DNA from: a virus
Length of the DNA stretch: 64,000 bases
Reading direction: 5' to 3' (one strand)
Virus record (IMG/VR): IMGVR_UViG_3300020420_000012
Coordinates: 1-64,000 of that record
Within the stretch, counting starts at the first letter, position 1. Each line of letters opens with the position of its first letter. Under the pieces are notes generated by a model that did not search any database, was not told the origin of the DNA, and saw nothing but the letters and a program-made list of their open reading frames with translations. This document shows positions 1-64,000 of this stretch, piece after piece. The position numbers were made by a program, and so were the translations under genes.

Positions 1-7
1 AATCCCA

Positions 8-685
8 TTACAATCCAAACCTTCCTTTGACTGCGTCAAAGTTTTGTTTAACTTCTGCTGCAGTTAATGCTTTATTATATACCATGCAGTAAGCAATTTT
101 TGCATTACCAAAACGTGTTCCAGCAAGACCGATATCATATCCAATACCTAAACTGCTTGTACTGGATGAAACAGTGTTTGATCTTGCCTTGCTACTACCT
201 TGTATTCCATTAAGATACAATCTTATAGTAGTTCCATCATAAGTTCCAGTCCAATTATGCCACTGTGTAATATCAAATGTCGAGTCATTTATAGTTGTAG
301 AATCAAATCCTCCTGCATGTATGTACCATCGAAATTGTTTACTTCCAATTTGTGGATGAAGTATGAATTGATTTCTTTTAGACATCAACCAACCAGTTTC
401 ATTCCAATTTGTTGTGTTACTTTTTACCCAACAACTTGCAGTTATACCTGGACTTAGGCTAACATGATTAGCTATTTCAAAATAATCACCGTCTCCGTCA
501 AAATCAAAATGTGAAATGCCGTCTGTAGTTGCAAAAGTAGGATTACCATTTGCTGTTGCATCTTGGTTTTTTGGAGATAAATCTGTCCAAGTAGTGCCAC
601 TACCAGAATAAGATTTTAAATTTCCAGCATCAAGCAATGTTACTAATCCATCTGTAATTATACTTGGATTATATGCTACACCCAT
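8..685 (-). CDS. LamG-like jellyroll domain virion protein
   Basis: This 225-residue protein is predicted to be a carbohydrate-binding, concanavalin A-like (LamG/laminin-G-type) protein at a tail fibre tip or on the virion surface. The visible LamG features are an N-terminal segment with LLDAGN and DLS, a FDGDGDYFEI strand, the central W-N-TGTYDGTTIRLYLNG hairpin and a C-terminal IAYCMVYNKALTAAEV segment. No signal peptide is present. It starts 1 nt after the stop of the giant fibre gene upstream and so belongs to the same late operon, which supports a role in adsorption. The fold assignment is by motif recognition; the ligand is unknown. Confidence 0.75.
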   Translation of the reverse strand: MGVAYNPSIITDGLVTLLDAGNLKSYSGSGTTWTDLSPKNQDATANGNPTFATTDGISHFDFDGDGDYFEIANHVSLSPGITASCWVKSNTTNWNETGWLMSKRNQFILHPQIGSKQFRWYIHAGGFDSTTINDSTFDITQWHNWTGTYDGTTIRLYLNGIQGSSKARSNTVSSSTSSLGIGYDIGLAGTRFGNAKIAYCMVYNKALTAAEVKQNFDAVKGRFGL

Positions 686-686
686 G

Positions 687-3600
687 TTAATACTCTACAG
701 TTATTTTGTCGATATCTTTACGCTCACCATAAATTGTATAAAAGCAATTGATTTCTTTTTTAATAACGTTATCATTTCCAATAGTTACTACGTTATCAGC
801 TATGTCTTTTACATATAATTTTTGATGCTTACCGATAGGTGTTAATTCTACAGTTATTGTTTCTTCATCAACAAGTCCTGTCCAGTAATCAGGTAAATTT
901 ATCTTAGAACAATTTGCGCGTCCTCTTATATAAACTCCGTTTTCAGGACCCTCGAGAGATCCATATCTTAATCTCTTACCTTTTTTAGTCGGATGTTTGA
1001 TATCAAATGACTTACTAGTCGCTATTAACGGACCGCCAATAGTGAGTGTGTTTGTTGATTTGGCGAATGTAAATTCAGCATCGGCACCAAAAGCACCGCC
1101 ATCATTAAATTGAACCATGGTGTCGCCACCGGCTACTGCTCCACTGCCTGAACCTCCACCTGATATTGTAATAGTTTTAGTAGATCCTGATCCAGAAGCG
1201 ACAACGCCAGCTCCAACAAAATTTAATGTCGTTGCAAGAGTCGATAAGCTACCACCAGAATCTTGTATCGTAATACCGCTACTTATACCTAAGTTAGCCG
1301 GTGTAATTTTTTTCATCGTGCCGCCATCGTCGACTAAGACGAAGTCAGCGTCAGAAGCAGATGTTGTGGTAGTTGGTGCGTTAGAATTAGATGTTGATAT
1401 AAGCGTGCCAGTTGCTGAAGGAAGCGTTAGTACTACGTTACCACCAAATGTTGCATGTGCTGGTGCTTGTATAGCCGCATAGTGTGCGTTAGAATCTTCA
1501 CAATATAATCTTACTTGAGATTGAGTACCAGTATTCTTAACATTAAGTATGCCAGCTTCAATTGTAGCAGAATCAGTTATTAAATGTCCAACAACTTCTG
1601 CACCTGAATCTGATACTGTAAATCTTCTTATGCCACCGTGTGTAATTTGTAGATTACCTGCTCCATTTGCAAAAACGTTAGGTGATTCGAATATTGCAGT
1701 ATTACCACCATTCCAACTAAGACCTTCACCATTACCGGGGTCATTAAATGTAAGTGCATTAACACCATCTATATTATTATTATTAAGTCTTAAAACAGTT
1801 GCTACTGAAGTACTAGTAAATCGTAGAGAACTAGTAGTACCACTTATTGTTAAATTAGTTAAAGTAGCAGAATCAGCGTTAACAGTTCCAGTAACTGTAG
1901 CGCCATAAGCAGAAGTTTTAAACTTTTCAGTTCCATAATGATAAGCAATTGCTTCACCAGTAGAGCCATCGGCTCTAAAGTATTGTGAAATATTACCAGC
2001 GCCGTCGTCAGTTTGTAAAACAATATCTGCGTCATTAGTGTTGTTTCTTATAATAATATCACCAGTTTGATTATAAAGTTCAAAACGAGATCCGGTATGT
2101 TTTATTGTTGTATCATTATCAGTTCCAAATTCTATATTAGCATTGTCAACAAATTTAATACTGTATAAATTTGACGCAACTTTAAGTCTTTTAGCTGAGC
2201 GGTCATAGAATATAGCACCAGCAGAATCAAAATTTACATCTCCGCCAAAGGTAATATCATGATTAAAGTTTGAATCAATCATTGCCTGTGTGGCAGCAGA
2301 ATCAGTTGATGGTAACTGACGTGCTTGTACATACGCGGAATCTACAAATGTTTGAACCCTTGCGTTTGTATAGTATAAGTTGCTTGAACCTTCACTTAAA
2401 TTATCTGTAGTTTTCGTAGCTAATCGATTATCAAATCTTGTATCTGTGTAATATAGGTTTGCACCTTCACTTAAATTAGTAGTTGTAAATCCTGTAAAGT
2501 TACGAGTACCAATTTGAAGTGCATGGCCCATGTAACCATGAGCTGAACATTGATAATGTAATACAGAAGGGGTGGATTCTGTTATTAATATTCTTGCAAA
2601 TGTTGATCCAGTTGTAACGTTGGTTGTATACTGTGTAGTCTTTGCAGCATCATAATAAAATCTAAATGGGTGGCTTGACATATCACTTGAACTGAGATTA
2701 AATTGATATGTTCTTCCAATTTTTAAATTAAGTATTGGTGATTCTGTTCCATCGATATAGTAAGCATTACCACTACCACCGCTGTAAACATGATTTGCAG
2801 TTTTTGAATTAACCGTTACTGTAAAATCTGCAGAATCAATGTGTTGATTTCTCTCAACTGCGGTATTAGCTGAATCTTTTGCTAAGACATAATCACTATC
2901 AAAGTTTTCTTTAGTGTATACATCTTCAACGTCAATACTAAATTGACCTGTTCCAGAGTTATATGATAAATCTCCACTTGCCGAAAACATTCCACGAACG
3001 TTAGCAGAATCAATATTAATAGTTCTTGATGATGCAATGTTACCGCCACCGGTTAATCCATTACCTGCAATTATTGAAACTCCTGTATGAGCAACGTGTT
3101 CATCTGCTACAAAGTCACCGAAGTCATCATGCTTATAAAGAGAATATAATTCTGATGAATCAATCTTAATATCACCAGAAGATAGTCCTATACCAGAACC
3201 GCCTGTAAAGTGAGCTCTTACTTCAGATGCACTAGGTCCTGTATATGTAAATACTCCATTACTTGAATTGTAACTAAAAGATCCGTCACCGCCAGCGTCT
3301 GTCGCTGATACATAACCTCTTATTAGTGGCCTGTAAAAATTTGTAAGTTCAGATGAATCAATCTTAATATCACCTGAAGAGATTCCAATACCAGTTCCGC
3401 CAGTAAAATGTGCACGTACTTCTGATGCACTTGGCCCAGTGTATGTCATTACGCCTGTGCCAGAGTCATAAGTGAATGAACCATCTCCACCCGCGTCAAT
3501 TGCAAGTAAAGAGGCTTTCGCGTCAGAGTCTACACGGGCAGTGGTGTAATATAAGTTAGTGCCTTCAGCTAGATTACTTGTTGTTTTAGTTGTAAGTGCT

Positions 3601-5792
3601 GAATCAAAGTCAGAATCAAATCCTAGGTACTGACCTTCGAAAGGTTTATTAAATACAAACTTATCACCAGATGCTGAATAATTAAGTGTGGCTGACGCAC
3701 CATTTATTGTTATACCTGCACCATCGGCAGCTGCAGCATCTGCAGCAGAATCTGCAAGTACTATGTTCTTATCATTTATACTTACTGTAGTAGAATTAAT
3801 TATCGTTTGTGTACCTTCAACTTGTAAGTTACCAAGTATCTTAACTGTACCAGTGTTATCGCCTACAGTTGCGGGATCAATTATAAATTCTGCAGGACCT
3901 CTTACCTGATTAAATGTAACGTTATCAGTGGTTGCAACTGGTTGTCCTATAGCAATTACACCAGTTGATGAATCATAAGTTACACCCGTTCCGGCGAGTA
4001 ATGACGCCTTTGCTGCGCTATCAGCTCTTGCATCCGTATAATATAAATTTGTTGTGCCTTCTGGAACGTCATCGGTGTTAACTTGATTTGTGCCTGTACC
4101 AAAGTCGATATGAGTATCATCAATACCATCTGCCTTTATACTTACGGCACCTGAAGTTACACTAAAGTGTTCAGTGTCAAATGATGCTATACCTTTGTTA
4201 GATGTGGTAGCATCTTCACCAGATATTTCACCTGATGATATATCAATACCTTCGCCTGCAGAAAAGTGTGCTCTTACTTCAGAAGCTGATGGGCCGGTAT
4301 AAGTTAACTTACCAAGTGCAGAATCATAAGCAAAAGATCCATCGCCACCGGCATCAACCGCGTTTATGAATCCTCTAATATGTTGTCTGAAAAAGTCTGT
4401 AAGTTCTGATGAGTCAATTTTGATATCACCAGAGTTAATTGCAATACCTGAACCACCACTAAAATGTGCCCTTACTTCACTCGCACTTGGACCAGTATAT
4501 GTAAACGTACCAGTAGTAGCATTATATGCAAATGATCCGTCACCACCAGCATCAGTTCCAGATATGTAACCTCTTATTGTTTGTCTATATAAATTTGTTA
4601 GTTCAGATGAATCAAGGCGTATATCGCCAGTTCCACTATTATAACCGATACCGTCGCCACCACTAAAGTGAGCGCGCACTTCGGCTGCGCTTGGTCCAGT
4701 ATAAGTATATGCACCAGTTGATGAGTCGTATGAGAAAGAACCGTCACCACCTGCATCAACAGCCGCCATGTGTGCTCTTACTTCGGTCGCGCTTGGTCCT
4801 CTGTATATAAATTTACCAGTAGCTGATTCATATGAAAAGGCTCCATCTCCACCTGAGTCGATTGCAAGAAAATGTGATCTTACTTCAGTTGAGCTAGGGC
4901 CTGTATATGTAAAAACTCCTGTTGAACTGTTGTATGCAAAACTACCATCACCACCAGCATCAGTTGCTGAAAGATGAGCTCGTACTTCTGCAGGGCTTGG
5001 ACCTGTATAGGTTATTACTCCAGTAGTAGCATTATAACTAAAAGAACCATCACCTCCGGCGTCTGTTCCTGATATATAACCTCTTATGTCTTGTCTGAAA
5101 AATGATGATAATTCTGATGAGTCAATATTAAGAGTGTTTGTTGTATTATTATAGTTTAAACCTACACCTTCGAGTACTGCGCTGTCAAGTGTTAAATTAA
5201 AATCACTATCAAAATTTTCTTTAGTATATACGTCTTCTACATCAAATTGAAATATGCCTGCACCGGTATCATACGACAAATCACCAGCACCAGTAAACAT
5301 TTGTCTTATTTGTGATATAGATCCCTGTAAGTCGATATTTACTGGTGTACCAGTACTATCTTTAGCTCCAAACGTGCCACCTGAATCTTTTAAATTGATT
5401 CCTCCTAAGTGTATCGTTCCACCACTTAAATATAAATCTTTAAACTTCTTAGCACTATCACCTAAGTCAAACGTACTATCAAGAGTTGGTACTATATTTC
5501 CTTGAGTTGAAATACCAGTAACGACTGGAGTTGAACTTGAATCGATTTGAATTAAGAGCTTATCACCGCCTGGAGTATAAAATTTTTCTAAACCATTATC
5601 TGTTAATAAATCGAAATTTTTAAATGCATTTTCTGATGAATCATATACTAATATTTGACCATCAGATTTACTTGCAACGTTAAAATCAGTAAATGCATCT
5701 AGTGATAAGTTTTCGATTGCAGTTGAGACTGGTGTGCCTACTACAATCTTTTTTATAAAAGTTGTTTGACCTACTGTGAGTTTAATTGCCAT
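687..5792 (-). CDS. Giant repetitive tail fibre protein
   Basis: This 1701-residue protein is a predicted long tail fibre or baseplate-attached adhesin. The N-terminus (about 1-200) is the likely virion-attachment region. About residues 235-965 carry eight copies of a module built on GGDGSF, TYTGPS and EVRAHF. A cupredoxin-like segment lies mid-protein, with SSHPFRFYY and later YQCSAHGYMGH. The C-terminal ~110 residues begin with FDIKHPTKKGKRLRYGSLEGPENGV-type sequence, which caps many phage fibres. Asp-Ser-Ala-rich linkers are frequent. The ATG follows a GAGGTATAG ribosome site. The gene lies between a BppU-like gene and a LamG gene in one late operon. Fibre identity is confident; the receptor is unknown. 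Confidence 0.85.
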   Translation of the reverse strand: MAIKLTVGQTTFIKKIVVGTPVSTAIENLSLDAFTDFNVASKSDGQILVYDSSENAFKNFDLLTDNGLEKFYTPGGDKLLIQIDSSSTPVVTGISTQGNIVPTLDSTFDLGDSAKKFKDLYLSGGTIHLGGINLKDSGGTFGAKDSTGTPVNIDLQGSISQIRQMFTGAGDLSYDTGAGIFQFDVEDVYTKENFDSDFNLTLDSAVLEGVGLNYNNTTNTLNIDSSELSSFFRQDIRGYISGTDAGGDGSFSYNATTGVITYTGPSPAEVRAHLSATDAGGDGSFAYNSSTGVFTYTGPSSTEVRSHFLAIDSGGDGAFSYESATGKFIYRGPSATEVRAHMAAVDAGGDGSFSYDSSTGAYTYTGPSAAEVRAHFSGGDGIGYNSGTGDIRLDSSELTNLYRQTIRGYISGTDAGGDGSFAYNATTGTFTYTGPSASEVRAHFSGGSGIAINSGDIKIDSSELTDFFRQHIRGFINAVDAGGDGSFAYDSALGKLTYTGPSASEVRAHFSAGEGIDISSGEISGEDATTSNKGIASFDTEHFSVTSGAVSIKADGIDDTHIDFGTGTNQVNTDDVPEGTTNLYYTDARADSAAKASLLAGTGVTYDSSTGVIAIGQPVATTDNVTFNQVRGPAEFIIDPATVGDNTGTVKILGNLQVEGTQTIINSTTVSINDKNIVLADSAADAAAADGAGITINGASATLNYSASGDKFVFNKPFEGQYLGFDSDFDSALTTKTTSNLAEGTNLYYTTARVDSDAKASLLAIDAGGDGSFTYDSGTGVMTYTGPSASEVRAHFTGGTGIGISSGDIKIDSSELTNFYRPLIRGYVSATDAGGDGSFSYNSSNGVFTYTGPSASEVRAHFTGGSGIGLSSGDIKIDSSELYSLYKHDDFGDFVADEHVAHTGVSIIAGNGLTGGGNIASSRTINIDSANVRGMFSASGDLSYNSGTGQFSIDVEDVYTKENFDSDYVLAKDSANTAVERNQHIDSADFTVTVNSKTANHVYSGGSGNAYYIDGTESPILNLKIGRTYQFNLSSSDMSSHPFRFYYDAAKTTQYTTNVTTGSTFARILITESTPSVLHYQCSAHGYMGHALQIGTRNFTGFTTTNLSEGANLYYTDTRFDNRLATKTTDNLSEGSSNLYYTNARVQTFVDSAYVQARQLPSTDSAATQAMIDSNFNHDITFGGDVNFDSAGAIFYDRSAKRLKVASNLYSIKFVDNANIEFGTDNDTTIKHTGSRFELYNQTGDIIIRNNTNDADIVLQTDDGAGNISQYFRADGSTGEAIAYHYGTEKFKTSAYGATVTGTVNADSATLTNLTISGTTSSLRFTSTSVATVLRLNNNNIDGVNALTFNDPGNGEGLSWNGGNTAIFESPNVFANGAGNLQITHGGIRRFTVSDSGAEVVGHLITDSATIEAGILNVKNTGTQSQVRLYCEDSNAHYAAIQAPAHATFGGNVVLTLPSATGTLISTSNSNAPTTTTSASDADFVLVDDGGTMKKITPANLGISSGITIQDSGGSLSTLATTLNFVGAGVVASGSGSTKTITISGGGSGSGAVAGGDTMVQFNDGGAFGADAEFTFAKSTNTLTIGGPLIATSKSFDIKHPTKKGKRLRYGSLEGPENGVYIRGRANCSKINLPDYWTGLVDEETITVELTPIGKHQKLYVKDIADNVVTIGNDNVIKKEINCFYTIYGERKDIDKITVEY
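3206..5075 (-). repeat. Eight tandem/interspersed fibre modules (GGDGSF...EVRAHF)
   Basis: Within the fibre gene a module of about 34 residues (about 100 nt) recurs eight times, with consensus DAGGDGSFxYxxxxGxxTY then TGPSxxEVRAHF. Copies 1-4 are consecutive; later copies are separated by DSSELxxxxRxxIRGYxS linkers. Codon choice differs between copies, so the DNA repeats are diverged rather than recent duplications. Confidence 0.85.
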
Positions 5793-5799
5793 CTATACC

Positions 5800-6147
5800 T
5801 CAAGTAACCTGAGGAGTAACTTGTATGCGTCCTTCAAGTATTCTTTCAATAATAGTGTTACCTGAACTATCTGTAAACGATATTTCAACATCATAAACAT
5901 GTCTGCCGGATCTTAATGCAGCTGTTTGAGAATTTGTAAGAGTAAGCGTAGTTATTCCGCCTGTAACATCAGTGACATTTGTTGTAAAAGCGGTTGCTTC
6001 ACCAGCACTATCCGCATAATTTTTTTTAACTTTTGCTGCCACAGAGTAGCCGGTTAAGTTCTTTGCTGCACCGTTTTTATCGACTAAATGTAGTTCTATT
6101 GAGGTATCAGCACCTTGGTCAAAGGTGAATTCTTGAAATTGGGCCAT
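5800..6147 (-). CDS. Baseplate upper protein N-terminal-like (BppU-like) protein
   Basis: This 115-residue protein has a short beta-rich Ig-like or BppU-N-like pattern: an N-terminal FDQGADTSIELHLVDKNGAAKNLTGY segment, a central T-rich strand pair and a C-terminal ILEGRIQVTP strand. Such proteins link fibres to the baseplate in many phages. The start has a GGAG site 9 nt upstream. A perfect late box (TATAAATA) lies about 55 nt upstream on the same strand, so this is probably the first gene of a late fibre operon ending at the LamG gene. The role is inferred from family resemblance and position. Confidence 0.6.
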   Translation of the reverse strand: MAQFQEFTFDQGADTSIELHLVDKNGAAKNLTGYSVAAKVKKNYADSAGEATAFTTNVTDVTGGITTLTLTNSQTAALRSGRHVYDVEISFTDSSGNTIIERILEGRIQVTPQVT

Positions 6148-6200
6148 GAAATACTCCAGTTGATTTCTTTGTCGGACGTTACCGCCCCTGCCATTTAATC

Positions 6201-6208
6201 TATTTATA
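6201..6208 (-). promoter_or_regulatory. T4-type late promoter box TATAAATA (leftward)
   Basis: The plus strand reads TATTTATA, giving a perfect TATAAATA on the minus strand, followed by a leader of about 47 nt with a GGAG ribosome site for the gene starting at 6147. It sits back-to-back with the rightward box at 6221-6228. Confidence 0.75.
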
Positions 6209-6220
6209 CAAAAACACGTT

Positions 6221-6228
6221 TATAAATA
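6221..6228 (+). promoter_or_regulatory. Late promoter box TATAAATA, 5 nt before ATG (leaderless)
   Basis: This is a perfect TATAAATA followed by exactly 5 nt and the ATG at 6234. No Shine-Dalgarno sequence is present. In T4 late promoters the box spans about -13 to -6, so transcription would begin at or next to the A of the ATG. Confidence 0.7.
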
Positions 6229-6233
6229 CAATC

Positions 6234-7214
6234 ATGAAAAACTTTAATTACGTAGGATGGGATAGCCCACACCGAAAACTTGCTAATGTATTTTGGAAAA
6301 TCAACAGATACTGCAATTATTCATGTTCTTATTGCTGGCCTCACGCACATTCGAATAAAAAAGATTTTCTTGATGAAAATACATACTTATTAGCTATTGA
6401 TCATATGATAAATCAGTTTAAAAAAAATGGATTTGATGCTATAGGATGGGGGTGGGCTGGTGGAGAAGTAACTTTTAATCCACATTTTTTAACAATATTA
6501 GATGAGATTCAATCATATAAAATGAAGATGACTACTAACTTAGTTACTAATCTTTCTCAATCTTTAAAATGGTGGAAAATTTTTGTTGAAAATACTAAGA
6601 AATTTAAGAAAGTAAGAGTAAATGCCTCTTGGCATAAAGAATATCTAAAAGAAGAAAATAAAAAATTGCTATTTAAAGAAAAACTTGTTTTTTTAAAAGA
6701 CAATAATATTTCTACTGTTGTAAATTGCGTAATGTTACCTGGTGAATTAGAAGAAATGAAAAAACTTACAGATTTTTTTGATAAAGTTCAAATACCGGTT
6801 ATGATAAAAGCTTGTCGCGATGGTGGTAAAGTAATTAAAGGATATACAAAAGAAGAATTTGATTATGTACAAAAACAAATAAAACATAAAAATCCTAAAG
6901 TTATGCTTACAATAGATGATGATAATAACGAATATTATTATAGTTCAGCAGAACAGCTTATAGCTGGATCAAACTTAAATTTTTTAGGTTGGCAATGCAC
7001 AGCAGGTTATCAGTCTATTACAATAAGTGAAAATGGAACTGTTACAAGAGGTAGCGTTTGTAAGCCACAGATTCTAGGAAATATTAAAACTGGATTTAAA
7101 ATTTTTGATAAAGTAGAAAAATGCATTACAAATTGGAATTGTCATTGTGGTTCTGACTTAAAAATGCCAAAATGGAGATCAGATGAATATAATATGTCTG
7201 AAGTGGGGCGATAA
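6234..7214 (+). CDS. Radical SAM protein with C-terminal twitch/SPASM-like cysteines
   Basis: This 326-residue enzyme is predicted to cleave S-adenosylmethionine at a [4Fe-4S] cluster. The cluster motif CxxxCxxC is Cys27-Cys31-Cys34 (CNYSCSYC), followed by a GGE-type motif in GWGWAGGEVTFNP. The C-terminus has a second cysteine set (Cys255, Cys276, Cys297, Cys303, Cys305), typical of an auxiliary-cluster twitch/SPASM region. The substrate is unknown; these enzymes often modify peptides or sugars. The gene opens a plus-strand set of three overlapping genes and is opposite in strand to the surrounding fibre genes. Its message is predicted to be leaderless. It is distantly related to the radical SAM gene at 61292-62317. 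Confidence 0.85.
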   Translation: MKNFNYVGWDSPHRKLANVFWKINRYCNYSCSYCWPHAHSNKKDFLDENTYLLAIDHMINQFKKNGFDAIGWGWAGGEVTFNPHFLTILDEIQSYKMKMTTNLVTNLSQSLKWWKIFVENTKKFKKVRVNASWHKEYLKEENKKLLFKEKLVFLKDNNISTVVNCVMLPGELEEMKKLTDFFDKVQIPVMIKACRDGGKVIKGYTKEEFDYVQKQIKHKNPKVMLTIDDDNNEYYYSSAEQLIAGSNLNFLGWQCTAGYQSITISENGTVTRGSVCKPQILGNIKTGFKIFDKVEKCITNWNCHCGSDLKMPKWRSDEYNMSEVGR

Positions 7215-7899
7215 GTATAGTCATATTGAAGTAAATCGCTTGTATAAAATGTGTCTTAAATATTTTAAAGATGATTTTACTTTTACTTGCTATACTGAAA
7301 ACTCAAATCAAATTAATAAAGAAGTAAAAATATTACCATTAAAACTTGATTATGATCTAGAAAAATGGTGGTGGAAATTAACTTTATTTGAAAATAAAGT
7401 TAGTGATTTAACTATGTTTTTAGATCTTGATGTTGTAATACAAAATGATATTACTCATTATAAAAAATATTATCAAAAAAACAAAATTTATACAATAAAA
7501 GCTTGGTGGAAACCACATGCAAGAAATGCAAAACCTATGCCACCAGGATTTAATATGGACTTAAACTCATCAATAATAATATGGAAAGAAAACTTTAACG
7601 ATATTTGGAAACATTTTAATGATAATCCAGAATATTATATGAATAAGTATCAAGGAATAGATTCTTATCTATACTTTCATCACTTCGATAAACTTAAATT
7701 TTTTCCTAGAAAAGAAATCTATTCGAGACAACACGGGTTTGATGAATATAATATGTGGAGTCATGGAAAAAGAGTTCCTTTGTTTTTTGATGAGTCGTAT
7801 AATATTTGTATATTTAATAAATGGAAGATGGACAAAGATTATGGTGGACAAGGTTTGCCATTGGATGCTTATAAAGGAATGGAAAAGTTTTGGAAATAA
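7183..7899 (+). CDS. Glycosyltransferase-like protein (DxD, GT-A type)
   Basis: This 238-residue protein is a predicted nucleotide-sugar-dependent glycosyltransferase. The N-terminus has a Rossmann-like start (MNIICLKWGDKY) and a metal-binding DxD in MFLDLDVVIQ near residue 85. A conserved-looking NSSIIIWKE strand and a C-terminal aromatic segment follow. No membrane segment is present, so it should act in the cytoplasm. It overlaps the radical SAM gene by 32 nt and the next gene by 10 nt, implying translational coupling. The acceptor could be a virion protein or a host surface glycan; the sequence does not decide. Confidence 0.75.
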   Translation: MNIICLKWGDKYSHIEVNRLYKMCLKYFKDDFTFTCYTENSNQINKEVKILPLKLDYDLEKWWWKLTLFENKVSDLTMFLDLDVVIQNDITHYKKYYQKNKIYTIKAWWKPHARNAKPMPPGFNMDLNSSIIIWKENFNDIWKHFNDNPEYYMNKYQGIDSYLYFHHFDKLKFFPRKEIYSRQHGFDEYNMWSHGKRVPLFFDESYNICIFNKWKMDKDYGGQGLPLDAYKGMEKFWK

Positions 7900-8486
7900 A
7901 TTATAGTAAATGTTTAGATTGGTTTTATAGAAAGCATCCGGAAAAAATAAAAGATTATATTCAAAGTGTTTCTCCAAAACAAATCGAGTGTAAGCAATGG
8001 TTAGTAGATGAATTAAGTAATATTACAAATTTTAATAACATCTATTTAATTGGTGGTTGGTATGGGTTTCCTCTTATTAATTTTTTGGAAAAAAGTAACT
8101 TAATTAAAAAATTAGTTAATATAGACATGGACAAAACTGCAACAAGTGTTTGTGTAAACTTTAGTAAAATTTTTGATTATGATTTTGTTAAAACTGTTTC
8201 TAAGTCAATATACGAGCATACTGAAAATTTTATTGATGCTGATTTGATAATTAACACATCATCTGAACATATGTATGATATGCCAATTATTATGAGAAAT
8301 AGAAACTTTAATAAAAATTGTATTTTTGCTATTCAAAGTAACAATATGAGTCATATAAGTGATCACATAAACTGTAGTGCTTCATTAGAAGATTTTAAGT
8401 TTAAATCAAAATTTAATAAAATTATTTTTGAAGGTGTAAAAAAATTTAATAATTATGAACGATACATGATAATAGGATTATACTGA
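7890..8486 (+). CDS. Class I methyltransferase-like protein
   Basis: This 198-residue protein has a possible SAM-binding Rossmann start (NIYLIGGWYGFPLINFLEK), an acidic VNIDMDKTA strand end matching methyltransferase motif II, and DADLIINTSSEHMYDMP like motif IV. The start is a TTG preceded by AAGGA about 11 nt upstream, overlapping the glycosyltransferase gene. It ends convergently, overlapping the opposite-strand oxygenase-like gene by 9 nt. The substrate is unknown. A degenerate SAM-binding protein without activity is also possible. Confidence 0.6.
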   Translation: MEINYSKCLDWFYRKHPEKIKDYIQSVSPKQIECKQWLVDELSNITNFNNIYLIGGWYGFPLINFLEKSNLIKKLVNIDMDKTATSVCVNFSKIFDYDFVKTVSKSIYEHTENFIDADLIINTSSEHMYDMPIIMRNRNFNKNCIFAIQSNNMSHISDHINCSASLEDFKFKSKFNKIIFEGVKKFNNYERYMIIGLY

Positions 8487-9092
8487 TTTAATATCATCTA
8501 TCATCATTTGCCAAAAATTTTCATCAGGTATAACAAACCCTAGTGTCAATCTGTCTTCATAAGCTCGAGCACAGTGCCAAAATAATTTATTAGGTTCTTT
8601 ATTACTACCGTAATAACCAACTTTTGCCGTCCATCCGGCTGCATCAAACATTGTCACTGTTTTTAAGTCAGTTGGTTTTTTATATCTAAAAAAGCCATTT
8701 CCGTTTTTTGTATACGAAAATAAAATATTGTAACCGTTTGCATTGTGATTATTGTGCCAACCCATATATCCATTTTTTGGATAATACATTTTTACAGCAC
8801 AGTTTCTAGAACCTAATATAGAATTAAAATCTTGATCTATATTCCTTATTTTATCTCTAAAAGATATAGGAGTTGAATATGCACAAGCTAAATCAATTCC
8901 ATGTGTTTCTTCTGGAAACCCTACATGATTTTTTTTATTAATAGTATTATAATATTCTTCACTAGTATAATATTCGTCATTGTCTTTTTTGCCTTTAAGT
9001 TCAATTTTATTTTTATCAACTAAATTAAACCAATCTGAAAAATCATTTAAAAGATTTAATAATTCTTTATTGTTAATTTCAATACTTTGCAT
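8478..9092 (-). CDS. 2OG-Fe(II) oxygenase-like protein
   Basis: This 204-residue protein resembles phage 2-oxoglutarate/Fe(II) dioxygenases. The segment MYYPKNGYMGWHNNHN supplies a first histidine, followed by YNILFSYTKNGNGFF, and a distal WHCARAYEDRLTLGFVI supplies the second His and the 2OG-binding Arg. The usual HxD appears as HNN, so the iron ligand set is atypical. It overlaps the upstream glycosyltransferase gene by 14 nt. A role in hydroxylating a protein or sugar is inferred only from family resemblance and from the adjacent modification enzymes. Confidence 0.6.
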   Translation of the reverse strand: MQSIEINNKELLNLLNDFSDWFNLVDKNKIELKGKKDNDEYYTSEEYYNTINKKNHVGFPEETHGIDLACAYSTPISFRDKIRNIDQDFNSILGSRNCAVKMYYPKNGYMGWHNNHNANGYNILFSYTKNGNGFFRYKKPTDLKTVTMFDAAGWTAKVGYYGSNKEPNKLFWHCARAYEDRLTLGFVIPDENFWQMMIDDIKSV

Positions 9093-9786
9093 TTCTAATA
9101 CTTCTTGGTATAGGCTGATGTGTTATTACAACCGGCTGATTATTGAGTTCTTCTTTTTTATAGCAATAAACAAAGTTCCATCTTGCATCCGGATCTGGAA
9201 AGTAATCTCTTTTAATTTTATATTTAGTCTTGTTTTGCAGCCACCAATAGGTCCACATGTCCCACGGCCTTAAATATTCTGGATATAATTCATAGTTCCA
9301 ATTCCATAATCCAGAGTTTTGATCTACATAAAGAAGCCACCACTGTTTCATAAATTCAAGTGTGTGTTTTTTATTATTATATAAAAATAAACCGCAATGA
9401 TCTTCAAGCTTGCCTCCTTTAAATGTTGATTTAATTGAAGCTGCATATGTTCTTGCTCGAGTAATTGTAATATCATTTTCATGATTATGCTGATTAAATA
9501 TTAACTTTACGTCTTCATGACTAACAAAAGTATCGCAGTCTATGTAACAGGTTAATTTATATGGTGTTCTAGAAAGAGCCCAAAGTTTTGTTCTTTTATG
9601 ATTAGGTACATTTTTAGTTATTATATTATCAAAAATATTATAATCATTTTCTTCAGGCCAGCCATCTATCGTAAATAAAGTTATTTTACTTTCTGGCCAA
9701 TATTCTTTTAAACTTTGTGCTGAGTATCTTGCTGCTATTAAGAATGCTTTATTAATAGTTGCAACATAGATAAAACCATTATTCAT
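9079..9786 (-). CDS. Glycosyltransferase-like protein (DxD)
   Basis: This 235-residue protein has a GT-A type nucleotide-sugar transferase pattern: an N-terminal FIYVATINKAFLIAARYSAQSL segment, ITLFTID strand, and the metal-binding DCD in CYIDCDTFVS near residue 84. A GLFLYNNKKHTLEFMKQWW segment and the C-terminal VVITHQPIPRS end are also seen. It lacks membrane helices. It overlaps both neighbours and is co-transcribed with the oxygenase-like gene. With the second glycosyltransferase at 7183 it forms a pair within one island, consistent with glycan synthesis or fibre glycosylation. Confidence 0.7.
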   Translation of the reverse strand: MNNGFIYVATINKAFLIAARYSAQSLKEYWPESKITLFTIDGWPEENDYNIFDNIITKNVPNHKRTKLWALSRTPYKLTCYIDCDTFVSHEDVKLIFNQHNHENDITITRARTYAASIKSTFKGGKLEDHCGLFLYNNKKHTLEFMKQWWLLYVDQNSGLWNWNYELYPEYLRPWDMWTYWWLQNKTKYKIKRDYFPDPDARWNFVYCYKKEELNNQPVVITHQPIPRSIRNAKY

Positions 9787-10192
9787 TTTCTTTTAAGATC
9801 AACGCTGCTGAATAAGCAGTTACTTCAAATATAGTTTTAGCTTTTCTTATTTTAGATTTAAGTTCTCTATTTTTAGATTTTTTGATTTCTTCAATCTCAA
9901 AAGCTTCGAGCTTTGCTGAAAACAGCGCATCAGCTTTCATTCTTTCAATTTGTTCTTTTTCTGCTTCTTTTTTCTTTTGTCTATTTAAATTATCTTTTTC
10001 TAATAATTCATTTGTGTATGAATCAATTTGTTCTATTGTAAAAGTTTCAAATATTTCTTTCCAGTCTGGATTACCATCATTTGTGTTTACGACAGAAGCA
10101 ATTTGTTCTTTTCCATCAGTGAATCTAAATTTACACATGACTTGTGTTTTTTGTTGATTTCCCCAATAGGGGTCTAATATTGTGCGTGACAT
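9779..10192 (-). CDS. Conserved-type structural/hypothetical protein, coiled coil
   Basis: This 137-residue protein has a beta-rich N-terminus (MSRTILDPYWGNQQKTQVMCKFRF) and a long charged helix from about 65 to 120 rich in Lys and Glu, ending in FEVTAYSAALILKENE. Its function is not recognised. It has a GGAG site 6-10 nt before the ATG and overlaps the downstream glycosyltransferase gene by 8 nt. Its place just after the fibre-like gene at 10209-11225 suggests a fibre chaperone or baseplate accessory role, but this is inference. Confidence 0.55.
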   Translation of the reverse strand: MSRTILDPYWGNQQKTQVMCKFRFTDGKEQIASVVNTNDGNPDWKEIFETFTIEQIDSYTNELLEKDNLNRQKKKEAEKEQIERMKADALFSAKLEAFEIEEIKKSKNRELKSKIRKAKTIFEVTAYSAALILKENE

Positions 10193-10208
10193 TATATAAC
10201 TCCAATAA

Positions 10209-11225
10209 TTAAGCGATTCTCACCCATAACCTAACTGTACTTATAGTTTCAGTAGTATTTTGAACTCTAAGACCTGCAAAAGTATCATTAAAAAAACCTG
10301 TGAAAGTATTATTAAATGAACCAGTAAAAGTTTTTGCTATTGTTCCAGCAAAAGAACCACCAACGTTTCCATTAAAGAATGCAGTGTATGTTGTATTAAA
10401 AAAACCTGTAAAAGTATTATTAAAAGTGCCAGTAAATGTATTTGAAAAACTTGGACCAGCAAAAGACGAAAGCGCAATCTCATATCGAGTATCATTAAGC
10501 GCTTGGCCAGCAACAACCCATGTGCCACCACTCGTTGGAGCGTTTGTTTGTAGTTTATATTGCCCTACGCCAGATTTGATCTGATTTCTTAGTCTTGTTG
10601 TATACTGTTTAATTTCTGTGTCAGTCATTTCTCTTAAAGATGAACTGGCGGCCACATACTTTAATGGCCTTACTGTTGCCGGTGTACTTGCAGGTGCTGA
10701 TTTTCTCCACAGTTTTGTAGTGTTAGAAGTATTTTGTAAACTATCTGTTATTGTGGCTTTTTCAACCCATGTTCCATCAGTCGGTGCAGAAGGCTGCAGC
10801 TTATACATTCCTACACCACTGTTTACTAGTTTTGTTTGAGTGTCTGCAATAAAGTCAACGTTAACTTTAGTGTCGTTCATTCTCTGGATATTATCTCCAG
10901 AGCTATCAAGTGCTAGTGGTCTTGTTGAATTTGATATGCTTTCAGATGCTGTACCTAAATTTTGATAAAAGTTAAATAAGGTTTGTTGAACGCTACTATC
11001 AGATGCTTCAGTACCAGGAGCGTTTGCTCTATTTGTATCAGTAAATGTTCCAATTAATGTTAATCCGCTAGTAATACCCGGATTTACCAATACTGATCCA
11101 ACATCTGAGTCCGATGAATTAAAATCTGTTAATAAAACATGAGCTAAATAGTCTTTATCAGCAGAATCATTCATCTCCTGAATTACAGAACCACTTGAAG
11201 TCTGTTTAAGAACGACATTAACCAT
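10209..11225 (-). CDS. Tail fibre-like structural protein with NTFTG repeats
   Basis: This 338-residue protein has three imperfect domains. Repeated segments end in MNDS/MNDT or MTDTEI and contain GVGMYKLQ or GVGQYKLQ, APTDGTW-V and NTxLWR. The C-terminal third has about eight short FNNTFTGxF repeats expected to form a fibrous beta structure. Such repeats occur in adhesins of marine T4-like phages. It has an AGGAAG ribosome site and is 3 nt from the upstream gene stop, consistent with the late fibre operon. Confidence 0.65.
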   Translation of the reverse strand: MVNVVLKQTSSGSVIQEMNDSADKDYLAHVLLTDFNSSDSDVGSVLVNPGITSGLTLIGTFTDTNRANAPGTEASDSSVQQTLFNFYQNLGTASESISNSTRPLALDSSGDNIQRMNDTKVNVDFIADTQTKLVNSGVGMYKLQPSAPTDGTWVEKATITDSLQNTSNTTKLWRKSAPASTPATVRPLKYVAASSSLREMTDTEIKQYTTRLRNQIKSGVGQYKLQTNAPTSGGTWVVAGQALNDTRYEIALSSFAGPSFSNTFTGTFNNTFTGFFNTTYTAFFNGNVGGSFAGTIAKTFTGSFNNTFTGFFNDTFAGLRVQNTTETISTVRLWVRIA

Positions 11226-11228
11226 AAT

Positions 11229-11990
11229 TTAACTTCCTGGTGAACGAATAGTTTTTAATGTGTTACCTGCTACATCTTTTATCAATATAGTTACAGCACT
11301 TGCAAATTTTGCACTCGTAATTTGATTATCTGCTAACTTACCGTTTTCTATTGTTGTATTTGCAATTTTTGCATTTGTAACTGCTAAGTCATTAATTTTT
11401 GCGGTTTCTACAGCATCAGTTGCTAGCTTGCCGGCAGTAACTTGTAAATTAGCTATATGAGCAGTATCAATCGAAAGATCTGTATAGTGTTCAGAATTAA
11501 TTGCATCATCAGCTATTTTATCGCCGTTAACTGCATCGGCTGCTATTCTATCAGTCGTGACAGAGAGATTTTCAAGCATGCTACTATTTACTGTACCTGT
11601 TGGAATAAAGAATCTCTTTTCAGACGAATCAAAACCAATACCATTTGCACTATCTTTTTGAAACAATGAAGAAATGCTAGAGTTGTTTGCACTAATATTT
11701 GTGTTTATTAAGGCTTGTGTTTCTGCACTATCATATGAATTTGCACGAATCACTGAAGGTGCTCGAGCGCTATCAAGTAAGTTTAATCCAGCTACTAGAG
11801 ATAGTATGTTGTCTGAGTCTGTTTTAAGCACAAGTGAATTAACAGAATTTATAGCTTGCACTAAGTCAGAGTCAGCACTACCCGGTATGTTAGCCAAATT
11901 AGCAGGATCACCGACGTTAACTGATATTTGATTCGTTTGATTTACGAGCGTAGTTACTGGATCTGCTAATGCTATTATCGGTCTAACCAT
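11229..11990 (-). CDS. Tail fibre-like protein with DxI/A repeat coil
   Basis: This 253-residue protein has an N-terminus rich in Asp-Ser-Ala. About residues 130-235 carry a repeated pattern of roughly 10-15 residues (DRIAADAVNGDKIADDAI, AGKLATDAV, AKINDLAV, AKIANTTI, GKLADNQI) typical of trimeric beta-helical or coiled fibre shafts. A GGAG site precedes the ATG. It overlaps the upstream 71-residue gene by 8 nt. Function as a fibre component is inferred from composition and position. Confidence 0.65.
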   Translation of the reverse strand: MVRPIIALADPVTTLVNQTNQISVNVGDPANLANIPGSADSDLVQAINSVNSLVLKTDSDNILSLVAGLNLLDSARAPSVIRANSYDSAETQALINTNISANNSSISSLFQKDSANGIGFDSSEKRFFIPTGTVNSSMLENLSVTTDRIAADAVNGDKIADDAINSEHYTDLSIDTAHIANLQVTAGKLATDAVETAKINDLAVTNAKIANTTIENGKLADNQITSAKFASAVTILIKDVAGNTLKTIRSPGS

Positions 11991-12198
11991 CTAATTTCTC
12001 CACTATAGTTTTAAGCATAGATTTAATATCACCAACTTCATTTTTTAAATCTTCAAGTTCTTTTTCTTTATCTAAACGCTTTTGTTTTCTTTCTCTTGCT
12101 GCCTGTATTTCATTCTTATTTATATTCAATATAATTCCTGTACCTTTTACTCTTGCATAACCAGAATGGCCTTTTATTTTTACTAGATTTTGTTTCAT
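11983..12198 (-). CDS. Small coiled-coil protein
   Basis: This 71-residue protein has a basic N-terminus (MKQNLVKIKGHSGYARVKG) and a Lys/Glu heptad-like helix from about 30 to 70. No family function is recognised. The start codon overlaps the stop of the 531-residue gene (TAATG), implying translational coupling. A fibre assembly or connector role is possible from context. Confidence 0.6.
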   Translation of the reverse strand: MKQNLVKIKGHSGYARVKGTGIILNINKNEIQAARERKQKRLDKEKELEDLKNEVGDIKSMLKTIVEKLDG

Positions 12199-13793
12199 TA
12201 AACAGCCAATGCGATTATTCTTAAGTCTCTAATCAAAGGTACTTTAGCTTGATTTGTACTTCTCATAGTAATTTTAATTTGATATTTTGTAAAAGCTGAA
12301 ATCAAGTTACCACCTTCACCTCCTATTAGATATGTATACTGTTTAAAAACTTCTCGAGATTGTGAACTTGGAATTACATTTTCAGCTGGAGCTAAAGTAA
12401 AATTTTTAGTTTTTATATCTTCATCAGACGTTGCTGTTCTAAAATATAATTGAAAATCAGCTTCACTAGGTCTACTTGCAGATAAAAGTATTTTTAATCC
12501 AACAGCATCTTCTTCTAATTCTACAACTCTTGTAAAGTGTCGAGCTGCAGAGGATCCACCTACTGCAGAATCTTCACTACCAAAAACAAGAGGTGTGTTA
12601 AAATTAGGTCTGCTTAAAGCCGAATCTTGAAAGTCAATAACGTTATCACACAATGTAGCAGACATTCTTTGAGTATCAATCATAGGCGAAACATTAGAAT
12701 CTATTGTTGACAAGTTGACTCTAAAATCAAGTGACTTTGTTGTTGTGTCACTGAATAAAATATTTTCATTACTATCCGACATCACAACAAATCTACTTTC
12801 TGCTATATTATTTTTATTTCTTTGTAATGCTTGAAAGTCACTTACTTTGTCTTGGACTATTTCAGCGCCTGCGTACGATGATGTTTTAACCGGTTTAAAA
12901 GCTGTTGCAACAAACGTATTTTTTGGTTGTAAGATTTGTGTGTGTGGATAAATTAAGTTATATGGAATGTGCGTCGTAGCGAAGCAACTATCTCCGCCTC
13001 CAACTGCATCAGCTGATGCCGCTGCGCCAGCTTCGAATGTATATCCAGTAAAATCAACAGCAGTTACGTCTCTACTTCCTTCTAAATTGGCCTTCGAAAT
13101 TCCACCTACACCTGCCGTAGGTATTCCTCTTATACTTACTTTACTACCTACTTGTAAGCCACTGCTTCTATGTGTTACTCTTACGGTAGCATCTCCGCTT
13201 GAAGTAATTATTGGATTTGTAAATAATCTTTTTTGAGCTAAAGAAGCGTTATGAAAAATTGCCGTGCCTCGTGTGTTGTTAAATTTAGCTTGATGTAATC
13301 GAAAAGTTAAATCTTGATTTTGAGACGGGGTAAACGTCGCTCCGTTTTGTGAGTAAAATAAACTTCCTAGAACAGGCTGTTTGTTTATTCTTTTTGAAGT
13401 AGCACCGAAGGTAAACTCGTCCATCTCTGCTATATAAATTAAATAATCAAGTGAGTCAGCAATTACTACAATGGCAAAGTCTTCTTTACCTTTTAAAAAT
13501 ATCGGTTCATCAAATCTAAATTCAGTAGGTGTCAGCTCTGGGCCTGTTGTATCAACATTAACACTTGAAGCAGATTTTGTTACAATACTGCCTGGTATTA
13601 TTTGTGAGGAAGAAGGATACCCATTTACCATAGGTCTTAGTTGCACTTGTACAGGTAATGCTGTTCCAGCTGTAGGTTTGGCTTGAAAATATAAATCAAT
13701 CTGAGTACAGTAAACACCGTTAATTTCTTCTATAAAGAATGATTGAGCAATCGGTTGTTTGTTTAATCGATAACCGGTTGAAGTTACTGGCAT
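12198..13793 (-). CDS. Virion structural protein, baseplate-associated (DUF4815-partner type)
   Basis: This 531-residue beta-rich protein opens with RLNKQPIAQSFFIEEINGVYCTQIDLYF and has FRFDEPIFLKGKEDFAIVVI and RINKQPVLGSLFYSQNGATF blocks. From memory, similar blocks occur in the C-terminal part of large DUF4815 baseplate/fibre proteins of marine T4-like phages. Here it is a separate gene with its own AGGAG site, 38 nt downstream of the DUF4815 gene. The split is thus apparently real and not a frameshift. It is predicted to sit at the baseplate periphery. Confidence 0.6.
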   Translation of the reverse strand: MPVTSTGYRLNKQPIAQSFFIEEINGVYCTQIDLYFQAKPTAGTALPVQVQLRPMVNGYPSSSQIIPGSIVTKSASSVNVDTTGPELTPTEFRFDEPIFLKGKEDFAIVVIADSLDYLIYIAEMDEFTFGATSKRINKQPVLGSLFYSQNGATFTPSQNQDLTFRLHQAKFNNTRGTAIFHNASLAQKRLFTNPIITSSGDATVRVTHRSSGLQVGSKVSIRGIPTAGVGGISKANLEGSRDVTAVDFTGYTFEAGAAASADAVGGGDSCFATTHIPYNLIYPHTQILQPKNTFVATAFKPVKTSSYAGAEIVQDKVSDFQALQRNKNNIAESRFVVMSDSNENILFSDTTTKSLDFRVNLSTIDSNVSPMIDTQRMSATLCDNVIDFQDSALSRPNFNTPLVFGSEDSAVGGSSAARHFTRVVELEEDAVGLKILLSASRPSEADFQLYFRTATSDEDIKTKNFTLAPAENVIPSSQSREVFKQYTYLIGGEGGNLISAFTKYQIKITMRSTNQAKVPLIRDLRIIALAV

Positions 13794-13831
13794 CTTATAA
13801 TTCTCCTATATTAATTATTTTTTTCATAATT

Positions 13832-16800
13832 CTACCAATTTCCATGATCACTAGCATCACCAGCACCCGGACCAGAAGCATCGGCCTCAACGTCTCCAGA
13901 GAAATCATTGCTTGGATTTGAACCTGATTGATCTGCACCATCAGCTTCAACATCTCCGGAATAATCATTGTTATCTCCACCCCACTCATTTCCTGGAGGA
14001 TCACCAGATGTGTCGTTTGCGTTGTCTGCATCTATTTCAGTCCCCGGACCATGTGTGCCATCGCCTTCATCACCACCACCGCCGCCTTGGCTGTTATTGT
14101 TAATGTAGTAACCTTGAATTCCAAGAACTCGAGTTGATGTATATGTTGCTTCTTTTGTATCTAAGTAACCTGTAGCGGTATATGCTGCTGCGGCATGGCT
14201 ACCAGCGTCATCTTCATTATCTACATTTATATCCATTATTTTAAACTTTACTGAACCCGTACGTACTCTTTTGTCATCGTTATTAGGAACAATAAATGAA
14301 CCTACGACTTCGCCGTTTCCATCAGTTACAAGATTGTCTACTGATCCACCAGATGGATGTGTATACACGTCTTTTAAAGTATTTCCTGGATCTGTGTTTA
14401 TGGTTGAATAGTTAGTAAAACCTCCGGTTTCTTCTCTTACTAGATCGCCTAAATTAAATCCATCAATAAATGCAAAATGTTTTGTGTTTGGTCTTAATCC
14501 TGTGGCTTTGAAAAATATTTGTCTCGCTCTACAAAAAGGTATGAACGCTGTCTGAATTACTCTATCTTCTATTAAATCAAGAACAATTTGATCTGATACA
14601 ACTCTATTAACCATATTACTAATTTGTTGAGTTTGATTATTTACCGCTAATTCTTCAGTAGAAATACCACCCCAACTCCATGACCAGTTATTCCAGTTAA
14701 AAGCATTTTGTGTGTTAAGTACTGTTCCGCCAGGTATAGATATGTCTGGCAATCTTTCAACGTCTCTCCATTCATCTGAAGCCGGCGATAAAATAATTGT
14801 GCCTTCATATATTGTAATGTTGAATGGATTTATTCTTATTGCTTTAGTAGCGTCTTTTTGATTAATATATAAATCTTCAGTAAAAGACATGTATATGTTA
14901 TCACCTCTTCTTACAGTGCCTAAAGCCAATGAAGCAGCTGAATCAAAGAATAATTTAACGTTATTTTCTTCAAACGCTGGTCTTAATATATGTCCAATAG
15001 GATCAATAGATGCTCTGTATTCTTTATGAGTAATATCTGATCCTTTATGATTATTAAAATTATCTACAAAAAAACCTGATTTAGTTCTATCATTACCAGC
15101 GGAGTCGAGTACTTCAAGATGTTTTGTATCTAACTCAAGTAAATTTAGCGATGTTATTTCTTCAAGTCTATCAATCCTTTTTTCTATGTTTGTAATGTCT
15201 TTCATTGTATGACGCTTATGTCTTATAGCTCTTACTTCAACGTCAGAGTCATCATCTGTGTTTGGATTTAATTTAATGTCATATAATCCAAGTGTATTTT
15301 CTGGTTTTTCAGGAAATCCTGGATTAAAACCAGCAGTTCCATTAAAAAATCTTACTATTCCATCTCTATCAATAACTAACTTTCCAGTTTTTGCTAAGTA
15401 ATATTCATTTGTTGATAAAGCTAAAGTTCCAGGTTGAGGAAGCTCGTTAACAATTGCTCCTTTAGAAGTATCTGAAAATTGACCAGCAGAATCCATCACT
15501 GATCTAAAATCTAAAAAGTTTCTTAAGAAAATTCTTTTACCACTTGATAATCTAAATGTTGGAATCTTATCGTAATCAATTTGACCATCGTATGAATTAA
15601 CACCAAAAAAGTCACCACCTTGGTGCGTAAAATGCTTGAATGTCACTGTTACATTACCTGTTGGAGCAGTTCTACCTGCTCTTAAAATAAGTCTTCCTAG
15701 TGCATAATGATTGTCTCTTTGACCATCATCGACAAAAAAGTCATCAGCAAATGAAAGACTACTATCAGTTGATTTTACAATTTCATCAACACTAAATATG
15801 TCAGCCTTTGCAAGATTTATTTGTTTGTTAACAACTGTGTATTGCTTAGTAGTGGTTGTTAAAACTTTTTGTCTTTGAGTTGGATTAGATTTATTAACGT
15901 ATGCAAAAACTTGTACCGCTTGACTTGGTGGTAAACCTGTAATTGTTGCACCGGTTCCACCTCCTGTTATGCTAGTACTAGCATCGCCGGTTAAAGTACT
16001 TGGTTGAAATATATCACTATCAGTACCAATTATCCAGTCACCTTCATTTGTAAATACTTCGTTACTTGCTAAACCACTTAATGAAAAAGAACCGGCACCA
16101 TCGGTAGTACCAGTAAACCTTCTTTGTACGGCAAAAGATACAGGTGTTATATTCTTTGGTCTAGGATGAGATACACCAAACAGTGATTTATTTATTGTTG
16201 GTTCTTTTATTGCAGCCTTCGAGTTTTGAAGTACTGGCTCGAAATATTGAGTTCCACTAGTTCCTATACTTTTGACTTGACGAAACGATTTGCCTGAATT
16301 CATCTGTATATCAAATAAATAAAATCTTAAATTATTGCCATCTTCATTTATTGACTTAACACGCGCAGTACCTATTGTTGATCCACCGTAATCTACAGCA
16401 TCTCTTAAATTAAGTTGTTCAAAAATTGCAATGTTAGGTAATTTTTTATTTGAGGTGTCTACACTTGGATTAACAATAACATAATTACCAAACTCTATTT
16501 GCGTAGCTTCGTTTGTAAACGTTAACGTTTCTGTTGGTTTAGCAATTCTTAATGTAGTAGGAAAATCTCTTGCTGCTCTAAATCCTTCGACTACCGCAAC
16601 CCCAGGGCTTACATTCAATAATAAATGAGTATTTTGAGAATCTTTTTCAAAATTTACGAAAAAAGGTTTTACAAAATAATCACCAGAATTTTCTTTAATT
16701 CTTTGTGCGATTACTTTATTAGGTACATTATATGAGTTAGTATCATTTACTGCATTGTAAATTACACCTTTTTTAACAGTTGCGACATGGACAAAATTTT

Positions 16801-17587
16801 CATCAGAATTTACATCACTTCTTTCTGCAAATGTTAAAGTTATTCTATATCTATCTGCTCCAGGTGCAGTTAAGTTTGGATTTGCGCCTTGGTTATCAAA
16901 TAAACTAACGTCGTCTGCTGAAGTTACGACTTGTTCTAAAGTTTTAAATCCAATTTCTGTGTTAGCGTCATCAGAATATTGAGATATTATTTTTGATAAA
17001 TCTTGAGTGAAAACAAAGTGCCCCGCAACGTAGTATATACCTGAAAGAATAGTCGCTTGTATTCCAGCTCCAACAGCAGGATCATCTACAGTATTAGTAC
17101 CTTGAACATCCATTGTTGTGGAGCCACCACCAACAGTAAGAGTTTCACCAGCTGTAAATCTTTTAGTAGTACTTCCACCGCTAGTGCCAGTGTTTATGTA
17201 TTGCACATAAAGAGTATCTATAGAAAGATTGCTTTGCGATGCCGGCAAAACTTCAATTATTTTTGCTACTATCGAAGATGTACCACCTTGAATGTTTTGA
17301 TTAACTATTGTGCTAGTATCAATACCTGATAGAGCTCCTCCAGCTAATTTAACAAACTCATACCTACTGTTTAAGTTTACACCACCAGGTTTGACAACGC
17401 CACCTTCTTTAAATACATTATTACCAAATCTTGTAATTTGTTCTTGTAATATAGTTTGTAATTGATTTAGTTCTCTAGCTTGTAATGCTTTTCCGGAGTT
17501 AAACAGTATTTTATGAAATCCTGCACTATCCGAAAAATCATCTTTATAAGTTGTACTAAAAGTTTGATTTGTTAATGTACTTACCAT
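13832..17587 (-). CDS. DUF4815-type baseplate structural protein
   Basis: This 1251-residue structural protein has an N-terminus containing FNSGKALQARELNQLQTIL, the signature I associate with DUF4815 phage baseplate proteins. A large beta-rich middle follows. The C-terminal ~90 residues are a Gly/Asp-rich low-complexity tail with repeats of the type SGDVEADGA. An AGGAA site precedes the ATG and the gene follows the stop at 17596 closely. It is predicted to be a peripheral baseplate wedge or fibre-attachment protein. The acidic tail may bind divalent cations or be a linker. Confidence 0.75.
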   Translation of the reverse strand: MVSTLTNQTFSTTYKDDFSDSAGFHKILFNSGKALQARELNQLQTILQEQITRFGNNVFKEGGVVKPGGVNLNSRYEFVKLAGGALSGIDTSTIVNQNIQGGTSSIVAKIIEVLPASQSNLSIDTLYVQYINTGTSGGSTTKRFTAGETLTVGGGSTTMDVQGTNTVDDPAVGAGIQATILSGIYYVAGHFVFTQDLSKIISQYSDDANTEIGFKTLEQVVTSADDVSLFDNQGANPNLTAPGADRYRITLTFAERSDVNSDENFVHVATVKKGVIYNAVNDTNSYNVPNKVIAQRIKENSGDYFVKPFFVNFEKDSQNTHLLLNVSPGVAVVEGFRAARDFPTTLRIAKPTETLTFTNEATQIEFGNYVIVNPSVDTSNKKLPNIAIFEQLNLRDAVDYGGSTIGTARVKSINEDGNNLRFYLFDIQMNSGKSFRQVKSIGTSGTQYFEPVLQNSKAAIKEPTINKSLFGVSHPRPKNITPVSFAVQRRFTGTTDGAGSFSLSGLASNEVFTNEGDWIIGTDSDIFQPSTLTGDASTSITGGGTGATITGLPPSQAVQVFAYVNKSNPTQRQKVLTTTTKQYTVVNKQINLAKADIFSVDEIVKSTDSSLSFADDFFVDDGQRDNHYALGRLILRAGRTAPTGNVTVTFKHFTHQGGDFFGVNSYDGQIDYDKIPTFRLSSGKRIFLRNFLDFRSVMDSAGQFSDTSKGAIVNELPQPGTLALSTNEYYLAKTGKLVIDRDGIVRFFNGTAGFNPGFPEKPENTLGLYDIKLNPNTDDDSDVEVRAIRHKRHTMKDITNIEKRIDRLEEITSLNLLELDTKHLEVLDSAGNDRTKSGFFVDNFNNHKGSDITHKEYRASIDPIGHILRPAFEENNVKLFFDSAASLALGTVRRGDNIYMSFTEDLYINQKDATKAIRINPFNITIYEGTIILSPASDEWRDVERLPDISIPGGTVLNTQNAFNWNNWSWSWGGISTEELAVNNQTQQISNMVNRVVSDQIVLDLIEDRVIQTAFIPFCRARQIFFKATGLRPNTKHFAFIDGFNLGDLVREETGGFTNYSTINTDPGNTLKDVYTHPSGGSVDNLVTDGNGEVVGSFIVPNNDDKRVRTGSVKFKIMDINVDNEDDAGSHAAAAYTATGYLDTKEATYTSTRVLGIQGYYINNNSQGGGGGDEGDGTHGPGTEIDADNANDTSGDPPGNEWGGDNNDYSGDVEADGADQSGSNPSNDFSGDVEADASGPGAGDASDHGNW

Positions 17588-17595
17588 TTTAATTC

Positions 17596-19008
17596 CTAAA
17601 GTGTTATTACGACCTTGATGTCTTCAGTTTGATCAGTGCTCCTAGTAACCGGTGCTCTATTTTCTATGTATAGTAGTTCTCCGGATAATAGTTTTATGTC
17701 ATCTGCTGAATCACCTTTAGTATTTGCGTCAAGACCGGCTGCAACTGTAGTTGCACTGTTACCACCACCTTGTATCGTTTCATTTTCTGCAAATGTATGA
17801 AATCCTGTTGTTTCTGTCTGATGGAAAAATATTTTATCACCTACGACTTCATCAACTAAACCTTTTGCTCCAGAAGTTTGTCCTGTTATGGTTGTATCTG
17901 CAGTAAAATTTGCTGCATCAACAGCACTTGTAACTAATAAAAATCTTATTGCTCTTCCGGATGCAACGTCTAATGCGGAGTCTGCACCAGCAATTCCTTT
18001 AAAAACTCTTGGATTTCTAAACAATCCTACTTGTCTAAAATCGTTTCCTACAATAAAATCATTATTCTCATTTCCACTTGGTTTAGTATTAAACATTAAT
18101 GATGTTGAAAGTAAATCTGTTCTTGCATCTGCACCGATACCACTATCTGGACCTATGATAACTCTTGCAGTTGCTTGTACTCCACCTGCACTATCAGGAG
18201 CTGGTATAAGCACACTTGCAAAGTCAAAACCTCTGCCCATTTGCATGGCACTATCTGCACTTGAATCAAGTTCAATTTTTGTGATAGATCCACCATTTAC
18301 TGTCGCAGTAATTGCAGGAGTACTATCGCCATCTCCTTGAATGACAACAGCAGGTGGAGAAGCATCGACGTATCCTGAACCGCTGTTTGTCATCACTACA
18401 CCTAAAATTTGCCCGGGCACTGCCGCGTCTTGAACGTTTTTTTGTAAAACTTCAAGTGGTTCTAGTGTTCTGTTTAAAGTAGCAGAATCAAGTTGAAGTT
18501 GAGTAGGTAAAAAATTTGCAGATAAAAATTTATTTGCATTTGCCGCACCCATTGAATATATGTACTTCCAAACGTAACCATCTGAAAGTTTAAATGCTTT
18601 TGTTCCAGTGCCACTTGGTTTTACAGTTGATACTTGTATTGCACCACTTGCATCTTTTGAAGGTTTAAGACAAACATAAACTTGATTATCTTCAGTTAAA
18701 ACATAATAGCTATTAGTGGAAGGTTGAGTTGCAAAAGTATCATCAAATCCTTGGTATTTATTTCCTGACGTCCAATTGTGTCTTGGAATAACGTAGCTGC
18801 AAGTCTGTGCTGATTTCATCGACTGAAGAGCTGCTCTTAAGTTTCTATCTTCTCTTCTACTATCAAGAGGAGTCGTGACATTTTCTGCAGAATCATAAGG
18901 CTCTGACTTTCCTATACCAATATAATATCTTGACGAATCAAGTCTTACTTCATCAAATATCAGTTGAGCAAATTTTCTTTTTAATTTTTTAGTTATTATT
19001 GCTGGCAT
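17596..19008 (-). CDS. Baseplate wedge-type structural protein (gp8-like position)
   Basis: This 470-residue protein opens with ITKKLKRKFAQLIFDEVRL, then YYIGIGKSEPYDS and SYVIPRHNWTSGNKY segments, with a GYVWKYIYSM block near residue 145. Marine T4-like phages carry a similar protein between gp6 and the fibre genes. I infer a baseplate wedge component. It has an AAGGAT site and is followed 8 nt later by the DUF4815 gene. A direct gp8 assignment is not secure from sequence alone. Confidence 0.6.
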   Translation of the reverse strand: MPAIITKKLKRKFAQLIFDEVRLDSSRYYIGIGKSEPYDSAENVTTPLDSRREDRNLRAALQSMKSAQTCSYVIPRHNWTSGNKYQGFDDTFATQPSTNSYYVLTEDNQVYVCLKPSKDASGAIQVSTVKPSGTGTKAFKLSDGYVWKYIYSMGAANANKFLSANFLPTQLQLDSATLNRTLEPLEVLQKNVQDAAVPGQILGVVMTNSGSGYVDASPPAVVIQGDGDSTPAITATVNGGSITKIELDSSADSAMQMGRGFDFASVLIPAPDSAGGVQATARVIIGPDSGIGADARTDLLSTSLMFNTKPSGNENNDFIVGNDFRQVGLFRNPRVFKGIAGADSALDVASGRAIRFLLVTSAVDAANFTADTTITGQTSGAKGLVDEVVGDKIFFHQTETTGFHTFAENETIQGGGNSATTVAAGLDANTKGDSADDIKLLSGELLYIENRAPVTRSTDQTEDIKVVITL

Positions 19009-19021
19009 GTTAAATCCTTAT

Positions 19022-19972
19022 CTATGCTACCGTTACTTCACCTTGGTTTCCTACCAAAAACCATTTTGCTCCATCCCATACGCAAGTACATCCATCGTTT
19101 GCTGCTAGAGTAAATTTACTTCCTTGAGCAAAACTAACTGGCGTAATCTCCATTGCTTCTGAACCTTTGTTTGTAAAAATTTTATATTCACCAACGGTGG
19201 TTCCATTAGCAAGACTAAGAGTTAATGTACCACCAGAATTTTTATTACCTATGACTAACGTGCCACTTACTATTGAAGTGGCGTTAGTATCGACAGTTAC
19301 AGAGCTAAAAGCTGCTTTGCTTAAATTGACTGAACCTGTACCTTTTGCACTAAGATCTAAATTAGCATCAGTGGCACCACCTGTAGTAGTTATTGAAGGA
19401 GCATTTGATCCTGCAGCATTCGCTATAGTAATTTCATTCTGTGCACTAGTAGTTGCGGTTAGTTTAATTATTTCTGCACCATTTGCATCATTAATTAAAG
19501 TTCCAATTCTTGGTGAATTTATGATAGGTGATGTTAATGTCTTATTTGTTAATGTATCTGTTGAAGTTCTAGCTACTAAAGTATCAGCGCCAGAAGGTAT
19601 CGTAACTGTACCACCATTTGTAATAGATGCTATTGTTGGTGTAGTTAAAGTTTTATTTGTCAGTGTATCTGTTGTTGCCTTACCAACTAGTGTATCTGTT
19701 GCATCAGGTAAATTGATTATGTTATCTTGACTAGGATCAGTGGCAATTAACTTTGTTTGTGTATCATCACCAGAAGTAGCACCTTGAAACATTACAACTC
19801 CAGTGCCACCAGAATCAGTAAGCTTTATCTTTTGGCTTAAGTTGCTACCGTCTGCACCCAACTGATTATATAATTCAGTAAAGTTTGAATTAATTTTAGT
19901 AGCTGCATTACGTAAGGTATCTCCGGTACCGTCGTTTGCTGATGAGCCTGTACTTATTGTTGCTTTTGCCAT
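19022..19972 (-). CDS. Tail fibre/virion structural protein with LTNKTLT repeats
   Basis: This 316-residue protein has an N-terminal segment (NDGTGDTLRNAATKINSNFTELY) common in phage fibre and neck-whisker proteins. Three copies of STDTLTNKTLTxPxI follow, then a beta-rich C-terminus with CVWDGAKWFLVGNQG. It is predicted to be a fibre or appendage subunit. A perfect TATAAATA box lies 22 nt upstream with an AAGGAT ribosome site between, making it the first gene of a late transcript. Confidence 0.7.
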   Translation of the reverse strand: MAKATISTGSSANDGTGDTLRNAATKINSNFTELYNQLGADGSNLSQKIKLTDSGGTGVVMFQGATSGDDTQTKLIATDPSQDNIINLPDATDTLVGKATTDTLTNKTLTTPTIASITNGGTVTIPSGADTLVARTSTDTLTNKTLTSPIINSPRIGTLINDANGAEIIKLTATTSAQNEITIANAAGSNAPSITTTGGATDANLDLSAKGTGSVNLSKAAFSSVTVDTNATSIVSGTLVIGNKNSGGTLTLSLANGTTVGEYKIFTNKGSEAMEITPVSFAQGSKFTLAANDGCTCVWDGAKWFLVGNQGEVTVA

Positions 19973-19993
19973 TCTAAATCCTTATGATAGTTC

Positions 19994-20001
19994 TATTTAT
20001 A
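19994..20001 (-). promoter_or_regulatory. Late promoter box TATAAATA
   Basis: This is a perfect TATAAATA on the minus strand (plus TATTTATA) immediately after the stop of the gene ending at 20002. It has a short leader containing AAGGAT before the ATG at 19972. Confidence 0.75.
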
Positions 20002-20955
20002 CTAGAAAGATGAATCACTTGTTACCCTTGTGAAAAATTCGTTATCCATTGTTTCAAAAGTATTTGATATATCAGCTTGCGTTGTGTCATCAAAAGTAAA
20101 TGAGTTTGGTGTTAAAATTTGTCTTATGCTTCCATAGTTATTATCTAAGAAGCTAAGAGAAACATTCTGATAATCAGATACCAGTTTATTTATATCAGAT
20201 ATACGCAACGGACTTGTGCCGCCTGCACCAGCAGAATCAAAGAGTGTAGTAAGTTGAGTAAACCCACGAGCCATTCCTAGCTCAGCTTCTGATTGAACTA
20301 AAAACGCAACGTTTGAGTCTGTTATCGATTGTATTTGATTTGGTAAACCAGATGTAACACCTACTGCGCTTACTTCTCCTTCAACATAAAAACCAGCAGG
20401 ATGTATAAATTTAGTGTATAACTCTTTCCATGTGTCTATGCTTAAAGATGATTTTACTAGTATAGAAAAAATTTGATATCTTTGATAGTTTTGAATAAAT
20501 TTTATAGAATCAACACCAATCTTACTTGTTTCTTCACCTATTTTAAATATATCTTTTTTAGGATATTCTATCTCTACGTTTTCTTGAAAAAATAATCTAA
20601 AAAATTCTTGTGCACTTAACTTACTTCCACTATTTTTATGTAGCTCGGCAAGTCTTGTAAGTGCATATCTTTTATCAGTAAAATTTTCTCCAGTATTTAA
20701 ACCACCTGCTAATTCAGAAACTAAATTATTTAGTAAATCTTCAGGCATTTCATGTATATCTTTTTTAGAAAAAATTTGTTTCATATCATCGCCAAATGCA
20801 TGAGATCCACCTGATGAATCTAAAAAATCATAATATTTTTCTAAGAAAGTTACAAGCTTTGGAAAATCTTGTGTAAAAATTTCAGGTAAAGACTCCCTTA
20901 CTTTTCTTACTTGAAAGTTTTTTAATCTTCTATTACTTTTATAATTTAATCCCAT
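20002..20955 (-). CDS. Baseplate-associated structural protein after gp6
   Basis: This 317-residue protein contains ESLPEIFTQDFPKLVTFLEKYYDFLD near the N-terminus and LSAQEFFRLFFQENVEIEYPKKDIFKIGE in the middle. This pattern is seen in structural proteins located after gp6 in marine T4-like phages. The start overlaps the gp6 stop (TAATG), showing translational coupling to the wedge protein. It is probably a baseplate wedge component, possibly replacing gp7; I do not assign it precisely. Confidence 0.6.
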   Translation of the reverse strand: MGLNYKSNRRLKNFQVRKVRESLPEIFTQDFPKLVTFLEKYYDFLDSSGGSHAFGDDMKQIFSKKDIHEMPEDLLNNLVSELAGGLNTGENFTDKRYALTRLAELHKNSGSKLSAQEFFRLFFQENVEIEYPKKDIFKIGEETSKIGVDSIKFIQNYQRYQIFSILVKSSLSIDTWKELYTKFIHPAGFYVEGEVSAVGVTSGLPNQIQSITDSNVAFLVQSEAELGMARGFTQLTTLFDSAGAGGTSPLRISDINKLVSDYQNVSLSFLDNNYGSIRQILTPNSFTFDDTTQADISNTFETMDNEFFTRVTSDSSF

Positions 20956-22784
20956 TATAGTGTCGTCTTAGTGTTTTGAAAATCAAGTAATGCCGATGAT
21001 ATTGATGCATCTGTATCAATATCAATAACAAAGTTTCTTAAAGGTCTTATTGTACTTTGATTTGCTGGAGTAACTGAGACCTTAATTTTATCTCCATCAA
21101 AGGCGCTTACCTTAAATCCTCTTAAAGTTACTTTACCAGCATTTGTATCATAATCACCAATATTATTTGCAATTACTGCTCCAGTTGTAGATACAACCTG
21201 AAGTTGATTTGTTTTTAAAAGGTTTCTAATAAAACAAGTTATGCCTTGAAATGTAAATTTACTACTTGTAACAATAAAATTTACATCATCTGGATCTGCA
21301 AGTTTTACTGGATAATTTATTATGTATTCAAGACTTTGATTTAAAGTAGGTAAAAAACTATTTTGTATCTTTACAGACATTTTAGAATTTAAAATTGACG
21401 GATCTAATGCATCTATTAAAGTTAAAAGATTAGATCTTCTAAATACCTTATTAAATCGTTTCAAATTAGTGTTAAAAAAGTTGTTAATTAAATTTTGTAC
21501 TCTAACTTGGATTGATTGAGGAGTTGAAGACGTAAGATCAGGATCTAAGTTAAATGTTGTTAATAATTCTAAGTTAATAGTTTCTGGATCAACAAAAACT
21601 GTATCAATTGACATAATTGACAAATTATCTGACAATTCTGTTATTATTTGATCTTTTACGCTCTGTTGATTTGTTGTGCTTATGTTGTCTTTAAACTTTA
21701 AACCAACAAATACTTTTCCATACTGTCTAGGTTCATTATCTTCACCACCAAATGAAGTAACATCATCTAAAAAATTATTAAAATTTGTAAGTATTTGAGC
21801 TTTATAATCTTCTGCAGTCACAAGTCTTCTTTGTGAAGTAAAAGCAATAGGCGCATTATTTCTTATTGATTCAATACTTTCTTTGTAAGCTCCACCAGCT
21901 GAAGCAGATTCTGTTACAGTAGTAAGATTATACTCAACACCTGCAACTCTAACTGTACTTACTGAACTAAAGCTTGATCCGCCGTTTGCAATAGTACCTT
22001 GAGTTGACAAGTAATCTACTACTACTTTGTTACCTGCGACAGGAGCCTTACCTGTCGATATACCGTCACCAAATATTATTTCATAAAATCCGTTAGGTAC
22101 TTCTTTTATTTGAAAATAAGTTGAAGTATTTTCAACACGAACAGCTTTTAATATGTTTGTATATGTATCAAACGTTGAACTGTTGGCAGTGTCAAAAACT
22201 CTTACTCTTATTGTTGACGTATCCATAGTTACATCAGGTATAACATAAACTTGATTATCTGAAGTTTCTCCTACAAAAAATGTTTTAGTTTTTTCAGTTC
22301 CTTCGAAGACAGGTATACCAGTTGAGTTATCACTTGTTACAAATTGATAGTTACCTACTCCATCGTCAGTTGCTGTAAAAACTTCTCTTGTTTGAAAAGT
22401 AAAAGCAGTACCGTCAACGCTTGTTGTAAATTCAGTATTTCTAGGCAATGTTATTGTTGCTGGTCTGTTTGTTGCAGTAACTAATAAACTTAAATTTAAA
22501 GTTGCCTGTGAAGCTGAATAAGATCTTGGCACATAACCTAAACCTTCAGCTAAAGAAACCACTGAGCTTCTAAGTTGTGCGCTGTTTATAAACGATTCAT
22601 TTAATCCAAAGTTCGCATTTAATCCGCTAAAATGAGTGTTGTAAGCTAACACATCAAGTATATTGCTTAATCCAGATGCTTCAAAATCATAATCAGCAAA
22701 TTCTGTTTGTCTTTTAAGAAAATCTTTTAATTGAGATTTTATAGTATCAAAATCTAATTCTGTACTTTTTATTGTTGTAGCCAT
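20955..22784 (-). CDS. 6: Baseplate wedge subunit gp6 (baseplate J-like)
   Basis: This 609-residue protein matches the T4 gp6 / baseplate J architecture. The N-terminal helix DFDTIKSQLKDFLKRQTEFADYDFEASGLSNILDVLAYN and LNESFINSAQLRSSVVSLAEGLGYVPRSYSAS are diagnostic. A QRRLVTAEDYKAQIL motif in the middle is also typical. Gp6 dimers form the baseplate inner ring with gp25 and gp53. It starts with TAATG coupling to the gp25 gene, preserving the T4 gp25-gp6 order. Confidence 0.9.
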   Translation of the reverse strand: MATTIKSTELDFDTIKSQLKDFLKRQTEFADYDFEASGLSNILDVLAYNTHFSGLNANFGLNESFINSAQLRSSVVSLAEGLGYVPRSYSASQATLNLSLLVTATNRPATITLPRNTEFTTSVDGTAFTFQTREVFTATDDGVGNYQFVTSDNSTGIPVFEGTEKTKTFFVGETSDNQVYVIPDVTMDTSTIRVRVFDTANSSTFDTYTNILKAVRVENTSTYFQIKEVPNGFYEIIFGDGISTGKAPVAGNKVVVDYLSTQGTIANGGSSFSSVSTVRVAGVEYNLTTVTESASAGGAYKESIESIRNNAPIAFTSQRRLVTAEDYKAQILTNFNNFLDDVTSFGGEDNEPRQYGKVFVGLKFKDNISTTNQQSVKDQIITELSDNLSIMSIDTVFVDPETINLELLTTFNLDPDLTSSTPQSIQVRVQNLINNFFNTNLKRFNKVFRRSNLLTLIDALDPSILNSKMSVKIQNSFLPTLNQSLEYIINYPVKLADPDDVNFIVTSSKFTFQGITCFIRNLLKTNQLQVVSTTGAVIANNIGDYDTNAGKVTLRGFKVSAFDGDKIKVSVTPANQSTIRPLRNFVIDIDTDASISSALLDFQNTKTTL

Positions 22785-23227
22785 TACCTTAACCTTGTTA
22801 ATGATATTTGAGTATTTAGTGTTTCATTTGTACTTATTATCTTAAATTTAACTGTTACATCTATTTCATTTCTATCATCATTTCTTAATATTTTTATGTT
22901 TAGAACTTTTGCTCTTGGTTCAAATATTTCAATACTTTCTAATATTCTTTCTTCAAGTCCTATTTCGTCAATGGTAGTATTTAATGAGAATAGTAATGAA
23001 TTTAAATCACCTCCATAGCGAGGTAAAAATGGTTTTTCACTAAAGTTTGTTAATAATAAATTTCTAACAGCTTGTGCTACAGCACCAGCATCTGTTTTTT
23101 TAAAAATATCACCAGATGCTCTTTTTGAAAAAGTTAAGTCAATATCAGAGTAACTTTTTTTACGAGCAGTTACTATAGTTGTCGAATTAATATTTCCGTC
23201 TTCAACTGAAAAAACTTTTTGTGGCAT
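22784..23227 (-). CDS. 25: Baseplate wedge subunit gp25 (GPW/gp25 family)
   Basis: This 147-residue protein belongs to the gp25-like lysozyme-fold wedge family. Its SYSDIDLTFSKR start, AVAQAVRNLLLTNFSEKPFLPRYGG core and C-terminal VKFKIIS strand are typical. It nucleates sheath assembly around the baseplate hub. A late TATAAATA box 19 nt upstream and an AAAGGA site put it at the head of a late transcript with gp6. Confidence 0.92.
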   Translation of the reverse strand: MPQKVFSVEDGNINSTTIVTARKKSYSDIDLTFSKRASGDIFKKTDAGAVAQAVRNLLLTNFSEKPFLPRYGGDLNSLLFSLNTTIDEIGLEERILESIEIFEPRAKVLNIKILRNDDRNEIDVTVKFKIISTNETLNTQISLTRLR

Positions 23228-23245
23228 TTAAAATTCCTTTTACCC

Positions 23246-23253
23246 TATTTATA
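23246..23253 (-). promoter_or_regulatory. Late promoter box TATAAATA
   Basis: This is a perfect TATAAATA on the minus strand upstream of the gp25 gene, with an AAAGGA ribosome site in the short leader. Confidence 0.75.
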
Positions 23254-23257
23254 AGGT

Positions 23258-25258
23258 TTATGCTAAGACTTCTATTAATTCGTTTGTTGTTTGTACGTTA
23301 TTATTATATCTTGTCTCAACATCATTTTTATACTTAACCGACCATGGCGGTAATATTTCCGGCATAATTAAAATTATCTGTGCATTTATAGAATTATCAG
23401 GATTATATGTATCATAATCCAATATTAATTTATCAAACTGTAAGTTATTTTTCCAATACGTTGCAAGTTCATATGTTTTTTCAACGTCTATTTCTCCGTC
23501 TTCACCTATTAGTTCATAAACAACTGCTAAACCTCTTGACATTAAATAGTTTACACCATCACTTACATCTAAGTTTTCACCTGCTTCTGCTCTATATAAT
23601 CCTTCTACAACTTGTAATCTAAATTCATTAAATCTTTTTGCTCCTGTACTTGAGTTAATAAGTTTCATTGCATGAGCATGTAACACATATTGTTTTGCCA
23701 ATCTTAATTTTTCGCCATCTTCAAGTATATGTGTTAAAGTAACAGGATCACCTACACCACCTAAAAATTTTGCCATTGGTATTCCAGGTGCTAGTTTAGT
23801 TCTACTGGTTATAATATCTTGAAACACAGGATTATATTTAGGGTCGACAAAAAAATCTGTCGTTAGACTTGATGTTTGTTTTGTAGTAAATCTTTTTGCG
23901 GTGTTTCTTGATTTACCTATTATTCTTGATCCTAAAGATGATATTTTTTCATTGCTCGAAGTCCTATTTGTTAATTTTGGTACCATAGAAGCAAAATCTG
24001 CAGAAATTATTCCGTCTGTTATGCAAGCACCAACAAACGTTTCGTTGTTGATATTATTTGGATCTCTTAATTTAGAACGCGCTTGTCTTGTATTTAAATC
24101 ACTGTTTGACACACCTCCAAATTTTGTAGTTTTATCAACAGAATTTTTCATTAAATCACCTTCATCAATATCAACTCTTTGTATCGATAAAGGTGAATTT
24201 TCTAATAAATCATTTAATATACTAGTAGTAGGATTTACGGTGTTTTTATCTGATGCTGTTTCAATTGTTTGAGTGCCACCACCAGAACCAGGTCCTGATG
24301 GTGCAGAACCGGCTTCATCTGCTTTTGCTGCGAAAGATGCTTTACCATTTAATGTACCATGAAACGTTGTAGCATGCATTGATGTAGAATTAACTCGTGG
24401 TATATGAGCAGACTTAGCATACATTACAATCTCATCACCACCAATGGTACCACTATCACCAAACACCGAAAGAGATGAAGCTGCAATGTTTGCACTTTTT
24501 GTTGATAAACTAACTTCATTTTCTGCAGTCATAAATAATGTTCCACCTACATTAAAATTTTGATCTTGACCAACAAATAAACTATTACTTGATTTAATGA
24601 TGTTAGTGTTGTCACCAAAAATAAGATTATTATTTGCACCTATTACTGTAGTAGAATTGTTTCCAGTTATTTCAGTTTCTACACTACCTGAAACTTGTGT
24701 ATTGATTCCTCTTTTAACCTTTTGCTCAATGTCACCATCAACAGTGACATTATAATCACCACCGACTTCAAGATCAAAATCACCAGCAACTTTTAATTTT
24801 AAATTACCGTTATACTGTATCTCACCATCGCCATCAACAATTACTTTTTCATCATGAGCTGTTATTTTTATACTGTTGTTAGTAGAACTATAAATCATAG
24901 TTCCATCTGCTCTCATTTCAATACCACTGCCTGACCTATGTCTTAACATTATTTTTTCAACACCTGGTGTATCATCATATTCTATGATATGTCCGGATGG
25001 AGTTTCTTTTACCTGACTATTAGTATATGTTGCAACCGGTTCATCATCTAAATCTAAATCGATGTCAGGAACACTTCCTCCTGTATAAACATTTTTTCTA
25101 TCGGTTCCTCTTGCGTATTTACCAACACCAGAAGTAAAAAAATAATCAGTCTTAGGATGTTGACCTGTAGGATCGCTTCTTGCGTCTTTAGGATCTTGAT
25201 TAGATTTAAGTTCTTCATCACTTAATACTTGATCTATATTTTCATAAATTGTGCTCAT
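23258..25258 (-). CDS. Baseplate central spike protein (gp5 C-terminal/VgrG-like beta-helix)
   Basis: This 666-residue protein begins with a disordered N-terminus. Around 85-130 it has a VgrG-like segment (ETPSGHIIEYDDTPGVEKI, then MLRHRSGSGIEM). A repetitive octapeptide-like region at about 130-280 (GDFDLEVGGDYNVTVDGDI) is predicted to form the intertwined beta-helix of the membrane-puncturing needle. The remaining ~380 residues are of unknown fold. In T4 this beta-helix is fused to gp5; here it is a separate gene from the OB-lysozyme protein at 27505-28371. Confidence 0.8.
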   Translation of the reverse strand: MSTIYENIDQVLSDEELKSNQDPKDARSDPTGQHPKTDYFFTSGVGKYARGTDRKNVYTGGSVPDIDLDLDDEPVATYTNSQVKETPSGHIIEYDDTPGVEKIMLRHRSGSGIEMRADGTMIYSSTNNSIKITAHDEKVIVDGDGEIQYNGNLKLKVAGDFDLEVGGDYNVTVDGDIEQKVKRGINTQVSGSVETEITGNNSTTVIGANNNLIFGDNTNIIKSSNSLFVGQDQNFNVGGTLFMTAENEVSLSTKSANIAASSLSVFGDSGTIGGDEIVMYAKSAHIPRVNSTSMHATTFHGTLNGKASFAAKADEAGSAPSGPGSGGGTQTIETASDKNTVNPTTSILNDLLENSPLSIQRVDIDEGDLMKNSVDKTTKFGGVSNSDLNTRQARSKLRDPNNINNETFVGACITDGIISADFASMVPKLTNRTSSNEKISSLGSRIIGKSRNTAKRFTTKQTSSLTTDFFVDPKYNPVFQDIITSRTKLAPGIPMAKFLGGVGDPVTLTHILEDGEKLRLAKQYVLHAHAMKLINSSTGAKRFNEFRLQVVEGLYRAEAGENLDVSDGVNYLMSRGLAVVYELIGEDGEIDVEKTYELATYWKNNLQFDKLILDYDTYNPDNSINAQIILIMPEILPPWSVKYKNDVETRYNNNVQTTNELIEVLA

Positions 25259-25267
25259 ATGTACCTA

Positions 25268-27505
25268 CTAAAATAATTTTTTGAATGCGTTTATGCCATC
25301 AGTTAGTTTTTGTGCAGCGGTGCTTGTTGATGGTGCTGCTTGTTTAATTGTGTCATCTATTTTAGCACCAAGTGCATCTTTATCAACTGTTAAATTTTTT
25401 ATTTTTAAATCGTTACTAAGTTTTGAAAAAGAACCTGCTGCTTCATTCTTTGCCGCATTGAATCCATTTTGTATTCCATTTTCAATGCTTTTGCTATCAG
25501 ACAATGCAGTATTTATTTCAGAAGTTGCAGTATCGATATCTTTAGTTATTTGCTCTCCGTCTAATTCATTTATTCTTTCAAAATCTTTTAACACTGCATC
25601 AAAACTAAATTTTCTCTTAGAATTAAAAGCACTAGTTGATGATTTTGCTAATTTTTTTGGTCTTATAAAGGCAGAAGTTTTTTTACTTGGACTTTCTTCA
25701 ACTGCAGTTGGATCATCTATATTTGTTGTTTTTTCAAATTTTTTACGATAAATGTCAATGTCAAATCCTGGTCCTTCGTATCTTCTATTTATTTCATAGT
25801 CTCCATAAACATTTCCGCCAGGGAATACTTCATAAAAAACTTTCATAAACTCTTCTAAAGAATTTATTTGAAATTGAGTGGCTGGTTTTTCTTTTGTAGC
25901 AACTAAAGTTAATTGTATACCACTTTTTGTAAACGTAGCATATTTCTTATTTCTAATTTCATCAATAGGTCTGCCTCTTTGTATTGTGCCATCAGTTCTT
26001 ATAATATAATGACTTTGTATACCAAACAACTTTGCATCTTTTAAAATTGTTGCATTTACTTCTTTAGCTACATCGCTTGGATCAGAAGCAGCTGAGGACT
26101 TTTCTTCAATAAGAAAAGCTTGATCAGCCTTTTTACTTTTTTCGTGTATAAATGCTGCATCAAAATTACCTGTAGGAGGAGGAGGGCCTGCATATTTTGC
26201 GGTCCAACCAACAACTAGTGTTGTTATTGCATTTTCATTGTCATCTTTTCTTCTTTCACAATTTTCCAATTCTTGTTGTAATTCTTCCATGCTATCAACA
26301 ATTTCAAACTTATAATCCTTTGATGTTGAAAAACCATTAAATCCTGATTGTGTAGTAGGTATGTCACTTATTTGTATTGGAACAATATCTTTTTTAATAA
26401 GATCACCTTTGTCAACAAGCTTAGCAAAATTAGAGTTTAAAGATAATTCGCCAGTTTTGGCATCTACACCTTCTATTAAATTAGGAATTTCTAATCCGTC
26501 AGGTATTTTTAAATCAGGAGATATACCAGCAACTTGTTTTTTTATGTCACCAAGTAAATTACTTAAACCACCTCTTGATTTATTTAACAAGTTAGGTAGA
26601 ACATTCATACCACTTCTTCCACCAGCTGGCATTACTTTCTGTAATAATCCACCTAAGCTTAAACCAGCATTTCCAATCTTTGGTAATTTATTTTTTACTT
26701 CAGTTATTACAGACTTTACTGCATTATTTGAAGGACTAATACCTGTGTCTTCATTATCAACTGCTTTTTGTAATCTTGATACAACCTTTGTTGATAAAGT
26801 ACTTGATCTTGTATTTGATGCAAATTCTCTTATTTTACTTTTATTTGCTGTTAAATGTTTTTTAAATATTTTTAGTGTTCCGGCAGGTGTACCTTGCGAG
26901 ACAACAATTTTGTTTAAATTCTTCGTTGACATACCTAGTTTGCCAGTTAATGTTTGTATGTTAGATAATTGACTTGAAGTTTTATCTGCTGATCCATCGC
27001 CTGCACCTAACTGCATAATTGCAGGTCTTAGTTTTTTTATTCCGTCTTTTATTGGTTTCGATCCTCCAAATAAACCCTTTAATCCATTTTTTATTTCACC
27101 TGGATTATTAAAAGGAGAACCATTGAGAGCAAAATCTTCAGCTTTAAAATTTGCAGCAGATGCTTTCATATCTTTTCCAATTGTGCCTGCTAGTTGTTGT
27201 TGAAGATCTACGAAAGCTTTCGGTGCTGTAGCTTCAAATTCAGCTTGGCTAATTTCTAAGTCAAAATCAACAAATATTCTAAAAACAAATGGGCCCTGTA
27301 TTTCAATTTTCTTTCCTACAAATACGTAATCAACACCGTTTAATAATGTTGTTTTACTTAATTCATCTTCATTATATTTTACTTGTACACGGTTCAAACC
27401 TTTTACAATATCACCATCACCAAAAGTAAAAATTCTTCCATTAAATTTTCTACCATTTGCGTCCGGCGTATTTTTAGGATCTGCGTCTGAAATCACTTCT
27501 GGCAT
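25268..27505 (-). CDS. Baseplate hub-associated protein with degenerate amidase/PGRP-like domain
   Basis: This 745-residue protein has an N-terminal beta region (about 20-90), a long helical middle and a segment at about 430-590 resembling T7 lysozyme/PGRP amidases (SHYIIRTDGTIQRGRP, then GPGFDI). The zinc ligands of active T7-type amidases (His17, His122, Cys130 in T7) appear replaced: VVGWT, YGDYE and RYEGPG stand at those places. Activity is therefore doubtful and a structural or peptidoglycan-binding role is more likely. A helical C-terminus follows. It lies between the lysozyme gene and the spike gene. Confidence 0.65.
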   Translation of the reverse strand: MPEVISDADPKNTPDANGRKFNGRIFTFGDGDIVKGLNRVQVKYNEDELSKTTLLNGVDYVFVGKKIEIQGPFVFRIFVDFDLEISQAEFEATAPKAFVDLQQQLAGTIGKDMKASAANFKAEDFALNGSPFNNPGEIKNGLKGLFGGSKPIKDGIKKLRPAIMQLGAGDGSADKTSSQLSNIQTLTGKLGMSTKNLNKIVVSQGTPAGTLKIFKKHLTANKSKIREFASNTRSSTLSTKVVSRLQKAVDNEDTGISPSNNAVKSVITEVKNKLPKIGNAGLSLGGLLQKVMPAGGRSGMNVLPNLLNKSRGGLSNLLGDIKKQVAGISPDLKIPDGLEIPNLIEGVDAKTGELSLNSNFAKLVDKGDLIKKDIVPIQISDIPTTQSGFNGFSTSKDYKFEIVDSMEELQQELENCERRKDDNENAITTLVVGWTAKYAGPPPPTGNFDAAFIHEKSKKADQAFLIEEKSSAASDPSDVAKEVNATILKDAKLFGIQSHYIIRTDGTIQRGRPIDEIRNKKYATFTKSGIQLTLVATKEKPATQFQINSLEEFMKVFYEVFPGGNVYGDYEINRRYEGPGFDIDIYRKKFEKTTNIDDPTAVEESPSKKTSAFIRPKKLAKSSTSAFNSKRKFSFDAVLKDFERINELDGEQITKDIDTATSEINTALSDSKSIENGIQNGFNAAKNEAAGSFSKLSNDLKIKNLTVDKDALGAKIDDTIKQAAPSTSTAAQKLTDGINAFKKLF

Positions 27506-28371
27506 TAGTTAGCTCCTGGTCCTAATTTTCGAAAAGCCTCTTGTGCATAGGCTAATCTTTCATCTGTATGTGCTAAATCTTTGTTTGGTCTTTCATATTT
27601 ATCTTGAAAAACAACTGTTGCATCTTTAAATGTTTTTGCTTTTCTTAACTGACCTAGACCTAAGAAAGGTTGAGTTTCAAGTTCAAACTTAACAAATCTT
27701 AATTGTGCATCTAAAGATCTATAACTTTTGCCAATTTGTGATGCAAAAGATTGTAACTGACCAAATCTATTACCTGCTGCTTCAGCAGGATTCCACTGTG
27801 CGATGCCAAATGAATTTTCGTTTTTAAATCCAGATCTTGCAGTAGGATTTATGTCTCCCTTGTTTTGAGATGCACCTGATTCTACGCAAAAGTTTCCGAT
27901 CATTCCGCATGCTTGCTCAGGCGTAAATCCACCACCAGCTTCTGATGTGAAAAAATGAAAAGATCTTTCTATATTTGTGTTACCAGTTAAAGAAACATCA
28001 ACGTTACTGCCTTCATCAACTTCTTCTGTAGTTAAGTTTTGTTCTGTTTCAATTTTTGGAATAGAACCTAAAACAAGAGGATGTTGACTATCTCTACCGT
28101 CTAAAAAAACGCCAAACACTTGAGCTCTAGTTTTAAGTTGAGAATTAGATCCTAAGCCAGTTACACCAGGCTCTGTATTAGGTATGACTACCTGTGCCCA
28201 CGGTAAGTCATCATTTGCTATTCTTATCTTTTCTGCCTTATTTTGAAGTTCTTCATTGCCGGTATGTATTCCATGAATTCTTACTTTTACACGGTCAAGT
28301 CTTAGTGGATCATTTATATCAACAACCACACCAACAAACCATCTAAAATTATCACCATAGAAATCTTTCAT
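27505..28371 (-). CDS. 5: Baseplate hub gp5-like OB domain with tail lysozyme
   Basis: This 288-residue protein has two domains. Residues 1-110 form a gp5 OB-fold (FRWFVGVVVDINDPLRLDRVKVRIHG, DLPWAQVVIPNTEPG, QHPLVLGSIP). Residues about 135-285 resemble phage tail lysozymes (GFTPEQACGMIGNFCVESG with the candidate catalytic Glu, SFGIAQWNPAEAAGNR, FKDATVVFQDKYERP). It would cut peptidoglycan during tail penetration. The T4 gp5 beta-helix is absent and supplied by another gene. It overlaps both neighbours by one base. Confidence 0.88.
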   Translation of the reverse strand: MKDFYGDNFRWFVGVVVDINDPLRLDRVKVRIHGIHTGNEELQNKAEKIRIANDDLPWAQVVIPNTEPGVTGLGSNSQLKTRAQVFGVFLDGRDSQHPLVLGSIPKIETEQNLTTEEVDEGSNVDVSLTGNTNIERSFHFFTSEAGGGFTPEQACGMIGNFCVESGASQNKGDINPTARSGFKNENSFGIAQWNPAEAAGNRFGQLQSFASQIGKSYRSLDAQLRFVKFELETQPFLGLGQLRKAKTFKDATVVFQDKYERPNKDLAHTDERLAYAQEAFRKLGPGAN

Positions 28372-29723
28372 TATGCAAACATCTCCTGTTGCTCTCCTAT
28401 GCTACCAATTTTTGCACATAATAAAGTTGTATCAAATTTTTCAATTCTATAATTATGTCTTGCTTCTACTATAATATAATCACCTGATTTTTTCTCATCA
28501 AGTTTTGCAGCATTAGTATCTACTAGTGGATTTGTGTCTAAAAAATTAATTCTTATAGTTTTACCAATTGAATAATTATTATCAGCAGTTACAAAATCAC
28601 GCCCTCTAACAGTCATTCTTAAAGGTGTTTTTCCTAAAAACCCTCTTAAAGATTTTTCAATTACTTTTTTAATGTTTGATCCTTTTGTGCTTTCTTCATG
28701 ATAACTTTTAAATACTGAATCTTTTGTAGTATATGCACCACTCGAATTAATAGAAGATATATTTTTAGATTCATATTCTTGAAAAGCTATATCATTAAAC
28801 CTGTAGTCCGGTGCATAATTATATCTTGTGTTATTTGCACCTATTGAATTTTGCTGTGCTAATCTTTTAAAAACATTTCTATCAACGTTAAATTTTATTG
28901 GATCTTCAAGCGCAGTTAGAGTACTATAAAAATTATATTTAGCACCAACTAAGCCTTCTCTTATCAAACCAATTAAATTTTCAGTGTCACTATATTCATA
29001 GTCTTGAATAGCATAGTAGCTTTGTATGCTTTTTGTTGTTACCAAACTCGGAGCATAAAAATATGGTATCTTTTTATTAATAGGTTGTTGACTTAACATC
29101 GTACCTAAATCTTTTAAAATTAAATTATCAACACCGATTGTAGAAAATAAAAAAAATGGAAAGCCTTCTTTAGTAAGTGTTCTTTTGATAAGCCACTGGC
29201 ATGCCTCTATTGGATGCATATTAGGTATTATGACTTTCATGTCTTTTAAACTATCATTACCAATTTGTATCAAATCTCTGTTTAAAAACTCAGACATTAT
29301 TTTAGCTATAATTTCTGAAGGAGCACCTGTATATACTCTATTAACGTTTTGTAAAGAAGAAATCAAACCAATAAATTCTGTGCAATGTATTCTGACTACT
29401 TCGTCTCTTTCACCAGCTTTGGATATTTCTTTAATTGAATCTATTACAAATTCTTTTTTAATTTCTACTCCTTTGTTCATTTCTTCTACGTGGTAAAAAC
29501 TAAAAGTTAATTTTTCACCGCCTTGTAAATCCATATCTTGAACTATATTTTCTTGATCTACAAAAATAATGTTTGCTGTTAAGTATGGATTAACTATGTT
29601 TTCGTATATTTCAAAATCAGATATTAAATTTTTTATATCTACTGATACTGGAGTTCTATCACTTGATATAACCGCTTCTGTGATTTTTATTTCAATTTGG
29701 CTTTCAATAGAAAGTTCTGACAT
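28371..29723 (-). CDS. 27: Baseplate hub subunit gp27-like
   Basis: This 450-residue protein has the gp27/VgrG-N/gp44 hub pattern. Examples are LISDFEIYENIVNPYLTANIIFVDQENI, RVYTGAPSEIIAKIMSEFL, a C-terminal KTPLRMTVRGRDFVTADNNYSIGKTIRI block and GDYIIVEARHNYR. Gp27 trimers connect the spike to the tail tube. It precedes the gp5-like gene with a one-base overlap, as expected for hub partners made together. Confidence 0.85.
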   Translation of the reverse strand: MSELSIESQIEIKITEAVISSDRTPVSVDIKNLISDFEIYENIVNPYLTANIIFVDQENIVQDMDLQGGEKLTFSFYHVEEMNKGVEIKKEFVIDSIKEISKAGERDEVVRIHCTEFIGLISSLQNVNRVYTGAPSEIIAKIMSEFLNRDLIQIGNDSLKDMKVIIPNMHPIEACQWLIKRTLTKEGFPFFLFSTIGVDNLILKDLGTMLSQQPINKKIPYFYAPSLVTTKSIQSYYAIQDYEYSDTENLIGLIREGLVGAKYNFYSTLTALEDPIKFNVDRNVFKRLAQQNSIGANNTRYNYAPDYRFNDIAFQEYESKNISSINSSGAYTTKDSVFKSYHEESTKGSNIKKVIEKSLRGFLGKTPLRMTVRGRDFVTADNNYSIGKTIRINFLDTNPLVDTNAAKLDEKKSGDYIIVEARHNYRIEKFDTTLLCAKIGSIGEQQEMFA

Positions 29724-29724
29724 T

Positions 29725-30486
29725 TTAAGACCTGATGGATTTTTTGAAGCTTGATATTAAATTATTAATTATATTTGGTTTAATAACTTTTATTTGCCTT
29801 AAACTTTCATTAGTGGTAAAGTATACATCTTCATGTGTTTTTTCAGTTATTTGAGCACCTGGCGGTAATAGACCTCCAAAATTTGATGATGTAGCGTCGC
29901 TATCAACTCCTAAATCTACAATTTCTCCACTAGCATTAACAAAATGACTAGCAGACTGAAATTCTTTAACTGCCGAAAATGTTTGTAATGATTCAACAAC
30001 ACCACTTGAGTTTGTAGATAAAATAACTTCTCCATCTTCTTTAAAGTTTGCTATTCCATCTAATATAATTTGACCAAGATCTAAATTTCTTTTTTTGATA
30101 ACTCCTACAGCGCCTGAAACTGAGCCAGTTACTGTTTGACCAACTTTAAACTTTGTAGCAAATGGTTGTCTTGTATTTAAAACTTCATTAGGAAATATTT
30201 TTCTTATATAGGCGTTAAGTTCTGTGTTTGTTAATGGCCAACCTTGTTCTCGAATGTCATCATTCAATAAGTAAAATGTCCAATAATTAAAAGGAGTACC
30301 ATATAATTGTATAGAAACTTGATCAGGTCTAAATCCTTCTTGTATTGTATGAAAATTTAAAAATGATATGCCATCTTTCACTTGATCTATGATGTCTGTA
30401 TATAGTGAAAGATCTTGGAAGACTACTGTATCAACTTCATCACCAAACTTATAAAATATCTTATTGAAATCATTGAAATATTGCAT
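29725..30486 (-). CDS. 53: Baseplate wedge subunit gp53
   Basis: This 253-residue protein matches gp53: MQYFNDFNKIFYKFG at the start, GFRPDQVSIQLYGTPFNYWTFYLLNDD in the middle, and EQGWPLTNTELNAYIRKIFP. Gp53 clamps the inner baseplate ring together. An SH3-like insertion (KFKVGQTVTGSVSGAVGVIKKR) follows. Its start overlaps the gp48 stop by one base. Confidence 0.9.
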   Translation of the reverse strand: MQYFNDFNKIFYKFGDEVDTVVFQDLSLYTDIIDQVKDGISFLNFHTIQEGFRPDQVSIQLYGTPFNYWTFYLLNDDIREQGWPLTNTELNAYIRKIFPNEVLNTRQPFATKFKVGQTVTGSVSGAVGVIKKRNLDLGQIILDGIANFKEDGEVILSTNSSGVVESLQTFSAVKEFQSASHFVNASGEIVDLGVDSDATSSNFGGLLPPGAQITEKTHEDVYFTTNESLRQIKVIKPNIINNLISSFKKSIRS

Positions 30487-31742
30487 TAGAAACCACCTTC
30501 TATTACATCTTTTTTTGTTATTGTTTCATGCTCTACAAATTGTAAGGAAAGATCAATCTCATTAGGTTGACCGTCGTTTCTAAACCCGCCACCAGTTGGA
30601 TTTATTGTATGAGAAACATTTCTAAGATATGCAGGTTTTATTTGTGGTATTTTAGAAGAATCTACACCTTTAAATTGAAACGAAATTTTGAATGCATTTG
30701 GAAACTTAAATCCTACTGCCGCTTCTTGGTCGCCGACTGTAACTCCAAAAACATCTGGATATAATTCTTTTCTAAAGTGTTTAACAATGTTTTCAACTGC
30801 TCTTGCTTCTTCTGCTGAGGTTGCAATAAATTTAAATTGAAAACTAAATTCTCTTAAATTAACTCCTCTAAATATTGATCTTGCATTAGGGTTTATTATT
30901 ATTCTTGCTTGTAAAGAAACTGTATTTTGTATTCCTCCACCAAGTAATCCACCAAAAAAAGAATTTATTCTTGAAACACTGAATGCCATGGCGTCTCTAC
31001 CAACTTGAGGATTTGCACTTAGCACATCACTCAAAGAATTTACACCAGCTTGTAAATTTTGTACAACTGCTCCAGTAACTCCTAATCCAGAATTTAATGC
31101 AGCTTCTGCTATAGCGCCTGATGCCCCAAGATTGACGTTGTCATATAAAGCATTATCGTTAAATTGAGTTGACATTGGATAATACATCATTACTATAGGC
31201 TCGTCTCTTTCTTCTAAGAATCTCATTCCAGATTGTAAAGTTGTGGTGACACTTTTACCTAATTGTGTTTGAGCTACCGAACCAAAAAGTTGGCTAGCGT
31301 TAGAACTTATTTTTTGTCTTAAAGTTTTTCCAACATTTACTGTATCGTCAAAATTCGAAATATCAGTAGCATCATTAAAATCTTCTTCATTAGAAAAATC
31401 AGTATTTGCAGCTACGGTGTCATCAGCAAAAAACGGTGTAGCACCTTGTTTTTTTAGATTGTCTTCAATTGTTTTATCCATTTGTTTTTGTGGTTGTTCA
31501 GTAGGAGATCCATATCTCATAACTTTAAATCTTATAGTTGCAGGATATGCAGGATTGCCAATTACGTCTAACGGATACATCAATGCATCGCTTGATCCTG
31601 TTTCTGTTAATGACTGTACTGCGGTAAGGGTTTCACCTATTCCGCCTCTGTTAGTAAAACTACTAACTGCTTCACCAACGTTTCCGAACAATGATCTGCT
31701 AACTTTTTCGCCTAACGGGCCAACTTTATTTAGTATACTCAT
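30486..31742 (-). CDS. 48: Baseplate tail tube cap gp48
   Basis: This 418-residue protein resembles T4 gp48, which caps the hub and starts the tail tube. The diagnostic block is SIFRGVNLREFSFQFKFIATSAEEA, then VENIVKHFRKELYPD, GFKFPNAFKISFQFKG, and a C-terminal IDLSLQFVEHETITK strand. It is longer than T4 gp48 (364 residues) through an N-terminal insertion. A late TATAAATA box lies about 36 nt upstream, so it heads the long baseplate transcript. Confidence 0.87.
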   Translation of the reverse strand: MSILNKVGPLGEKVSRSLFGNVGEAVSSFTNRGGIGETLTAVQSLTETGSSDALMYPLDVIGNPAYPATIRFKVMRYGSPTEQPQKQMDKTIEDNLKKQGATPFFADDTVAANTDFSNEEDFNDATDISNFDDTVNVGKTLRQKISSNASQLFGSVAQTQLGKSVTTTLQSGMRFLEERDEPIVMMYYPMSTQFNDNALYDNVNLGASGAIAEAALNSGLGVTGAVVQNLQAGVNSLSDVLSANPQVGRDAMAFSVSRINSFFGGLLGGGIQNTVSLQARIIINPNARSIFRGVNLREFSFQFKFIATSAEEARAVENIVKHFRKELYPDVFGVTVGDQEAAVGFKFPNAFKISFQFKGVDSSKIPQIKPAYLRNVSHTINPTGGGFRNDGQPNEIDLSLQFVEHETITKKDVIEGGF

Positions 31743-31777
31743 TTTAAACCTATAGATATATTAAAGGATTATTGTTT

Positions 31778-31785
31778 TATTTATA
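31778..31785 (-). promoter_or_regulatory. Late promoter box TATAAATA for the baseplate operon
   Basis: The plus strand TATTTATA gives a perfect minus-strand TATAAATA. It overlaps the start codon of the divergent head-completion gene at 31785 and drives gp48 leftward. Confidence 0.75.
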
Positions 31786-32291
31786 TGGTTTATTCAGGTC
31801 GTTACATAGTTAAAAACAAAACAAAATATAAAGGTGACTTTAATAACGTTATTTATAGGTCGCTTTGGGAGCGTGCTGTGTTTGGTTGGTGCGATAATAA
31901 TCCAAAAATTAAATATTGGAGTTCAGAAGAAGTTATAGTTCCATATTATTACGAAGTCGATAAAAAATATCATAAGTACTATGTTGACGTTAAAATAGTT
32001 TATGAAGATAAAACACTTATAGTTGAAATTAAACCTGAAAGAGAGACTGTGCCACCAACAGGTGAAAAAAGAACTAAGAGATACATTGCTGAAGGTTTAA
32101 ACTATGTGAAGAATATGAACAAATGGGAGGCTGCAGATAATTATGCAAAAGATAGAGGATGGGAGTTTCACATTTGGACAGAAAAAACGTTACAAGAAAT
32201 GAAACTTTTGCCGAAGCCTGTACCGGGTAAACTTAAAAAGTATACACCTCTAAAGCCATTTCGTAAAAGAAAACGTAAGAAAAGGTTATAA
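31785..32291 (+). CDS. 4: Head completion protein gp4-like (TnsA/endonuclease fold)
   Basis: This 168-residue protein matches T4 gp4 (head completion). GRYIVKNKTKYKGDFNNVIYRSLWERAVFGWCDNNP and the nuclease-like YYVDVKIVYEDKTLIVEIKPERE block (D...EIKP) resemble the TnsA-type fold. A basic C-terminus ends in RKRKKRL. It completes filled heads before tail joining. It is divergently arranged from gp48 with 42 nt between starts. No strong ribosome site is visible. Confidence 0.85.
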   Translation: MVYSGRYIVKNKTKYKGDFNNVIYRSLWERAVFGWCDNNPKIKYWSSEEVIVPYYYEVDKKYHKYYVDVKIVYEDKTLIVEIKPERETVPPTGEKRTKRYIAEGLNYVKNMNKWEAADNYAKDRGWEFHIWTEKTLQEMKLLPKPVPGKLKKYTPLKPFRKRKRKKRL

Positions 32292-32294
32292 ATA
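32287..32294 (+). promoter_or_regulatory. Late promoter box TATAAATA, 5 nt before ATG
   Basis: This perfect TATAAATA contains the stop codon of the gp4-like gene and is followed by exactly 5 nt and the ATG at 32300. No Shine-Dalgarno sequence precedes that ATG, so a leaderless transcript is predicted. Confidence 0.68.
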
Positions 32295-32299
32295 GAAAC

Positions 32300-32890
32300 A
32301 TGAGTAACTTATTTCAAAAACTTGAACTTGAAGCTTTTCGAAAAGGCATTACACCTAGGACAAGAGAATCAAGAGAATGGTTTCGTAAAAAAGTACAACA
32401 ACTAACTCGAGTCAATCGAGCGCAACTCGTTAGAAGTGATGAAGTAAAAGAAAGAAGTAGTCATAGATATGGTACAATGGTTATGTTTACTTATGATCCT
32501 AAACTAAAAGAAAAGCTACCTTACTATGATACGTTTCCACTAGTAATACCTGTTGAACCAGCAAAAGGTGGATTTAGAGGATTAAATCTACATTACTTAC
32601 CACCAGTTTTAAGAGCAAAATTTTTAGATGGTTTACTAGAAACAACTAATAATGATAAGTATGATGAAAGTACTCAATTTAAATTAACATACAATTTACT
32701 TAAAAGCGCTTCAAGATATAGATACTTTAAGCCTTGTATTAAACATTATCTTTTAGAACACGTAAGATCAAGATTTGCAGAGGTGAATTCACCAGAATGG
32801 GAGATTGCAACTTTCTTACCGATTGCAAGATGGCAAAAACAAAGTGCAAATAGAGTATATTCTGAATCAAGAAGGATAGCTAATGGCTAG
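32300..32890 (+). CDS. Conserved T4-like phage protein next to gp4
   Basis: This 196-residue protein has GITPRTRESREWFRKKVQQL near the N-terminus, GTMVMFTYDPKLKEKLPYYDTFPLVIPVEP in the middle and a C-terminal WEIATFLPIARWQK segment. I recognise it as a protein conserved beside gp4 in marine T4-like phages, without a secure function. A head or neck role, possibly like DNA-end protector gp2, is only positional inference. Its last bases overlap the tube-fold gene by 8 nt. Confidence 0.6.
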   Translation: MSNLFQKLELEAFRKGITPRTRESREWFRKKVQQLTRVNRAQLVRSDEVKERSSHRYGTMVMFTYDPKLKEKLPYYDTFPLVIPVEPAKGGFRGLNLHYLPPVLRAKFLDGLLETTNNDKYDESTQFKLTYNLLKSASRYRYFKPCIKHYLLEHVRSRFAEVNSPEWEIATFLPIARWQKQSANRVYSESRRIANG

Positions 32891-33575
32891 TAGTGTAGAC
32901 GAATTAAAAGCATTGGTTAATACTAAACTTGGATTTGCAAGAGCAAATCGATTCTTAGTAACTTTACCAACAAATTTTGGTGGTGGAGGAGGGTTGATAG
33001 GTGGAGTATTAGGTCTATTAAATCTTGGTGGTGGCGGTGCATCTGGTAGAGAATTAAATATATTATGCAGCAATGCAACTTTGCCAGCAAAACAGATTCT
33101 TACGAATGATAGAAGAATAGGTATGGAGTTTCAAAAAGTTGCTTATGGATACGCAGTTGATGATGTAAGCATGACTTTTTATTTAATGAACGATTACGGA
33201 GTAAAAGAATATTTTGATGCTTGGAGAAATACAATAATACCTGAAGAAGGTTTTAATGCGTTTACATCTAAATACAAAGATGAGTATGCCAGAGATGTTA
33301 CTATACATCAACTCAGACAGCCACTTAAAGGTTTTAGTAAACAAATAGGACCTATAAGATTTAACGCTGGTATTGGCGGTGGAAGTGTTTATTCGGTTGA
33401 TTTAATTGATGCGTTTCCAATAGCAACTAGTGCTATAGAACTTAACAATGAACTAGATGGTCTAGTTCAATTAACAGTGTCCTTTGCATTTACAAACTGG
33501 AGAAGATCGAAAAATGTGCAAGGATTTATTAACATGGATATTAATACACCACTTGGTGGAATTGATATATTATAG
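32883..33575 (+). CDS. 54: Tail tube-fold protein (gp19/gp54 family, probably tube initiator)
   Basis: This 230-residue protein has the contractile tail tube fold pattern: FARANRFLVTLPTNFGG, ILCSNATLPAKQILTNDRRIGMEFQKVAYGYAVDDVSMTFYLMNDYGVKEYFDAWRN, and a C-terminal GLVQLTVSFAFTNWRRSKN strand. A Gly-rich insertion lies near residue 35-55. Gp19 forms the tube and gp54 initiates it. Position just before gp26 and near gp48 favours gp54, but the two are paralogues and sequence inspection cannot separate them. Its ATG follows AGGATAGCT. Confidence 0.75.
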   Translation: MASSVDELKALVNTKLGFARANRFLVTLPTNFGGGGGLIGGVLGLLNLGGGGASGRELNILCSNATLPAKQILTNDRRIGMEFQKVAYGYAVDDVSMTFYLMNDYGVKEYFDAWRNTIIPEEGFNAFTSKYKDEYARDVTIHQLRQPLKGFSKQIGPIRFNAGIGGGSVYSVDLIDAFPIATSAIELNNELDGLVQLTVSFAFTNWRRSKNVQGFINMDINTPLGGIDIL

Positions 33576-33584
33576 GAGTGATTG

Positions 33585-34301
33585 ATGGGTTTACCTAAAC
33601 TATCAAATGATAAACCAATTTATGAACTAACTGTACCATCAACTAATCAATTAGTTAAGTACAGACCATTTTTGGTGAAAGAACAAAAAGCTATGCTTGT
33701 GGCATTCGAATCAAAAGACACAAAGCAAATATTAAATTCAATACTTCAATGTATTGAAAATTGTGTTGAAGGCATTGACGTCAAAACACTTTCTACTTTT
33801 GATGTTGATTATATTTTCACAAAGGTAAGAGCAAAATCAGTTGGTGAAACTTCTAAAATTTTGATGGCATGCTCAGCGTGTAACGAAGAAAATGAAGTTA
33901 ACATAAACTTAGATAACATTAAGTTAACTAATGCAGAATTAAAAGATAATGTTATTGAATTAAATAATGATATTGCAATTACAATGAAATATCCTACTTA
34001 TTTCGACATGCTCAAACATGGAAACTTATTCAAAGAAGATGTTTCTGAAGCAGCAGTTGTTTTTGATAATATGAAAATGTGTATGCATTCAGTACAAACT
34101 GAGAATGAAAACGTTTTAATTAAAGATGAAACTGATGAAGAGATTGAAACTTTTGTTAATAGTTTAAATAATGTTCAAATGCAAAAGATTATGAATTTTG
34201 TTGAAGGATTACCAAATTTAGTTTATGAAGATACTTTTGAATGCAAAAAATGTAAAAAAGAAAACATAGTTAAATTACAGGGGCTCAATGATTTTTTTTA
34301 G
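33585..34301 (+). CDS. 26: Baseplate hub / tail assembly chaperone gp26-like
   Basis: This 238-residue protein belongs to the gp26-type T4 baseplate family: IYELTVPSTNQLVKYRPFLVKEQKAMLVAFESKD is diagnostic. Two CxxC pairs (CSAC and CKKC) suggest a small zinc site. I choose the ATG at 33585 rather than the TTG one codon earlier because TAGGAG lies 6 nt upstream. The gene ends in a run of eight T with an in-frame TAG. A -1 slip there would fuse it to the frame running to 34495. Confidence 0.85.
   Translation: MGLPKLSNDKPIYELTVPSTNQLVKYRPFLVKEQKAMLVAFESKDTKQILNSILQCIENCVEGIDVKTLSTFDVDYIFTKVRAKSVGETSKILMACSACNEENEVNINLDNIKLTNAELKDNVIELNNDIAITMKYPTYFDMLKHGNLFKEDVSEAAVVFDNMKMCMHSVQTENENVLIKDETDEEIETFVNSLNNVQMQKIMNFVEGLPNLVYEDTFECKKCKKENIVKLQGLNDFF
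34292..34298 (+). promoter_or_regulatory. Predicted -1 programmed frameshift site (T_TTT_TTT)
   Basis: In the gp26 frame the sequence is GAT TTT TTT TAG. Eight consecutive T (34292-34299) provide a perfect T TTT TTT slippery heptamer directly before the stop. After a -1 slip the frame continues as TTA GTT AAC without a stop to 34495. The placement between a chaperone-like gene and the tape measure matches the conserved frameshift position of tail assembly genes. Confidence 0.6.
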
Positions 34302-34495
34302 TTAACCTCTCTCATGAAACGTTGGAGAACTATTTCAAGACGAATTTTTTAATGATGCAACATTTCAACTATTCATTATCAGACTTAGAAGGAATGTTAC
34401 CGTGGGAGAGAGAGGTTTATATAATATTATTAAACGAGCACCTAGAGGAAAAACAAAGAGAGCAAAGTGGCAGCAACATTAGCAGATATCAATAA
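34292..34495 (+). CDS. gp26 frameshift extension / small tail chaperone frame
   Basis: This frame has no stop from the slippery site to TAA at 34493-34495. It encodes LVNLSHETLENYFKTNFL and then MMQHFNYSLSDLEGMLPWER, followed by EVYIILLNEHLEEKQREQ. The YSLSDLEGMLPWEREVY pattern resembles second frames of tail assembly chaperones in other phages. It may be made by -1 frameshifting from gp26 or independently from ATG 34352, which lacks a good ribosome site. It overlaps the tape measure start by 29 nt. Confidence 0.65.
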   Translation, partial: FFLVNLSHETLENYFKTNFLMMQHFNYSLSDLEGMLPWEREVYIILLNEHLEEKQREQSGSNISRYQ

Positions 34496-36260
34496 GACCT
34501 TAATAAGTGTAGATGAGAATACTCAGAAAACAAGTAAAGGTATAAATGGCTTCTTAAATTATCTTAAAAGAAGAGACGCTAAAGAGGATAGAAAAGATCT
34601 TGAAGCTTCTCGTGAAGCAAGAAAAGTTAGCACTAAAGAGACACAACAGTCGTCAAGTGGAACTAGTAGATTTAGTAGATTTAAATTACCAAGTTTTGGT
34701 GTGCCTAGTGCAGGAGCACTTGCTGCTGGCGCCCTTGCTTTCACAAGTCGGCTTTTTAGAAGAGGGCTTGTAGGTGGCTTACTAACTACTTTCGCTGAAG
34801 AAATTGCTGACTTTTTTTTACCTGGTCAACCAGGAGAGAAACAATTAACAAAGGACTTAAGAAAATATTTAGTAGGTGGTTTAGAAGGATTTGGTTTAGG
34901 TTATATCTTATTTGGTAAAAAAGGTGGAATACTTGGTTTTGTACTCGGTGCCTTAACAAAGAACCCAAAAGTAGATAAAGAACTAGGTAGACTAACAGAT
35001 AATTTAGAAAAGTTAGCTATAGCAATTTTTGGTCCTGATTATAAAGGTGGATTTGCAAAAATGGCTGAAAGTATTTCTAATACTGCAGGTGACGGTCTTA
35101 CACGTTTAAATAATCTTGTTGAAGGTAAGAACTTTAGCACAGAAAATATAAGAGAACTTGGTAAAGATATACTTGGTGCGGCTGGTGTCTTAGGTGCCTT
35201 TGGTTTTTTTGTTTCACCTAAGTTTAGAAAAATGTTACTAAGCGTAAAGACATTGAAAAAATTACCAGTCGTCGCATCAATAATAGCATTGGCAAACTTA
35301 CTTGGTTATACAGTATCTGACGATGGTAGCGAAGGACCTTCATCTACTGAAATTGGTGCTGGTGCTGTAGGTGCCACTTATCTAGCTTATAAAGGAGCCA
35401 AGGCATTCAAAAATATGGGTGGTGCAGGTGATCCAAGAAAGTTAGATCCAGGATATAACGAAAAAATAAGAGCAGCAAATAAACTTTCTCCATCAGCTTT
35501 GAATAAAGCCGGTTTAGAAAAAGCTAAAGGTGGTGGCGTGCAACAAAAAGGTGGTAAGTTTGCTACAAATGCACAACTAGATAAAGCACTAGCAAACAGA
35601 TATGGTAGAATATTTGGACCTAAAGGAATTGCTCGTTTTCTTGGAGGAGTGTTTCCGTTAGGTTTACTTGCAGGTGTTCTAACAGCAAGCAGTGTAAAAC
35701 AAACATTAGCAAATGATAATTTATCTGAAGATGAGAAGAGAAAAATAATAGGTGAAGAACTTGGTACTTCATTAAATATGTTTGCATTTGGAGCACTAGG
35801 AAGTGCTCTTGGTGGTATAGCATTTGGTCCTAAGGGAGCTACGATCGGTGGAATAGGGCTTGGTGTTTTAGGAGCTTTAGCACCAAATGTCGCAGGCGAT
35901 TTTTTAGCAAGTTGGTTCTTAGGAAGACCAATGTCTGAAAGTCAACTAAATCAGATTACAAGTTTAAATAATGTTAGAAAAAAAGCTCAAGGCGGTGGAA
36001 TGAATCTATTTCAAGATATATCAAGTACAGAGGGGCTTATGAGTAGGTTACCACCTTCATCTGCTACTACCCTTGGTAGTAATCTTCCGAGTGCAATGAC
36101 TATGGGTGGAGCAGCGGCGTCTAGTCCTAACACATTAATTACTTCACAAAATAATTACTCATCACAACATCAATCTTTGATTGTAGGCCACCCTAACACA
36201 CGTGATAGAGATAACGCACTTAATCAAAGATTGAATATTGGTAATAGTTTTAATTACTAA
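34467..36260 (+). CDS. 29: Tape measure protein gp29-like
   Basis: This 597-residue protein, close to T4 gp29 (590), is the predicted tail length determinator. The N-terminal helix (DINKTLISVDENTQKTSKGINGFLNYLKRRDAKEDRKD) is followed by several Gly/Ala-rich hydrophobic segments (about 85-110, 130-165, 230-250, 385-405, 430-475) like those of tape measures that later enter the membrane. It starts with GTG inside the preceding frame. The gene converges with gp32 with a 4-nt overlap and no visible terminator. Confidence 0.82.
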   Translation: MAATLADINKTLISVDENTQKTSKGINGFLNYLKRRDAKEDRKDLEASREARKVSTKETQQSSSGTSRFSRFKLPSFGVPSAGALAAGALAFTSRLFRRGLVGGLLTTFAEEIADFFLPGQPGEKQLTKDLRKYLVGGLEGFGLGYILFGKKGGILGFVLGALTKNPKVDKELGRLTDNLEKLAIAIFGPDYKGGFAKMAESISNTAGDGLTRLNNLVEGKNFSTENIRELGKDILGAAGVLGAFGFFVSPKFRKMLLSVKTLKKLPVVASIIALANLLGYTVSDDGSEGPSSTEIGAGAVGATYLAYKGAKAFKNMGGAGDPRKLDPGYNEKIRAANKLSPSALNKAGLEKAKGGGVQQKGGKFATNAQLDKALANRYGRIFGPKGIARFLGGVFPLGLLAGVLTASSVKQTLANDNLSEDEKRKIIGEELGTSLNMFAFGALGSALGGIAFGPKGATIGGIGLGVLGALAPNVAGDFLASWFLGRPMSESQLNQITSLNNVRKKAQGGGMNLFQDISSTEGLMSRLPPSSATTLGSNLPSAMTMGGAAASSPNTLITSQNNYSSQHQSLIVGHPNTRDRDNALNQRLNIGNSFNY

Positions 36261-37144
36261 GCGTCTTCTTTTGCAAGTTTAGCGAAATAAGACATGGTAT
36301 CTTCTTCAGAAGTATCAACTTCTTCTGCAGTCACTGGAGCCACAGATTCAACTGGCTCATTAATCTTATTTTCTTCTTTTATTTGATATGAACCTACGTT
36401 CATTTCTTCACCAAGAACTCTCATCATTTTAGCCTTAAGCTCATCATATGTTTTATAATTCTTAGGATTAGTGAACTCTGTAAGATCGTGTAGTTGGTTA
36501 TACACGCTTTCTAACTTAGCTTCATTACCATCTTGAAATACAGCGGCTGATGCAAACTCAGATTTATCGTAGTTTCTATAACCTTCTACGTTTCTAATCT
36601 TAAGTTTAAAATCTGCACCTTCCCAGAAATCAAATGGATCTACAGGTTGCTCGTCTGCAAATGAAGGATTCATCAAGTCATAAATCTTATCGAAGATTTT
36701 TTTACCAAACTTATATAAGAATACTTTACCTTCGTTTTGAGGAGCTGAAGGATCACTCACTACACATATATTAGTAACATAGTGTAGTCTTCTTTTTTGT
36801 GACCTTGCTTTTTCTTTATCAGACTCTATACCTGAATTCCAAAGTCTAGAGTTTAACTCACCAACTGGATCAGGTTGACCTATGGAAGTTAGAGAGTTTT
36901 CAATATACCACAAACCAGTAGGACCTTTAAAACCATGATCCCAATATCTTACGAATGGAATCTCACCGTCTTTACCTGGTAAGAATCTTATTACGGCATA
37001 ACCGTTACCAGCTTTGTCAACAGTTGGTTTCCAAATCCTGTCATCGACGTAGGATTTTGTTTCACCACTTGATGTGGCTTCTGCTGCTTTAATGATTTTA
37101 TTGATGTTGCTTCCGCGATTGCGTTTTAATGTTTCAAATGACAT
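36257..37144 (-). CDS. 32: Single-stranded DNA-binding protein gp32
   Basis: This 295-residue replication and recombination protein matches T4 gp32: a basic N-terminus with LKRNRGS, FLPGKDGEIPFVRYWDHGFKGPTGLWYIEN, the highly conserved NEGKVFLYKFGKKIFDKI block, and an acidic C-terminal tail for partner binding. The T4 zinc ligands are His64, Cys77, Cys87 and Cys90. Here His70 is kept but the cysteines are replaced (NSLTSIGQPDPVGELN), so no zinc site is expected. A GGAG site lies 8 nt before the ATG and an 11-nt direct repeat lies in the leader. Confidence 0.92.
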   Translation of the reverse strand: MSFETLKRNRGSNINKIIKAAEATSSGETKSYVDDRIWKPTVDKAGNGYAVIRFLPGKDGEIPFVRYWDHGFKGPTGLWYIENSLTSIGQPDPVGELNSRLWNSGIESDKEKARSQKRRLHYVTNICVVSDPSAPQNEGKVFLYKFGKKIFDKIYDLMNPSFADEQPVDPFDFWEGADFKLKIRNVEGYRNYDKSEFASAAVFQDGNEAKLESVYNQLHDLTEFTNPKNYKTYDELKAKMMRVLGEEMNVGSYQIKEENKINEPVESVAPVTAEEVDTSEEDTMSYFAKLAKEDA

Positions 37145-37163
37145 AGTATTGTCTCCTTATTTG

Positions 37164-37186
37164 CTGAAATATTAACTGAAATATTA
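37164..37186 (-). repeat. 11-nt direct repeat in the gp32 leader
   Basis: The sequence CTGAAATATTA (plus strand) occurs twice, at 37164-37174 and 37176-37186, in the 5' leader of gp32, about 10 nt upstream of the ribosome site. T4 gp32 represses its own translation by binding a leader operator. This AU-rich repeat is a candidate counterpart. Confidence 0.5.
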
Positions 37187-37253
37187 CTTGTATATATTAG
37201 TACTCTCCTAACCATTCACTAGCTTGCAAAGTACCTATATTATATATACAGCT

Positions 37254-37499
37254 TTACTCAAAAAATGCATCGTCAATAGAATTTTTTTTCGGTAAGAAAT
37301 TTAAATTCATTGCCTCTGCTTCAATCTTATCTTTAATTACAGGTGAAATAAATCTTTTAATATCTTCCACTTCAATCTGATTTTTTTCACACACGTGAAT
37401 CACAGCATCCATGTAGGGTATCTTTTTTTCAGCTACTGCACCTTCGATAAGTTTGGTGAATTTTGTTCTTGTTAGAAATTGTTCTTCAACTTTACTCAT
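37254..37499 (-). CDS. 33: Late transcription co-activator gp33-like
   Basis: This 81-residue protein resembles gp33: helical KLIEGAVAEKKIPYMDAVIHVCEKNQIEVEDIKRFISPVIKDKIEAEAMNLNFL and a C-terminal acidic-hydrophobic tail ending DDAFFE, the sort used by T4 gp33 and gp55 to bind the sliding clamp. It would link RNA polymerase to the clamp for late transcription, consistent with the TATAAATA boxes here. As in T4 it is close to gp32. It overlaps the upstream gene by 4 nt. Confidence 0.75.
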   Translation of the reverse strand: MSKVEEQFLTRTKFTKLIEGAVAEKKIPYMDAVIHVCEKNQIEVEDIKRFISPVIKDKIEAEAMNLNFLPKKNSIDDAFFE

Positions 37500-38632
37500 T
37501 TATCTAACACTCTTAATAATACTGTATCTTTATTGATACGACCGTTAGGTACAAACGTTTTTGTTGTTATATCTTTCCAAGCTTCATCAATTTGCTTTGG
37601 CGTTTTTGATAAGAAGATTGGTAAGTAACTATCAGGCTTACGTAAAGTTACTGCTCTACTTGTCGCCTTGTTAAAGTTCTTTATTGTAGAACCTGATATA
37701 ACAAATCCATTTGGACTATCTGTTACGTATTCGGTAACAACTTTGTACTTACAATTAAATGTATATAACCTTGTATTGTTTGGTACTTGTATTGGATTTA
37801 TCGATTTAATTTTAAAATCATTATCTTCTTTCTTGTATTGTACCTTTGATACTTGTTTATCGATTGCTACAGAACCTTTAACCTTTACGTTACGAGATGC
37901 TTTACTTGCAGACTTAATTCTATCTAGATCAGAAAGCATCTCTTTACAAACTTTAATTCTACGGTTGAGTTCTGATCTTTTAAGGTGGGAGTAACCTTCA
38001 ACTGCCTGATCGCATCTTTTATGATACGCATCTTCATAATCTAACAACCAGCCCTCAACCGTAACTTTAACAGGACCTACCGCAGCACCCGTTAATCCAT
38101 GAAACTTAAATCTATCATACAAGTTAATTTCAGTTTCTTTACCATCAATCCAAGCATCTTCTAAATCAAGAAGCTCTTGCATTATAGTATTATTAATCTT
38201 TCTAATTAACTTTACAGTAGGTGATATTGAAACAACTTTTGTTTCTTGTTTTTTATTATTATATAACTCCTTACCTGAATCAATAAGTGGAATGATATAA
38301 TCAAATAATGAATTAAGATATTCTTTGGCTTTATCTCTACCAAGATCATTATTTTTATATAGATCGTTATTATACCAAAATGCAGTAGCCGCATGATGAG
38401 ACATAGTAAACTTCCACTCTGGATGACTTAATATATACTTTGACGGTTCAGGAAAGTTCTTCTTGATCCAAGTTTTAATTTGACTGATACAATCTTTTCT
38501 GTCAACTTCTAGATGAAAGTAATCTTTTACTGACTCAAATCCTTTTTCGATTGGCACACCGGCCAAACCTGTACGAGCTCTTGCTCTGATTTTCTTTTTA
38601 GTTCTTTTACCTTTTAATGCTGTCAAACTCAT
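37496..38632 (-). CDS. Conserved hypothetical protein upstream of gp33
   Basis: This 378-residue protein has a basic N-terminus (LTALKGKRTKKKIRARARTG), a helical middle with EINLYDRFKFHGLTGAAVGPVKVTVEGWLLDYEDAYHK, and a beta-rich C-terminal half including LYTFNCKYKVVTEYVT. I recall homologues in marine T4-like phages without assigned function. It lies between the early small genes and gp33/gp32, suggesting a replication or transcription role. A GGGAG site precedes the ATG. Confidence 0.6.
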   Translation of the reverse strand: MSLTALKGKRTKKKIRARARTGLAGVPIEKGFESVKDYFHLEVDRKDCISQIKTWIKKNFPEPSKYILSHPEWKFTMSHHAATAFWYNNDLYKNNDLGRDKAKEYLNSLFDYIIPLIDSGKELYNNKKQETKVVSISPTVKLIRKINNTIMQELLDLEDAWIDGKETEINLYDRFKFHGLTGAAVGPVKVTVEGWLLDYEDAYHKRCDQAVEGYSHLKRSELNRRIKVCKEMLSDLDRIKSASKASRNVKVKGSVAIDKQVSKVQYKKEDNDFKIKSINPIQVPNNTRLYTFNCKYKVVTEYVTDSPNGFVISGSTIKNFNKATSRAVTLRKPDSYLPIFLSKTPKQIDEAWKDITTKTFVPNGRINKDTVLLRVLDK

Positions 38633-38874
38633 AAATTATTCTCCCTTATATAATTACCGACTGCGCCTTTAACTATGTTAGGGTACTCACCTAAGTAAGT
38701 ACCTGCTACTAACATATCCTTTGTTAATAAGTATTTGTGCATATGCTGAATGTTATCCCAGTTATCTAAGATTTCTTTTGCTAATGCATCAAATTCAAAA
38801 TCTTCTATTAGTGGCTTATCCATTTCATAATAAGCATAAGCACACATTAAATATTTTGCGATAGGATTTTTCAT
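38629..38874 (-). CDS. Small protein with LigA Ia-like helix pair
   Basis: This 81-residue protein includes YLMCAYAYYEMDKPLIEDFEFDALAKEIL, which resembles the Ia subdomain at the N-terminus of NAD-dependent DNA ligases (pattern YY-LD-P-I-D-EYD-L). The adenylation domain is absent. It starts by TAATG coupling after the gene at 38874 and overlaps the next gene by 4 nt. A ligase accessory role is speculative; an unrelated helical protein is equally possible. Confidence 0.55.
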   Translation of the reverse strand: MKNPIAKYLMCAYAYYEMDKPLIEDFEFDALAKEILDNWDNIQHMHKYLLTKDMLVAGTYLGEYPNIVKGAVGNYIRENNL

Positions 38875-39083
38875 TACGTACGTATCGCCTTTAATGATAC
38901 GTTGCTGATATCGTCATAAGTGCGAATAGTGAAGATCTGATCATCATTATCCATCTTGCCTATAGTATAGTTTTGGATAGCAATATCAATCGACTTCTTT
39001 TCGGTCTTAGCCTGACCTGAATAGAATGACTTGCCATCTAATGACTTATCTGATGCTGTAACGACTGTGAAATATTTAGACAT
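38874..39083 (-). CDS. Small early hypothetical protein
   Basis: This 69-residue protein of unknown function has a beta-alpha pattern (KYFTVVTASD, TEKKSIDIAIQNYTIG, QIFTIRTYDDIS). It is first in an operon behind the host-type promoter at 39114-39142 with a GGGAG site 7 nt before the ATG. Confidence 0.6.
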   Translation of the reverse strand: MSKYFTVVTASDKSLDGKSFYSGQAKTEKKSIDIAIQNYTIGKMDNDDQIFTIRTYDDISNVSLKAIRT

Positions 39084-39113
39084 ATTGAACTCCCTTTTTT
39101 ATTATATACTTAT

Positions 39114-39142
39114 ATTCTACCATACTTTTTAGTAAATGTACA
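39114..39142 (-). promoter_or_regulatory. Sigma70-like early promoter (TGTACA-17-TAGAAT)
   Basis: On the minus strand TGTACA (39142-39137) is followed by exactly 17 nt and TAGAAT (39119-39114), then a short leader with GGGAG. It drives the gene at 39083 and probably the operon to gp32. Confidence 0.7.
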
Positions 39143-39185
39143 CCTTTTTTTTCACTTTTTTTAATTTTTGTTATTAACATGTTAA

Positions 39186-39548
39186 CTAGTTTCTACGCAT
39201 TGTTGCATATTCTTTTGCATCTGCGTTCTTACTTACAGGCACCATGTTTGATTTATGCATGGTAGCAATACCTGTTATAAAAGTGCCAGTGTAAGTATTT
39301 GATTTAGACTTACCAACAATAGGACCCGTATAGTCACTTGTTGGTAGAGCTCGTGAATGCTCCTTATAATTAGGAGCTTTAATACCTGCATTCTTAGTTT
39401 TATTTTTTAACTGTGATGGATGTACACCACGCTTCATTAACCAAGCATCATGTTCTGCTTGTGCTTTTTGCCAGCCGGCTTTACGAAAAGTTTTACGCTT
39501 TTTACTATTGTTATTGTTGTAATATACTGGCATTAAGTGCATTGTCAT
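39186..39548 (-). CDS. Small basic hypothetical protein
   Basis: This 120-residue, strongly basic protein has QKAQAEHDAWLMKRGVHPSQLKNKTKN near the middle and SDYTGPIVGKSKSNTYTGTFITGIATMHKSN toward the C-terminus. I recall similar small proteins in marine phages without known function. The first ATG is chosen because AAGGAT lies 7 nt upstream. It has its own promoter at 39577-39605. Confidence 0.6.
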   Translation of the reverse strand: MTMHLMPVYYNNNNSKKRKTFRKAGWQKAQAEHDAWLMKRGVHPSQLKNKTKNAGIKAPNYKEHSRALPTSDYTGPIVGKSKSNTYTGTFITGIATMHKSNMVPVSKNADAKEYATMRRN

Positions 39549-39576
39549 AATATAATCCTTTTTTTATTATACTTAT

Positions 39577-39605
39577 ATTTTACCATAGTTTTTCGTAATT
39601 GTAAA
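39577..39605 (-). promoter_or_regulatory. Sigma70-like promoter (TTTACA-17-TAAAAT)
   Basis: On the minus strand TTTACA (39605-39600), a 17-nt spacer and TAAAAT (39582-39577) stand upstream of the gene at 39548. The promoter overlaps the 3' end of the membrane protein gene 39580-39765. Confidence 0.68.
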
Positions 39606-39765
39606 GGAAAAAAATCAAAATTATTGAAATAATTATCACAATAGAGAATCTAAACATAAATCCTACTATTGCGACAATTGTACCAACAAGAATAGCACCA
39701 GCTACTGCGAAGAAGAGGAGTTGAAAAAATAGTGGTGCCAGTTCTTGTATCTCTACAAAGGTCAT
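39580..39765 (-). CDS. Small membrane protein
   Basis: This 61-residue protein has two predicted transmembrane helices, about 12-35 (FFQLLFFAVAGAILVGTIVAIV) and 38-55 (RFSIVIIISIILIFFLY). Function is unknown. It overlaps the upstream gene by 4 nt and has an AAAGG site. Confidence 0.6.
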   Translation of the reverse strand: MTFVEIQELAPLFFQLLFFAVAGAILVGTIVAIVGFMFRFSIVIIISIILIFFLYNYEKLW

Positions 39766-39953
39766 GTTCTATACCTTTGTATTTCATCAGGTCCAGAATT
39801 ATTTGATAATTCTGGACTTTTATTCTTTAAGAAACTAATCTCTTCATTAAGTTCTTTAATTCTCTTATACAAAGCGTACTTCTCTTTAGTTTCTTCTGCT
39901 AACTGCTTTTTTAGTAAATCTATCTTAGTGGATAGTTCCATCGGGTTCGTCAT
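39762..39953 (-). CDS. Small coiled-coil protein
   Basis: I choose the ATG at 39953 (or the adjacent one at 39956) because GGAGGAG lies just upstream. The resulting ~63-residue protein has a Lys/Glu coiled coil (STKIDLLKKQLAEETKEKYALYKRIKELNEEISFLKNK). A longer upstream reading in this frame overlaps the preceding gene and lacks a ribosome site. Function is unknown. Confidence 0.6.
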   Translation of the reverse strand: MTNPMELSTKIDLLKKQLAEETKEKYALYKRIKELNEEISFLKNKSPELSNNSGPDEIQRYRT

Positions 39954-40131
39954 CATCAAACTCCTCCAGCTTAAATATAAATTCCATACCGTTATCATTA
40001 TGAGCTTGATGAACCATTTCACCGAGCTGATAATCATCACCTTCAACGGTAAAAATTATTTCATTTTCATCGTTAAATTTTTTAGCGGTTGCTTTTTTGA
40101 AATCAATTATATTAGATTTTTTTCTAGACAT
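39925..40131 (-). CDS. Small acidic early protein
   Basis: This 68-residue protein has a basic start (MSRKKSNIIDFKKATAKKF) and an acidic end (FKLEEFDDDEPDGTIH). No family is recognised. An AGGAG site lies 7 nt before the ATG, and the promoter at 40161-40189 makes it first of a short operon with the coiled-coil and membrane protein genes. Confidence 0.62.
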   Translation of the reverse strand: MSRKKSNIIDFKKATAKKFNDENEIIFTVEGDDYQLGEMVHQAHNDNGMEFIFKLEEFDDDEPDGTIH

Positions 40132-40160
40132 TAAAACTCCTAATTTTTTATTATAGTTAT

Positions 40161-40189
40161 ATTATACACTACTTTTAAGTGAATGTACA
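40161..40189 (-). promoter_or_regulatory. Sigma70-like early promoter (TGTACA-17-TATAAT)
   Basis: On the minus strand TGTACA (40189-40184), 17 nt and TATAAT (40166-40161) precede the gene at 40131. The spacer ends in TAGTG, as in several sister promoters of this window. Confidence 0.75.
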
Positions 40190-40200
40190 CAAAAAAGTGT

Positions 40201-40602
40201 TTAACCTGTTAAATGTTTTGCATGAATTCTACAACCTATAAAGTTGTTGTAGTAATCATCTCTAAACAATACATTGTGATCAAACTGAAGCTTTGCTTCA
40301 TAGTAAGACATTTCGCCTTTTGTTTTACAGAGTTTTAATATTTCACGCTTAAATCTTTCTTTTCCATGTTGTTCCACGAGTTGGCGTACTTCATTTGATG
40401 ATCCATAATAATCTTTCCAGTCTGATTCAACACGCGTTCGTACACGTCTCTTACGTGTCTTATTGACGGGAAGAACTTTAGGTTTCCAGAAGTTCTTCTT
40501 TCCAATATACTTTTTGTTGTTATGAATTTCTGTGAGTTGATATACAAACCCTTGATAGTCTTCTGGTGTTACTTCAAATAATTCATTATTATAATACCAC
40601 AT
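40201..40602 (-). CDS. GIY-YIG-type endonuclease
   Basis: This 133-residue protein has a GIY-YIG-like nuclease pattern. VYQLTE at about 20 and KYIGKKNFWK at about 31-40 replace the canonical GIY...YIG, then SDWKDYYGSSNEVRQLVEQHGKERFKREIL supplies the helix and Glu region. Stand-alone GIY-YIG proteins act as homing or host-DNA-degrading nucleases in T4-like phages. It follows cytochrome b with 8 nt between the stop and start. Its ATG lacks a Shine-Dalgarno site but lies 5 nt after an AATAAATA box. Confidence 0.72.
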   Translation of the reverse strand: MWYYNNELFEVTPEDYQGFVYQLTEIHNNKKYIGKKNFWKPKVLPVNKTRKRRVRTRVESDWKDYYGSSNEVRQLVEQHGKERFKREILKLCKTKGEMSYYEAKLQFDHNVLFRDDYYNNFIGCRIHAKHLTG

Positions 40603-40607
40603 AAAGT

Positions 40608-40615
40608 TATTTATT
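40608..40615 (-). promoter_or_regulatory. Late-like box AATAAATA, 5 nt before ATG
   Basis: The plus strand TATTTATT gives AATAAATA (7 of 8 bases of the late consensus) on the minus strand, with exactly 5 nt before the ATG at 40602. It lies at the 3' end of the cytochrome b gene. Confidence 0.55.
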
Positions 40616-41864
40616 CTTTTTTATAGACAGCACCTCGTAATGCCAATGGGCTTGTCGCTTGTAATATTGGTGTATTGATACCAACAGGCAAAGGTTTTGT
40701 TGGCTCAAATTTTGGCAACAGTGGTAATAATATTAGAAAATGAAAGAAGTAATATCCTGTTGCTAATCTACTTAACGTAACATATATTCCTTCAGCTGGC
40801 ATTGCACCGAGATATCCAAGTGCTATACAGTCAATAAACAATATCCAAAAGAATATTTTATATAAAGGTCTAAAATTTGAACTACGTATAGGCTGTCTGT
40901 CAAGCCAAGGTAAAATAAAAAGTACTACTATTGCACCAAACATTAATAGTACACCGCCTAATTTATCAGGTACCGCACGCAGTATAGCATAAAAAGGTAA
41001 AAAGTACCATTCAGGTACAATGTGTGCGGGTGTAACCATTGGATTTGCTGGTATGTAATTATCAGGATGACCCATAAAATTAGGAAAGAAAAACACTGCT
41101 GCTGCGAAAAATGTTAAGAATATACCTAGTCCAAATAAATCTTTTATAGTATAATATGGGTGAAACGGTATAGTGTCTTGTTTTCCTTTAACATCAATAC
41201 CTATAGGATTATTAGAACCAAATCTGTGTAATGCTACTAAGTGTAATATTACAGTGCCAACTATTACGAAAGGTAACACAAAGTGTAAACTAAAAAATCT
41301 ATTTAACAATGCGTTATCAACACTAAATCCTCCCCATAGCCATGTAACGAATTGTTCACCTACCAGTGGTATTGCACTAAACAAGTTTGTTATTACTGTA
41401 GCACCCCAAAAACTCATTTGACCCCACGGCAGTACATAACCCATAAATGCAGTTGCCATCATTAATAGTAATATAAAAACGCCAAGAATCCAAAGAAGTT
41501 CACGCGGTGCTTTATATGAACCATAATACAGTCCACGAAATATATGTATGTACGTAACTATAAAGAAGAAGCTAGCACCATTCATATGAATGTATCTTAT
41601 TAACCAACCGTGATTTACATCTCTCATTATTCTTTCAACTGAATCAAACGCATAGTCTACATGAGCAGTATAATGCATACTTAATACTATACCAGTTACA
41701 ATCATAATTACAAGGGATATGCCTGCTAAAGAACCAAAGTTCCAAAAATAATTTAAATTTTTTGGTGTAGGATATTCGTTAAGTTCGTGATTCATAAACG
41801 TAAATATGCCAAGCCTATGATCTATCCAATTAACTACAGGATTTTTAAATTTAGTTTTTGCCAT
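40611..41864 (-). CDS. petB: Cytochrome b of ubiquinol-cytochrome c reductase (complex III)
   Basis: This 417-residue integral membrane protein is a full-length cytochrome b, which carries haems bL and bH and the quinone sites of respiratory complex III. The ligand pairs are His93-x13-His107 and His194-x13-His208. The Qo-site motifs [12 protein letters not shown] (about 142-153) and [13 protein letters not shown] (about 284-296) are intact, and eight membrane helices can be seen. It lacks the insertion after PEWY that I recall from Rhodobacter and looks more like Rickettsiales/mitochondrial forms. No Rieske or cytochrome c1 gene is in the window, so it must join host subunits. Its ATG overlaps the preceding stop (TAATG) and has no ribosome site, implying coupling in the ribonucleotide reductase operon. 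It is flanked closely by phage genes. Confidence 0.95.
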
Positions 41865-41941
41865 TAAAAGTCTACGTCTATTCCATTTATACTATAAGTC
41901 TTACCGTTGAAACCTTTATCCATCTTTTCTTTATCAGTCAT
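41864..41941 (-). CDS. Very small peptide coupled to cytochrome b
   Basis: A 25-residue frame ([20 protein letters not shown] then IDVDF) ends in TAATG, where the final bases form the cytochrome b start. No ribosome site is seen. Its role may be mainly to carry ribosomes to cytochrome b. A longer version of this frame begins at 42055 but overlaps the zinc ribbon frame and looks non-coding there. Confidence 0.4.
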
Positions 41942-41951
41942 GTTGTCACTG

Positions 41952-42086
41952 TTAATTCTTTTCCAAGGATTGAACTTCTTCTGCTTCTGCTCTCCTACCA
42001 CAGATCGGGCAAAAAACAGGTTTTTGATATGATGCCACATAAGAAGTTTCATCACATTCTTCGCAATCTATCTGGTAATCTTTCAA
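41952..42086 (-). CDS. Small zinc ribbon protein (TTG start)
   Basis: This 44-residue frame starting with TTG encodes CEEC (Cys8, Cys11) and CPIC (Cys26, Cys29), a classic zinc ribbon, with an acidic C-terminal helix. No ATG is available; the TTG follows purine-rich sequence (AAGAAGAAAA). It overlaps the DUF1289 gene by 35 nt in another frame. Small zinc ribbons are common in phage early operons; the partner is unknown. Confidence 0.5.
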   Translation of the reverse strand: MKDYQIDCEECDETSYVASYQKPVFCPICGRRAEAEEVQSLEKN

Positions 42087-42225
42087 GAATTTTCTTCTTT
42101 CTTTTTAAACTTGCTGTTGACCATTCCGCTATCTCTTGTGTCGATCTGCCACAGCCAATACAAAAATTGTCTTGTAGAGTGCAAATCTTTATACAAGGTG
42201 AAACGACTTTAGAAATCGATTTCAC
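42052..42225 (-). CDS. DUF1289-type Fe-S protein
   Basis: This ~57-residue protein has the DUF1289 pattern SPCIKICTLQ-x-FCIGCGR then TQEIAEWSTASLKRKKKILE, with four cysteines (CxxxC and CxxC) thought to bind an iron-sulfur cluster. I favour the GTG at 42225, preceded by AGGTGG; an in-frame ATG at 42267 lies deeper in the reductase gene and lacks a ribosome site. It overlaps the 3' end of the reductase gene. Its cellular role is unknown. Confidence 0.7.
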   Translation of the reverse strand: MKSISKVVSPCIKICTLQDNFCIGCGRSTQEIAEWSTASLKRKKKILERLPDRLRRM

Positions 42226-44422
42226 AGGCGCCACCTGCGCAGGCGGCTGCAGCGAGTGTATCAACATCGGTATACTTTCTTTCTTTAATATCTTCTTTCC
42301 AATCTACTGTCATAAGTGTCGATTGTATCTTATTCCACTTATGAAGTAGATACGCATCCTTTAAACAATGCTCAGCTAATGTTGTATCTGATTTTAAATA
42401 ATTATCAGCAAACTTTCCAAACCTTCTTATCCAATCTCTTTTAAGAGCATTTTCAGAAGTTTCTAGAGATATATCTTCACCAAACCCTTTTGCGGTTGAA
42501 CACGCATCCCATAAGTTATTAAAACATTTTAAGGCGTCCACGACCATACCTGACGCAAATACTGCTGCATCACCATATTTCTTCACCATATCTTTTGAAG
42601 TAATGACTGCCGTGTTTGGAGCTTGATTATAATCTTTATCACCACTCATAGATAAAAATGAAATACCAGCAAAAGAATCTCTGTTTTCAAAAACATATCT
42701 TTCAACATCATCCCAATTATCAACTATTATAGTATTTGAAACATTATGCCTAACGCCACTGTCTGCGCATAAATCTTCATTTGTGCCAGCTTCAACCCAA
42801 TGTTTTTGAGCTTTCTTTACAAGTTCCAAATGTTTTATACCTAGTAAGTCATCTTTATACAAAGAACCTTTTTTTGGTAGTATAGGAAAAGAAACAACAA
42901 CATCAGTGCCACCAGCAGACCATACTGAATCTTCTACCATATAAGGATTGGTCTTCATAATAGCTTGAGTTATTTCTGATTCTTTATTCATTTGTACGTT
43001 TCTTATATACATGTCAGAATGCTCAGCATGAATGCCAGATGCAGTTTGTAATAATACAGAAGCATTACCACTTGGCTTTACACACGTAGTTCTTGCTGCA
43101 GGATTGATTTTAATAATCATGGCAACTTCTCTATTTACTTCTTTAACTATCTTTGCGCCTTTTTCTAATATTTTTTCGTTAAATAAAATATCAGGATTAT
43201 TCATCCATCCAGTAATTGAAACTCCAAGTAACGCTTCTCTATCAAAGATAAGTTTTGATGTGTCAGTTAAAAACTTAAAGTCAGTGTACCCTGCTTGTAG
43301 GGTACCGAGGATAGACGCTGCTCGACATGCCTTATAAAAGTCTTCCTCGGTATTGCATTTGCCTCCGTTGATTTCAGTCAGGTTACAGCCTTGCCAACCT
43401 GACTTTTTATTAATCTGAGGATACATACCAATCTCAACACATGGATTAGTTGTATGCTCTTTTGATTCAACAAAGACGAATCCGGGTTCGCCAAATTGTT
43501 TGACAGATTCCATAATCTTGCCAAACTCTTCAGGTGTAGTCTTGTCTCTAACAATAACTGCAGAGTTGTTTGACCTACCTCTTTGCGGATTTTCCATAAA
43601 CCAATTCCCAGTTTTTGCGTTCAACATCTGTTCGTCATCTGGTGAGAATAAACATATTGTTGCAGATCTTCTTACACCACCGGATAATACAGCATCTGCT
43701 GCATGCATAGTGATATCATATGCATCAATAGGTTTGATTTCTATTGGTTCTTTGGAATCTAATACAATACCTTGTAATAAATGTTCTATCTTGTCTAAGG
43801 ACCTACGTAAACCGTTCGGTCCTGGTGCTTTAAATCCACCTGATATATAAGCACCCTTTGGTCTTATTTGTGATAAATCGAAATAAACTCTTCTTCCTTC
43901 GTATTCTGGATATTTACCTCCTCCAACAAAAAAAGAAGACATTAATATGTCTAATGCTGAAGCCCAACCTTCAATTGAATCTTCAACTATGTAACCTTTC
44001 GCTTGCTTTGTTCTATTTTGAATTTTTGGTAATTTTTTAATATGATGCTTTTGGACAGAGAAACCTGCACCAGCACCGCATAATAAAATATAAAACACTT
44101 CTCCAAAGAATGCTGGTCTGTCGACATAAGAAGACGTACAGTTATACATTCTCATTTGATGTTTCATTAATTGCTCGCCGCCAAACTGTAGAGCGCGTTG
44201 CGCACCAAGAACTCTTTGTTCTTTATAAGCTGTACGCGCCTCATCTAAGTAAGTAGCTAATTCATTATTATAGTTAATATAATTTTCGTCGTGCATGTTT
44301 ATAACACGATCGACAGCCTCATCCCAAGTTTCATATCTACCATCATCATCTTTAAATCTAGAATATCCTTCATAAAACTTAGTTTGAGACAAAAAATCTC
44401 TTGTGTCAACTTGTTGTTGCAT
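42209..44422 (-). CDS. nrdJ: Class II (adenosylcobalamin-dependent) ribonucleotide reductase
   Basis: This 737-residue protein, close to the 739 residues of Lactobacillus RTPR, is predicted to reduce ribonucleotides with vitamin B12. Candidate residues are Cys95 (MYNCTSS) and Cys346 as the redox pair, Cys328 in NPCVEI as the thiyl cysteine, and Cys728/Cys733 in the C-terminal ACAGGACEIDF tail. SGGVRRSATICLFS is also typical. No ATP-cone is present at the N-terminus. It supplies deoxynucleotides and does not need oxygen. GAGGA precedes the ATG, and the promoter at 44457-44485 drives an operon that continues to cytochrome b. Confidence 0.92.
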   Translation of the reverse strand: MQQQVDTRDFLSQTKFYEGYSRFKDDDGRYETWDEAVDRVINMHDENYINYNNELATYLDEARTAYKEQRVLGAQRALQFGGEQLMKHQMRMYNCTSSYVDRPAFFGEVFYILLCGAGAGFSVQKHHIKKLPKIQNRTKQAKGYIVEDSIEGWASALDILMSSFFVGGGKYPEYEGRRVYFDLSQIRPKGAYISGGFKAPGPNGLRRSLDKIEHLLQGIVLDSKEPIEIKPIDAYDITMHAADAVLSGGVRRSATICLFSPDDEQMLNAKTGNWFMENPQRGRSNNSAVIVRDKTTPEEFGKIMESVKQFGEPGFVFVESKEHTTNPCVEIGMYPQINKKSGWQGCNLTEINGGKCNTEEDFYKACRAASILGTLQAGYTDFKFLTDTSKLIFDREALLGVSITGWMNNPDILFNEKILEKGAKIVKEVNREVAMIIKINPAARTTCVKPSGNASVLLQTASGIHAEHSDMYIRNVQMNKESEITQAIMKTNPYMVEDSVWSAGGTDVVVSFPILPKKGSLYKDDLLGIKHLELVKKAQKHWVEAGTNEDLCADSGVRHNVSNTIIVDNWDDVERYVFENRDSFAGISFLSMSGDKDYNQAPNTAVITSKDMVKKYGDAAVFASGMVVDALKCFNNLWDACSTAKGFGEDISLETSENALKRDWIRRFGKFADNYLKSDTTLAEHCLKDAYLLHKWNKIQSTLMTVDWKEDIKERKYTDVDTLAAAACAGGACEIDF

Positions 44423-44456
44423 TTTTTTCCTCTATCTAATTTTTGATTGTATAGTT

Positions 44457-44485
44457 ATTATATATTAAAAACAGGTTTTTGTAAA
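44457..44485 (-). promoter_or_regulatory. Sigma70-like promoter of the nrdJ-cytochrome b operon
   Basis: On the minus strand TTTACA (44485-44480), 17 nt and TATAAT (44462-44457) precede the reductase gene. This is the nearest visible promoter for cytochrome b. Confidence 0.7.
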
Positions 44486-44489
44486 GGCA

Positions 44490-44708
44490 TTAATCATCAT
44501 TTTTTGAAAAATATTTTTCAATCATTTCAATTCTATCATGCGCTGCAGACATCTTATCGAGTTCTGCGATAACTGCCTCAGTTACATCACTGTGTTCACC
44601 TATACCAGCCGGCATAGTTTGATATACTTTTATGTTTGCTTTATGTACTTCAAGTTCTCCTTCAGCTTGTTTCTTAGCTGCAAATAATAAATGATCGCCT
44701 GCTTTCAT
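44490..44708 (-). CDS. Small helical hypothetical protein
   Basis: This 72-residue protein contains a pair of helices (GDHLLFAAKKQAEGELEVHKANIKVY and VTEAVIAELDKMSAAHDRIEMIEKYF). I recall similar small proteins in T4-like marine phages, with unknown function. An AGGAG site lies 7 nt before the ATG. Confidence 0.6.
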   Translation of the reverse strand: MKAGDHLLFAAKKQAEGELEVHKANIKVYQTMPAGIGEHSDVTEAVIAELDKMSAAHDRIEMIEKYFSKNDD

Positions 44709-44709
44709 T

Positions 44710-45294
44710 TTAGTCTCCTATTTTTGCGTTCACGTCTCTATGTTTATTCCAAGCTACAAACCCACCGAGTCTTAATGCCCAGTAAGCAAGATAGTTTAAG
44801 AAATAAAAACCATTTACTTCAATATTAATGTCTCTAAATGTTTTATCCATCCATTTTTGAGTCTTAATACCTATTGTCTTTTTGTTTTTTAACAACAATG
44901 TTTCATACTTATATCCATAATCATGTATGAGACCGCCAATTAATAATACACCAACTGGTGATAAAAATTGACCTAAAAATTTTGGCACACTAGCACCATC
45001 AAATTTAAATCCTTTTGGTATTATAAAATTATTACCATTCATTGAATAATTAAAGTCTTTTACTACTTCCCAATGTCTTGAACTAAACGACCATAATAAT
45101 AATGCACCCCAAAAACCTTTTCCTTTAGTTGCAATAGGAATAGGTTTCATGTGTGGAAATTCTTTATATTTAAAATTTACTCTATTATCTATTTTCTTAT
45201 CAAATAGATTGATTATGAATCCAATAATTACTAGTATAATAAAAACTGTCATTGGCCAAAATTGAGTGGCTAGACCTAAAATTAAATCTGTCAT
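44710..45294 (-). CDS. DUF1353 family protein with N-terminal membrane helix
   Basis: This 194-residue protein has an N-terminal transmembrane helix (about 10-30) and a DUF1353-like domain: HWEVVKDFNYSMNGNNFIIPKGFKFDGASVPKFL then LIGGLIHDYGYKYE. DUF1353 proteins are frequent in phages and are of unknown function; the conserved Asp/His pair hints at a metal site. A GGAG site precedes the ATG. It is next to small membrane and spanin-like genes, so a lysis or envelope role is conceivable. Confidence 0.7.
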   Translation of the reverse strand: MTDLILGLATQFWPMTVFIILVIIGFIINLFDKKIDNRVNFKYKEFPHMKPIPIATKGKGFWGALLLWSFSSRHWEVVKDFNYSMNGNNFIIPKGFKFDGASVPKFLGQFLSPVGVLLIGGLIHDYGYKYETLLLKNKKTIGIKTQKWMDKTFRDINIEVNGFYFLNYLAYWALRLGGFVAWNKHRDVNAKIGD

Positions 45295-45530
45295 TTTTTA
45301 CTCCTCATTTGTTCTTGCATCTCTAACGCTGATTCGTTATCAATGCATGCAATTTCTACTAACTTCATATTAGGAAATTTAAGTTTAATGCCAGCTTTTA
45401 CATATTGATTATAAGTTTTAAGATATTCGACACATTCTTCTTTTGTGTTAAAAATAAAATTTTGATTTATTTTAAAACTAATTAAATCTGTATTTGGATA
45501 TGTTAAAGCTGCTATTAAAAACCAAATCAT
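45291..45530 (-). CDS. Small secreted/membrane-anchored hypothetical protein
   Basis: This 79-residue protein begins with a hydrophobic segment (MIWFLIAALTYP) that could be a signal, followed by EECVEYLKTYNQY and two cysteines (about 33 and 63) that could form a disulfide in the periplasm. It overlaps both neighbours by about 4 nt and has AAAGGA upstream. Confidence 0.55.
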   Translation of the reverse strand: MIWFLIAALTYPNTDLISFKINQNFIFNTKEECVEYLKTYNQYVKAGIKLKFPNMKLVEIACIDNESALEMQEQMRSKK

Positions 45531-45679
45531 TGCTTTTCCTTTTTAATTAACCATTTTATACCATTATTATTATGTGTTACGACTTCTTCTATAACTTCAA
45601 GTTTGTTTTCAATTTTATTAACTTTTATCTCATCCCATAACATGTTGGCAATTAATGATGCCACAATTGATTCAAACAT
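45527..45679 (-). CDS. 50-residue hypothetical protein
   Basis: A complete frame encodes MFESIVASLIANMLWDEIKV, KIENKLEVIEEVV and IKWLIKKEKQ. It starts by TAATG overlap with the lipoprotein stop and ends in ATGA overlap with the next gene, so it fits the tightly coupled operon exactly. An amphipathic N-terminal helix is the only visible feature. Confidence 0.6.
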   Translation of the reverse strand: MFESIVASLIANMLWDEIKVNKIENKLEVIEEVVTHNNNGIKWLIKKEKQ

Positions 45680-46038
45680 TATTTATTCTCTTTTGGTTTT
45701 ACTGCTTGTTCATAGTAAAATATAACTTCTTTTTGTTGTTCTATATATCTCTTTATTTCTTCAAAGTTAAGTGCTAAATTTTTAAAAGATGCTGGATCTA
45801 ATCCATATATTACAAACTCACCCATACCGGCTTTTACCTTTTTAATAACTTCAGGTAGGTTTTTTTCAGTTATTACAATAATTTTTGCTTCTAACATTTT
45901 AACTGCTTTTGGCCTTTGAGCAATTGCAATGGTTGGTGTTATTACTTTCTCAACAGTAACAATTTCTTTTTCTGGTTTCCAACTACAACTACTTAGTAGC
46001 AGTGTTGATACCATTAAACATGTTAACAACTTCTTCAT
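45679..46038 (-). CDS. Lipoprotein, probable outer-membrane spanin (Rz1-like)
   Basis: This 119-residue protein has a lipoprotein signal peptide (MKKLLTCLMVSTLLLSSC, lipobox LSSC, lipidation at Cys18). The mature part contains VEKVITPTIAIAQRPKAVKM and a helical C-terminus. It overlaps the upstream membrane/coiled-coil gene by 50 nt in another frame, the hallmark of Rz/Rz1 pairs. It is longer and less proline-rich than classical Rz1, so the call is tentative. Confidence 0.55.
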   Translation of the reverse strand: MKKLLTCLMVSTLLLSSCSWKPEKEIVTVEKVITPTIAIAQRPKAVKMLEAKIIVITEKNLPEVIKKVKAGMGEFVIYGLDPASFKNLALNFEEIKRYIEQQKEVIFYYEQAVKPKENK

Positions 46039-46363
46039 TTATTTTCTTTTCTGATGCTATTGGATCTGCAATACTATTTTTTATTATATCAGTTTTTGCA
46101 AGTATATTTGCAATCTTTTTATTATTTTCTTCAGCAATAGTTAACTTGTTATTTAAGTCTTTAGTTAACTTAATTTGATTTTCCATATTTTCTTTGAGAG
46201 CTTTAATTGTCGAATCTTTTGCTTTGACTGCAACTTCAAGTTTTGCATTATTATCTCTTAATACAGACATTCGTTGCATAGTATCATTATATATGTAATA
46301 TGCACCATATCCTATACCGCCTAAAATAATTAGAATAAAAATTAAAATATAGAGCCTAGCCAT
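45989..46363 (-). CDS. Inner-membrane coiled-coil protein, probable i-spanin (Rz-like)
   Basis: This 124-residue protein has an N-terminal transmembrane helix (about 4-27, LYILIFILIILGGIGYGAYYIY) and a periplasmic coiled coil (about 30-105). This is the architecture of i-spanins, which with an outer-membrane lipoprotein fuse the membranes at lysis. Its 3' end overlaps the lipoprotein gene start. No endolysin or holin gene is recognised next to it. Confidence 0.55.
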   Translation of the reverse strand: MARLYILIFILIILGGIGYGAYYIYNDTMQRMSVLRDNNAKLEVAVKAKDSTIKALKENMENQIKLTKDLNNKLTIAEENNKKIANILAKTDIIKNSIADPIASEKKINEEVVNMFNGINTATK

Positions 46364-47159
46364 AATTATCTTCTATGTATTTTCTAAATCTTTTTAGTAA
46401 TACTGGAAACTTATCTTTCTTTCTACGTTTATCATGCATAGTAGTAGTTTTTAATCTTGGCCCCATTGCTGTCGTGGCAGGATTTGGTATTGATGCTGTG
46501 TTTGTTGATGGCACATCTTCACTTCTTTGTGCTGATTTTAATGCATCTGCGGTAGGCGCACCTTTTTCACCTTTCTTACGCATACGTTCACCACGTTTAC
46601 GTTTCATATGAATATTGTGCCATAGTCCTTTTGATTTTTCTTCTAATGATTCTTTTTGCATAGCTTTTGTTTTCTTCTTCATTTTGTTTATAAAAGCTCT
46701 ATATACTGCAGCTGGACCAGGTTTGCCCATAACTCTCGCTCTTTGTTCCATTGCAATTGCTGCTTGTATCTGGTGAGCATGTTTTTTACCAGAATTTTTA
46801 ATTTTAGATACTGATGCTTTTGCATCATCTACTGTTGCAAACTTCAAACCGTGAATCGTACCTTTTGGATTCTCATCTGTATATAAGTCACTGTGTTTAT
46901 CTGAATTAGCTGGCTGTCCTTTTTTTCTTGGTATTCTTTTTGTAGCTTCAAACATATCTGTACTTGGACTCTTACCAGATTGTTTAACTACTTTTAAATC
47001 ATCTCCTACCAGTGGTGAATATTTTTCTGCAGCTTTCTTTGCACGTGCTTCTGAACTGTGCATACTAAAGGTATACCTTGACTTTGGAGCGTTAGGGTTA
47101 ACTACGACATGAGTGTAAGCTTTGATCTTACTGCCTTTTTGTCTACCTGCATATCTCAC
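46356..47159 (-). CDS. Basic multi-domain hypothetical protein (DUF5872/DUF3008-like)
   Basis: This 267-residue, Lys-rich protein contains QAAIAMEQRARVMGKPGPAAVYRAF and GLWHNIHMKRKRGERMRKKGEKGAPT. The latter resembles a small domain I know as DUF5872; the former resembles DUF3008-type sequence. Such fragments recur in marine phage structural and internal proteins without a known role. It overlaps both neighbours by 4-8 nt. Confidence 0.6.
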   Translation of the reverse strand: MRYAGRQKGSKIKAYTHVVVNPNAPKSRYTFSMHSSEARAKKAAEKYSPLVGDDLKVVKQSGKSPSTDMFEATKRIPRKKGQPANSDKHSDLYTDENPKGTIHGLKFATVDDAKASVSKIKNSGKKHAHQIQAAIAMEQRARVMGKPGPAAVYRAFINKMKKKTKAMQKESLEEKSKGLWHNIHMKRKRGERMRKKGEKGAPTADALKSAQRSEDVPSTNTASIPNPATTAMGPRLKTTTMHDKRRKKDKFPVLLKRFRKYIEDNYG

Positions 47160-47743
47160 TTAACTAACTCGCTTGCTGTTACAAATATTTTCTTGTCAGT
47201 ATTAATGTGTGTTATTTCGTATATGTCAACGCCAAACAAGTCACCTACTGGAAAGCAGTGATCTTCAACAAGTACTTGGTCTTTAGCCCAAACCATTTCA
47301 TCACAACTTATATTTAAAAGTTTTGGATTTATTACTTTATATCTACCGGGTGTTAGTTGTTTGTTATTTAATAAAAACCATTCATTTTTTTCATTTAAAA
47401 AATCTAATACTTCGATATTACATTTTTCGCAAATATCTTTTATTCCTTTTTCGCTAATTCCAAATTTTTCTTTGATAAGATAGAGCGCTGACGCAAAAGA
47501 TCCGAGTTTGCTTCCACCTCCTGGAACTTTTGCAATGAGCCTTTTAATGTTAGCGGCAAGACGAACAAAAGGAGTATAAGCAGACTTCTTTTCATCGGTG
47601 TCAATTTTCACGTTCCTATTTCTCTTTCCGTTTTCATCGATAATACCTTCTTTATAGGCATCCCAATCTTTCCAATCCATAACCATCATTCTTATGAACC
47701 GAAATGCATAAGTTAAATCTACTGCTCTTTTAACTAATCCCAT
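47156..47743 (-). CDS. Conserved T4-like phage hypothetical protein
   Basis: This 195-residue protein has FRFIRMMVMDWKDWDAYKEGIIDENGKR and SAYTPFVRLAANIKRLIAKVPGGGSKLGSFASALYLIKEK, a pattern conserved in marine T4-like phages. The C-terminal half is beta-rich. A virion or head-associated role is likely but unproven. AAGGAA precedes the ATG and it overlaps the upstream gene by 14 nt. Confidence 0.6.
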   Translation of the reverse strand: MGLVKRAVDLTYAFRFIRMMVMDWKDWDAYKEGIIDENGKRNRNVKIDTDEKKSAYTPFVRLAANIKRLIAKVPGGGSKLGSFASALYLIKEKFGISEKGIKDICEKCNIEVLDFLNEKNEWFLLNNKQLTPGRYKVINPKLLNISCDEMVWAKDQVLVEDHCFPVGDLFGVDIYEITHINTDKKIFVTASELVK

Positions 47744-48104
47744 TTAATTTCCTTAACTTATTTACGACTGTTGGATCCATTGTAATTCCAGTATATTGAT
47801 CATTTTTAATATATCTTAAAAACACTAAAAAAGGTTTTACAACTGGCCAATGTTTATCCTCAAGTTTGAGATCAAGTATATTTAAAGCAGCCTTTATACC
47901 AAACATATTAAAAACTACAATAAAATGATTAAGTAATAACCTGTCTGCCAAATCATCAGTTTCAAGGTATCTATTCAAGAGTCTTTTAATATATTTAAAT
48001 CTTTTTAAATCTTCATAAAACTCTTCGATATCAGAGTAAGTCGGATTTTTATAATTTTGAGCCGCGTAAAGAAGTAAATTTTTCTCATTAAGTTTTCTTA
48101 ACAT
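47730..48104 (-). CDS. Helical hypothetical protein
   Basis: This 124-residue, mostly helical protein has DIEEFYEDLKRFKYIKRLLNRYLETDDLADRLLLNHFIVVFNMFGI and a C-terminal ITMDPTVVNKLRKL. I recall homologues of unknown function in marine T4-like phages. No ribosome site is present, but an AATATATA box lies exactly 5 nt before the ATG, as in other leaderless candidates here. Confidence 0.6.
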   Translation of the reverse strand: MLRKLNEKNLLLYAAQNYKNPTYSDIEEFYEDLKRFKYIKRLLNRYLETDDLADRLLLNHFIVVFNMFGIKAALNILDLKLEDKHWPVVKPFLVFLRYIKNDQYTGITMDPTVVNKLRKLNGIS

Positions 48105-48109
48105 AAAAT

Positions 48110-48117
48110 TATATATT
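48110..48117 (-). promoter_or_regulatory. Late-like box AATATATA, 5 nt before ATG
   Basis: The minus strand reads AATATATA followed by 5 nt and the ATG at 48104. It matches six of eight late-consensus bases and is nearly the same as the boxes before 63016 and 63672. Confidence 0.4.
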
Positions 48118-48122
48118 AAGAA

Positions 48123-48452
48123 TTAAATTACTTCTTTCAACTCCTCAATCAAATCAGCCTTATTTTTTCTTCTATCAAGTTCAATACCGTGTTCTCTGCC
48201 AAGAGCTTCAAGTTCAATCTTTGTCATACCTTCAAGATCATCATCATCCATTAGTTCAGCTTCAGCTTCCTCTGCAGTTGTCGGTGACTCTTTTAGTACC
48301 TTAACTTCTGCCTTGGTTTCAACGTTTAAGTACTCATCAATCTGTGTTTGTGATATTGGTCTTGATACTAACAATTCATTAGTTCTTGGATCTCTCCAAC
48401 CTTGAGGTGTAGGTATCGCATCTTTTTTAAAATTTGGTGGTGTTATTGCCAT
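48123..48452 (-). CDS. Acidic protein with C-terminal SAP/Rho-N-like domain
   Basis: This 109-residue protein has an N-terminus with TPQGWRDPRTNELLVSRPIS and an acidic linker (EAELMDDDDLEG). The C-terminus (MTKIELEALGREHGIELDRR, KNKADLIEELKEV) is a SAP- or Rho-N-like helix-extended-helix motif that often binds nucleic acid. It may be a virion protein that contacts DNA. An AAAGGA site precedes the ATG. Confidence 0.62.
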   Translation of the reverse strand: MAITPPNFKKDAIPTPQGWRDPRTNELLVSRPISQTQIDEYLNVETKAEVKVLKESPTTAEEAEAELMDDDDLEGMTKIELEALGREHGIELDRRKNKADLIEELKEVI

Positions 48453-48454
48453 AA

Positions 48455-49633
48455 TTATTTTCCTTTTGTTACTTGTTCTATTGCATCAAGTAAAGTATTA
48501 GAAACTTTATTTCCTGATATTCCATAGTCTTCTTTTTTCATTGATGGCTTTTTTGGAAACATCTTCATAGATGGTTTATCAATTGCCTTGAATCTACCAG
48601 CGTCTTTAGTATTATCATGAGCTTCGGTACTTTGCTTGTGAGCTGCATCTGCTGCAGACTTATATTGTTTTGAATCACCGCCGTGTTTTTTATGTGCATC
48701 GTGTGCAACCTTATGCAATCTTTCAGCCTCATCATGAGCATTTGCGGCATAGTCATGTGCAGAACTATCGCTATTACCTGCCTCAGTTGAGTGTCTTTCA
48801 CCATGATGTCCATGAGCGGCTGCCATTGATTTATGATAAGCCTGATCTTCATTGACTGTTGATTCTGCAGTTTGCATCTTTGCTGATGGATCTTTTACTG
48901 GTGTTGCGCTAGGCTTTACTGTAAGATCACCTTTATTTTGATCGCCTTTTCTTAACTTCTTACCAGGTGCACTTTTCTTGATAGCGTCTGCAGTATCTTT
49001 TGCAGCTTTCATTCCATCTGCTTCAACACTCTTTGGTGTATTAAGCATATCCATTGCGCCCTTTGATGACATTGACTTCATATGCATCGGCTCTGGTTCT
49101 GTGGCACCTTTATAGTGTGCAGCTCTATCGCCTTCAAACAGTGACATTAATTTTTCTCTAAAAGTCATTGTACTCTCTTTCTTTACTGATTCTTTTTTAG
49201 CCATGTCGTGATAATGGTCTTTATGTTTGTTATCAGTTCTGCTATACTGAGGTAACTTATCATAATCATGACCGTCTTTCTTAGCAAGTTCTTTTGCTTT
49301 TTGCAAATGAAAATAACTCTTATCACCTGCTGTTTTTCCTACTGATTCTTTTTTCTCTTTTTTCTTAACTCTTTCACCTGTCGAATAATGATAATCATCA
49401 GCTTCTTTCTGATCTGCGATCTTATTTGCTAAATCTTTCTTCATAGTAACCGGATGGGTCTTCCCACCAAAGTTAAAAGATTTCTTTCCTTTTTTAGCTG
49501 CATCTGCTGCTGCACCATGAAAAGCAGTTCTTTCGTTTGCTGGAATATCTTCAGGTATATGATACTTAAATGATTCGCTTAGGCCCTGTTTATTTGGCCC
49601 GTGATCACTAAATGGATTTTCTGTTAAAAACAT
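48455..49633 (-). CDS. Lys/His-rich low-complexity structural-type protein
   Basis: I choose the ATG at 49633 because AGGAG lies 6 nt upstream; a longer frame to 49654 lacks one. The ~392-residue protein is rich in Lys, His, Ala and Ser. One segment (AHDYAANAHDEAERLHKVAHDAHKKHGG) looks like an extended alpha-helical repeat. It is probably an internal head or scaffold-like protein, inferred only from composition and its place in the late block. Confidence 0.55.
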   Translation of the reverse strand: MFLTENPFSDHGPNKQGLSESFKYHIPEDIPANERTAFHGAAADAAKKGKKSFNFGGKTHPVTMKKDLANKIADQKEADDYHYSTGERVKKKEKKESVGKTAGDKSYFHLQKAKELAKKDGHDYDKLPQYSRTDNKHKDHYHDMAKKESVKKESTMTFREKLMSLFEGDRAAHYKGATEPEPMHMKSMSSKGAMDMLNTPKSVEADGMKAAKDTADAIKKSAPGKKLRKGDQNKGDLTVKPSATPVKDPSAKMQTAESTVNEDQAYHKSMAAAHGHHGERHSTEAGNSDSSAHDYAANAHDEAERLHKVAHDAHKKHGGDSKQYKSAADAAHKQSTEAHDNTKDAGRFKAIDKPSMKMFPKKPSMKKEDYGISGNKVSNTLLDAIEQVTKGK

Positions 49634-49644
49634 TTTTTTTCTCC

Positions 49645-49974
49645 TTACATCCACATATGGGCCACGTAGGCACCTACCGCTGCAACCACTGCAGCGTATA
49701 CAATCTTATTTATAATACTTACGGTTCTTGAATTATCATCGACAGCTTTCTGTATCTCGTCTAATTTTACTGAAAGCTTGTTCATACGTTCTCTCATATT
49801 CTCATGATCGTCTTGTAATGCTATGATTTTCTCCTCTGCTCGAGCCAAAGAGATCATAGCGTCTGCAAGTTTATCAATCTTAGTTTCGATTCTATCTAAT
49901 CGTGATTCAGTTGTCTCATTTTGAGCCATCTTACTGTAATCCTTTAATATTTGTTCTATGAGGTCTTTGTCCAT
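49645..49974 (-). CDS. Coiled-coil protein with C-terminal membrane anchor
   Basis: This 109-residue protein has a long coiled coil (about 20-85) and a C-terminal transmembrane helix (IVYAAVVAAVGAYVAHMW). The start at 49974 is supported by an AATAAATA box 5 nt upstream (leaderless type). An alternative ATG 15 codons later has AAAGGA. A tail-anchored lysis or envelope function is possible. Confidence 0.55.
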   Translation of the reverse strand: MDKDLIEQILKDYSKMAQNETTESRLDRIETKIDKLADAMISLARAEEKIIALQDDHENMRERMNKLSVKLDEIQKAVDDNSRTVSIINKIVYAAVVAAVGAYVAHMWM

Positions 49975-49979
49975 AAATA

Positions 49980-49987
49980 TATTTATT
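49980..49987 (-). promoter_or_regulatory. Late-like box AATAAATA, 5 nt before ATG
   Basis: The minus strand reads AATAAATA, then exactly 5 nt and the ATG at 49974. It matches seven of eight late consensus bases and no ribosome site is present. Confidence 0.55.
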
Positions 49988-50049
49988 GCTCGTCAAAAAA
50001 TTGACACCTACAATAATTTGTCTATAATTAACTGTCAGATTCTTGACAC

Positions 50050-50193
50050 TCATCTACTTTTTCCTTGTCCTCTATACTTTTTAAAACTTCTTCTTTTATG
50101 TTTATTCATAGTTGAAGTTATTGGTTTTCGTCCAATTGTTGTACCATGTTTTTTTGGTTCATGAACTGTTACTGAACGAAACAACTTTGCCAT
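50050..50193 (-). CDS. 47-residue basic protein
   Basis: A complete frame encodes MAKLFRSVTVHEPKKHGTTI, GRKPITSTMNKHKRRSFKKY and RGQGKSR. I recall near-identical short basic proteins in marine T4-like phages. Its start overlaps the previous stop as TAATG, confirming operon membership. A nucleic acid-binding or assembly role is possible from its charge. Confidence 0.7.
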   Translation of the reverse strand: MAKLFRSVTVHEPKKHGTTIGRKPITSTMNKHKRRSFKKYRGQGKSR

Positions 50194-50357
50194 TACTCAG
50201 CTTTCCATATTGTCCATATACCATAAGCGATCGCTATACCTGCTGCAATTTTAGCTAATGGCGATAGAAATAAAATCATAAGACCAAGAGCAATACACAC
50301 TGCTCCGTCCATAGATGTTCTTTCTTTAATTCTATTGTTAATCCATTTTTTAATCAT
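50193..50357 (-). CDS. Small membrane protein
   Basis: I place the start at 50357 (TAATG overlap with the upstream stop), giving 54 residues: a basic N-terminus (MIKKWINNRIKER) and one or two hydrophobic helices (GAVCIALGLMILFLSPLAKI, AGIAIAYGIWTIW). A holin-like role is conceivable, given the small size and positively charged N-terminus, but is not shown. Confidence 0.6.
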   Translation of the reverse strand: MIKKWINNRIKERTSMDGAVCIALGLMILFLSPLAKIAAGIAIAYGIWTIWKAE

Positions 50358-50662
50358 TAGCAATTCCATCTCCTTCTTGCTTGTCTTAATCTGCTGTTTG
50401 GATCTTTTGCTGCTTTTGGAAACTTTTTCATTTGTCCTGCACTTCTTGCACAATAACTTTTTCTTCTATTAGCAGCTTTTGAACCTTTTTTTAACTTAGA
50501 TGGTTCTGTAGTTACAGCAGTTTTTAAATTTCCACCTGTCTTTCTATTTACAGCATCGACACCTTTCTGTGTCATACCTGCGCCTTTATCAGTTGCACGA
50601 AAATGACCTTTAGAGTCTTTACCTTTTTCTTCAATAAAAGTTTTAAATCTAACCAAACTCAT
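50357..50662 (-). CDS. Basic protein with DUF6321-like domain
   Basis: This 101-residue protein contains GGNLKTAVTTEPSKLKKGSKAANRRKSYCARSAGQM and a C-terminal RRRWNC, the pattern I associate with DUF6321 in phages. It starts inside the 3' end of the upstream gene (14-nt overlap). The function is unknown; conserved terminal Cys and Trp are notable. Confidence 0.65.
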   Translation of the reverse strand: MSLVRFKTFIEEKGKDSKGHFRATDKGAGMTQKGVDAVNRKTGGNLKTAVTTEPSKLKKGSKAANRRKSYCARSAGQMKKFPKAAKDPNSRLRQARRRWNC

Positions 50663-51692
50663 GTCCAGCTATCCTTTTCATTTGTGCGTTGAACTCACCT
50701 TGGCCCGGCTTCTTCTTATAAAGTTTCTTTGTAAGGCTACTGTCTTTTTTACCTTTTATTCTGTACTTAAATCCTTTTGCTTTATGTTCTGGATCTGTAG
50801 TTTTTACCAATCTTCTTTTATATTGTGCTTCATAAGATTCTGGACCTTTTGGCGCATCAGTACCTTCGTTTTGACCGGGTGTTTGTTTCTTCATTAGTTT
50901 TACAGATTCAGGTGTACCGTAATCATATTTGTATTCGGCAACTTCTCTACCTTGTGCTTTTTGTCTAAATGCTTTTCTTTTTTTTGCAGTAGTAGTTCTT
51001 TCAACATCTTGTATTAGAGAAGGCTGTTTAACGATCTTTCTTAATTTTTGTAACAATGAACCAGGTGTTTTATCATCCATATACATATCAGGTAATCCTG
51101 CAATAGAAACTTTATAGCTTCCTTCATTTTTCATATTAAGAGCTCTTTTAATAAGTTCCTTTTTAGTATCGTCACGCTTAGCCACTGTAGTAAGTATATT
51201 TGCTTTTCTTTCAATCTCTTTTGCACGCTTACCAGTAGTTCTAAACATATCAGGCATAGCTTTTCTATTTGGTCCTACAAGTGCTCTTTGCAATTTTGCT
51301 TTTGTCTTTAACTTCATTGATAACTCGTTAACGTCATCCATCACTGGTCTTTTAAAGCCATGTTTTGATAACACGTCATCTTTATTATGTTTATCAAATG
51401 CTGATTGAGCCTTCTTAATGTTTTTCTTTTGTATTACTTTTTTTCTAAGCTTTGCAAAAGTTGGTTTATCTCTATCTAACTCAGGTTTACTACCGTCTCT
51501 ATTATTTTGACCAAAAAGTTTTAAAGTACTACCTGCAAACTTTGCTTCTTGTGGTCCACGCTTGGCGTCAAGGTATGCAGCAACAGCCATTTGTTGACGT
51601 TTCTTTTTACTCTTACCTTTAAACTGCGGTGCCTTTGACTTTTTAAAGTCTTTAATGTAGGAACCTATTCCATCTTTTGGATCTAATGGCAT
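50649..51692 (-). CDS. Basic multi-segment structural-type protein
   Basis: This 347-residue, Lys/Arg-rich protein begins with IGSYIKDFKKSKAPQFKGKSKKKRQQMAVAAYLDAKRG, a short module shared by internal or head proteins of marine phages. A more ordered segment (SYKVSIAGLPDMYMDDKTPGSLLQKLRKIV) lies near residue 200. No enzyme motif is seen. It may be an internal virion protein that binds DNA. Confidence 0.55.
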   Translation of the reverse strand: MPLDPKDGIGSYIKDFKKSKAPQFKGKSKKKRQQMAVAAYLDAKRGPQEAKFAGSTLKLFGQNNRDGSKPELDRDKPTFAKLRKKVIQKKNIKKAQSAFDKHNKDDVLSKHGFKRPVMDDVNELSMKLKTKAKLQRALVGPNRKAMPDMFRTTGKRAKEIERKANILTTVAKRDDTKKELIKRALNMKNEGSYKVSIAGLPDMYMDDKTPGSLLQKLRKIVKQPSLIQDVERTTTAKKRKAFRQKAQGREVAEYKYDYGTPESVKLMKKQTPGQNEGTDAPKGPESYEAQYKRRLVKTTDPEHKAKGFKYRIKGKKDSSLTKKLYKKKPGQGEFNAQMKRIAGHEFG

Positions 51693-51693
51693 A

Positions 51694-51915
51694 TTACTTT
51701 GCTTTCATTGCTGTTTGCATGGCTTTGATGAGATTATTCATATCCTTTGAAAGAACTTGAATATATCTACCTCTTTCACCATAATTGATTTGATAACCTA
51801 TACCACCTTTAAGGCGTGTTTTTGTGATTTGTATTCCAAACTTATCATAAACGTCTTCGCCTTCTTCAATCTTTTCAGGCTGTAATACTTCAAAAATAGC
51901 TTTTCTTAAACTCAT
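51694..51915 (-). CDS. Small hypothetical protein
   Basis: This 73-residue protein has a beta-hairpin core (FGIQITKTRLKGGIGYQINYGERGRYIQVL) flanked by helices. Function is unknown. It overlaps the upstream DUF5824-like gene by 4 nt and is 1 nt from the downstream gene, so it is part of the same operon. Confidence 0.6.
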   Translation of the reverse strand: MSLRKAIFEVLQPEKIEEGEDVYDKFGIQITKTRLKGGIGYQINYGERGRYIQVLSKDMNNLIKAMQTAMKAK

Positions 51916-52712
51916 TTCATACTCCCTACTTTTTTACGAGTACCAAACGCTTTAGTATCGCCTTTATCCATCATACCTTTCATACCGGCTGCTGGATCAG
52001 ACTTACCGTGATAGCCTTGTGCATACCCTGGTTTTAGTTTTTTAATCTTTCCGCCTTTAGCTTTGAAAGCATCAATTGCTTTTTGATGTGCTGCTTTCTC
52101 TGCATCAGACATAGCTTCTTTTTTTGAAAGTCTGTTTGTAGCTCTATCAATGCCACGTACTCTCATCGATGCTTTTCTCTCAGGACCTTTTTGATAATCT
52201 TGGTCAGGATGCGTACCACCAAGTTTGCTAATAGCATCTTGTCTTTCATCATCTCTACCTTTTTGAAATACATCTCTTGCAGCTTTACTTATGTAATTCT
52301 TTGCTAGCTTTTTTGAGATCTCATTTACACTATTCATTAAATCATTTGTTACAGCTTCATTATTTTTTTTCTTCTTACCTCTTTCGGCCATAGATGCATG
52401 CGCTGCTTTTTGCTGAGCGTAAGATACGTAACCTTCTTTCTTATCTTTCTTCTTCTTACCTTTGCCGCTAAGATCAGAATCAGCACCGTAGTAAGTACCT
52501 TTACCTTTTGTGATATAAGAATTGACTCGAGCCATTCCCCATTGTTGTGGTGTAGTGCCTGGTCTATGACCAGTTCTCCAAGCCGCCATTCCTCTATTAT
52601 ACACCTTCTTTAATGTACCGAGAGATATACCCGACTTAGCTGCTTTTTTCTTTAAGCCTTCGTTTTCAAGTAACTCATCGAAGGATTCTGAATAAGATGA
52701 AAATTTAAGCAT
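51912..52712 (-). CDS. DUF5824-like basic protein
   Basis: This 266-residue protein has an N-terminal domain with KKAAKSGISLGTLKKVYNRGMAAWRTGHRPGTTPQQWGMARVNSYITKGKG that matches the pattern I know as DUF5824. The rest is basic and low in complexity, with KAFGTRKKVGS at the end. A CAGGAG site precedes the ATG. A virion location is likely by context. Confidence 0.65.
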   Translation of the reverse strand: MLKFSSYSESFDELLENEGLKKKAAKSGISLGTLKKVYNRGMAAWRTGHRPGTTPQQWGMARVNSYITKGKGTYYGADSDLSGKGKKKKDKKEGYVSYAQQKAAHASMAERGKKKKNNEAVTNDLMNSVNEISKKLAKNYISKAARDVFQKGRDDERQDAISKLGGTHPDQDYQKGPERKASMRVRGIDRATNRLSKKEAMSDAEKAAHQKAIDAFKAKGGKIKKLKPGYAQGYHGKSDPAAGMKGMMDKGDTKAFGTRKKVGSMK

Positions 52713-53889
52713 CTTGTTTACTCCTGTTTTTTATTTTTCTTACTTTAGCGCGATCTAACATTCGAGCATGTTTTATTTTATCGACCATTTTTTCACGTTC
52801 AATTTTTTTCTTAGCAAGTTGAACAGCATCCTCACCAAACATCTTTCGATATTTAAGTGTATGTTTGCTTGGTTTTGTTTTTGCTTTCGCGTCGCCTGGT
52901 GCTTTTTTATAAGCAGCAGGATTATCATCATCCATTTTTGCATGTTTTCTAAAGTGTGCTAACCTCTTCTTCTTAGTAGCTTTCTCTAGTCCTTTATAAT
53001 AAGGTGCAGGCTGAGAGCCTTTTTTATCTTTTATATCTTTGTCTTGTCTTACTCTATCTTTAAAATCTTTTTCTACTAACTCTATAGCATCAAGCCATTT
53101 TCGATAAAGTTTATCACCTGACTCAATAATGACATAATTACTTCCAAGCTTGGTAACATGACCCAACTCGTCAGTCCCCAAGATAGCAACACAATCACCA
53201 ATACTATACAGATTTCCCTTAACATATTTCTCCCTCGTTTCTGAGACGGGGTCGAGGTTTATTTTGTTATAATATTCTTTCTGTTGTTTAAGGCCCATGC
53301 CTTTTCTCACTTCGTTATAAACTCTTTTTGCATCTGAGTTTGATACGTTTCTTGGTAATCCCTGAGAAAATTGTGTAAAGTCACCATCACTTGCAATCTT
53401 TCTCATTTTTGAAGCTGACATTCCAGAGACATCATCAGCATCAGGGTCCCTCTCCCCGGCTGACACGACATTAATTTTATTAAAATTATAAAGTCCGTGT
53501 CTACTTTTAACTCCATTATACTTGTTTAAGAGCGTTTTAAATTCATTAACTCTATCAGAACCAACTACCATATTAATATTTTTATAACCTTCATTATTTA
53601 ATTTAGTCATTGCATCAAAAACCGTCTTGACTTTCTTATCAAGAATTACTTGTCTTGCATGCTTAGGAAAAAATCTTCTAACAGTTTTAACTTTGAAATT
53701 ATAATCCAACGGATTTTTTTTGTTGTCAGTACTTTGTGTTAAATAAACTCTATAAGGATTCTTTCCAGACTTCTTAGATAGTTCATTCATCAATTTTTCA
53801 TGACCAGATGTTGGAGGATTCATACGACCAAAAGTAAAATATATGGTCTTGTCTTCCTCAATCAAAAATGATTTAAATGAATTTATCAT
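52705..53889 (-). CDS. HxGH-type nucleotidyltransferase fused to basic C-terminus
   Basis: This 394-residue protein opens with a cytidylyltransferase/NMNAT-like fold: FTFGRMNPPTSGHEKLM (His30 in the SGH motif) and SGMSASKMRKIA near residue 155, the counterpart of the ISSTxxR motif. Residues about 215-260 form a small SH3/KOW-like domain (YSIGDCVAILGTDELGHVTKLGSNYVIIE). The C-terminus is Lys-rich. It may transfer a nucleotide to a small molecule or a nucleic acid end. It is coupled to the gene at 53889. Confidence 0.75.
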   Translation of the reverse strand: MINSFKSFLIEEDKTIYFTFGRMNPPTSGHEKLMNELSKKSGKNPYRVYLTQSTDNKKNPLDYNFKVKTVRRFFPKHARQVILDKKVKTVFDAMTKLNNEGYKNINMVVGSDRVNEFKTLLNKYNGVKSRHGLYNFNKINVVSAGERDPDADDVSGMSASKMRKIASDGDFTQFSQGLPRNVSNSDAKRVYNEVRKGMGLKQQKEYYNKINLDPVSETREKYVKGNLYSIGDCVAILGTDELGHVTKLGSNYVIIESGDKLYRKWLDAIELVEKDFKDRVRQDKDIKDKKGSQPAPYYKGLEKATKKKRLAHFRKHAKMDDDNPAAYKKAPGDAKAKTKPSKHTLKYRKMFGEDAVQLAKKKIEREKMVDKIKHARMLDRAKVRKIKNRSKQDA

Positions 53890-55484
53890 TAACCTTTCTT
53901 TCTTTGTACTTCTGCTTTTCTTACGTCTTTAAATATTCTTTTTGCTATTCTTTGAATTCTACTTTTTAAGGCAGGCTTATCAAGTCTCTTTTCTATCTCT
54001 TGTTTTCTTGCAAATGTAAGTTCTCTTTTTGGTATTCCTCTTGTTAACTTTTTTGCAATTTGATTACGAGCCTGTCTCATTGCTCTTTTCTCGAGAGTCT
54101 TCTTATTAGCCATTTTTCTTTTGGCTCTATCTCGACCTATCTTGATTCTTGCTTTAAGTCGTTTCATTAAACGACCACGTTTCATTCTTTGCTGTAATGT
54201 TAGTGCTTCTTCAACGTTTTTTTCTTCGTTTGTTTCTGCATGTTTTTTGTACATGTTTTGCACGATATCACTATGATGTTCATCAGGATATTTCTTTTTT
54301 ACAGCTTTCATAAATGCACTTGTATTTCCTTTATATTTTTTATCCTTGGACATGTCACTTATGTTTTTCTTAACCATAGGATTAACTAGTGCAGTTTTTC
54401 GTCTAAAAGCTGTACTTGTAACTCTTGCTTCATCAACATCTTCTTTCTTTGCAGCTGCTTTCTTAGCTTCTTTTTCTTTTCTTTTCTGTATATTTAAAGG
54501 ATGAAGTGGATGTTTCATGCCGTATTTAGTTTTGCCATGATACGGATCTTTTTTTGTTGGTCTTCCTCTTAGATCCATAGGATCAATCATTTCATTAACT
54601 TCTTCTTTATGAATATCCATTCTTGTTCCTGATGGAGTCTTAACATAATTCTTTACTTTATAACCATGCTTCTTTGCAAAGTCTTGTCCGTCTTTCTCTT
54701 TGTGATAACTCTTCATGTGTAAGTGTAAATGTTTATCATCTGGCTTTTTAATCATACTTGGAATTTTTTTAACACTCATACTTCCATCAGAGTGTGTTTG
54801 AGCATCGCGATGTGCATCACTATGGTTTATGGCTTCTTTAGGGTACATTTTGAATACTTTAGCACGAGCTTTGTCTATATATTTTTTTCTATTCATCATG
54901 TAGTCTCTTGGATTCTTTGCGAGAGTTCTGGCGTGTTTGACAATATCCATAGCACTCTTCGGTTTAAGAACTGAAGCTTCATTCTTTGCTTTGTCTAACT
55001 CTTCTCTAGTTGGAATTCTTCTTTTAGGAAGACTGGAAACTGGTCCACGGTGTGTCAATGTGATATCACCTTTGACACCTTTTTTTCTAAGTTGTTTCAT
55101 AGCATCGTCTGGATTTTTAGCATGAACGTTGCCTGCCATGCTTTTGTGACCGATCCTATAAGCCTGCATTTCTTCTTTCTTAATAACTTCTTTATCAGTT
55201 GGTACCATTCTAATTCTTGTCTTACCGTCCGGACCAATATATTTTTCTGGTTTTTTATCCGCTGAATGCGTGCTGTCATTCATCTTTGCAAAAGCTGCCT
55301 TTCGATTTGCATCGCTTTTAAATCCAGCACTTAAATCATCTTTGGCTTTGGTAATAACTTTCTTACGCATAAACTTACTTACGCCTTTTTTACCTTTAAC
55401 TGGTACTTTTAAGTTTGGAAGTTTCTTGTCCGACTTCATAGACAGTTCGTTGACTAAGTCGAAAAAAGATTTCATTTGGGTCAT
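53889..55484 (-). CDS. Highly basic structural-type protein
   Basis: This 531-residue protein is extremely rich in Lys and Arg. Short ordered-looking pieces include FFDLVNELSMKSDKKLPNLKV, HAETNEEKNVEEALTLQQRMKRGRLMKRLK and EVNEMIDPMDLRGRPTKKDPYHGKTKYG. No enzyme motif is seen. It is probably a DNA-associated internal or scaffold protein. GGAACTAGT precedes the ATG. Confidence 0.55.
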   Translation of the reverse strand: MTQMKSFFDLVNELSMKSDKKLPNLKVPVKGKKGVSKFMRKKVITKAKDDLSAGFKSDANRKAAFAKMNDSTHSADKKPEKYIGPDGKTRIRMVPTDKEVIKKEEMQAYRIGHKSMAGNVHAKNPDDAMKQLRKKGVKGDITLTHRGPVSSLPKRRIPTREELDKAKNEASVLKPKSAMDIVKHARTLAKNPRDYMMNRKKYIDKARAKVFKMYPKEAINHSDAHRDAQTHSDGSMSVKKIPSMIKKPDDKHLHLHMKSYHKEKDGQDFAKKHGYKVKNYVKTPSGTRMDIHKEEVNEMIDPMDLRGRPTKKDPYHGKTKYGMKHPLHPLNIQKRKEKEAKKAAAKKEDVDEARVTSTAFRRKTALVNPMVKKNISDMSKDKKYKGNTSAFMKAVKKKYPDEHHSDIVQNMYKKHAETNEEKNVEEALTLQQRMKRGRLMKRLKARIKIGRDRAKRKMANKKTLEKRAMRQARNQIAKKLTRGIPKRELTFARKQEIEKRLDKPALKSRIQRIAKRIFKDVRKAEVQRKKG

Positions 55485-55485
55485 A

Positions 55486-56709
55486 CTAGTTCCTCCCTGG
55501 TTTGTCCCATCCTTTTAATATATCTGGTGAAAAGTTTGCGTATGAGAACTCCATACGGTCCACAATTTTCACTGCATCACCACCAAGTTTGTCAATAGCA
55601 ACGTATCCTTCTTGACCTGTAGTTTGATAACCATTTCTTGTCTTTAAGAACGTTTTAGTGCTATTTAACTTATTAAGTATATTTATAAGTTTTAACTTCG
55701 CTAGAACAATAACTTTTTGCATCTCAAACATCATAGTAAGACTTGTTTTGTTTTGCGGTGAAAAGAATTTTAATAATTCATCAAGTTTCTTTTGTTGTCC
55801 GGCTTTACCTTTTTCAGTTTTTCTTTTATCTATTTCTTTCTGATACTTTTGTTGAATGTACTTTATCAATTTTTCAACGTGGGCTTTGGTGTTACCAATG
55901 ACTTGGCCCTTTCGTACAAACGTATTATTAAACGTTTCAATAGTTTGAGCAAGGTTTTGATTAGCTTCGAGAGTACGTAAGGTAGTACCAGAAATTTTAT
56001 TAAATATCCTGCCAGCATTACTAAGATGTGCATTAACTTCCTCCGTATCTTTTTTAGTCATAGTGAATCGAGTCATGTCTCTTAACATAGCGTCTTGTGA
56101 CCAAACGTCTTTTGATTTAAAGTTAGAAGTGTTTACACCGTAAGAAGCTTTCATGTCTTCAAATTTTCTACCAGTGTAAGTTGTATGCCAAACAACACCG
56201 ATCTTTGCGGCCCTCGCCTTCTTTGCTGCTTCTGTGTTTGTTGGTATAGCATACATTATTGTATTTGGATGGAACGTAAGATATGGTTTGCCTTTTATCT
56301 TTTTTGTTTTTAAATCACCAGGTCCAAACAAAAAGTCTCCTTGTATTACGCCCTTAATACCAATATTTGGTAGGTATTTAAGTGCTGCTTTTAATTTTGC
56401 ATTGAGATCACCAGAAGTATCGTCATCAATATCATTGTTAGATTTATATACCTTTGGAGTGGCATTGAAAATTCCTTTCTTTGCAACAAAAAATGCACCG
56501 TCACGAGGATCAGTACCGGCAAAAACAGCTGGAGCTCCATCCCATTTGACGCTAACGTTTCCATCTTTGACACCTCCTAACATATCTCTGAGAGAACGAA
56601 GAGCAAGTATCGCTTGTCGAGTACCATCGACACCACCATAGAGAACTTTATCCTCAATGTGAGTCATATGAGTATTCTTTTGTTCTGATATAAATTCTTT
56701 AAAGTTCAT
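55486..56709 (-). CDS. Ligase-like nucleotidyltransferase (KWDG, DUF6267-like)
   Basis: This 407-residue protein has a likely adenylylation motif VSVKWDGAPAVFAG with Lys55, followed by FFVAKKGIFNATPKVYKSN and GVIQGDFLF, resembling motifs I, III and IV of the DNA/RNA ligase superfamily. I associate this with the DUF6267 family. Its acceptor is unknown; it could join or cap nucleic acid ends or adenylylate another group. It sits between the basic protein gene and the PD-(D/E)XK-like gene. Confidence 0.7.
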   Translation of the reverse strand: MNFKEFISEQKNTHMTHIEDKVLYGGVDGTRQAILALRSLRDMLGGVKDGNVSVKWDGAPAVFAGTDPRDGAFFVAKKGIFNATPKVYKSNNDIDDDTSGDLNAKLKAALKYLPNIGIKGVIQGDFLFGPGDLKTKKIKGKPYLTFHPNTIMYAIPTNTEAAKKARAAKIGVVWHTTYTGRKFEDMKASYGVNTSNFKSKDVWSQDAMLRDMTRFTMTKKDTEEVNAHLSNAGRIFNKISGTTLRTLEANQNLAQTIETFNNTFVRKGQVIGNTKAHVEKLIKYIQQKYQKEIDKRKTEKGKAGQQKKLDELLKFFSPQNKTSLTMMFEMQKVIVLAKLKLINILNKLNSTKTFLKTRNGYQTTGQEGYVAIDKLGGDAVKIVDRMEFSYANFSPDILKGWDKPGRN

Positions 56710-56710
56710 T

Positions 56711-57562
56711 TTATAATTTTACTTCTGGCTTTGGTTTACCTTGTGTAATTTGCCCTAACCTAACTTGATTTTTTTTAATAGTTCCAATAAATTCAATATT
56801 ACCACCTACGTCTCTTTTCAAGTTACCTCTTGCGTCTTCGTCTTTTGCTGTACCAGATACTTTATTATTATTAAAAAGTAGTAACTTATTTTTTGCTAGA
56901 TAACCATAAGCTTTATTAACAAAATCAGATTCTATTTTTCTCATTTGAGTTGGATATTTCTTTCTAATTTCAATTAAATCAGCTTTGTTAACTTCTTCCT
57001 CACCGGTTCCACCAAATTTTAAACCTAAGTCTTTCTTAAATTGTACAACTTCTCTTACCATATCAGAAACTTTAACAGTTCCACCTAATCTAAAGCCGGC
57101 TGCAATTCTATCTTTTGATATTGTTGCTGCTTTTAGTTCATACTTATCTCCATCTAAAATCATGATATCAATTCCAGCACTACCTCCACCACCAACTATT
57201 GCTTTATTTACTAAAAAGTAAATCATAGCTTCACCTGGTCCAATACCTGCGGCAGGAAAATTCCATAGTTGCATAAAAGTGTTGTAATAATTATCTCTTA
57301 AATACTTAATTGATTTATTTACTGTATTTTTACTTGAAGTTGTAAGCTTTTCCTGTATTAACTCTAAAGGAAACTTAGGAAACCAATGTTGAGCAATCAT
57401 ATATTGTATTTCTTTTTTATATTTAATACTACCAAAATCTTTTGCTTTGATATTGATAGACTTGATAGCCATTGCTTTTCTAATATAGTCTCTGTCTAAG
57501 TCTTTTAAAAGTTGAGTAGCCATTTCATCTAGCCTCATGTAATGTGATTTAAATCTTTCCAT
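56711..57562 (-). CDS. PD-(D/E)XK nuclease-like protein
   Basis: The ATG at 57562 is chosen because GGAG lies 6 nt upstream; another ATG lies four codons earlier. The ~283-residue protein has a PD-(D/E)XK-like core: Glu111 (GPGEAMIYF), Asp132 (GIDIMIL) and ELK at Glu142-Lys144 (DKYELKAA), with an upstream Gly-rich loop. It heads the operon running to 44.5 kb. DNA or RNA cleavage is plausible but untested, and the fold call is from motif spacing only. Confidence 0.6.
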   Translation of the reverse strand: MERFKSHYMRLDEMATQLLKDLDRDYIRKAMAIKSINIKAKDFGSIKYKKEIQYMIAQHWFPKFPLELIQEKLTTSSKNTVNKSIKYLRDNYYNTFMQLWNFPAAGIGPGEAMIYFLVNKAIVGGGGSAGIDIMILDGDKYELKAATISKDRIAAGFRLGGTVKVSDMVREVVQFKKDLGLKFGGTGEEEVNKADLIEIRKKYPTQMRKIESDFVNKAYGYLAKNKLLLFNNNKVSGTAKDEDARGNLKRDVGGNIEFIGTIKKNQVRLGQITQGKPKPEVKL

Positions 57563-57588
57563 ATTAAACTCCATAGTTGTTTAATAGA

Positions 57589-57617
57589 ATTATACACTAT
57601 TTATAACAGTTTGTACA
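57589..57617 (-). promoter_or_regulatory. Composite promoter: TGTACA-17-TATAAT with TATAAATA inside the spacer
   Basis: On the minus strand TGTACA (57617-57612), 17 nt and TATAAT (57594-57589) form a host-type promoter. A perfect late box TATAAATA lies inside the spacer (57605-57598). Both point to the nuclease-like gene at 57562, so the operon could be used both early and late. Confidence 0.65.
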
Positions 57618-57618
57618 C

Positions 57619-57642
57619 AAAAAAAGCACCCGAAGGTGCTTT
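57619..57642 (-). terminator. Rho-independent terminator after the PiT-like gene
   Basis: On the minus strand AAAGCACC, loop TTCG, GGTGCTTT forms an 8-bp stem with a UUCG tetraloop, followed by a run of seven T. It lies 26 nt after the stop of the transporter gene and just upstream of the composite promoter. Confidence 0.85.
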
Positions 57643-57667
57643 TATCACCGAAAGGAGAAGTGAATTC

Positions 57668-58627
57668 TTATAGTCCGTTTGGTACTATGATGTAGTGTAT
57701 TGACAATACGACTCCAACCGAAGCTGCAAGTCCAACCATCATTTTAAGAAAGTCTTTTCCAATCAGAGGGAATACGACTTTAAACTTTTCCTTACCAGTC
57801 ATAGTAGCCATAGCCAATTCACGACCACAAAGAAGACCAACGAATACCCATGTTGTTGACATTGGAATATCATTTAGTTCTTTAAAGAAAAATAGAATTA
57901 GCCAGTAAACACCATCAATAATTGTCGCAGATCTTACATAACGTGTGTTATGTTTTTCCAAAACAATTTGCTGGATTTTACCACCACCTTCTCTAAACAT
58001 CCACCATAAGCCGGCTATAAAAACAAAGCTAATGCCGACCATAAGATCGGCTGGTATTTGTCTAGGAAGGAATACTGCAATATTTGCCATGTCATGCGAT
58101 AGCCACGTGAACCATAAGAATCCTGTAGTTATCCATTGACCTATTCGCCAATATCGTTTATGTTCTTCCTTTACTGGCTTAGCTTCATCTAGAATTTTAG
58201 TTACTCCAATCCAAATAGCATATGCAGCAACTGCTGCTACTGCATAACCCATCATGGACTTCATTAACATTTTTTCTAAAACAAATGTGGAAGCAAACGC
58301 CGACAATACTAAGAAAGAAGTACTAACAGGTACACCTAGTCTTGTAAGTATTAAAAGTAATCCCGGCGCTGCGGCATGATACCATTGAATGTCTTGGAAC
58401 GGAATCTTATTAAGTCGTCCATAACTAATATCACCACCATTGGTGTACCAACCATACCACAAAGTATAAAGGAGAACTGCCGAAGCCGCTCCCCACATAA
58501 CTTTCCAATTAAATCTCTCATTGTTTGATGCAATCCATGTACCGAGAGTCTGTACTGAATCGTTAGCAATTACGGAATATGCGGCAAATAAAAAACCCAC
58601 AAACATCCATAGAGTTACTAGTTCCAT
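57668..58627 (-). CDS. PiT-like inorganic phosphate transporter/permease family protein
   Basis: This 319-residue polytopic membrane protein has about eight to nine hydrophobic helices. Two related PiT signatures are visible: VIANDSVQTLGTW with VPVSTSFLVLSAFAS in the first half, and LSHDMANIAVFLPRQ with IPMSTTWVFVGLLCGRE in the second. This inverted duplication is typical of PiT/Pho-4 transporters. It could import phosphate in a phosphate-poor ocean during infection, but the substrate is not proven. A GGAGAAATTACT site precedes the ATG and a strong terminator follows. Confidence 0.72.
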   Translation of the reverse strand: MELVTLWMFVGFLFAAYSVIANDSVQTLGTWIASNNERFNWKVMWGAASAVLLYTLWYGWYTNGGDISYGRLNKIPFQDIQWYHAAAPGLLLILTRLGVPVSTSFLVLSAFASTFVLEKMLMKSMMGYAVAAVAAYAIWIGVTKILDEAKPVKEEHKRYWRIGQWITTGFLWFTWLSHDMANIAVFLPRQIPADLMVGISFVFIAGLWWMFREGGGKIQQIVLEKHNTRYVRSATIIDGVYWLILFFFKELNDIPMSTTWVFVGLLCGRELAMATMTGKEKFKVVFPLIGKDFLKMMVGLAASVGVVLSIHYIIVPNGL

Positions 58628-58678
58628 AGTAATTTCTCCATAGTTAATATAAGTTGATTCTTATACTATAATTATGTA

Positions 58679-58846
58679 TTACCGACCACGTTTTTTAAAT
58701 GTTACACTTTTGTTAAATCTTTTCTTATGAGAAGAATTTTTTTTTCTTCTATCATTTTCACGATTGCGTGGATCATACATCTCGTAACCACGTATACCAT
58801 TTTCTTTTGCCCAAGCTGCGATCATTTCTGGTTTATGATGTTTCAT
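58679..58846 (-). CDS. 55-residue basic hypothetical protein
   Basis: A complete frame encodes MKHHKPEMIAAWAKENGIRG, YEMYDPRNRENDRRKKNSSH and KKRFNKSVTFKKRGR. Its ATG overlaps the stop of the glycine-zipper gene (ATGA). The basic C-terminus suggests nucleic acid contact. The function is unknown. Confidence 0.65.
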   Translation of the reverse strand: MKHHKPEMIAAWAKENGIRGYEMYDPRNRENDRRKKNSSHKKRFNKSVTFKKRGR

Positions 58847-59298
58847 TTTTTAAACCTCACTATGTAATTTTTTCCGTCATAATTAAAAGTTATAGTTGAA
58901 TGAGAATATATAGTTTCCATTGACTCTTTATATCTTGTCATTTTATTACATACGAGTTTAGTACCATCATTGGCTGTGCTGTTTTGATGACCAAGTAATC
59001 CGCCTATAATTGCACCTGCAGTACCACCGTCAGGTAAATCTTTAGTTATGTTATTACCAATTATGCCACCAATAATAGCACCCATAACAGCATCACCAGT
59101 TTTGTCACCTGAAACTTTTCTTTCAGAACAAACTTCGACAACTTGTGGTGTTCTTTTAATTACAGTTTTAGTATGATCTTGTACATCAACGTTATAAGGC
59201 TGAGTTGCTCGAGCCTCTTTAACAAGATTCATTAATGCTAAGGAGAACGCTAACGCAGTCATTCCATAGAATACAAAGTCTTTAGTTCTTTCACTCAT
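58843..59298 (-). CDS. Glycine-zipper (2TM) membrane/secreted protein
   Basis: This 151-residue protein has an N-terminal hydrophobic segment (about 10-25) and a glycine zipper (about 70-105: GAIIGGIIGNNI, GTAGAIIGGLLG). Cysteines flank the zipper. Similar proteins occur in bacteria and marine phages, in the envelope, and their role is unknown. It overlaps both neighbouring genes by 4 nt. Confidence 0.7.
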   Translation of the reverse strand: MSERTKDFVFYGMTALAFSLALMNLVKEARATQPYNVDVQDHTKTVIKRTPQVVEVCSERKVSGDKTGDAVMGAIIGGIIGNNITKDLPDGGTAGAIIGGLLGHQNSTANDGTKLVCNKMTRYKESMETIYSHSTITFNYDGKNYIVRFKK

Positions 59299-59483
59299 TT
59301 CTTAAGTTTCCATAAAATATATTCTTCACCATTTGCTTTCATAGTGATTGCAGGTGCGCCAGATGGTTTTGTCTTTCCAACGTAATTCCATTTGTAACCG
59401 TCTTTCATTTGAGAGTTGGCTAACTCTCTAAACTCTTGTGTATCGATACTAAACATACCAATAACTAGTGCTACTATTCCCAT
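59295..59483 (-). CDS. Small secreted/membrane-anchored protein
   Basis: The start at 59483 (GGAG 8 nt upstream, TAATG overlap with the previous stop) gives 62 residues: hydrophobic N-terminus (MGIVALVIGMFSI), then YKWNYVGKTKPSGAPAITMKANGEEYILWKL. Function is unknown; it is the upstream partner of the glycine-zipper gene. Confidence 0.6.
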   Translation of the reverse strand: MGIVALVIGMFSIDTQEFRELANSQMKDGYKWNYVGKTKPSGAPAITMKANGEEYILWKLKK

Positions 59484-59674
59484 TATTTTTCTCCTTCTAC
59501 TTTGCATATAGGGGTTGATTTCACACCGTCAGTGTAGTCACCGCCGATGTATCTTCGTGTGACAGTTTCTTCTACAAGCATACCGTCACGAATTCTTAAA
59601 GTTACGAGTTTCCTAGACAGTATTCCATCACTGTCTAGGAGATCGAAAGCTTCCTTGAGAGGACCTTCGGTCAT
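59483..59674 (-). CDS. Small hypothetical protein
   Basis: This 63-residue protein (FDLLDSDGILSRKLVTLRIRDGMLVEETVTRRY and a C-terminal GVKSTPICKVEGEK) has no recognised family. It starts 1 nt inside the DUF932 gene stop and ends with TAATG coupling. Its beta-rich pattern is the only visible feature. Confidence 0.6.
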   Translation of the reverse strand: MTEGPLKEAFDLLDSDGILSRKLVTLRIRDGMLVEETVTRRYIGGDYTDGVKSTPICKVEGEK

Positions 59675-60630
59675 TACGCGACCTCTGCAAATTCTAATGC
59701 AGTCTTAAGTGCGTCTCTCTTTCTAACTTGATTACCGCCGAACCAAGAAGAGTATAACCTGTTATCAGCGTTTCTACCTTGTACATGATCGGTAACGTAA
59801 GTTACAGAGTTAAAAGCCTGCCACCAAGAACCCTCGGCATACCTTGCACCAGGCTGAAGCTCGATAGCATCAAATGCAGCCTTTGCATTCTTTGAAAGAG
59901 TCTCTACAGATAACTCTTGATTTTGAACACGCTTGTCTGCGGTTCTTGGAAAGACTGTATTATAATACTCGATAAGATTATCGATATTGTATCTCTTAGA
60001 ACCAAGGAACTCAGCCATTTCTTTATACTGACTTAACTTAGCAGAAGCGATACCAAGAGCCTTCTTAACTTCATCGGCATTAAACTCTGTTCTGTGACCG
60101 ACTTTTACAGATCTTTCAGCTTTTGCCTCAAGAGATAGTGATAAAGTATTGTTACATACGACTCTAATTGGAGTAAACCTTACGTCGATAGAGAAACCGT
60201 ACTTATGCGGATTTGAAAAGAGTAAGTATGACTCGACAGTGTCACCACCGAAAAGATCAAATGACTCTTTGACTTTTGCTAAAGCCCATACGAGCTGACC
60301 GCCTTTGAGCGAACCTGCTGTATGCATTTCCATGTCACCTTTCATGACATACTCGCTGAAGAAGTTGAATGCGTCTTCGTTTTGTACAGGATTCCAAACC
60401 TGACCGATGTTAGTAAGAACTTTATTATCAGAACTTCTGACTAATGCTTTCATTCCAGTAGGAACTCTTTTGTCACCTACCTGAACGTATGAATCAATCT
60501 GCTCGACTGTCCAGTCTAAGCCAGCTTTCTTCATCATTTGTTGCGGAGTCAGATCGTTTGATACTGATACTCCAAGACCATGCCACGGTACTTCACCTGC
60601 GTAAGCCATTGTTTCAACGTTATGAGCCAT
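59674..60630 (-). CDS. DUF932 family protein
   Basis: This 318-residue protein matches DUF932 (phage/plasmid-like TIGR03299 type). Diagnostic segments are GEVPWHGLGVSV near the start, VRSSDNKVLTNIGQVWNPVQNEDAF, SFDLFGGDTVESYLLFSNPHKYG, and VRVVCNNTLSLSL-like VRFTPIRVVCNNTLSLSL. It is widespread in phages and plasmids with unknown biochemical function. An AAGGAAGG site precedes the ATG. Codon use is less AT-biased than in the structural genes. Confidence 0.85.
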   Translation of the reverse strand: MAHNVETMAYAGEVPWHGLGVSVSNDLTPQQMMKKAGLDWTVEQIDSYVQVGDKRVPTGMKALVRSSDNKVLTNIGQVWNPVQNEDAFNFFSEYVMKGDMEMHTAGSLKGGQLVWALAKVKESFDLFGGDTVESYLLFSNPHKYGFSIDVRFTPIRVVCNNTLSLSLEAKAERSVKVGHRTEFNADEVKKALGIASAKLSQYKEMAEFLGSKRYNIDNLIEYYNTVFPRTADKRVQNQELSVETLSKNAKAAFDAIELQPGARYAEGSWWQAFNSVTYVTDHVQGRNADNRLYSSWFGGNQVRKRDALKTALEFAEVA

Positions 60631-60645
60631 AATATACCTTCCTTT

Positions 60646-60726
60646 CTATGCTAAAATAATATAGGCTAAAAATAATTCTGCGAACAGAATAAACGAACAA
60701 ATAAAATATAAAAGTGATTTAAGCAT
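60646..60726 (-). CDS. 26-residue membrane peptide
   Basis: A complete frame encodes MLKSLLYFICSFILFAELFL and AYIILA, a single transmembrane helix. The ATG is 6 nt after a strong GGAGG site, and it overlaps the stop of the upstream gene. The combination of strong ribosome site and pure hydrophobic sequence suggests a genuine small membrane protein between the 92-residue gene and DUF932. Confidence 0.6.
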   Translation of the reverse strand: MLKSLLYFICSFILFAELFLAYIILA

Positions 60727-60997
60727 TTTGCGCCTCCGCCTTTTGAGCGTCTCTTTCGTCCTGCTTACGAACGAAATCGTTGCCAACCACGCATTGCTTG
60801 GTTGTAAGGAAACCAGTCTTATCTAGAAAAGATAAGAGGTTAGAAGCAAACTCGCTCCAATGCTTGCGCTTTTGCAAACCATAAACAAGCTTCCTGTTGA
60901 TAGGACACTTCATAAACCTATCCAACTTAGCGATTCTGCTTTGCGGAAACCTTCTGATTTTTTCCTGTCTGAGGAACATTGCTTGATCGATATTCAT
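60719..60997 (-). CDS. Small basic early protein
   Basis: This 92-residue protein includes FLRQEKIRRFPQSRIAKLDRFMKCPINRKLVYGLQKRKHW and a charged C-terminal tail. The function is unknown. It is the first gene after the promoter at 61030-61058, with a GGGAG site before the ATG. Confidence 0.62.
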   Translation of the reverse strand: MNIDQAMFLRQEKIRRFPQSRIAKLDRFMKCPINRKLVYGLQKRKHWSEFASNLLSFLDKTGFLTTKQCVVGNDFVRKQDERDAQKAEAQNA

Positions 60998-61029
60998 AAA
61001 TTAAACTCCCTTTTCAATCTTATAATAAT

Positions 61030-61058
61030 ATTATACACTAGTTTCTCTCAAATGTAAA
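61030..61058 (-). promoter_or_regulatory. Sigma70-like early promoter (TTTACA-17-TATAAT)
   Basis: On the minus strand TTTACA (61058-61053), 17 nt and TATAAT (61035-61030) are followed by a GGGAG leader. It probably drives the operon from 60997 to the transporter gene. Confidence 0.75.
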
Positions 61059-61097
61059 GGAAAAAATGCACTTATTTGAAAAAATAAACATAACATG

Positions 61098-61259
61098 TTA
61101 ACTAATGAATCCTTTAGTCGTGATTGACCAGAACTGAGTGACCCATGGCTCTCTGTGAAGCTTTCTTAGAGTCTTGTACATGGCTCGAGCCTCCTTTAGA
61201 GTGTCAAACTCGAAGATCTCCATAAGCTCGCCGTTCATAAAAGTTTTAATTTCGTACAT
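61098..61259 (-). CDS. 53-residue early protein
   Basis: A complete frame encodes MYEIKTFMNGELMEIFEFDT, LKEARAMYKTLRKLHREPWV and TQFWSITTKGFIS, an alpha/beta mini-domain. GGGAG lies 7 nt before the ATG and a promoter at 61291-61319 is directly upstream. The function is unknown. Confidence 0.68.
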   Translation of the reverse strand: MYEIKTFMNGELMEIFEFDTLKEARAMYKTLRKLHREPWVTQFWSITTKGFIS

Positions 61260-61290
61260 AATATAACTCCCTTTTTAATTTTATAGTTAT

Positions 61291-61319
61291 ATTATACACT
61301 ATTTTCTCTTAGATGTACA
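61291..61319 (-). promoter_or_regulatory. Sigma70-like early promoter (TGTACA-17-TATAAT)
   Basis: On the minus strand TGTACA (61319-61314), 17 nt and TATAAT (61296-61291) serve the 53-residue gene. The upstream radical SAM frame runs through this promoter and its stop TAA lies in the -10 box. Confidence 0.75.
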
Positions 61320-62317
61320 CAGTTTTTTTCACTTTTTTTTAATCCATATTTAATAACTTCTAACTCTTCTTCTGAATAGCCATACATAATATCATCATTG
61401 TCTTCATCTCTCCATTCATCAGTGTCTTCACCCTTATGTATTAACGGGTCTATTGAATATCTTAGTTTAGGAAAGAATTCCGGAACGAGATCATCAAAGA
61501 ATTTTTTACACTCGTCTAACCTGCCCGGCAAAAGCATATACTCGATGTTAAACTTTCCGTCAACTTTTTCTCTGTAAATTTCTTCTATCTTATCTATTAT
61601 CTTGCCGTGATTTGTAAATTCTTGATGAATGCTTAAACGAATTCCTCCAGCGTTTATAAGCTCTCTTAGCTTCGAAGCGTTGGCGGTACCGTTCGTGTTA
61701 GTGTGTACCTTATAACCAAAGCTGTTAACGTGTCTTACCATCTTCATATATTCTGGATTGATGGTTGGTTCACCGCCAGTAAATCGAAATGAAAGATCCT
61801 TACCCTTTGTTTGACTCACAATGTTATCGAAGCCTATCTTAAATCTTTCGAAAGAGAGATGTGGACTAAAATTATCATGAACGTAACTCGGGCAATACGA
61901 GCAATCATAGTTACATCTTTTAGACATTATCCAGTTGATTCTAACGTGATTTTCTTTACCTCCCAAGTAACCAACTAAAGTTTTGATTTTTTCGTCCTTC
62001 AGTATTTCAACATTTTTTGTCTTTTGAAGATACTTAAAGTCTTTTTTTCTTTTCGACTTTAAGATATAGTGATCGGCACCACAATGGCACTTACTAACCG
62101 GACATCGTATCGGCTTGTCCGGCAGCTTGAATTCAGTAAAGATGTTACCTAACTCACCACCGTTAGCACAAACGCTTCCAAAGACTCTTCCGTCTCGTCT
62201 GACCGATAAAAAATTAAAACCAACACCACAGTACCAGTTTTGAAAAGAGTTACAGTTAACCTTGATGTAACTTGATCTTGTCCTTCTCAGACCATCTTCG
62301 GTGTCTACCATTATCAT
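61292..62317 (-). CDS. Radical SAM protein with N-terminal twitch domain
   Basis: This 341-residue protein has an auxiliary-cluster (twitch) cysteine set first (Cys30, Cys50, Cys72, Cys77, Cys79) and then a radical SAM domain with CNYDCSYC (Cys135-Cys139-Cys142) and GGEP at 181-184. The order is the reverse of the protein at 6234-7214. I recall an annotated family of N-terminal twitch radical SAM proteins, which fits. The substrate is unknown. It starts 12 nt after the gene at 62330. Its final ~10 residues are read from a promoter sequence and may be non-native. Confidence 0.85.
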   Translation of the reverse strand: MIMVDTEDGLRRTRSSYIKVNCNSFQNWYCGVGFNFLSVRRDGRVFGSVCANGGELGNIFTEFKLPDKPIRCPVSKCHCGADHYILKSKRKKDFKYLQKTKNVEILKDEKIKTLVGYLGGKENHVRINWIMSKRCNYDCSYCPSYVHDNFSPHLSFERFKIGFDNIVSQTKGKDLSFRFTGGEPTINPEYMKMVRHVNSFGYKVHTNTNGTANASKLRELINAGGIRLSIHQEFTNHGKIIDKIEEIYREKVDGKFNIEYMLLPGRLDECKKFFDDLVPEFFPKLRYSIDPLIHKGEDTDEWRDEDNDDIMYGYSEEELEVIKYGLKKSEKNCVHLRENSV

Positions 62318-62329
62318 TGAGCATCTCTT

Positions 62330-63016
62330 TTAGGATTTTTTTTCAGAAGGATTTTTTTCACCGGTGATAAAGTCACGATCCGCGTAGATATCGTAGTAGT
62401 ACTCCTCAGTGTCTCCGAGCCTGTACTCATTACCGTTCTCGACCTGATAGTATTCCGTACTCACCTTGAAGTCCGGCATCTTTGGTTCCTTCGGAGTCAG
62501 ACTGTTATCGTATACTCGCATCCTATTGTTGGGGTACAGAGCGAACTGCCCGTTCTCCAACTCTAACAAGTTAAAAGACTTGTGCTCATCCGGCTGTTCC
62601 GCTGTAGAGTAATCAACCTCGTCCGAATGTATATGGTAGTTATCCAAGGTGGCAATGTATGAACCCTTTACACGTCCGTGATTCTTTGTCCATACCTCGT
62701 AATCCATAGATCCAATGAACTGTTTCTGTATGCATGTAACACCATAGTCCATACAGTTCCAAAACTGCAAGTCAGGCAATGCCATATCAACGTCCGGAGT
62801 CTCAGGAGAGGATACAAACGCGGATATCGGTAACTTATCGAACAAGGCACCGTACTCAGGTAGGAACGTTTCAAAATAGAAGGCGCGACCGGGGATAGAC
62901 TTTGCTGTAACCCAGTGACCCTCGACGAACTCACCGTGTCCATCCTCGAGATCTCTGAGGTACTCACGGCGAACCCAAACTTTCTGATTGGGTATATTAC
63001 AAATTAAATGCGACAT
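62330..63016 (-). CDS. Conserved hypothetical protein, GC-richer than its surroundings
   Basis: This 228-residue protein contains VWVRREYLRDLEDGHGEFVEGHWVTAKSIPGRAFYFETFLPEYGALFDKLPISAF and DYGVTCIQKQFIGSMDYEVWTKN, with an acidic Tyr-rich C-terminal half. I do not recognise a characterised family. Sampled DNA here is near 48% GC, compared with about one-third in the structural genes, and codons are balanced. It is followed 12 nt later by the radical SAM gene, and both may act together. The ATG lacks a ribosome site and follows a GATATATA box by 5 nt. Confidence 0.7.
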   Translation of the reverse strand: MSHLICNIPNQKVWVRREYLRDLEDGHGEFVEGHWVTAKSIPGRAFYFETFLPEYGALFDKLPISAFVSSPETPDVDMALPDLQFWNCMDYGVTCIQKQFIGSMDYEVWTKNHGRVKGSYIATLDNYHIHSDEVDYSTAEQPDEHKSFNLLELENGQFALYPNNRMRVYDNSLTPKEPKMPDFKVSTEYYQVENGNEYRLGDTEEYYYDIYADRDFITGEKNPSEKKS

Positions 63017-63021
63017 AATAC

Positions 63022-63029
63022 TATATATC
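63022..63029 (-). promoter_or_regulatory. Late-like box GATATATA, 5 nt before ATG
   Basis: The minus strand reads GATATATA, then 5 nt (GTATT) and the ATG at 63016. The same ATATATAGTATTATG string precedes the plus-strand ATG at 63672, suggesting a shared start signal. Confidence 0.4.
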
Positions 63030-63197
63030 TCTCGAAAAGGTTACGGGCCGAAATTTTTCCAGGAAAAAAAATTTTATAAAAGGTTTCTGTAAAAAAGTTC
63101 TGTGCTCTCTAATACGCGAACCAAACTAGTGGCCTGTTACATGACTGTGCGATTCTGCCAATATAAACCCCTATACTGCTGACGTCACACAGATGAT

Positions 63198-63326
63198 CAC
63201 AGAGAGGTCCTTCGATATATGTGGTAGACTACATGCCTACCGTACTCGTTACGCCTCTCTGTGTGTATATGGGGGCCGTTGTCATGACATCCATCCTACC
63301 GACCTATCGGCCCCCTGGTAGGATGG
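63198..63326. ncRNA. Predicted structured RNA with H-type pseudoknot
   Basis: The 655-nt stretch 63017-63671 has no clear gene. Within it, 63198-63207 pairs perfectly with 63254-63263 (10 bp). GGGGGCCG (63271-63278) pairs with 63308-63315 (8 bp), and CCATCCTACC (63291-63300) pairs with 63317-63326 (10 bp). The last two helices interlock, which defines an H-type pseudoknot with loops of 12, 7 and 1 nt. A leftward promoter at 63487-63515 would transcribe it on the minus strand as a leader RNA of the gene at 63016. Strand and function are inferred. Confidence 0.5.
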
Positions 63327-63334
63327 GATACGTT

Positions 63335-63460
63335 TTATACTCCGACTCTGGTTCCCTGGGTAGTACCACACCTGTAAACCCCGATGACCTTCTGCTTCTG
63401 ATATCTCACAACTTCTCCATCAGCCACCCTGTCGGTTACTATCGCTATGTCATTATATAG
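63335..63460 (-). pseudogene. Possible remnant small gene behind GGGAG-ATG-ACA-TAG
   Basis: Behind the promoter at 63487-63515 the usual GGGAG leader is followed by ATG ACA TAG, a two-codon frame. The neighbouring frame is open to TAA at 63335 and reads like protein (TDRVADGEVVRYQKQKVIGV, YRCGTTQGTRVGV) but has no start. A one- or two-base change near the start would explain this. It may instead be a genuine minimal leader frame. Confidence 0.3.
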
Positions 63461-63486
63461 TACTCCCTTTTTTTCTTTATATACTT

Positions 63487-63515
63487 ATTATACCACGGTT
63501 TCACAGCAATGTACA
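63487..63515 (-). promoter_or_regulatory. Sigma70-like early promoter (TGTACA-17-TATAAT)
   Basis: On the minus strand TGTACA (63515-63510), 17 nt and TATAAT (63492-63487) precede a GGGAG leader. It would transcribe the structured stretch and then the genes at 63016 and 62317. Confidence 0.72.
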
Positions 63516-63658
63516 CCTTTTTTTTCATTATTTGTGAACTTTTTTTTGGTATGAGAAAAAAATCTGCGGTCTGCTGCGGTCACTAAGGTATGCGACTGTG
63601 TGTACGTTTTGATTAGTTTTGAGATATCGCATGCAGAATGTGCACGATGTAAGTATCG

Positions 63659-63666
63659 CATATATA
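63659..63666 (+). promoter_or_regulatory. Late-like box CATATATA, 5 nt before ATG
   Basis: CATATATA, then GTATT and the ATG at 63672. It shares 15 consecutive bases (ATATATAGTATTATG) with the minus-strand start at 63016. No ribosome site is present. Confidence 0.4.
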
Positions 63667-63671
63667 GTATT

Positions 63672-63800
63672 ATGAAGAGATTTATAAGAGATTTCCTATA
63701 CTATTATAGGATGTTTGGACCACGCTATGGTTGGTTCTGGTCCATAGAATACAGTCGTTTTAACGCGATATACTTTAATAGAGACGGTACATGGAGGTAG
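63672..63800 (+). CDS. 42-residue basic aromatic protein
   Basis: From the ATG at 63672 the product is MKRFIRDFLYYYRMFGPRYG, WFWSIEYSRFNAIYFNRDGT and WR. A longer frame from 63600 lacks supporting signals. Short proteins starting MKRFI-D-YYR occur in marine T4-like phages with unknown function. It is the first of a rightward gene set. Confidence 0.55.
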   Translation: MKRFIRDFLYYYRMFGPRYGWFWSIEYSRFNAIYFNRDGTWR

Positions 63801-63802
63801 AG

Positions 63803-63973
63803 ATGAACTCGACAGACTTTATTATCGTCCTTCTGACCGCTGCCATGATCTATATAGGGTTTACTTTAATATGGATAGGTATGTATTGGGGTCTGCTTGT
63901 GATATTGTTTAACGTAAAAGTGTTTGATGTCTATTGTTTAAAGAGAAAGAATGATAATGATACAGCACGTTGA
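63803..63973 (+). CDS. Small membrane protein
   Basis: The ATG at 63803 is preceded by GGAGG (8 nt spacing), giving 56 residues with a predicted double-length hydrophobic region (FIIVLLTAAMIYIGFTLIWIG and MYWGLLVILFNV) and a charged tail. Unknown function; it begins 2 nt after the previous stop and overlaps the next start. Confidence 0.62.
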   Translation: MNSTDFIIVLLTAAMIYIGFTLIWIGMYWGLLVILFNVKVFDVYCLKRKNDNDTAR

Positions 63974-64000
63974 CTATGAGATCGATAAGAAGAAGTATCG
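63957..64000 (+). CDS. Partial gene running off the window
   Basis: An ATG at 63957 opens MIQHVDYEIDKKKY, which continues past the window end. It overlaps the membrane protein gene by 17 nt and follows a purine-rich AAAGAGAAAGA stretch. Only 14 codons are visible, so no product is assigned. Confidence 0.45.
   Translation, partial: MIQHVDYEIDKKKY

What the first reader, a model, noticed from the sequence alone, without database searches (positions are those of the whole stretch)
6234..9786. Radical SAM, two glycosyltransferases, methyltransferase-like and oxygenase-like genes inserted between fibre genes
Five probable modifying enzymes interrupt the fibre block; three are on the opposite strand to everything around them and the two sets converge with a 9-nt overlap. 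Such a set could decorate tail fibres or remodel surface glycans. I know of no described pathway with this exact composition.
Basis: partly seen in the sequence, partly recalled or inferred. Interest (0 to 1): 0.65.

Follow-up and report, generated by a model that had tools for sequence, protein, structure and literature searches.

The report
Phage enzymes linked to repetitive fibre
Two of these five phage enzymes, an odd iron-oxygenase and a sugar-transferring enzyme, travel with one repetitive tail fibre and probably modify it, while the other three form a separate, swappable cassette beside it.

Summary
The five genes are real and placed as described, but they are two modules, not one pathway. 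Module 1, on the fibre strand, is an oxygenase-fold protein (8478-9092, "OG") and a glycogenin-fold glycosyltransferase (9079-9786, "GTB"). It tracks a fibre (10209-11225) ending in F/Y-[ST]-G-x tetrapeptide repeats. In 39 loci chosen by a neighbouring baseplate gene, 9 have repeats, OG and GTB and 30 have none; no locus is mixed. Whole-contig searches agree. Five OG-less contigs match only the fibre's head, without repeats. Module 2, on the opposite strand, is a radical SAM, a second glycosyltransferase and a methyltransferase-like protein. The latter two recur together with or without repeats; the radical SAM was found in one other contig.

Best explanation: OG and GTB oxidise and glycosylate the fibre repeats. 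OG's metal site reads H-x-N, not H-x-D/E, in 61 of 62 distinct ORFs (the other is a fragment). Repeats hold 0.3% proline and 0.07% lysine, so collagen-type hydroxylation is unlikely; Asn/Asp, Thr/Ser or Tyr are candidates. The OG members scanned match no Pfam or PHROG family. Modification is inferred, not shown.

The parts
6234..7214 (+). Module 2: radical SAM protein (326 aa), CX3CX2C starting at residue 27; extra C-terminal cysteines suggest a second Fe-S cluster
   Evidence: Pfam PF04055 38.2 bits over cut-off 29.5; one close relative, 82%, in L006
7183..7899 (+). Module 2: glycosyltransferase GT-A (238 aa), invariant DxD (D81, D83)
   Evidence: PHROG 1962 glycosyltransferase E 1.2e-10; alignment A4; weak LgtC profile match E 0.09
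7890..8486 (+). Module 2: methyltransferase-like Rossmann protein (198 aa, TTG start)
   Evidence: spermidine synthase profile match E 1.7e-4; Spermine_synth matched by 3 of 14 relatives; fused to a GT-A homologue in L157 and within 150 nt of one in 73 of 81 distinct copies
8478..9092 (-). Module 1: OG, 204-aa 2OG-oxygenase-fold protein with H113-x-N115...H173...R181
   Evidence: AlphaFold2 pLDDT 94.7; PHD2 Z 11.0, P. putida P4H Z 9.8; residues invariant in 49 aligned sequences
9079..9786 (-). Module 1: GTB, 235-aa glycogenin-fold glycosyltransferase with invariant D83xD85
   Evidence: AlphaFold2 pLDDT 93.2; glycogenin Z 17.2, rmsd 2.9 over 183 residues; invariants in 41 sequences
9779..10192 (-). 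137-aa protein between the repeat fibre and GTB; relatives are also present in contigs without OG/GTB
10209..11225 (-). Repeat fibre (338 aa); tetrapeptide repeats from about residue 260 (FSNT FTGT FNNT FTGF FNTT YTAF ... FNDT FAGL); proposed substrate of module 1
11229..11990 (-). Tail fibre protein, 253 aa, upstream on the same strand
   Evidence: PHROG 892 tail fiber E 2.7e-18
12198..17587 (-). Two large baseplate genes of VrlC type (531 and 1251 aa) that border the host recognition region
   Evidence: homologues of the 531-aa protein annotated VrlC in Pelagibacter phage Mosig and Synechococcus phage S-BM1 (queried with the L040 homologue)
5800..6147 (-). L-shaped tail fibre assembly protein (115 aa), other border of the module pair
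   Evidence: PHROG 1084 E 1.8e-22 and 3304 E 4.5e-14
6201..6228 (.). Divergent pair of TATAAATA boxes (6201-6208 on -, 6221-6228 on +) between the assembly gene and module 2; T4 late-promoter-like (consensus recalled)
   Evidence: both boxes kept in L006, L007 and L011, only the fibre-side box in L008 and L040

Best explanation
Module 1 (OG + GTB) is a virion-maturation pair that modifies the tetrapeptide repeats of the tail fibre encoded just upstream. OG, a double-stranded beta-helix oxygenase related in fold to prolyl hydroxylases but with Asn in place of the iron-binding carboxylate, oxidises residues of the repeat (most likely Asn/Asp; Pro and Lys are almost absent). GTB, a glycogenin-like glycosyltransferase, adds sugar to the oxidised residue or to the Thr/Ser/Tyr hydroxyls next to it. 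The sugar coat would stiffen the fibre, protect it or change its adhesion. Module 2 (radical SAM, GT-A, MT) is a separate, exchangeable, probably late cassette; GT-A and MT probably work together on one methylated sugar, on the fibre or on the host surface. Shown here: gene structure, folds by prediction, conserved residues, strict co-occurrence of OG, GTB and repeats. Inferred: catalytic activity, the order of steps, the residue modified, the sugar, the effect on the fibre, and the fibre as substrate.
For: Co-occurrence: of 39 loci chosen by VrlC with at least 6 kb after it, 9 have repeats+OG+GTB, 30 none, 0 mixed (all-or-none chance 4.7e-9 if loci were independent, which they are not). On 43 whole contigs OG, GTB and the repeat part of the fibre profile hit the same 11 (9 of these 11 were VrlC-chosen, 2 OG-chosen). 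5 of the 32 others have only the fibre's head. Two long OG-less contigs read almost end to end hold no ORF with 4 or more tetrads. Of 82 OG loci, 81 have GTB directly upstream by script and the 82nd (L053) has it overlapping by 76 nt; a fibre of this family lies upstream in 67 of 67 with room, 66 of them with repeats. In the phage collection (50,697 records) GTB and the repeat fibre match one record, C48C1, which also has OG beside GTB. Genes from 10192 down to 8478 overlap as in an operon. Fold. Acceptor choice: tetrads hold Pro 0.33%, Lys 0.07%, Asn 7.6%, Thr+Ser 25%, Tyr 18%. A carboxylate-less 2OG hydroxylase is known: AspH (PMC13168262, abstract and passages). GT-A/MT coupling.
Against: No biochemical data. 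The repeat/OG link rests on 5 changes on a tree (3 forced by well-supported branches); in independent pairs OG/GTB went the same way 3 of 3, which cannot reach significance. L059 keeps OG+GTB with a fibre that has 0 scored tetrads, and a giant-phage record (LR756511) has an OG homologue with no GTB or repeats within 10 kb. Phage C48C1 and contig G029 carry extra OG copies away from the GTB pair. The H-x-N site may be inactive. Glycogenin-fold enzymes also build host polysaccharide (LgtC is among the GTB matches), and published opinion assigns pelagimyophage GT8 enzymes to host O-chain change (PMC7029224, passages). A strict link could also arise if the three genes move as one block.
Confidence: 0.6

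Rival explanations
1. All five enzymes remodel the host's surface polysaccharide late in infection, to block superinfection or aid release; their place among the fibre genes reflects a shared host-recognition island.
For: Published view for pelagimyophages (PMC7029224, passages); GT-A has a weak LgtC profile match and GTB's fold matches include LgtC; module 2 varies greatly and may carry radical SAM, Asn-synthase-like and acetyltransferase domains.
Against: OG and GTB follow the repeats, not the rest of the island; no reason for a host-glycan enzyme to vanish with a fibre's repeat tail while the fibre head stays.
Confidence: 0.2
2. OG is not an oxygenase but a catalytically dead beta-helix protein that acts as a chaperone or adaptor for the repeat fibre, bringing GTB to it.
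For: Asn replaces the iron-binding carboxylate in 61 of 62 distinct ORFs; strict link to the fibre.
Against: Both His and the Arg are invariant in 49 sequences, which a dead fold would not need; AspH works without the carboxylate.
Confidence: 0.15
3. The linkage is only block inheritance: repeat fibre, OG and GTB travel as one cassette and have no biochemical relation.
For: Tight gene overlap; few independent gains or losses on the tree.
Against: In C48C1 the repeats sit in a far larger protein yet OG and GTB stay beside them; some OG-less contigs keep a fibre with a related head but no repeats.
Confidence: 0.1

Closest known systems
Mimivirus collagen-modifying enzymes (L230 lysyl hydroxylase / glucosyltransferase, R699), PMC9546862
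   Same: A virus encodes an Fe/2OG hydroxylase and glycosyltransferases that hydroxylate and glycosylate a viral repetitive protein
   Different: Collagen repeats with Lys as acceptor; here the repeats are F/Y-[ST]-G-x with almost no Lys or Pro, the two activities lie in separate proteins, and the oxygenase has H-x-N and no Pfam family
Human AspH (aspartate/asparagine beta-hydroxylase), PMC13168262
   Same: 2OG hydroxylase that lacks the carboxylate iron ligand
   Different: No sequence match to its Pfam family was found for OG; OG's best fold matches are PHD2/P4H-type enzymes
Glycogenin / GT8-type glycosyltransferases (glycogenin, GlyE, UGGT, Skp1 galactosyltransferase)
   Same: GTB's predicted fold (Z 17.2 to 14.8) and invariant DxD
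   Different: 15-19% identity to glycogenin in the aligned rows; GTB of the window matches no Pfam family at E 0.1 apart from a sub-threshold DUF1647
Host recognition cluster of pelagimyophages (Zaragoza-Solas et al. 2020, PMC7029224)
   Same: Glycosyltransferases and radical SAM cassettes among tail fibre genes next to VrlC
   Different: That paper, in the passages read, proposes host O-chain modification and describes neither the repeat fibre nor the OG/GTB pair

Membership tests
Fe(II)/2OG-dependent oxygenases | Double-stranded beta-helix fold | tested here: met
   pLDDT 94.7 model; PHD2 Z 11.0 rmsd 3.4 over 145 residues; 29 Foldseek matches at E <= 0.001, top rows AlkB, PolD, PHD2, P4H
Fe(II)/2OG-dependent oxygenases | Two His ligands and a 2OG-binding basic residue | tested here: met
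   H113, H173, R181 invariant in 49 sequences; assigned by order and spacing, PHD2 numbering recalled, metal binding itself not tested
Fe(II)/2OG-dependent oxygenases (canonical 2-His-1-carboxylate) | H-x-D/E motif | tested here: not met
   H-x-N in 61 of 62 distinct ORFs, the other a 72-aa fragment; H-S-N also in LR756511
AspH / Asp_Arg_Hydrox family | Pfam sequence match | tested here: not met
   no such match among 13 members scanned at E 1
AspH-type mechanism | Iron held by two His plus water, with hydroxylase activity | not testable with these tools
   needs a crystal structure and an assay
GT-A / glycogenin-type glycosyltransferases | GT-A fold with DxD | tested here: met
   glycogenin Z 17.2; D83 and D85 invariant in 41 sequences
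GT8 (Pfam Glyco_transf_8) | Pfam sequence match | tested here: not met
   window GTB only: no match at E 0.1
Radical SAM superfamily | CX3CX2C and Pfam score over cut-off | tested here: met
   CNYSCSYC at residues 27-34
SPASM/twitch radical SAM peptide maturases | Curated SPASM/twitch model over cut-off | tested here: not met
   best NCBIfam scores: STM4011 family 44.5 bits (cut-off 200), twitch domain 37.7 (cut-off 170)
Class I SAM methyltransferases | Rossmann fold with SAM-binding motif | tested here: inconclusive
   profile match to spermidine synthases E 1.7e-4; Methyltransf_25 in 1 of 14 relatives
Pelagimyophage host recognition cluster | Variable fibre region next to VrlC | tested here: met
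   VrlC-type genes at 12198-17587
Pelagimyophage host recognition cluster | Other border at neck gene gp14; SAR11 host | not tested
   host of this contig unknown

The most novel reading that the evidence does not exclude
Marine T4-like phages carry an undescribed virion protein-modification system: a virus-restricted oxygenase family with an H-x-N iron site that, with a glycogenin-like transferase, oxidises and glycosylates aromatic tetrapeptide (YTGN-type) repeats of a tail fibre. It would be a phage counterpart of collagen hydroxylation and glycosylation with a different repeat, residue and active site.
Probability: 0.4. Interest if true: 0.8.

Novelty: new variant of a known kind. Interest (0 to 1): 0.6.

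Why it matters
Phage-encoded glycosyltransferases in pelagimyophages have been explained as host-surface modifiers (PMC7029224). A strict genetic link between an oxygenase, a glycosyltransferase and a repeat fibre points to the virion itself as the target and gives a direct test by virion mass spectrometry.

Tried and rejected
One five-gene pathway: rejected, because the window's radical SAM was found only in L006's contig and module 2 genes occur without module 1 and the reverse.

Prolyl or lysyl hydroxylation of the repeats: rejected as unlikely, because Pro is 0.33% and Lys 0.07% of 7640 repeat residues in 70 distinct proteins. The composition was counted on stretches picked by a regular expression that fixes F/Y at position 1 and limits positions 2 and 3, so only position 4 is free of that choice.

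Sequence search of the PDB with OG found nothing meaningful; only the predicted fold showed the relation. PDB search with the radical SAM gave nothing useful. PHROG search of 49 OG members gave no family. A single-sequence scan for MT relatives found none, though relatives were found beside the other genes.

A DNA pattern for the repeats was too blunt: weak counts (1 to 3) in OG-less contigs were at the level of its reversed control, and it missed repeats known to be in G043; I used the fibre profile instead.

Low-complexity filtering in the tblastn search of the phage collection could hide repeat proteins in phage records whose non-repeat parts differ, so 'one record' is a lower bound.

Literature: ten searches (one search was not accepted) of the open-licence library. 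In the titles and abstracts listed, and in the passages of PMC7029224, I saw no account of this oxygenase/transferase/repeat-fibre set; most subscription papers are not in the library. Papers seen: PMC7029224 (outline with abstract, passages), PMC13168262 (outline with abstract, passages), PMC9546862 (passages); all others as search listings only. The T4 late-promoter consensus and the PHD2 residue numbers are recalled.
Full report
WHAT IS THERE. The window is bases 1-64000 of an 81,635-base IMG/VR virus record, a T4-like phage by its T4 baseplate, gp32 and VrlC-type genes. The - strand genes from 10192 down to 8478 overlap each other by 8 and 14 nt, and the + strand genes by 32 and 10 nt, so each strand reads as one operon. 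An 86-nt gap (6148-6233) separates the + strand set from the fibre-assembly gene and holds two divergent TATAAATA boxes. The motif is not enriched in the window as a whole (12 against 9.9 expected). Of five other loci looked at, both boxes are kept in L006, L007 and L011, and only the fibre-side box in L008 and L040.

TWO MODULES. tblastn with window proteins on the fetched loci, ORF matching and profile searches show that the block splits. Module 1 is repeat fibre - 137-aa gene - GTB - OG. Module 2 is MT - GT-A - variable enzymes on the other side. Module 2 often has several glycosyltransferases and, in the 17 loci mapped, a CX3CX2C protein in seven (L006, L007, L008, L011, L027, L053, L054). 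Pfam found Radical_SAM in 11 of 42 non-GT/MT cassette proteins that I submitted (42 of the 78 listed, chosen by size and place). The window's own radical SAM was found in one other contig only. MT lies within 150 nt of a GT-A homologue in 73 of 81 distinct copies and is fused to one in L157.

OG FOLLOWS THE REPEATS. Both genome contigs also carry the fibre, GTB, MT and GT-A, so I read them as phage contigs binned with a bacterium. Of 82 OG loci, 81 have GTB directly upstream by script; the other, L053, has it with a 76-nt overlap that my rule excluded. Of 67 with at least 2.6 kb upstream, 67 have a fibre of this family and 66 have at least 4 tetrads; the exception is L059. These loci were chosen by OG, some are near-copies, and some contigs were already held from earlier scans, so they show conservation but not linkage.

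For linkage I chose loci by the VrlC-type gene (80 kept of 584 confirmed). Of the 80, 39 have at least 6 kb after VrlC; 9 have repeats, OG and GTB, and 30 have none. The 41 loci with less room were left out. Whole-contig searches of these 39 plus four contigs (L037, L040 chosen by GT-A; L053, L071 chosen by OG) found OG in 11 of 43, GTB in the same 11, and the repeat part of the fibre profile in the same 11. Five of the 32 others (G010, G026, G027, G028, G034) match only profile positions up to 259, i.e. the fibre's head. Two OG-less contigs of 121 and 141 kb, read in 13 stretches, hold no ORF with 4 or more tetrads; one ORF has 3. A tree of VrlC for 40 rows (the 39 plus phage Mosig) needs 5 changes of the repeat trait, 3 forced by well-supported branches; OG/GTB go with the repeats in 3 of 3 independent pairs, while MT does not follow them. 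Three pairs cannot reach significance, so the linkage is strong in count but modest in independent events. L123 and L124 have identical VrlC parts and count twice.

In the phage collection of 50,697 records, GTB and the repeat fibre match one record (C48C1) and OG matches C48C1 and, weakly, LR756511. In C48C1 the repeats lie in a protein of more than two thousand residues, followed by the 137-aa relative, GTB, OG and the fibre-assembly gene.

STRUCTURE AND CHEMISTRY. OG's model (49 sequences, pLDDT 94.7) is a double-stranded beta-helix; best VIA-align matches are PHD2 (Z 11.0, rmsd 3.4, 145 residues), PiuC and a Shewanella oxygenase (10.2), then P4H, Tpa1 and OGFOD1. H113, N115, H173 and R181 are invariant in 49 sequences; H-x-N holds in 61 of 62 distinct ORFs, the other being a fragment. 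AspH shows that a 2OG hydroxylase can work with two His and water (PMC13168262); that paper also likens the site to 2OG halogenases. GTB's model (41 sequences, pLDDT 93.2) is a glycogenin-type fold (Z 17.2), with GlyE, UGGT, Skp1 galactosyltransferase and LgtC also matched; the fold does not tell protein from glycan acceptors.

The tetrads of 70 distinct repeat proteins (7640 residues) read F/Y - T/S/A/V - G/R - N/T/S/A/D; the window's own are listed. Pro (0.33%), Lys (0.07%) and Cys (0) are nearly absent. The residues available are Asn/Asp, Thr/Ser and Tyr/Phe. I favour Asn/Asp oxidation by OG with sugar added by GTB to that hydroxyl or to Thr/Ser/Tyr; this is inference.

WHAT IS KNOWN. A pelagimyophage paper places glycosyltransferases and radical SAM cassettes in a host recognition cluster after VrlC and proposes host O-chain change (PMC7029224). 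Viral hydroxylation plus glycosylation of a repetitive viral protein is known in mimivirus collagens (PMC9546862). I therefore rate this a new variant of a known kind, with an undescribed oxygenase family at its centre.

VERDICT. Observation confirmed; interpretation partly supported. Fibre modification is the best reading for OG and GTB (0.6). The radical SAM, GT-A and MT are a separate cassette whose target is open.

Noticed in passing
61292-63016 (-): A second radical SAM protein (341 aa, Pfam E 2.8e-14) sits next to a PHROG 3704 ferredoxin (E 2.4e-105), a possible electron donor.
   Followed up: no
31785-36260 (+): A second opposite-strand island with a TnsA-like endonuclease, a T4 baseplate protein and a 597-aa protein without a PHROG or Pfam match.
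   Followed up: no
L003 11887-12555 (phage C48C1); G029:C1:127762-128331: Extra OG copies away from the GTB pair; in C48C1 one stands next to a tail tube gene.
   Followed up: partly
L203 9674-10237 (LR756511, 595-kb uncultured phage): Distant OG homologue (E 2.1e-13) with H-S-N at the metal site, beside an NAD-synthase-like gene (label by eye), without GTB or repeats within 10 kb.
   Followed up: partly
L157 8923-10242: GT-A and MT fused in one 439-aa ORF.
   Followed up: partly
L007 11199-13804; L039/L040 and L005 cassettes: Module 2 in relatives carries a second 2OG oxygenase over its Pfam cut-off (PF13640, L007), and nitroreductase-like, carbamoyltransferase-like and aminotransferase-like genes, resembling the enzyme island of Pelagibacter phage Mosig (several labels by eye).
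   Followed up: partly
L121 (Muricauda MAG), L122 (Bifidobacterium breve MAG): Bacterial MAG contigs that carry the phage fibre, GTB, OG, MT and GT-A genes, probably mis-binned phage sequence.
   Followed up: partly

What the first reader, a model, noticed from the sequence alone, without database searches (positions are those of the whole stretch)
63198..63326. Perfect H-type pseudoknot plus 10-bp stem in a GC-rich geneless stretch
Three perfect helices (10, 8 and 10 bp) lie within 129 nt, two of them interlocked. GC-rich helices are very unlikely by chance in an AT-rich genome. A leftward promoter would transcribe it. Candidates include a regulatory leader for the radical SAM operon, a riboswitch-like element or a noncoding phage RNA. 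An in-frame TAA 8 nt before the pseudoknot (minus strand) also recalls viral readthrough elements, a weaker idea.
Basis: partly seen in the sequence, partly recalled or inferred. Interest (0 to 1): 0.7.

Follow-up and report, generated by a model that had tools for sequence, protein, structure and literature searches.

The report
Mobile pseudoknotted RNA of marine phages
A group of uncultured ocean viruses that infect bacteria carries a previously unlisted RNA of about 185 letters, tied into a knot and kept in shape by paired mutations over wide sequence change, sitting where such viruses normally keep a small early gene.

Summary
The pseudoknot is real, and compensatory changes prove it. It is the 3' third of a larger RNA, window 63271-63454 on the minus strand: a three-way junction (Pa, Pb, Pc/Pd), an invariant linker (AGUAUAAAACG) and the H-type pseudoknot (S1 10-11 bp, S2 7-8 bp). 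I found it in 48 viral records. On 15 sequences, 97.9% of cells in 39 pairs are standard pairs and 28 pairs have changes on both sides. Rfam, cultured phages and bacterial genomes gave no match. A sigma-70 promoter at fixed distance, a Shine-Dalgarno and a conserved start-stop (AUG ACA UAG) precede it. The promoter plus RNA occupies slots that hold small protein genes in relatives. In the window's phage it lies 23.5 kb from its usual neighbour gene, which there has neither RNA nor promoter. The 10-bp stem is a separate structured element. Function is not shown. I favour a stand-alone early phage RNA narrowly over a portable 5' leader.

The parts
63487..63515 (-). sigma-70 type promoter TGTACA-N17-TATAAT (TG before the -10); predicted start of transcription near 63480
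   Evidence: -10 lies 36-41 nt upstream of the RNA in all members outside the L239-L253 group
63443..63474 (-). Shine-Dalgarno (AAAGGGAG) and start-stop reading frame AUG ACA UAG
   Evidence: sequence; AUG-(1-3 codons)-UAG kept in all members checked, as AUG ACA UAG, AUG UUG UAG or AUG GAU UAC GGA UAG
63271..63454 (-). whole conserved structured RNA element
   Evidence: cmsearch with R2: 154 bits, E 9e-41, 63270-63454
63431..63435 (-). helix Pa 5' strand CCGAC (pairs with 63342-63346)
   Evidence: two-sided changes at 5 of 5 pairs
63342..63346 (-). helix Pa 3' strand GUCGG
63422..63428 (-). helix Pb 5' strand GGUGGCU (pairs with 63383-63389)
   Evidence: two-sided changes at 6 of 7 pairs
63383..63389 (-). 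helix Pb 3' strand GGUCAUC
63350..63380 (-). hairpin Pc/Pd: GGUUU-ACA-GGU-loop-ACC-CAGG-GAACC
   Evidence: 100% paired, one covarying pair in each of Pc and Pd; predicted independently by RNAalifold
63331..63341 (-). highly conserved linker AGUAUAAAACG
   Evidence: alignments A3, A5
63317..63326 (-). pseudoknot stem S1 5' strand (pairs with 63291-63300)
   Evidence: 100% paired in 15 sequences, two-sided changes at 8 of 11 pairs
63291..63300 (-). pseudoknot stem S1 3' strand
63308..63315 (-). pseudoknot stem S2 5' strand (pairs with 63271-63278)
   Evidence: two-sided changes at 7 of 8 pairs
63271..63278 (-). pseudoknot stem S2 3' strand; 3' edge of conservation
   Evidence: in L083 similarity to the window stops right after this strand
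   Evidence: present without the RNA in L002 and L003; two-sided changes at 6 of 11 pairs in 5 sequences

Best explanation
Shown: this is a new family of structured phage RNA. It is placed just behind its own host-type promoter, read leftward, and folds into a three-way junction plus a 3' H-type pseudoknot. Inferred: it is an early-expressed functional RNA gene that works as an RNA in its own right, for example by binding host translation or RNA-decay machinery during takeover. A Shine-Dalgarno and start-stop codons at its 5' end load a ribosome and release it before the fold, so that translation neither unfolds the RNA nor leaves its 5' end bare. Its 3' end would have to be made by processing, because no terminator follows.
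For: Covariation in all six helices against shuffle and slide controls and the same nested fold predicted blind. 48 viral records at E below 1e-25, one copy in each of 15 larger records searched whole. Promoter at fixed distance. Promoter+RNA takes the place of a small protein gene in two unrelated slots: L003 has a 53-aa gene where the window has the RNA, and L191-L233 have gene MQFKKQIK... where other phages have the RNA. In the window's phage the usual neighbour gene (39753-39583) is syntenic but has neither RNA nor promoter, so the RNA is not tied to that gene. The start-stop is kept in three different spellings. The other consensus promoters of the window's phage mostly drive small ORFs through the same promoter-SD-ATG block.
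Against: No intrinsic terminator follows the RNA, so it is probably the 5' part of a longer message. In the neighbour-gene context its 3' end lies about 9-22 nt from the next Shine-Dalgarno, which suits a leader. No transcript data, target or partner is known. In one subgroup (L239-L253) an 80-85 aa frame runs through the RNA.
Confidence: 0.42

Rival explanations
1. Portable cis-acting 5' leader: a riboswitch-like sensor, a put-like antitermination element or an mRNA stabiliser that acts on whatever operon lies behind the promoter.
For: Always the first element after a promoter, no terminator behind it, next Shine-Dalgarno about 9-22 nt downstream in the usual context. manA and wcaG RNAs of T4-like marine phages are such leaders (PMC2864571).
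Against: Downstream genes differ (membrane protein MPSP..., gene MKFIKEIK..., or ferredoxin-like gene about 250 nt away behind another structured element); single copy per record; relatives run the same downstream gene from the same kind of promoter without the RNA; no conserved alternative fold seen in the alignment.
Confidence: 0.4
2. Protein-coding gene with an overlapping RNA structure; versions such as the window's are broken genes.
For: In L239-L253 an 80-85 aa frame (MEKE...) is open through the whole RNA in all 15 loci checked, despite indels.
Against: pN is about equal to pS in that group; the frame is closed in W, L001, L083, L088, L092 and L234-L236 while the helices stay paired; the outgroup L234-L236 lacks it, and the tree needs only one or two gains.
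Confidence: 0.08
3. Readthrough, frameshift or bypassing element for a longer protein.
For: A pseudoknot downstream of stop codons recalls viral recoding signals.
Against: The start-stop lies about 120 nt from the pseudoknot, further stops follow, the downstream frame is not conserved, and in the window no ORF follows.
Confidence: 0.03
4. Chance folding.
For: About one perfect H-type knot per 64 kb is expected by chance at these settings.
Against: 112 two-sided compensatory cells against 32 in shuffles and 2-15 in slid versions.
Confidence: 0.005

Closest known systems
manA (RF01745) and wcaG (RF01761) RNA motifs of T4-like marine phages (PMC2864571)
   Same: Structured RNAs in marine T4-like phages, listed there as riboswitch candidates and found mostly in potential 5' UTRs
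   Different: No Rfam match even at relaxed threshold; different linked genes; gene-like slot swapping; start-stop codons at the 5' end
T4 stable RNAs C and D (from memory)
   Same: Stable phage-encoded RNAs other than tRNA, function unknown
   Different: Those lie in the T4 tRNA cluster; no sequence relation was tested beyond Rfam
HK022 put RNA (from memory)
   Same: Promoter-proximal structured phage RNA, a possible model for the cis reading
   Different: put is two simple stem-loops; here a junction plus pseudoknot with start-stop codons
Type III antitoxin RNA (ToxI-like, from memory)
   Same: Compact H-type pseudoknot RNA of phages and bacteria
   Different: Those are tandem repeats of about 35 nt beside a toxin gene; here a single 184-nt unit

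Membership tests
Any Rfam 15 family (manA, wcaG, glnA and HDV-like included) | Covariance model match at or near the gathering score | tested here: not met
   Window at gathering threshold: 0 hits; E-value search of the window, L083, L236 and L239: only chance matches far below gathering
manA / wcaG type phage riboswitch candidates | Located at the 5' end of a message in T4-like marine phages | tested here: met
   Promoter, RNA, gene order
manA / wcaG type phage riboswitch candidates | Linked to a consistent metabolic gene set, with expression control | tested here: not met
   Only three downstream gene types, two without any family match; expression control itself not testable
H-type pseudoknot | Two interlocked helices supported by covariation | tested here: met
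   helices 5 and 6
Type III toxin-antitoxin RNA | Tandem pseudoknot repeats beside a ToxN/AbiQ-like gene | tested here: not met
   One copy per record; neighbour genes tested are ferredoxin-like, radical SAM or without family
HDV-like ribozyme | 7-bp P1 beginning with G at the cleavage site, P3 hairpin, catalytic C in J4/2 | tested here: not met
   S1 is 10-11 bp and starts with C; no conserved P3 or J4/2 C in alignment A5
Recoding pseudoknot | Slippery site or readthrough stop 5-9 nt upstream within a conserved frame | tested here: not met
   Frames closed differently between members
Stand-alone phage small RNA | Discrete stable transcript acting in trans | not testable with these tools
   No RNA-seq held

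The most novel reading that the evidence does not exclude
A new functional class of phage RNA: a mobile, single-copy RNA gene that occupies early takeover-gene slots and works by docking a ribosome on its start-stop codons directly against a knotted RNA domain. The stop codon lies 9-10 nt before helix Pa, about where the front edge of a terminating ribosome would sit.
Probability: 0.15. Interest if true: 0.85.

Novelty: new variant of a known kind. Interest (0 to 1): 0.62.

Why it matters
It adds a well-supported RNA family, including a pseudoknot proven by covariation, to the early region of marine T4-like phages for which no isolate with the usual neighbour gene is in the phage collection. 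RNA and small protein genes swap in the same promoter slots, which suggests that some early 'genes of unknown function' of such phages are RNAs that protein-based annotation misses. The alignment and model make the function directly testable with engineered RNAs.

Tried and rejected
Two IMG/VR pattern scans with miscounted spacers found nothing and were repeated correctly. Bacterial and archaeal genomes: 58 pattern hits, all rejected as chance by the covariance model. T4 gene-60-like bypassing (L001/L082 have GGA UAG) was considered and rejected: no downstream ORF in W, and a stop codon (TAA) before the MPSP start in L088. Local hairpin GGCC-GAUA-GGUC competing with S2 exists in W but is not kept in L086 or L088. 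tRNA-like 3' end (S2 is usually followed by A, giving CCA) rejected: the C's are paired and the stack is too long. Group I intron core rejected on helix order. Alphaproteobacteria class search could not be centred.

Full report
What is there. The window is part (1-64000) of an 81,635-base uncultured viral record of a marine T4-like phage. Perfect pairing alone is weak evidence: about 1.2 such knots are expected per shuffled 64-kb window, although only 2 of 2000 shuffles of the local 500 nt contain one. The minus strand folds better than shuffles (z -3.0) and better than the plus strand (z -1.4).

How the family was found. Relatives of the downstream ferredoxin-like gene gave L001, whose upstream region is 78% identical to the window's. 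Exact motifs gave L082 and L083. L083 is a related phage with a different neighbourhood, and its similarity stops exactly after the 3' strand of S2, which sets the 3' edge of the element. Two relaxed motifs and relatives of the gene MPSPSEIQ... that follows the RNA in L083 brought the total to 48 viral records with E below 1e-25, three of them cut by contig ends.

The structure. A hand-made structural alignment (24 sequences; 15 submitted as A5) has six helices: Pa, Pb, Pc, Pd, S1, S2. 97.9% of 579 cells pair; 28 of 39 pairs have two-sided changes, with 112 such cells against 32 in shuffles and 2-15 in slid controls. The alignment was made with the structure in mind, but RNAalifold on the same columns finds the same nested helices unaided and extends Pd by one pair, and the divergent group L234-L236 replaces Pa (AGGUU/AACCU) and Pb (GAGAUUG/CAAUCUC) wholesale. 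G-U pairs on the minus strand show which strand is the RNA. The best conserved stretches are the Pc/Pd hairpin and the linker AGUAUAAAACG.

Surroundings. A TTTACA or TGTACA-17-TATAAT promoter lies at a fixed distance upstream in all members outside the L239-L253 group, where the -10 lies up to about 20 nt further upstream, followed by a Shine-Dalgarno and a start-stop frame: AUG ACA UAG in most, AUG UUG UAG in L248, AUG GAU UAC GGA UAG in L001 and L082. UAG is followed by 9 or 10 nt and then helix Pa. No intrinsic terminator follows. The window's phage has other consensus promoters of this kind, most of them in front of small ORFs.

Mobility. Loci L191-L233 have promoter, gene MQFKKQIK..., MPSPSEIQ gene; L083 and others have promoter, RNA, MPSPSEIQ gene; L234 has promoter, RNA, gene MKFIKEIK..., which is followed by the MPSPSEIQ gene. 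In the window's phage the MPSPSEIQ gene is present and syntenic (39753-39583, with neighbours 84-92% identical to L083) but with neither promoter nor RNA, and the RNA lies 23.5 kb away. There it precedes a second structured element and a ferredoxin-like gene (phrog_3704), in the slot where L003 has a 53-aa gene. Each of the 15 positive larger records has one copy.

The second element.

Coding. In 15 loci (L239-L253) a frame of 80-85 aa starting next to the predicted transcript start runs through the RNA and stays open despite indels, but pN is about equal to pS, and tree and outgroup suggest a late gain. I read it as a frame laid over the RNA, not as the reason for the RNA, with low certainty.

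Known families. Rfam has no match. No RNA match in 50,697 phage records; the hits cover the promoter only. The MPSPSEIQ gene is likewise absent from them. The model finds nothing in HTVC008M, P-SSM2, Sf-CH8 or AG-345-E02. The genome-collection pattern hits fail the model. T4-like marine phages are known to carry the manA and wcaG riboswitch candidates (PMC2864571) and other Rfam RNAs (PMC9964418); this is not one of them.

Mechanism. Shown: family, fold, strand, promoter position, start-stop, mobility. Inferred: early expression by host polymerase, ribosome release before the fold, function in trans. The portable 5' leader is nearly as likely (0.40 against 0.42): absence of a terminator and nearness to the next Shine-Dalgarno favour it, while gene-like slot swapping, single copy and indifference to the downstream gene favour the stand-alone RNA.

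Noticed in passing
window 63050-63263 (-): Second conserved structured element (covarying hairpin plus UAUAGGGGUUUAUAUUGG region) upstream of the ferredoxin-like gene, shared by W, L001, L082, L003 and L002; function unknown.
   Followed up: partly
window 40611-41864 (-): Complete cytochrome b gene (Cytochrome_B and Cytochrom_B_C, E 1e-77 and 1e-44) in a phage, between the ribonucleotide reductase gene and the GIY-YIG-like gene; a respiratory-chain subunit as an auxiliary gene.
   Followed up: partly
window 57668-58627 (-): 319-aa multi-pass membrane protein with an NDSVQTLGT motif that recalls PiT phosphate transporters (from memory); no Pfam or PHROG match.
   Followed up: no
L239-L253: 80-85 aa frame (MEKE...) overlaps the whole structured RNA, with an apparently leaderless start and a stop codon overlapping the ATG of the next gene; possibly a young gene laid over an RNA.
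   Followed up: partly
L273 (G000 64-81.6 kb): Row of small genes resembling 2OG-Fe(II) oxygenase-like proteins followed by glycosyltransferase-like genes (judged from sequence only) beyond the window's end.
   Followed up: no
window 6234-7214 (+) and 61292-62317 (-): Two different radical SAM genes in one phage.
   Followed up: no
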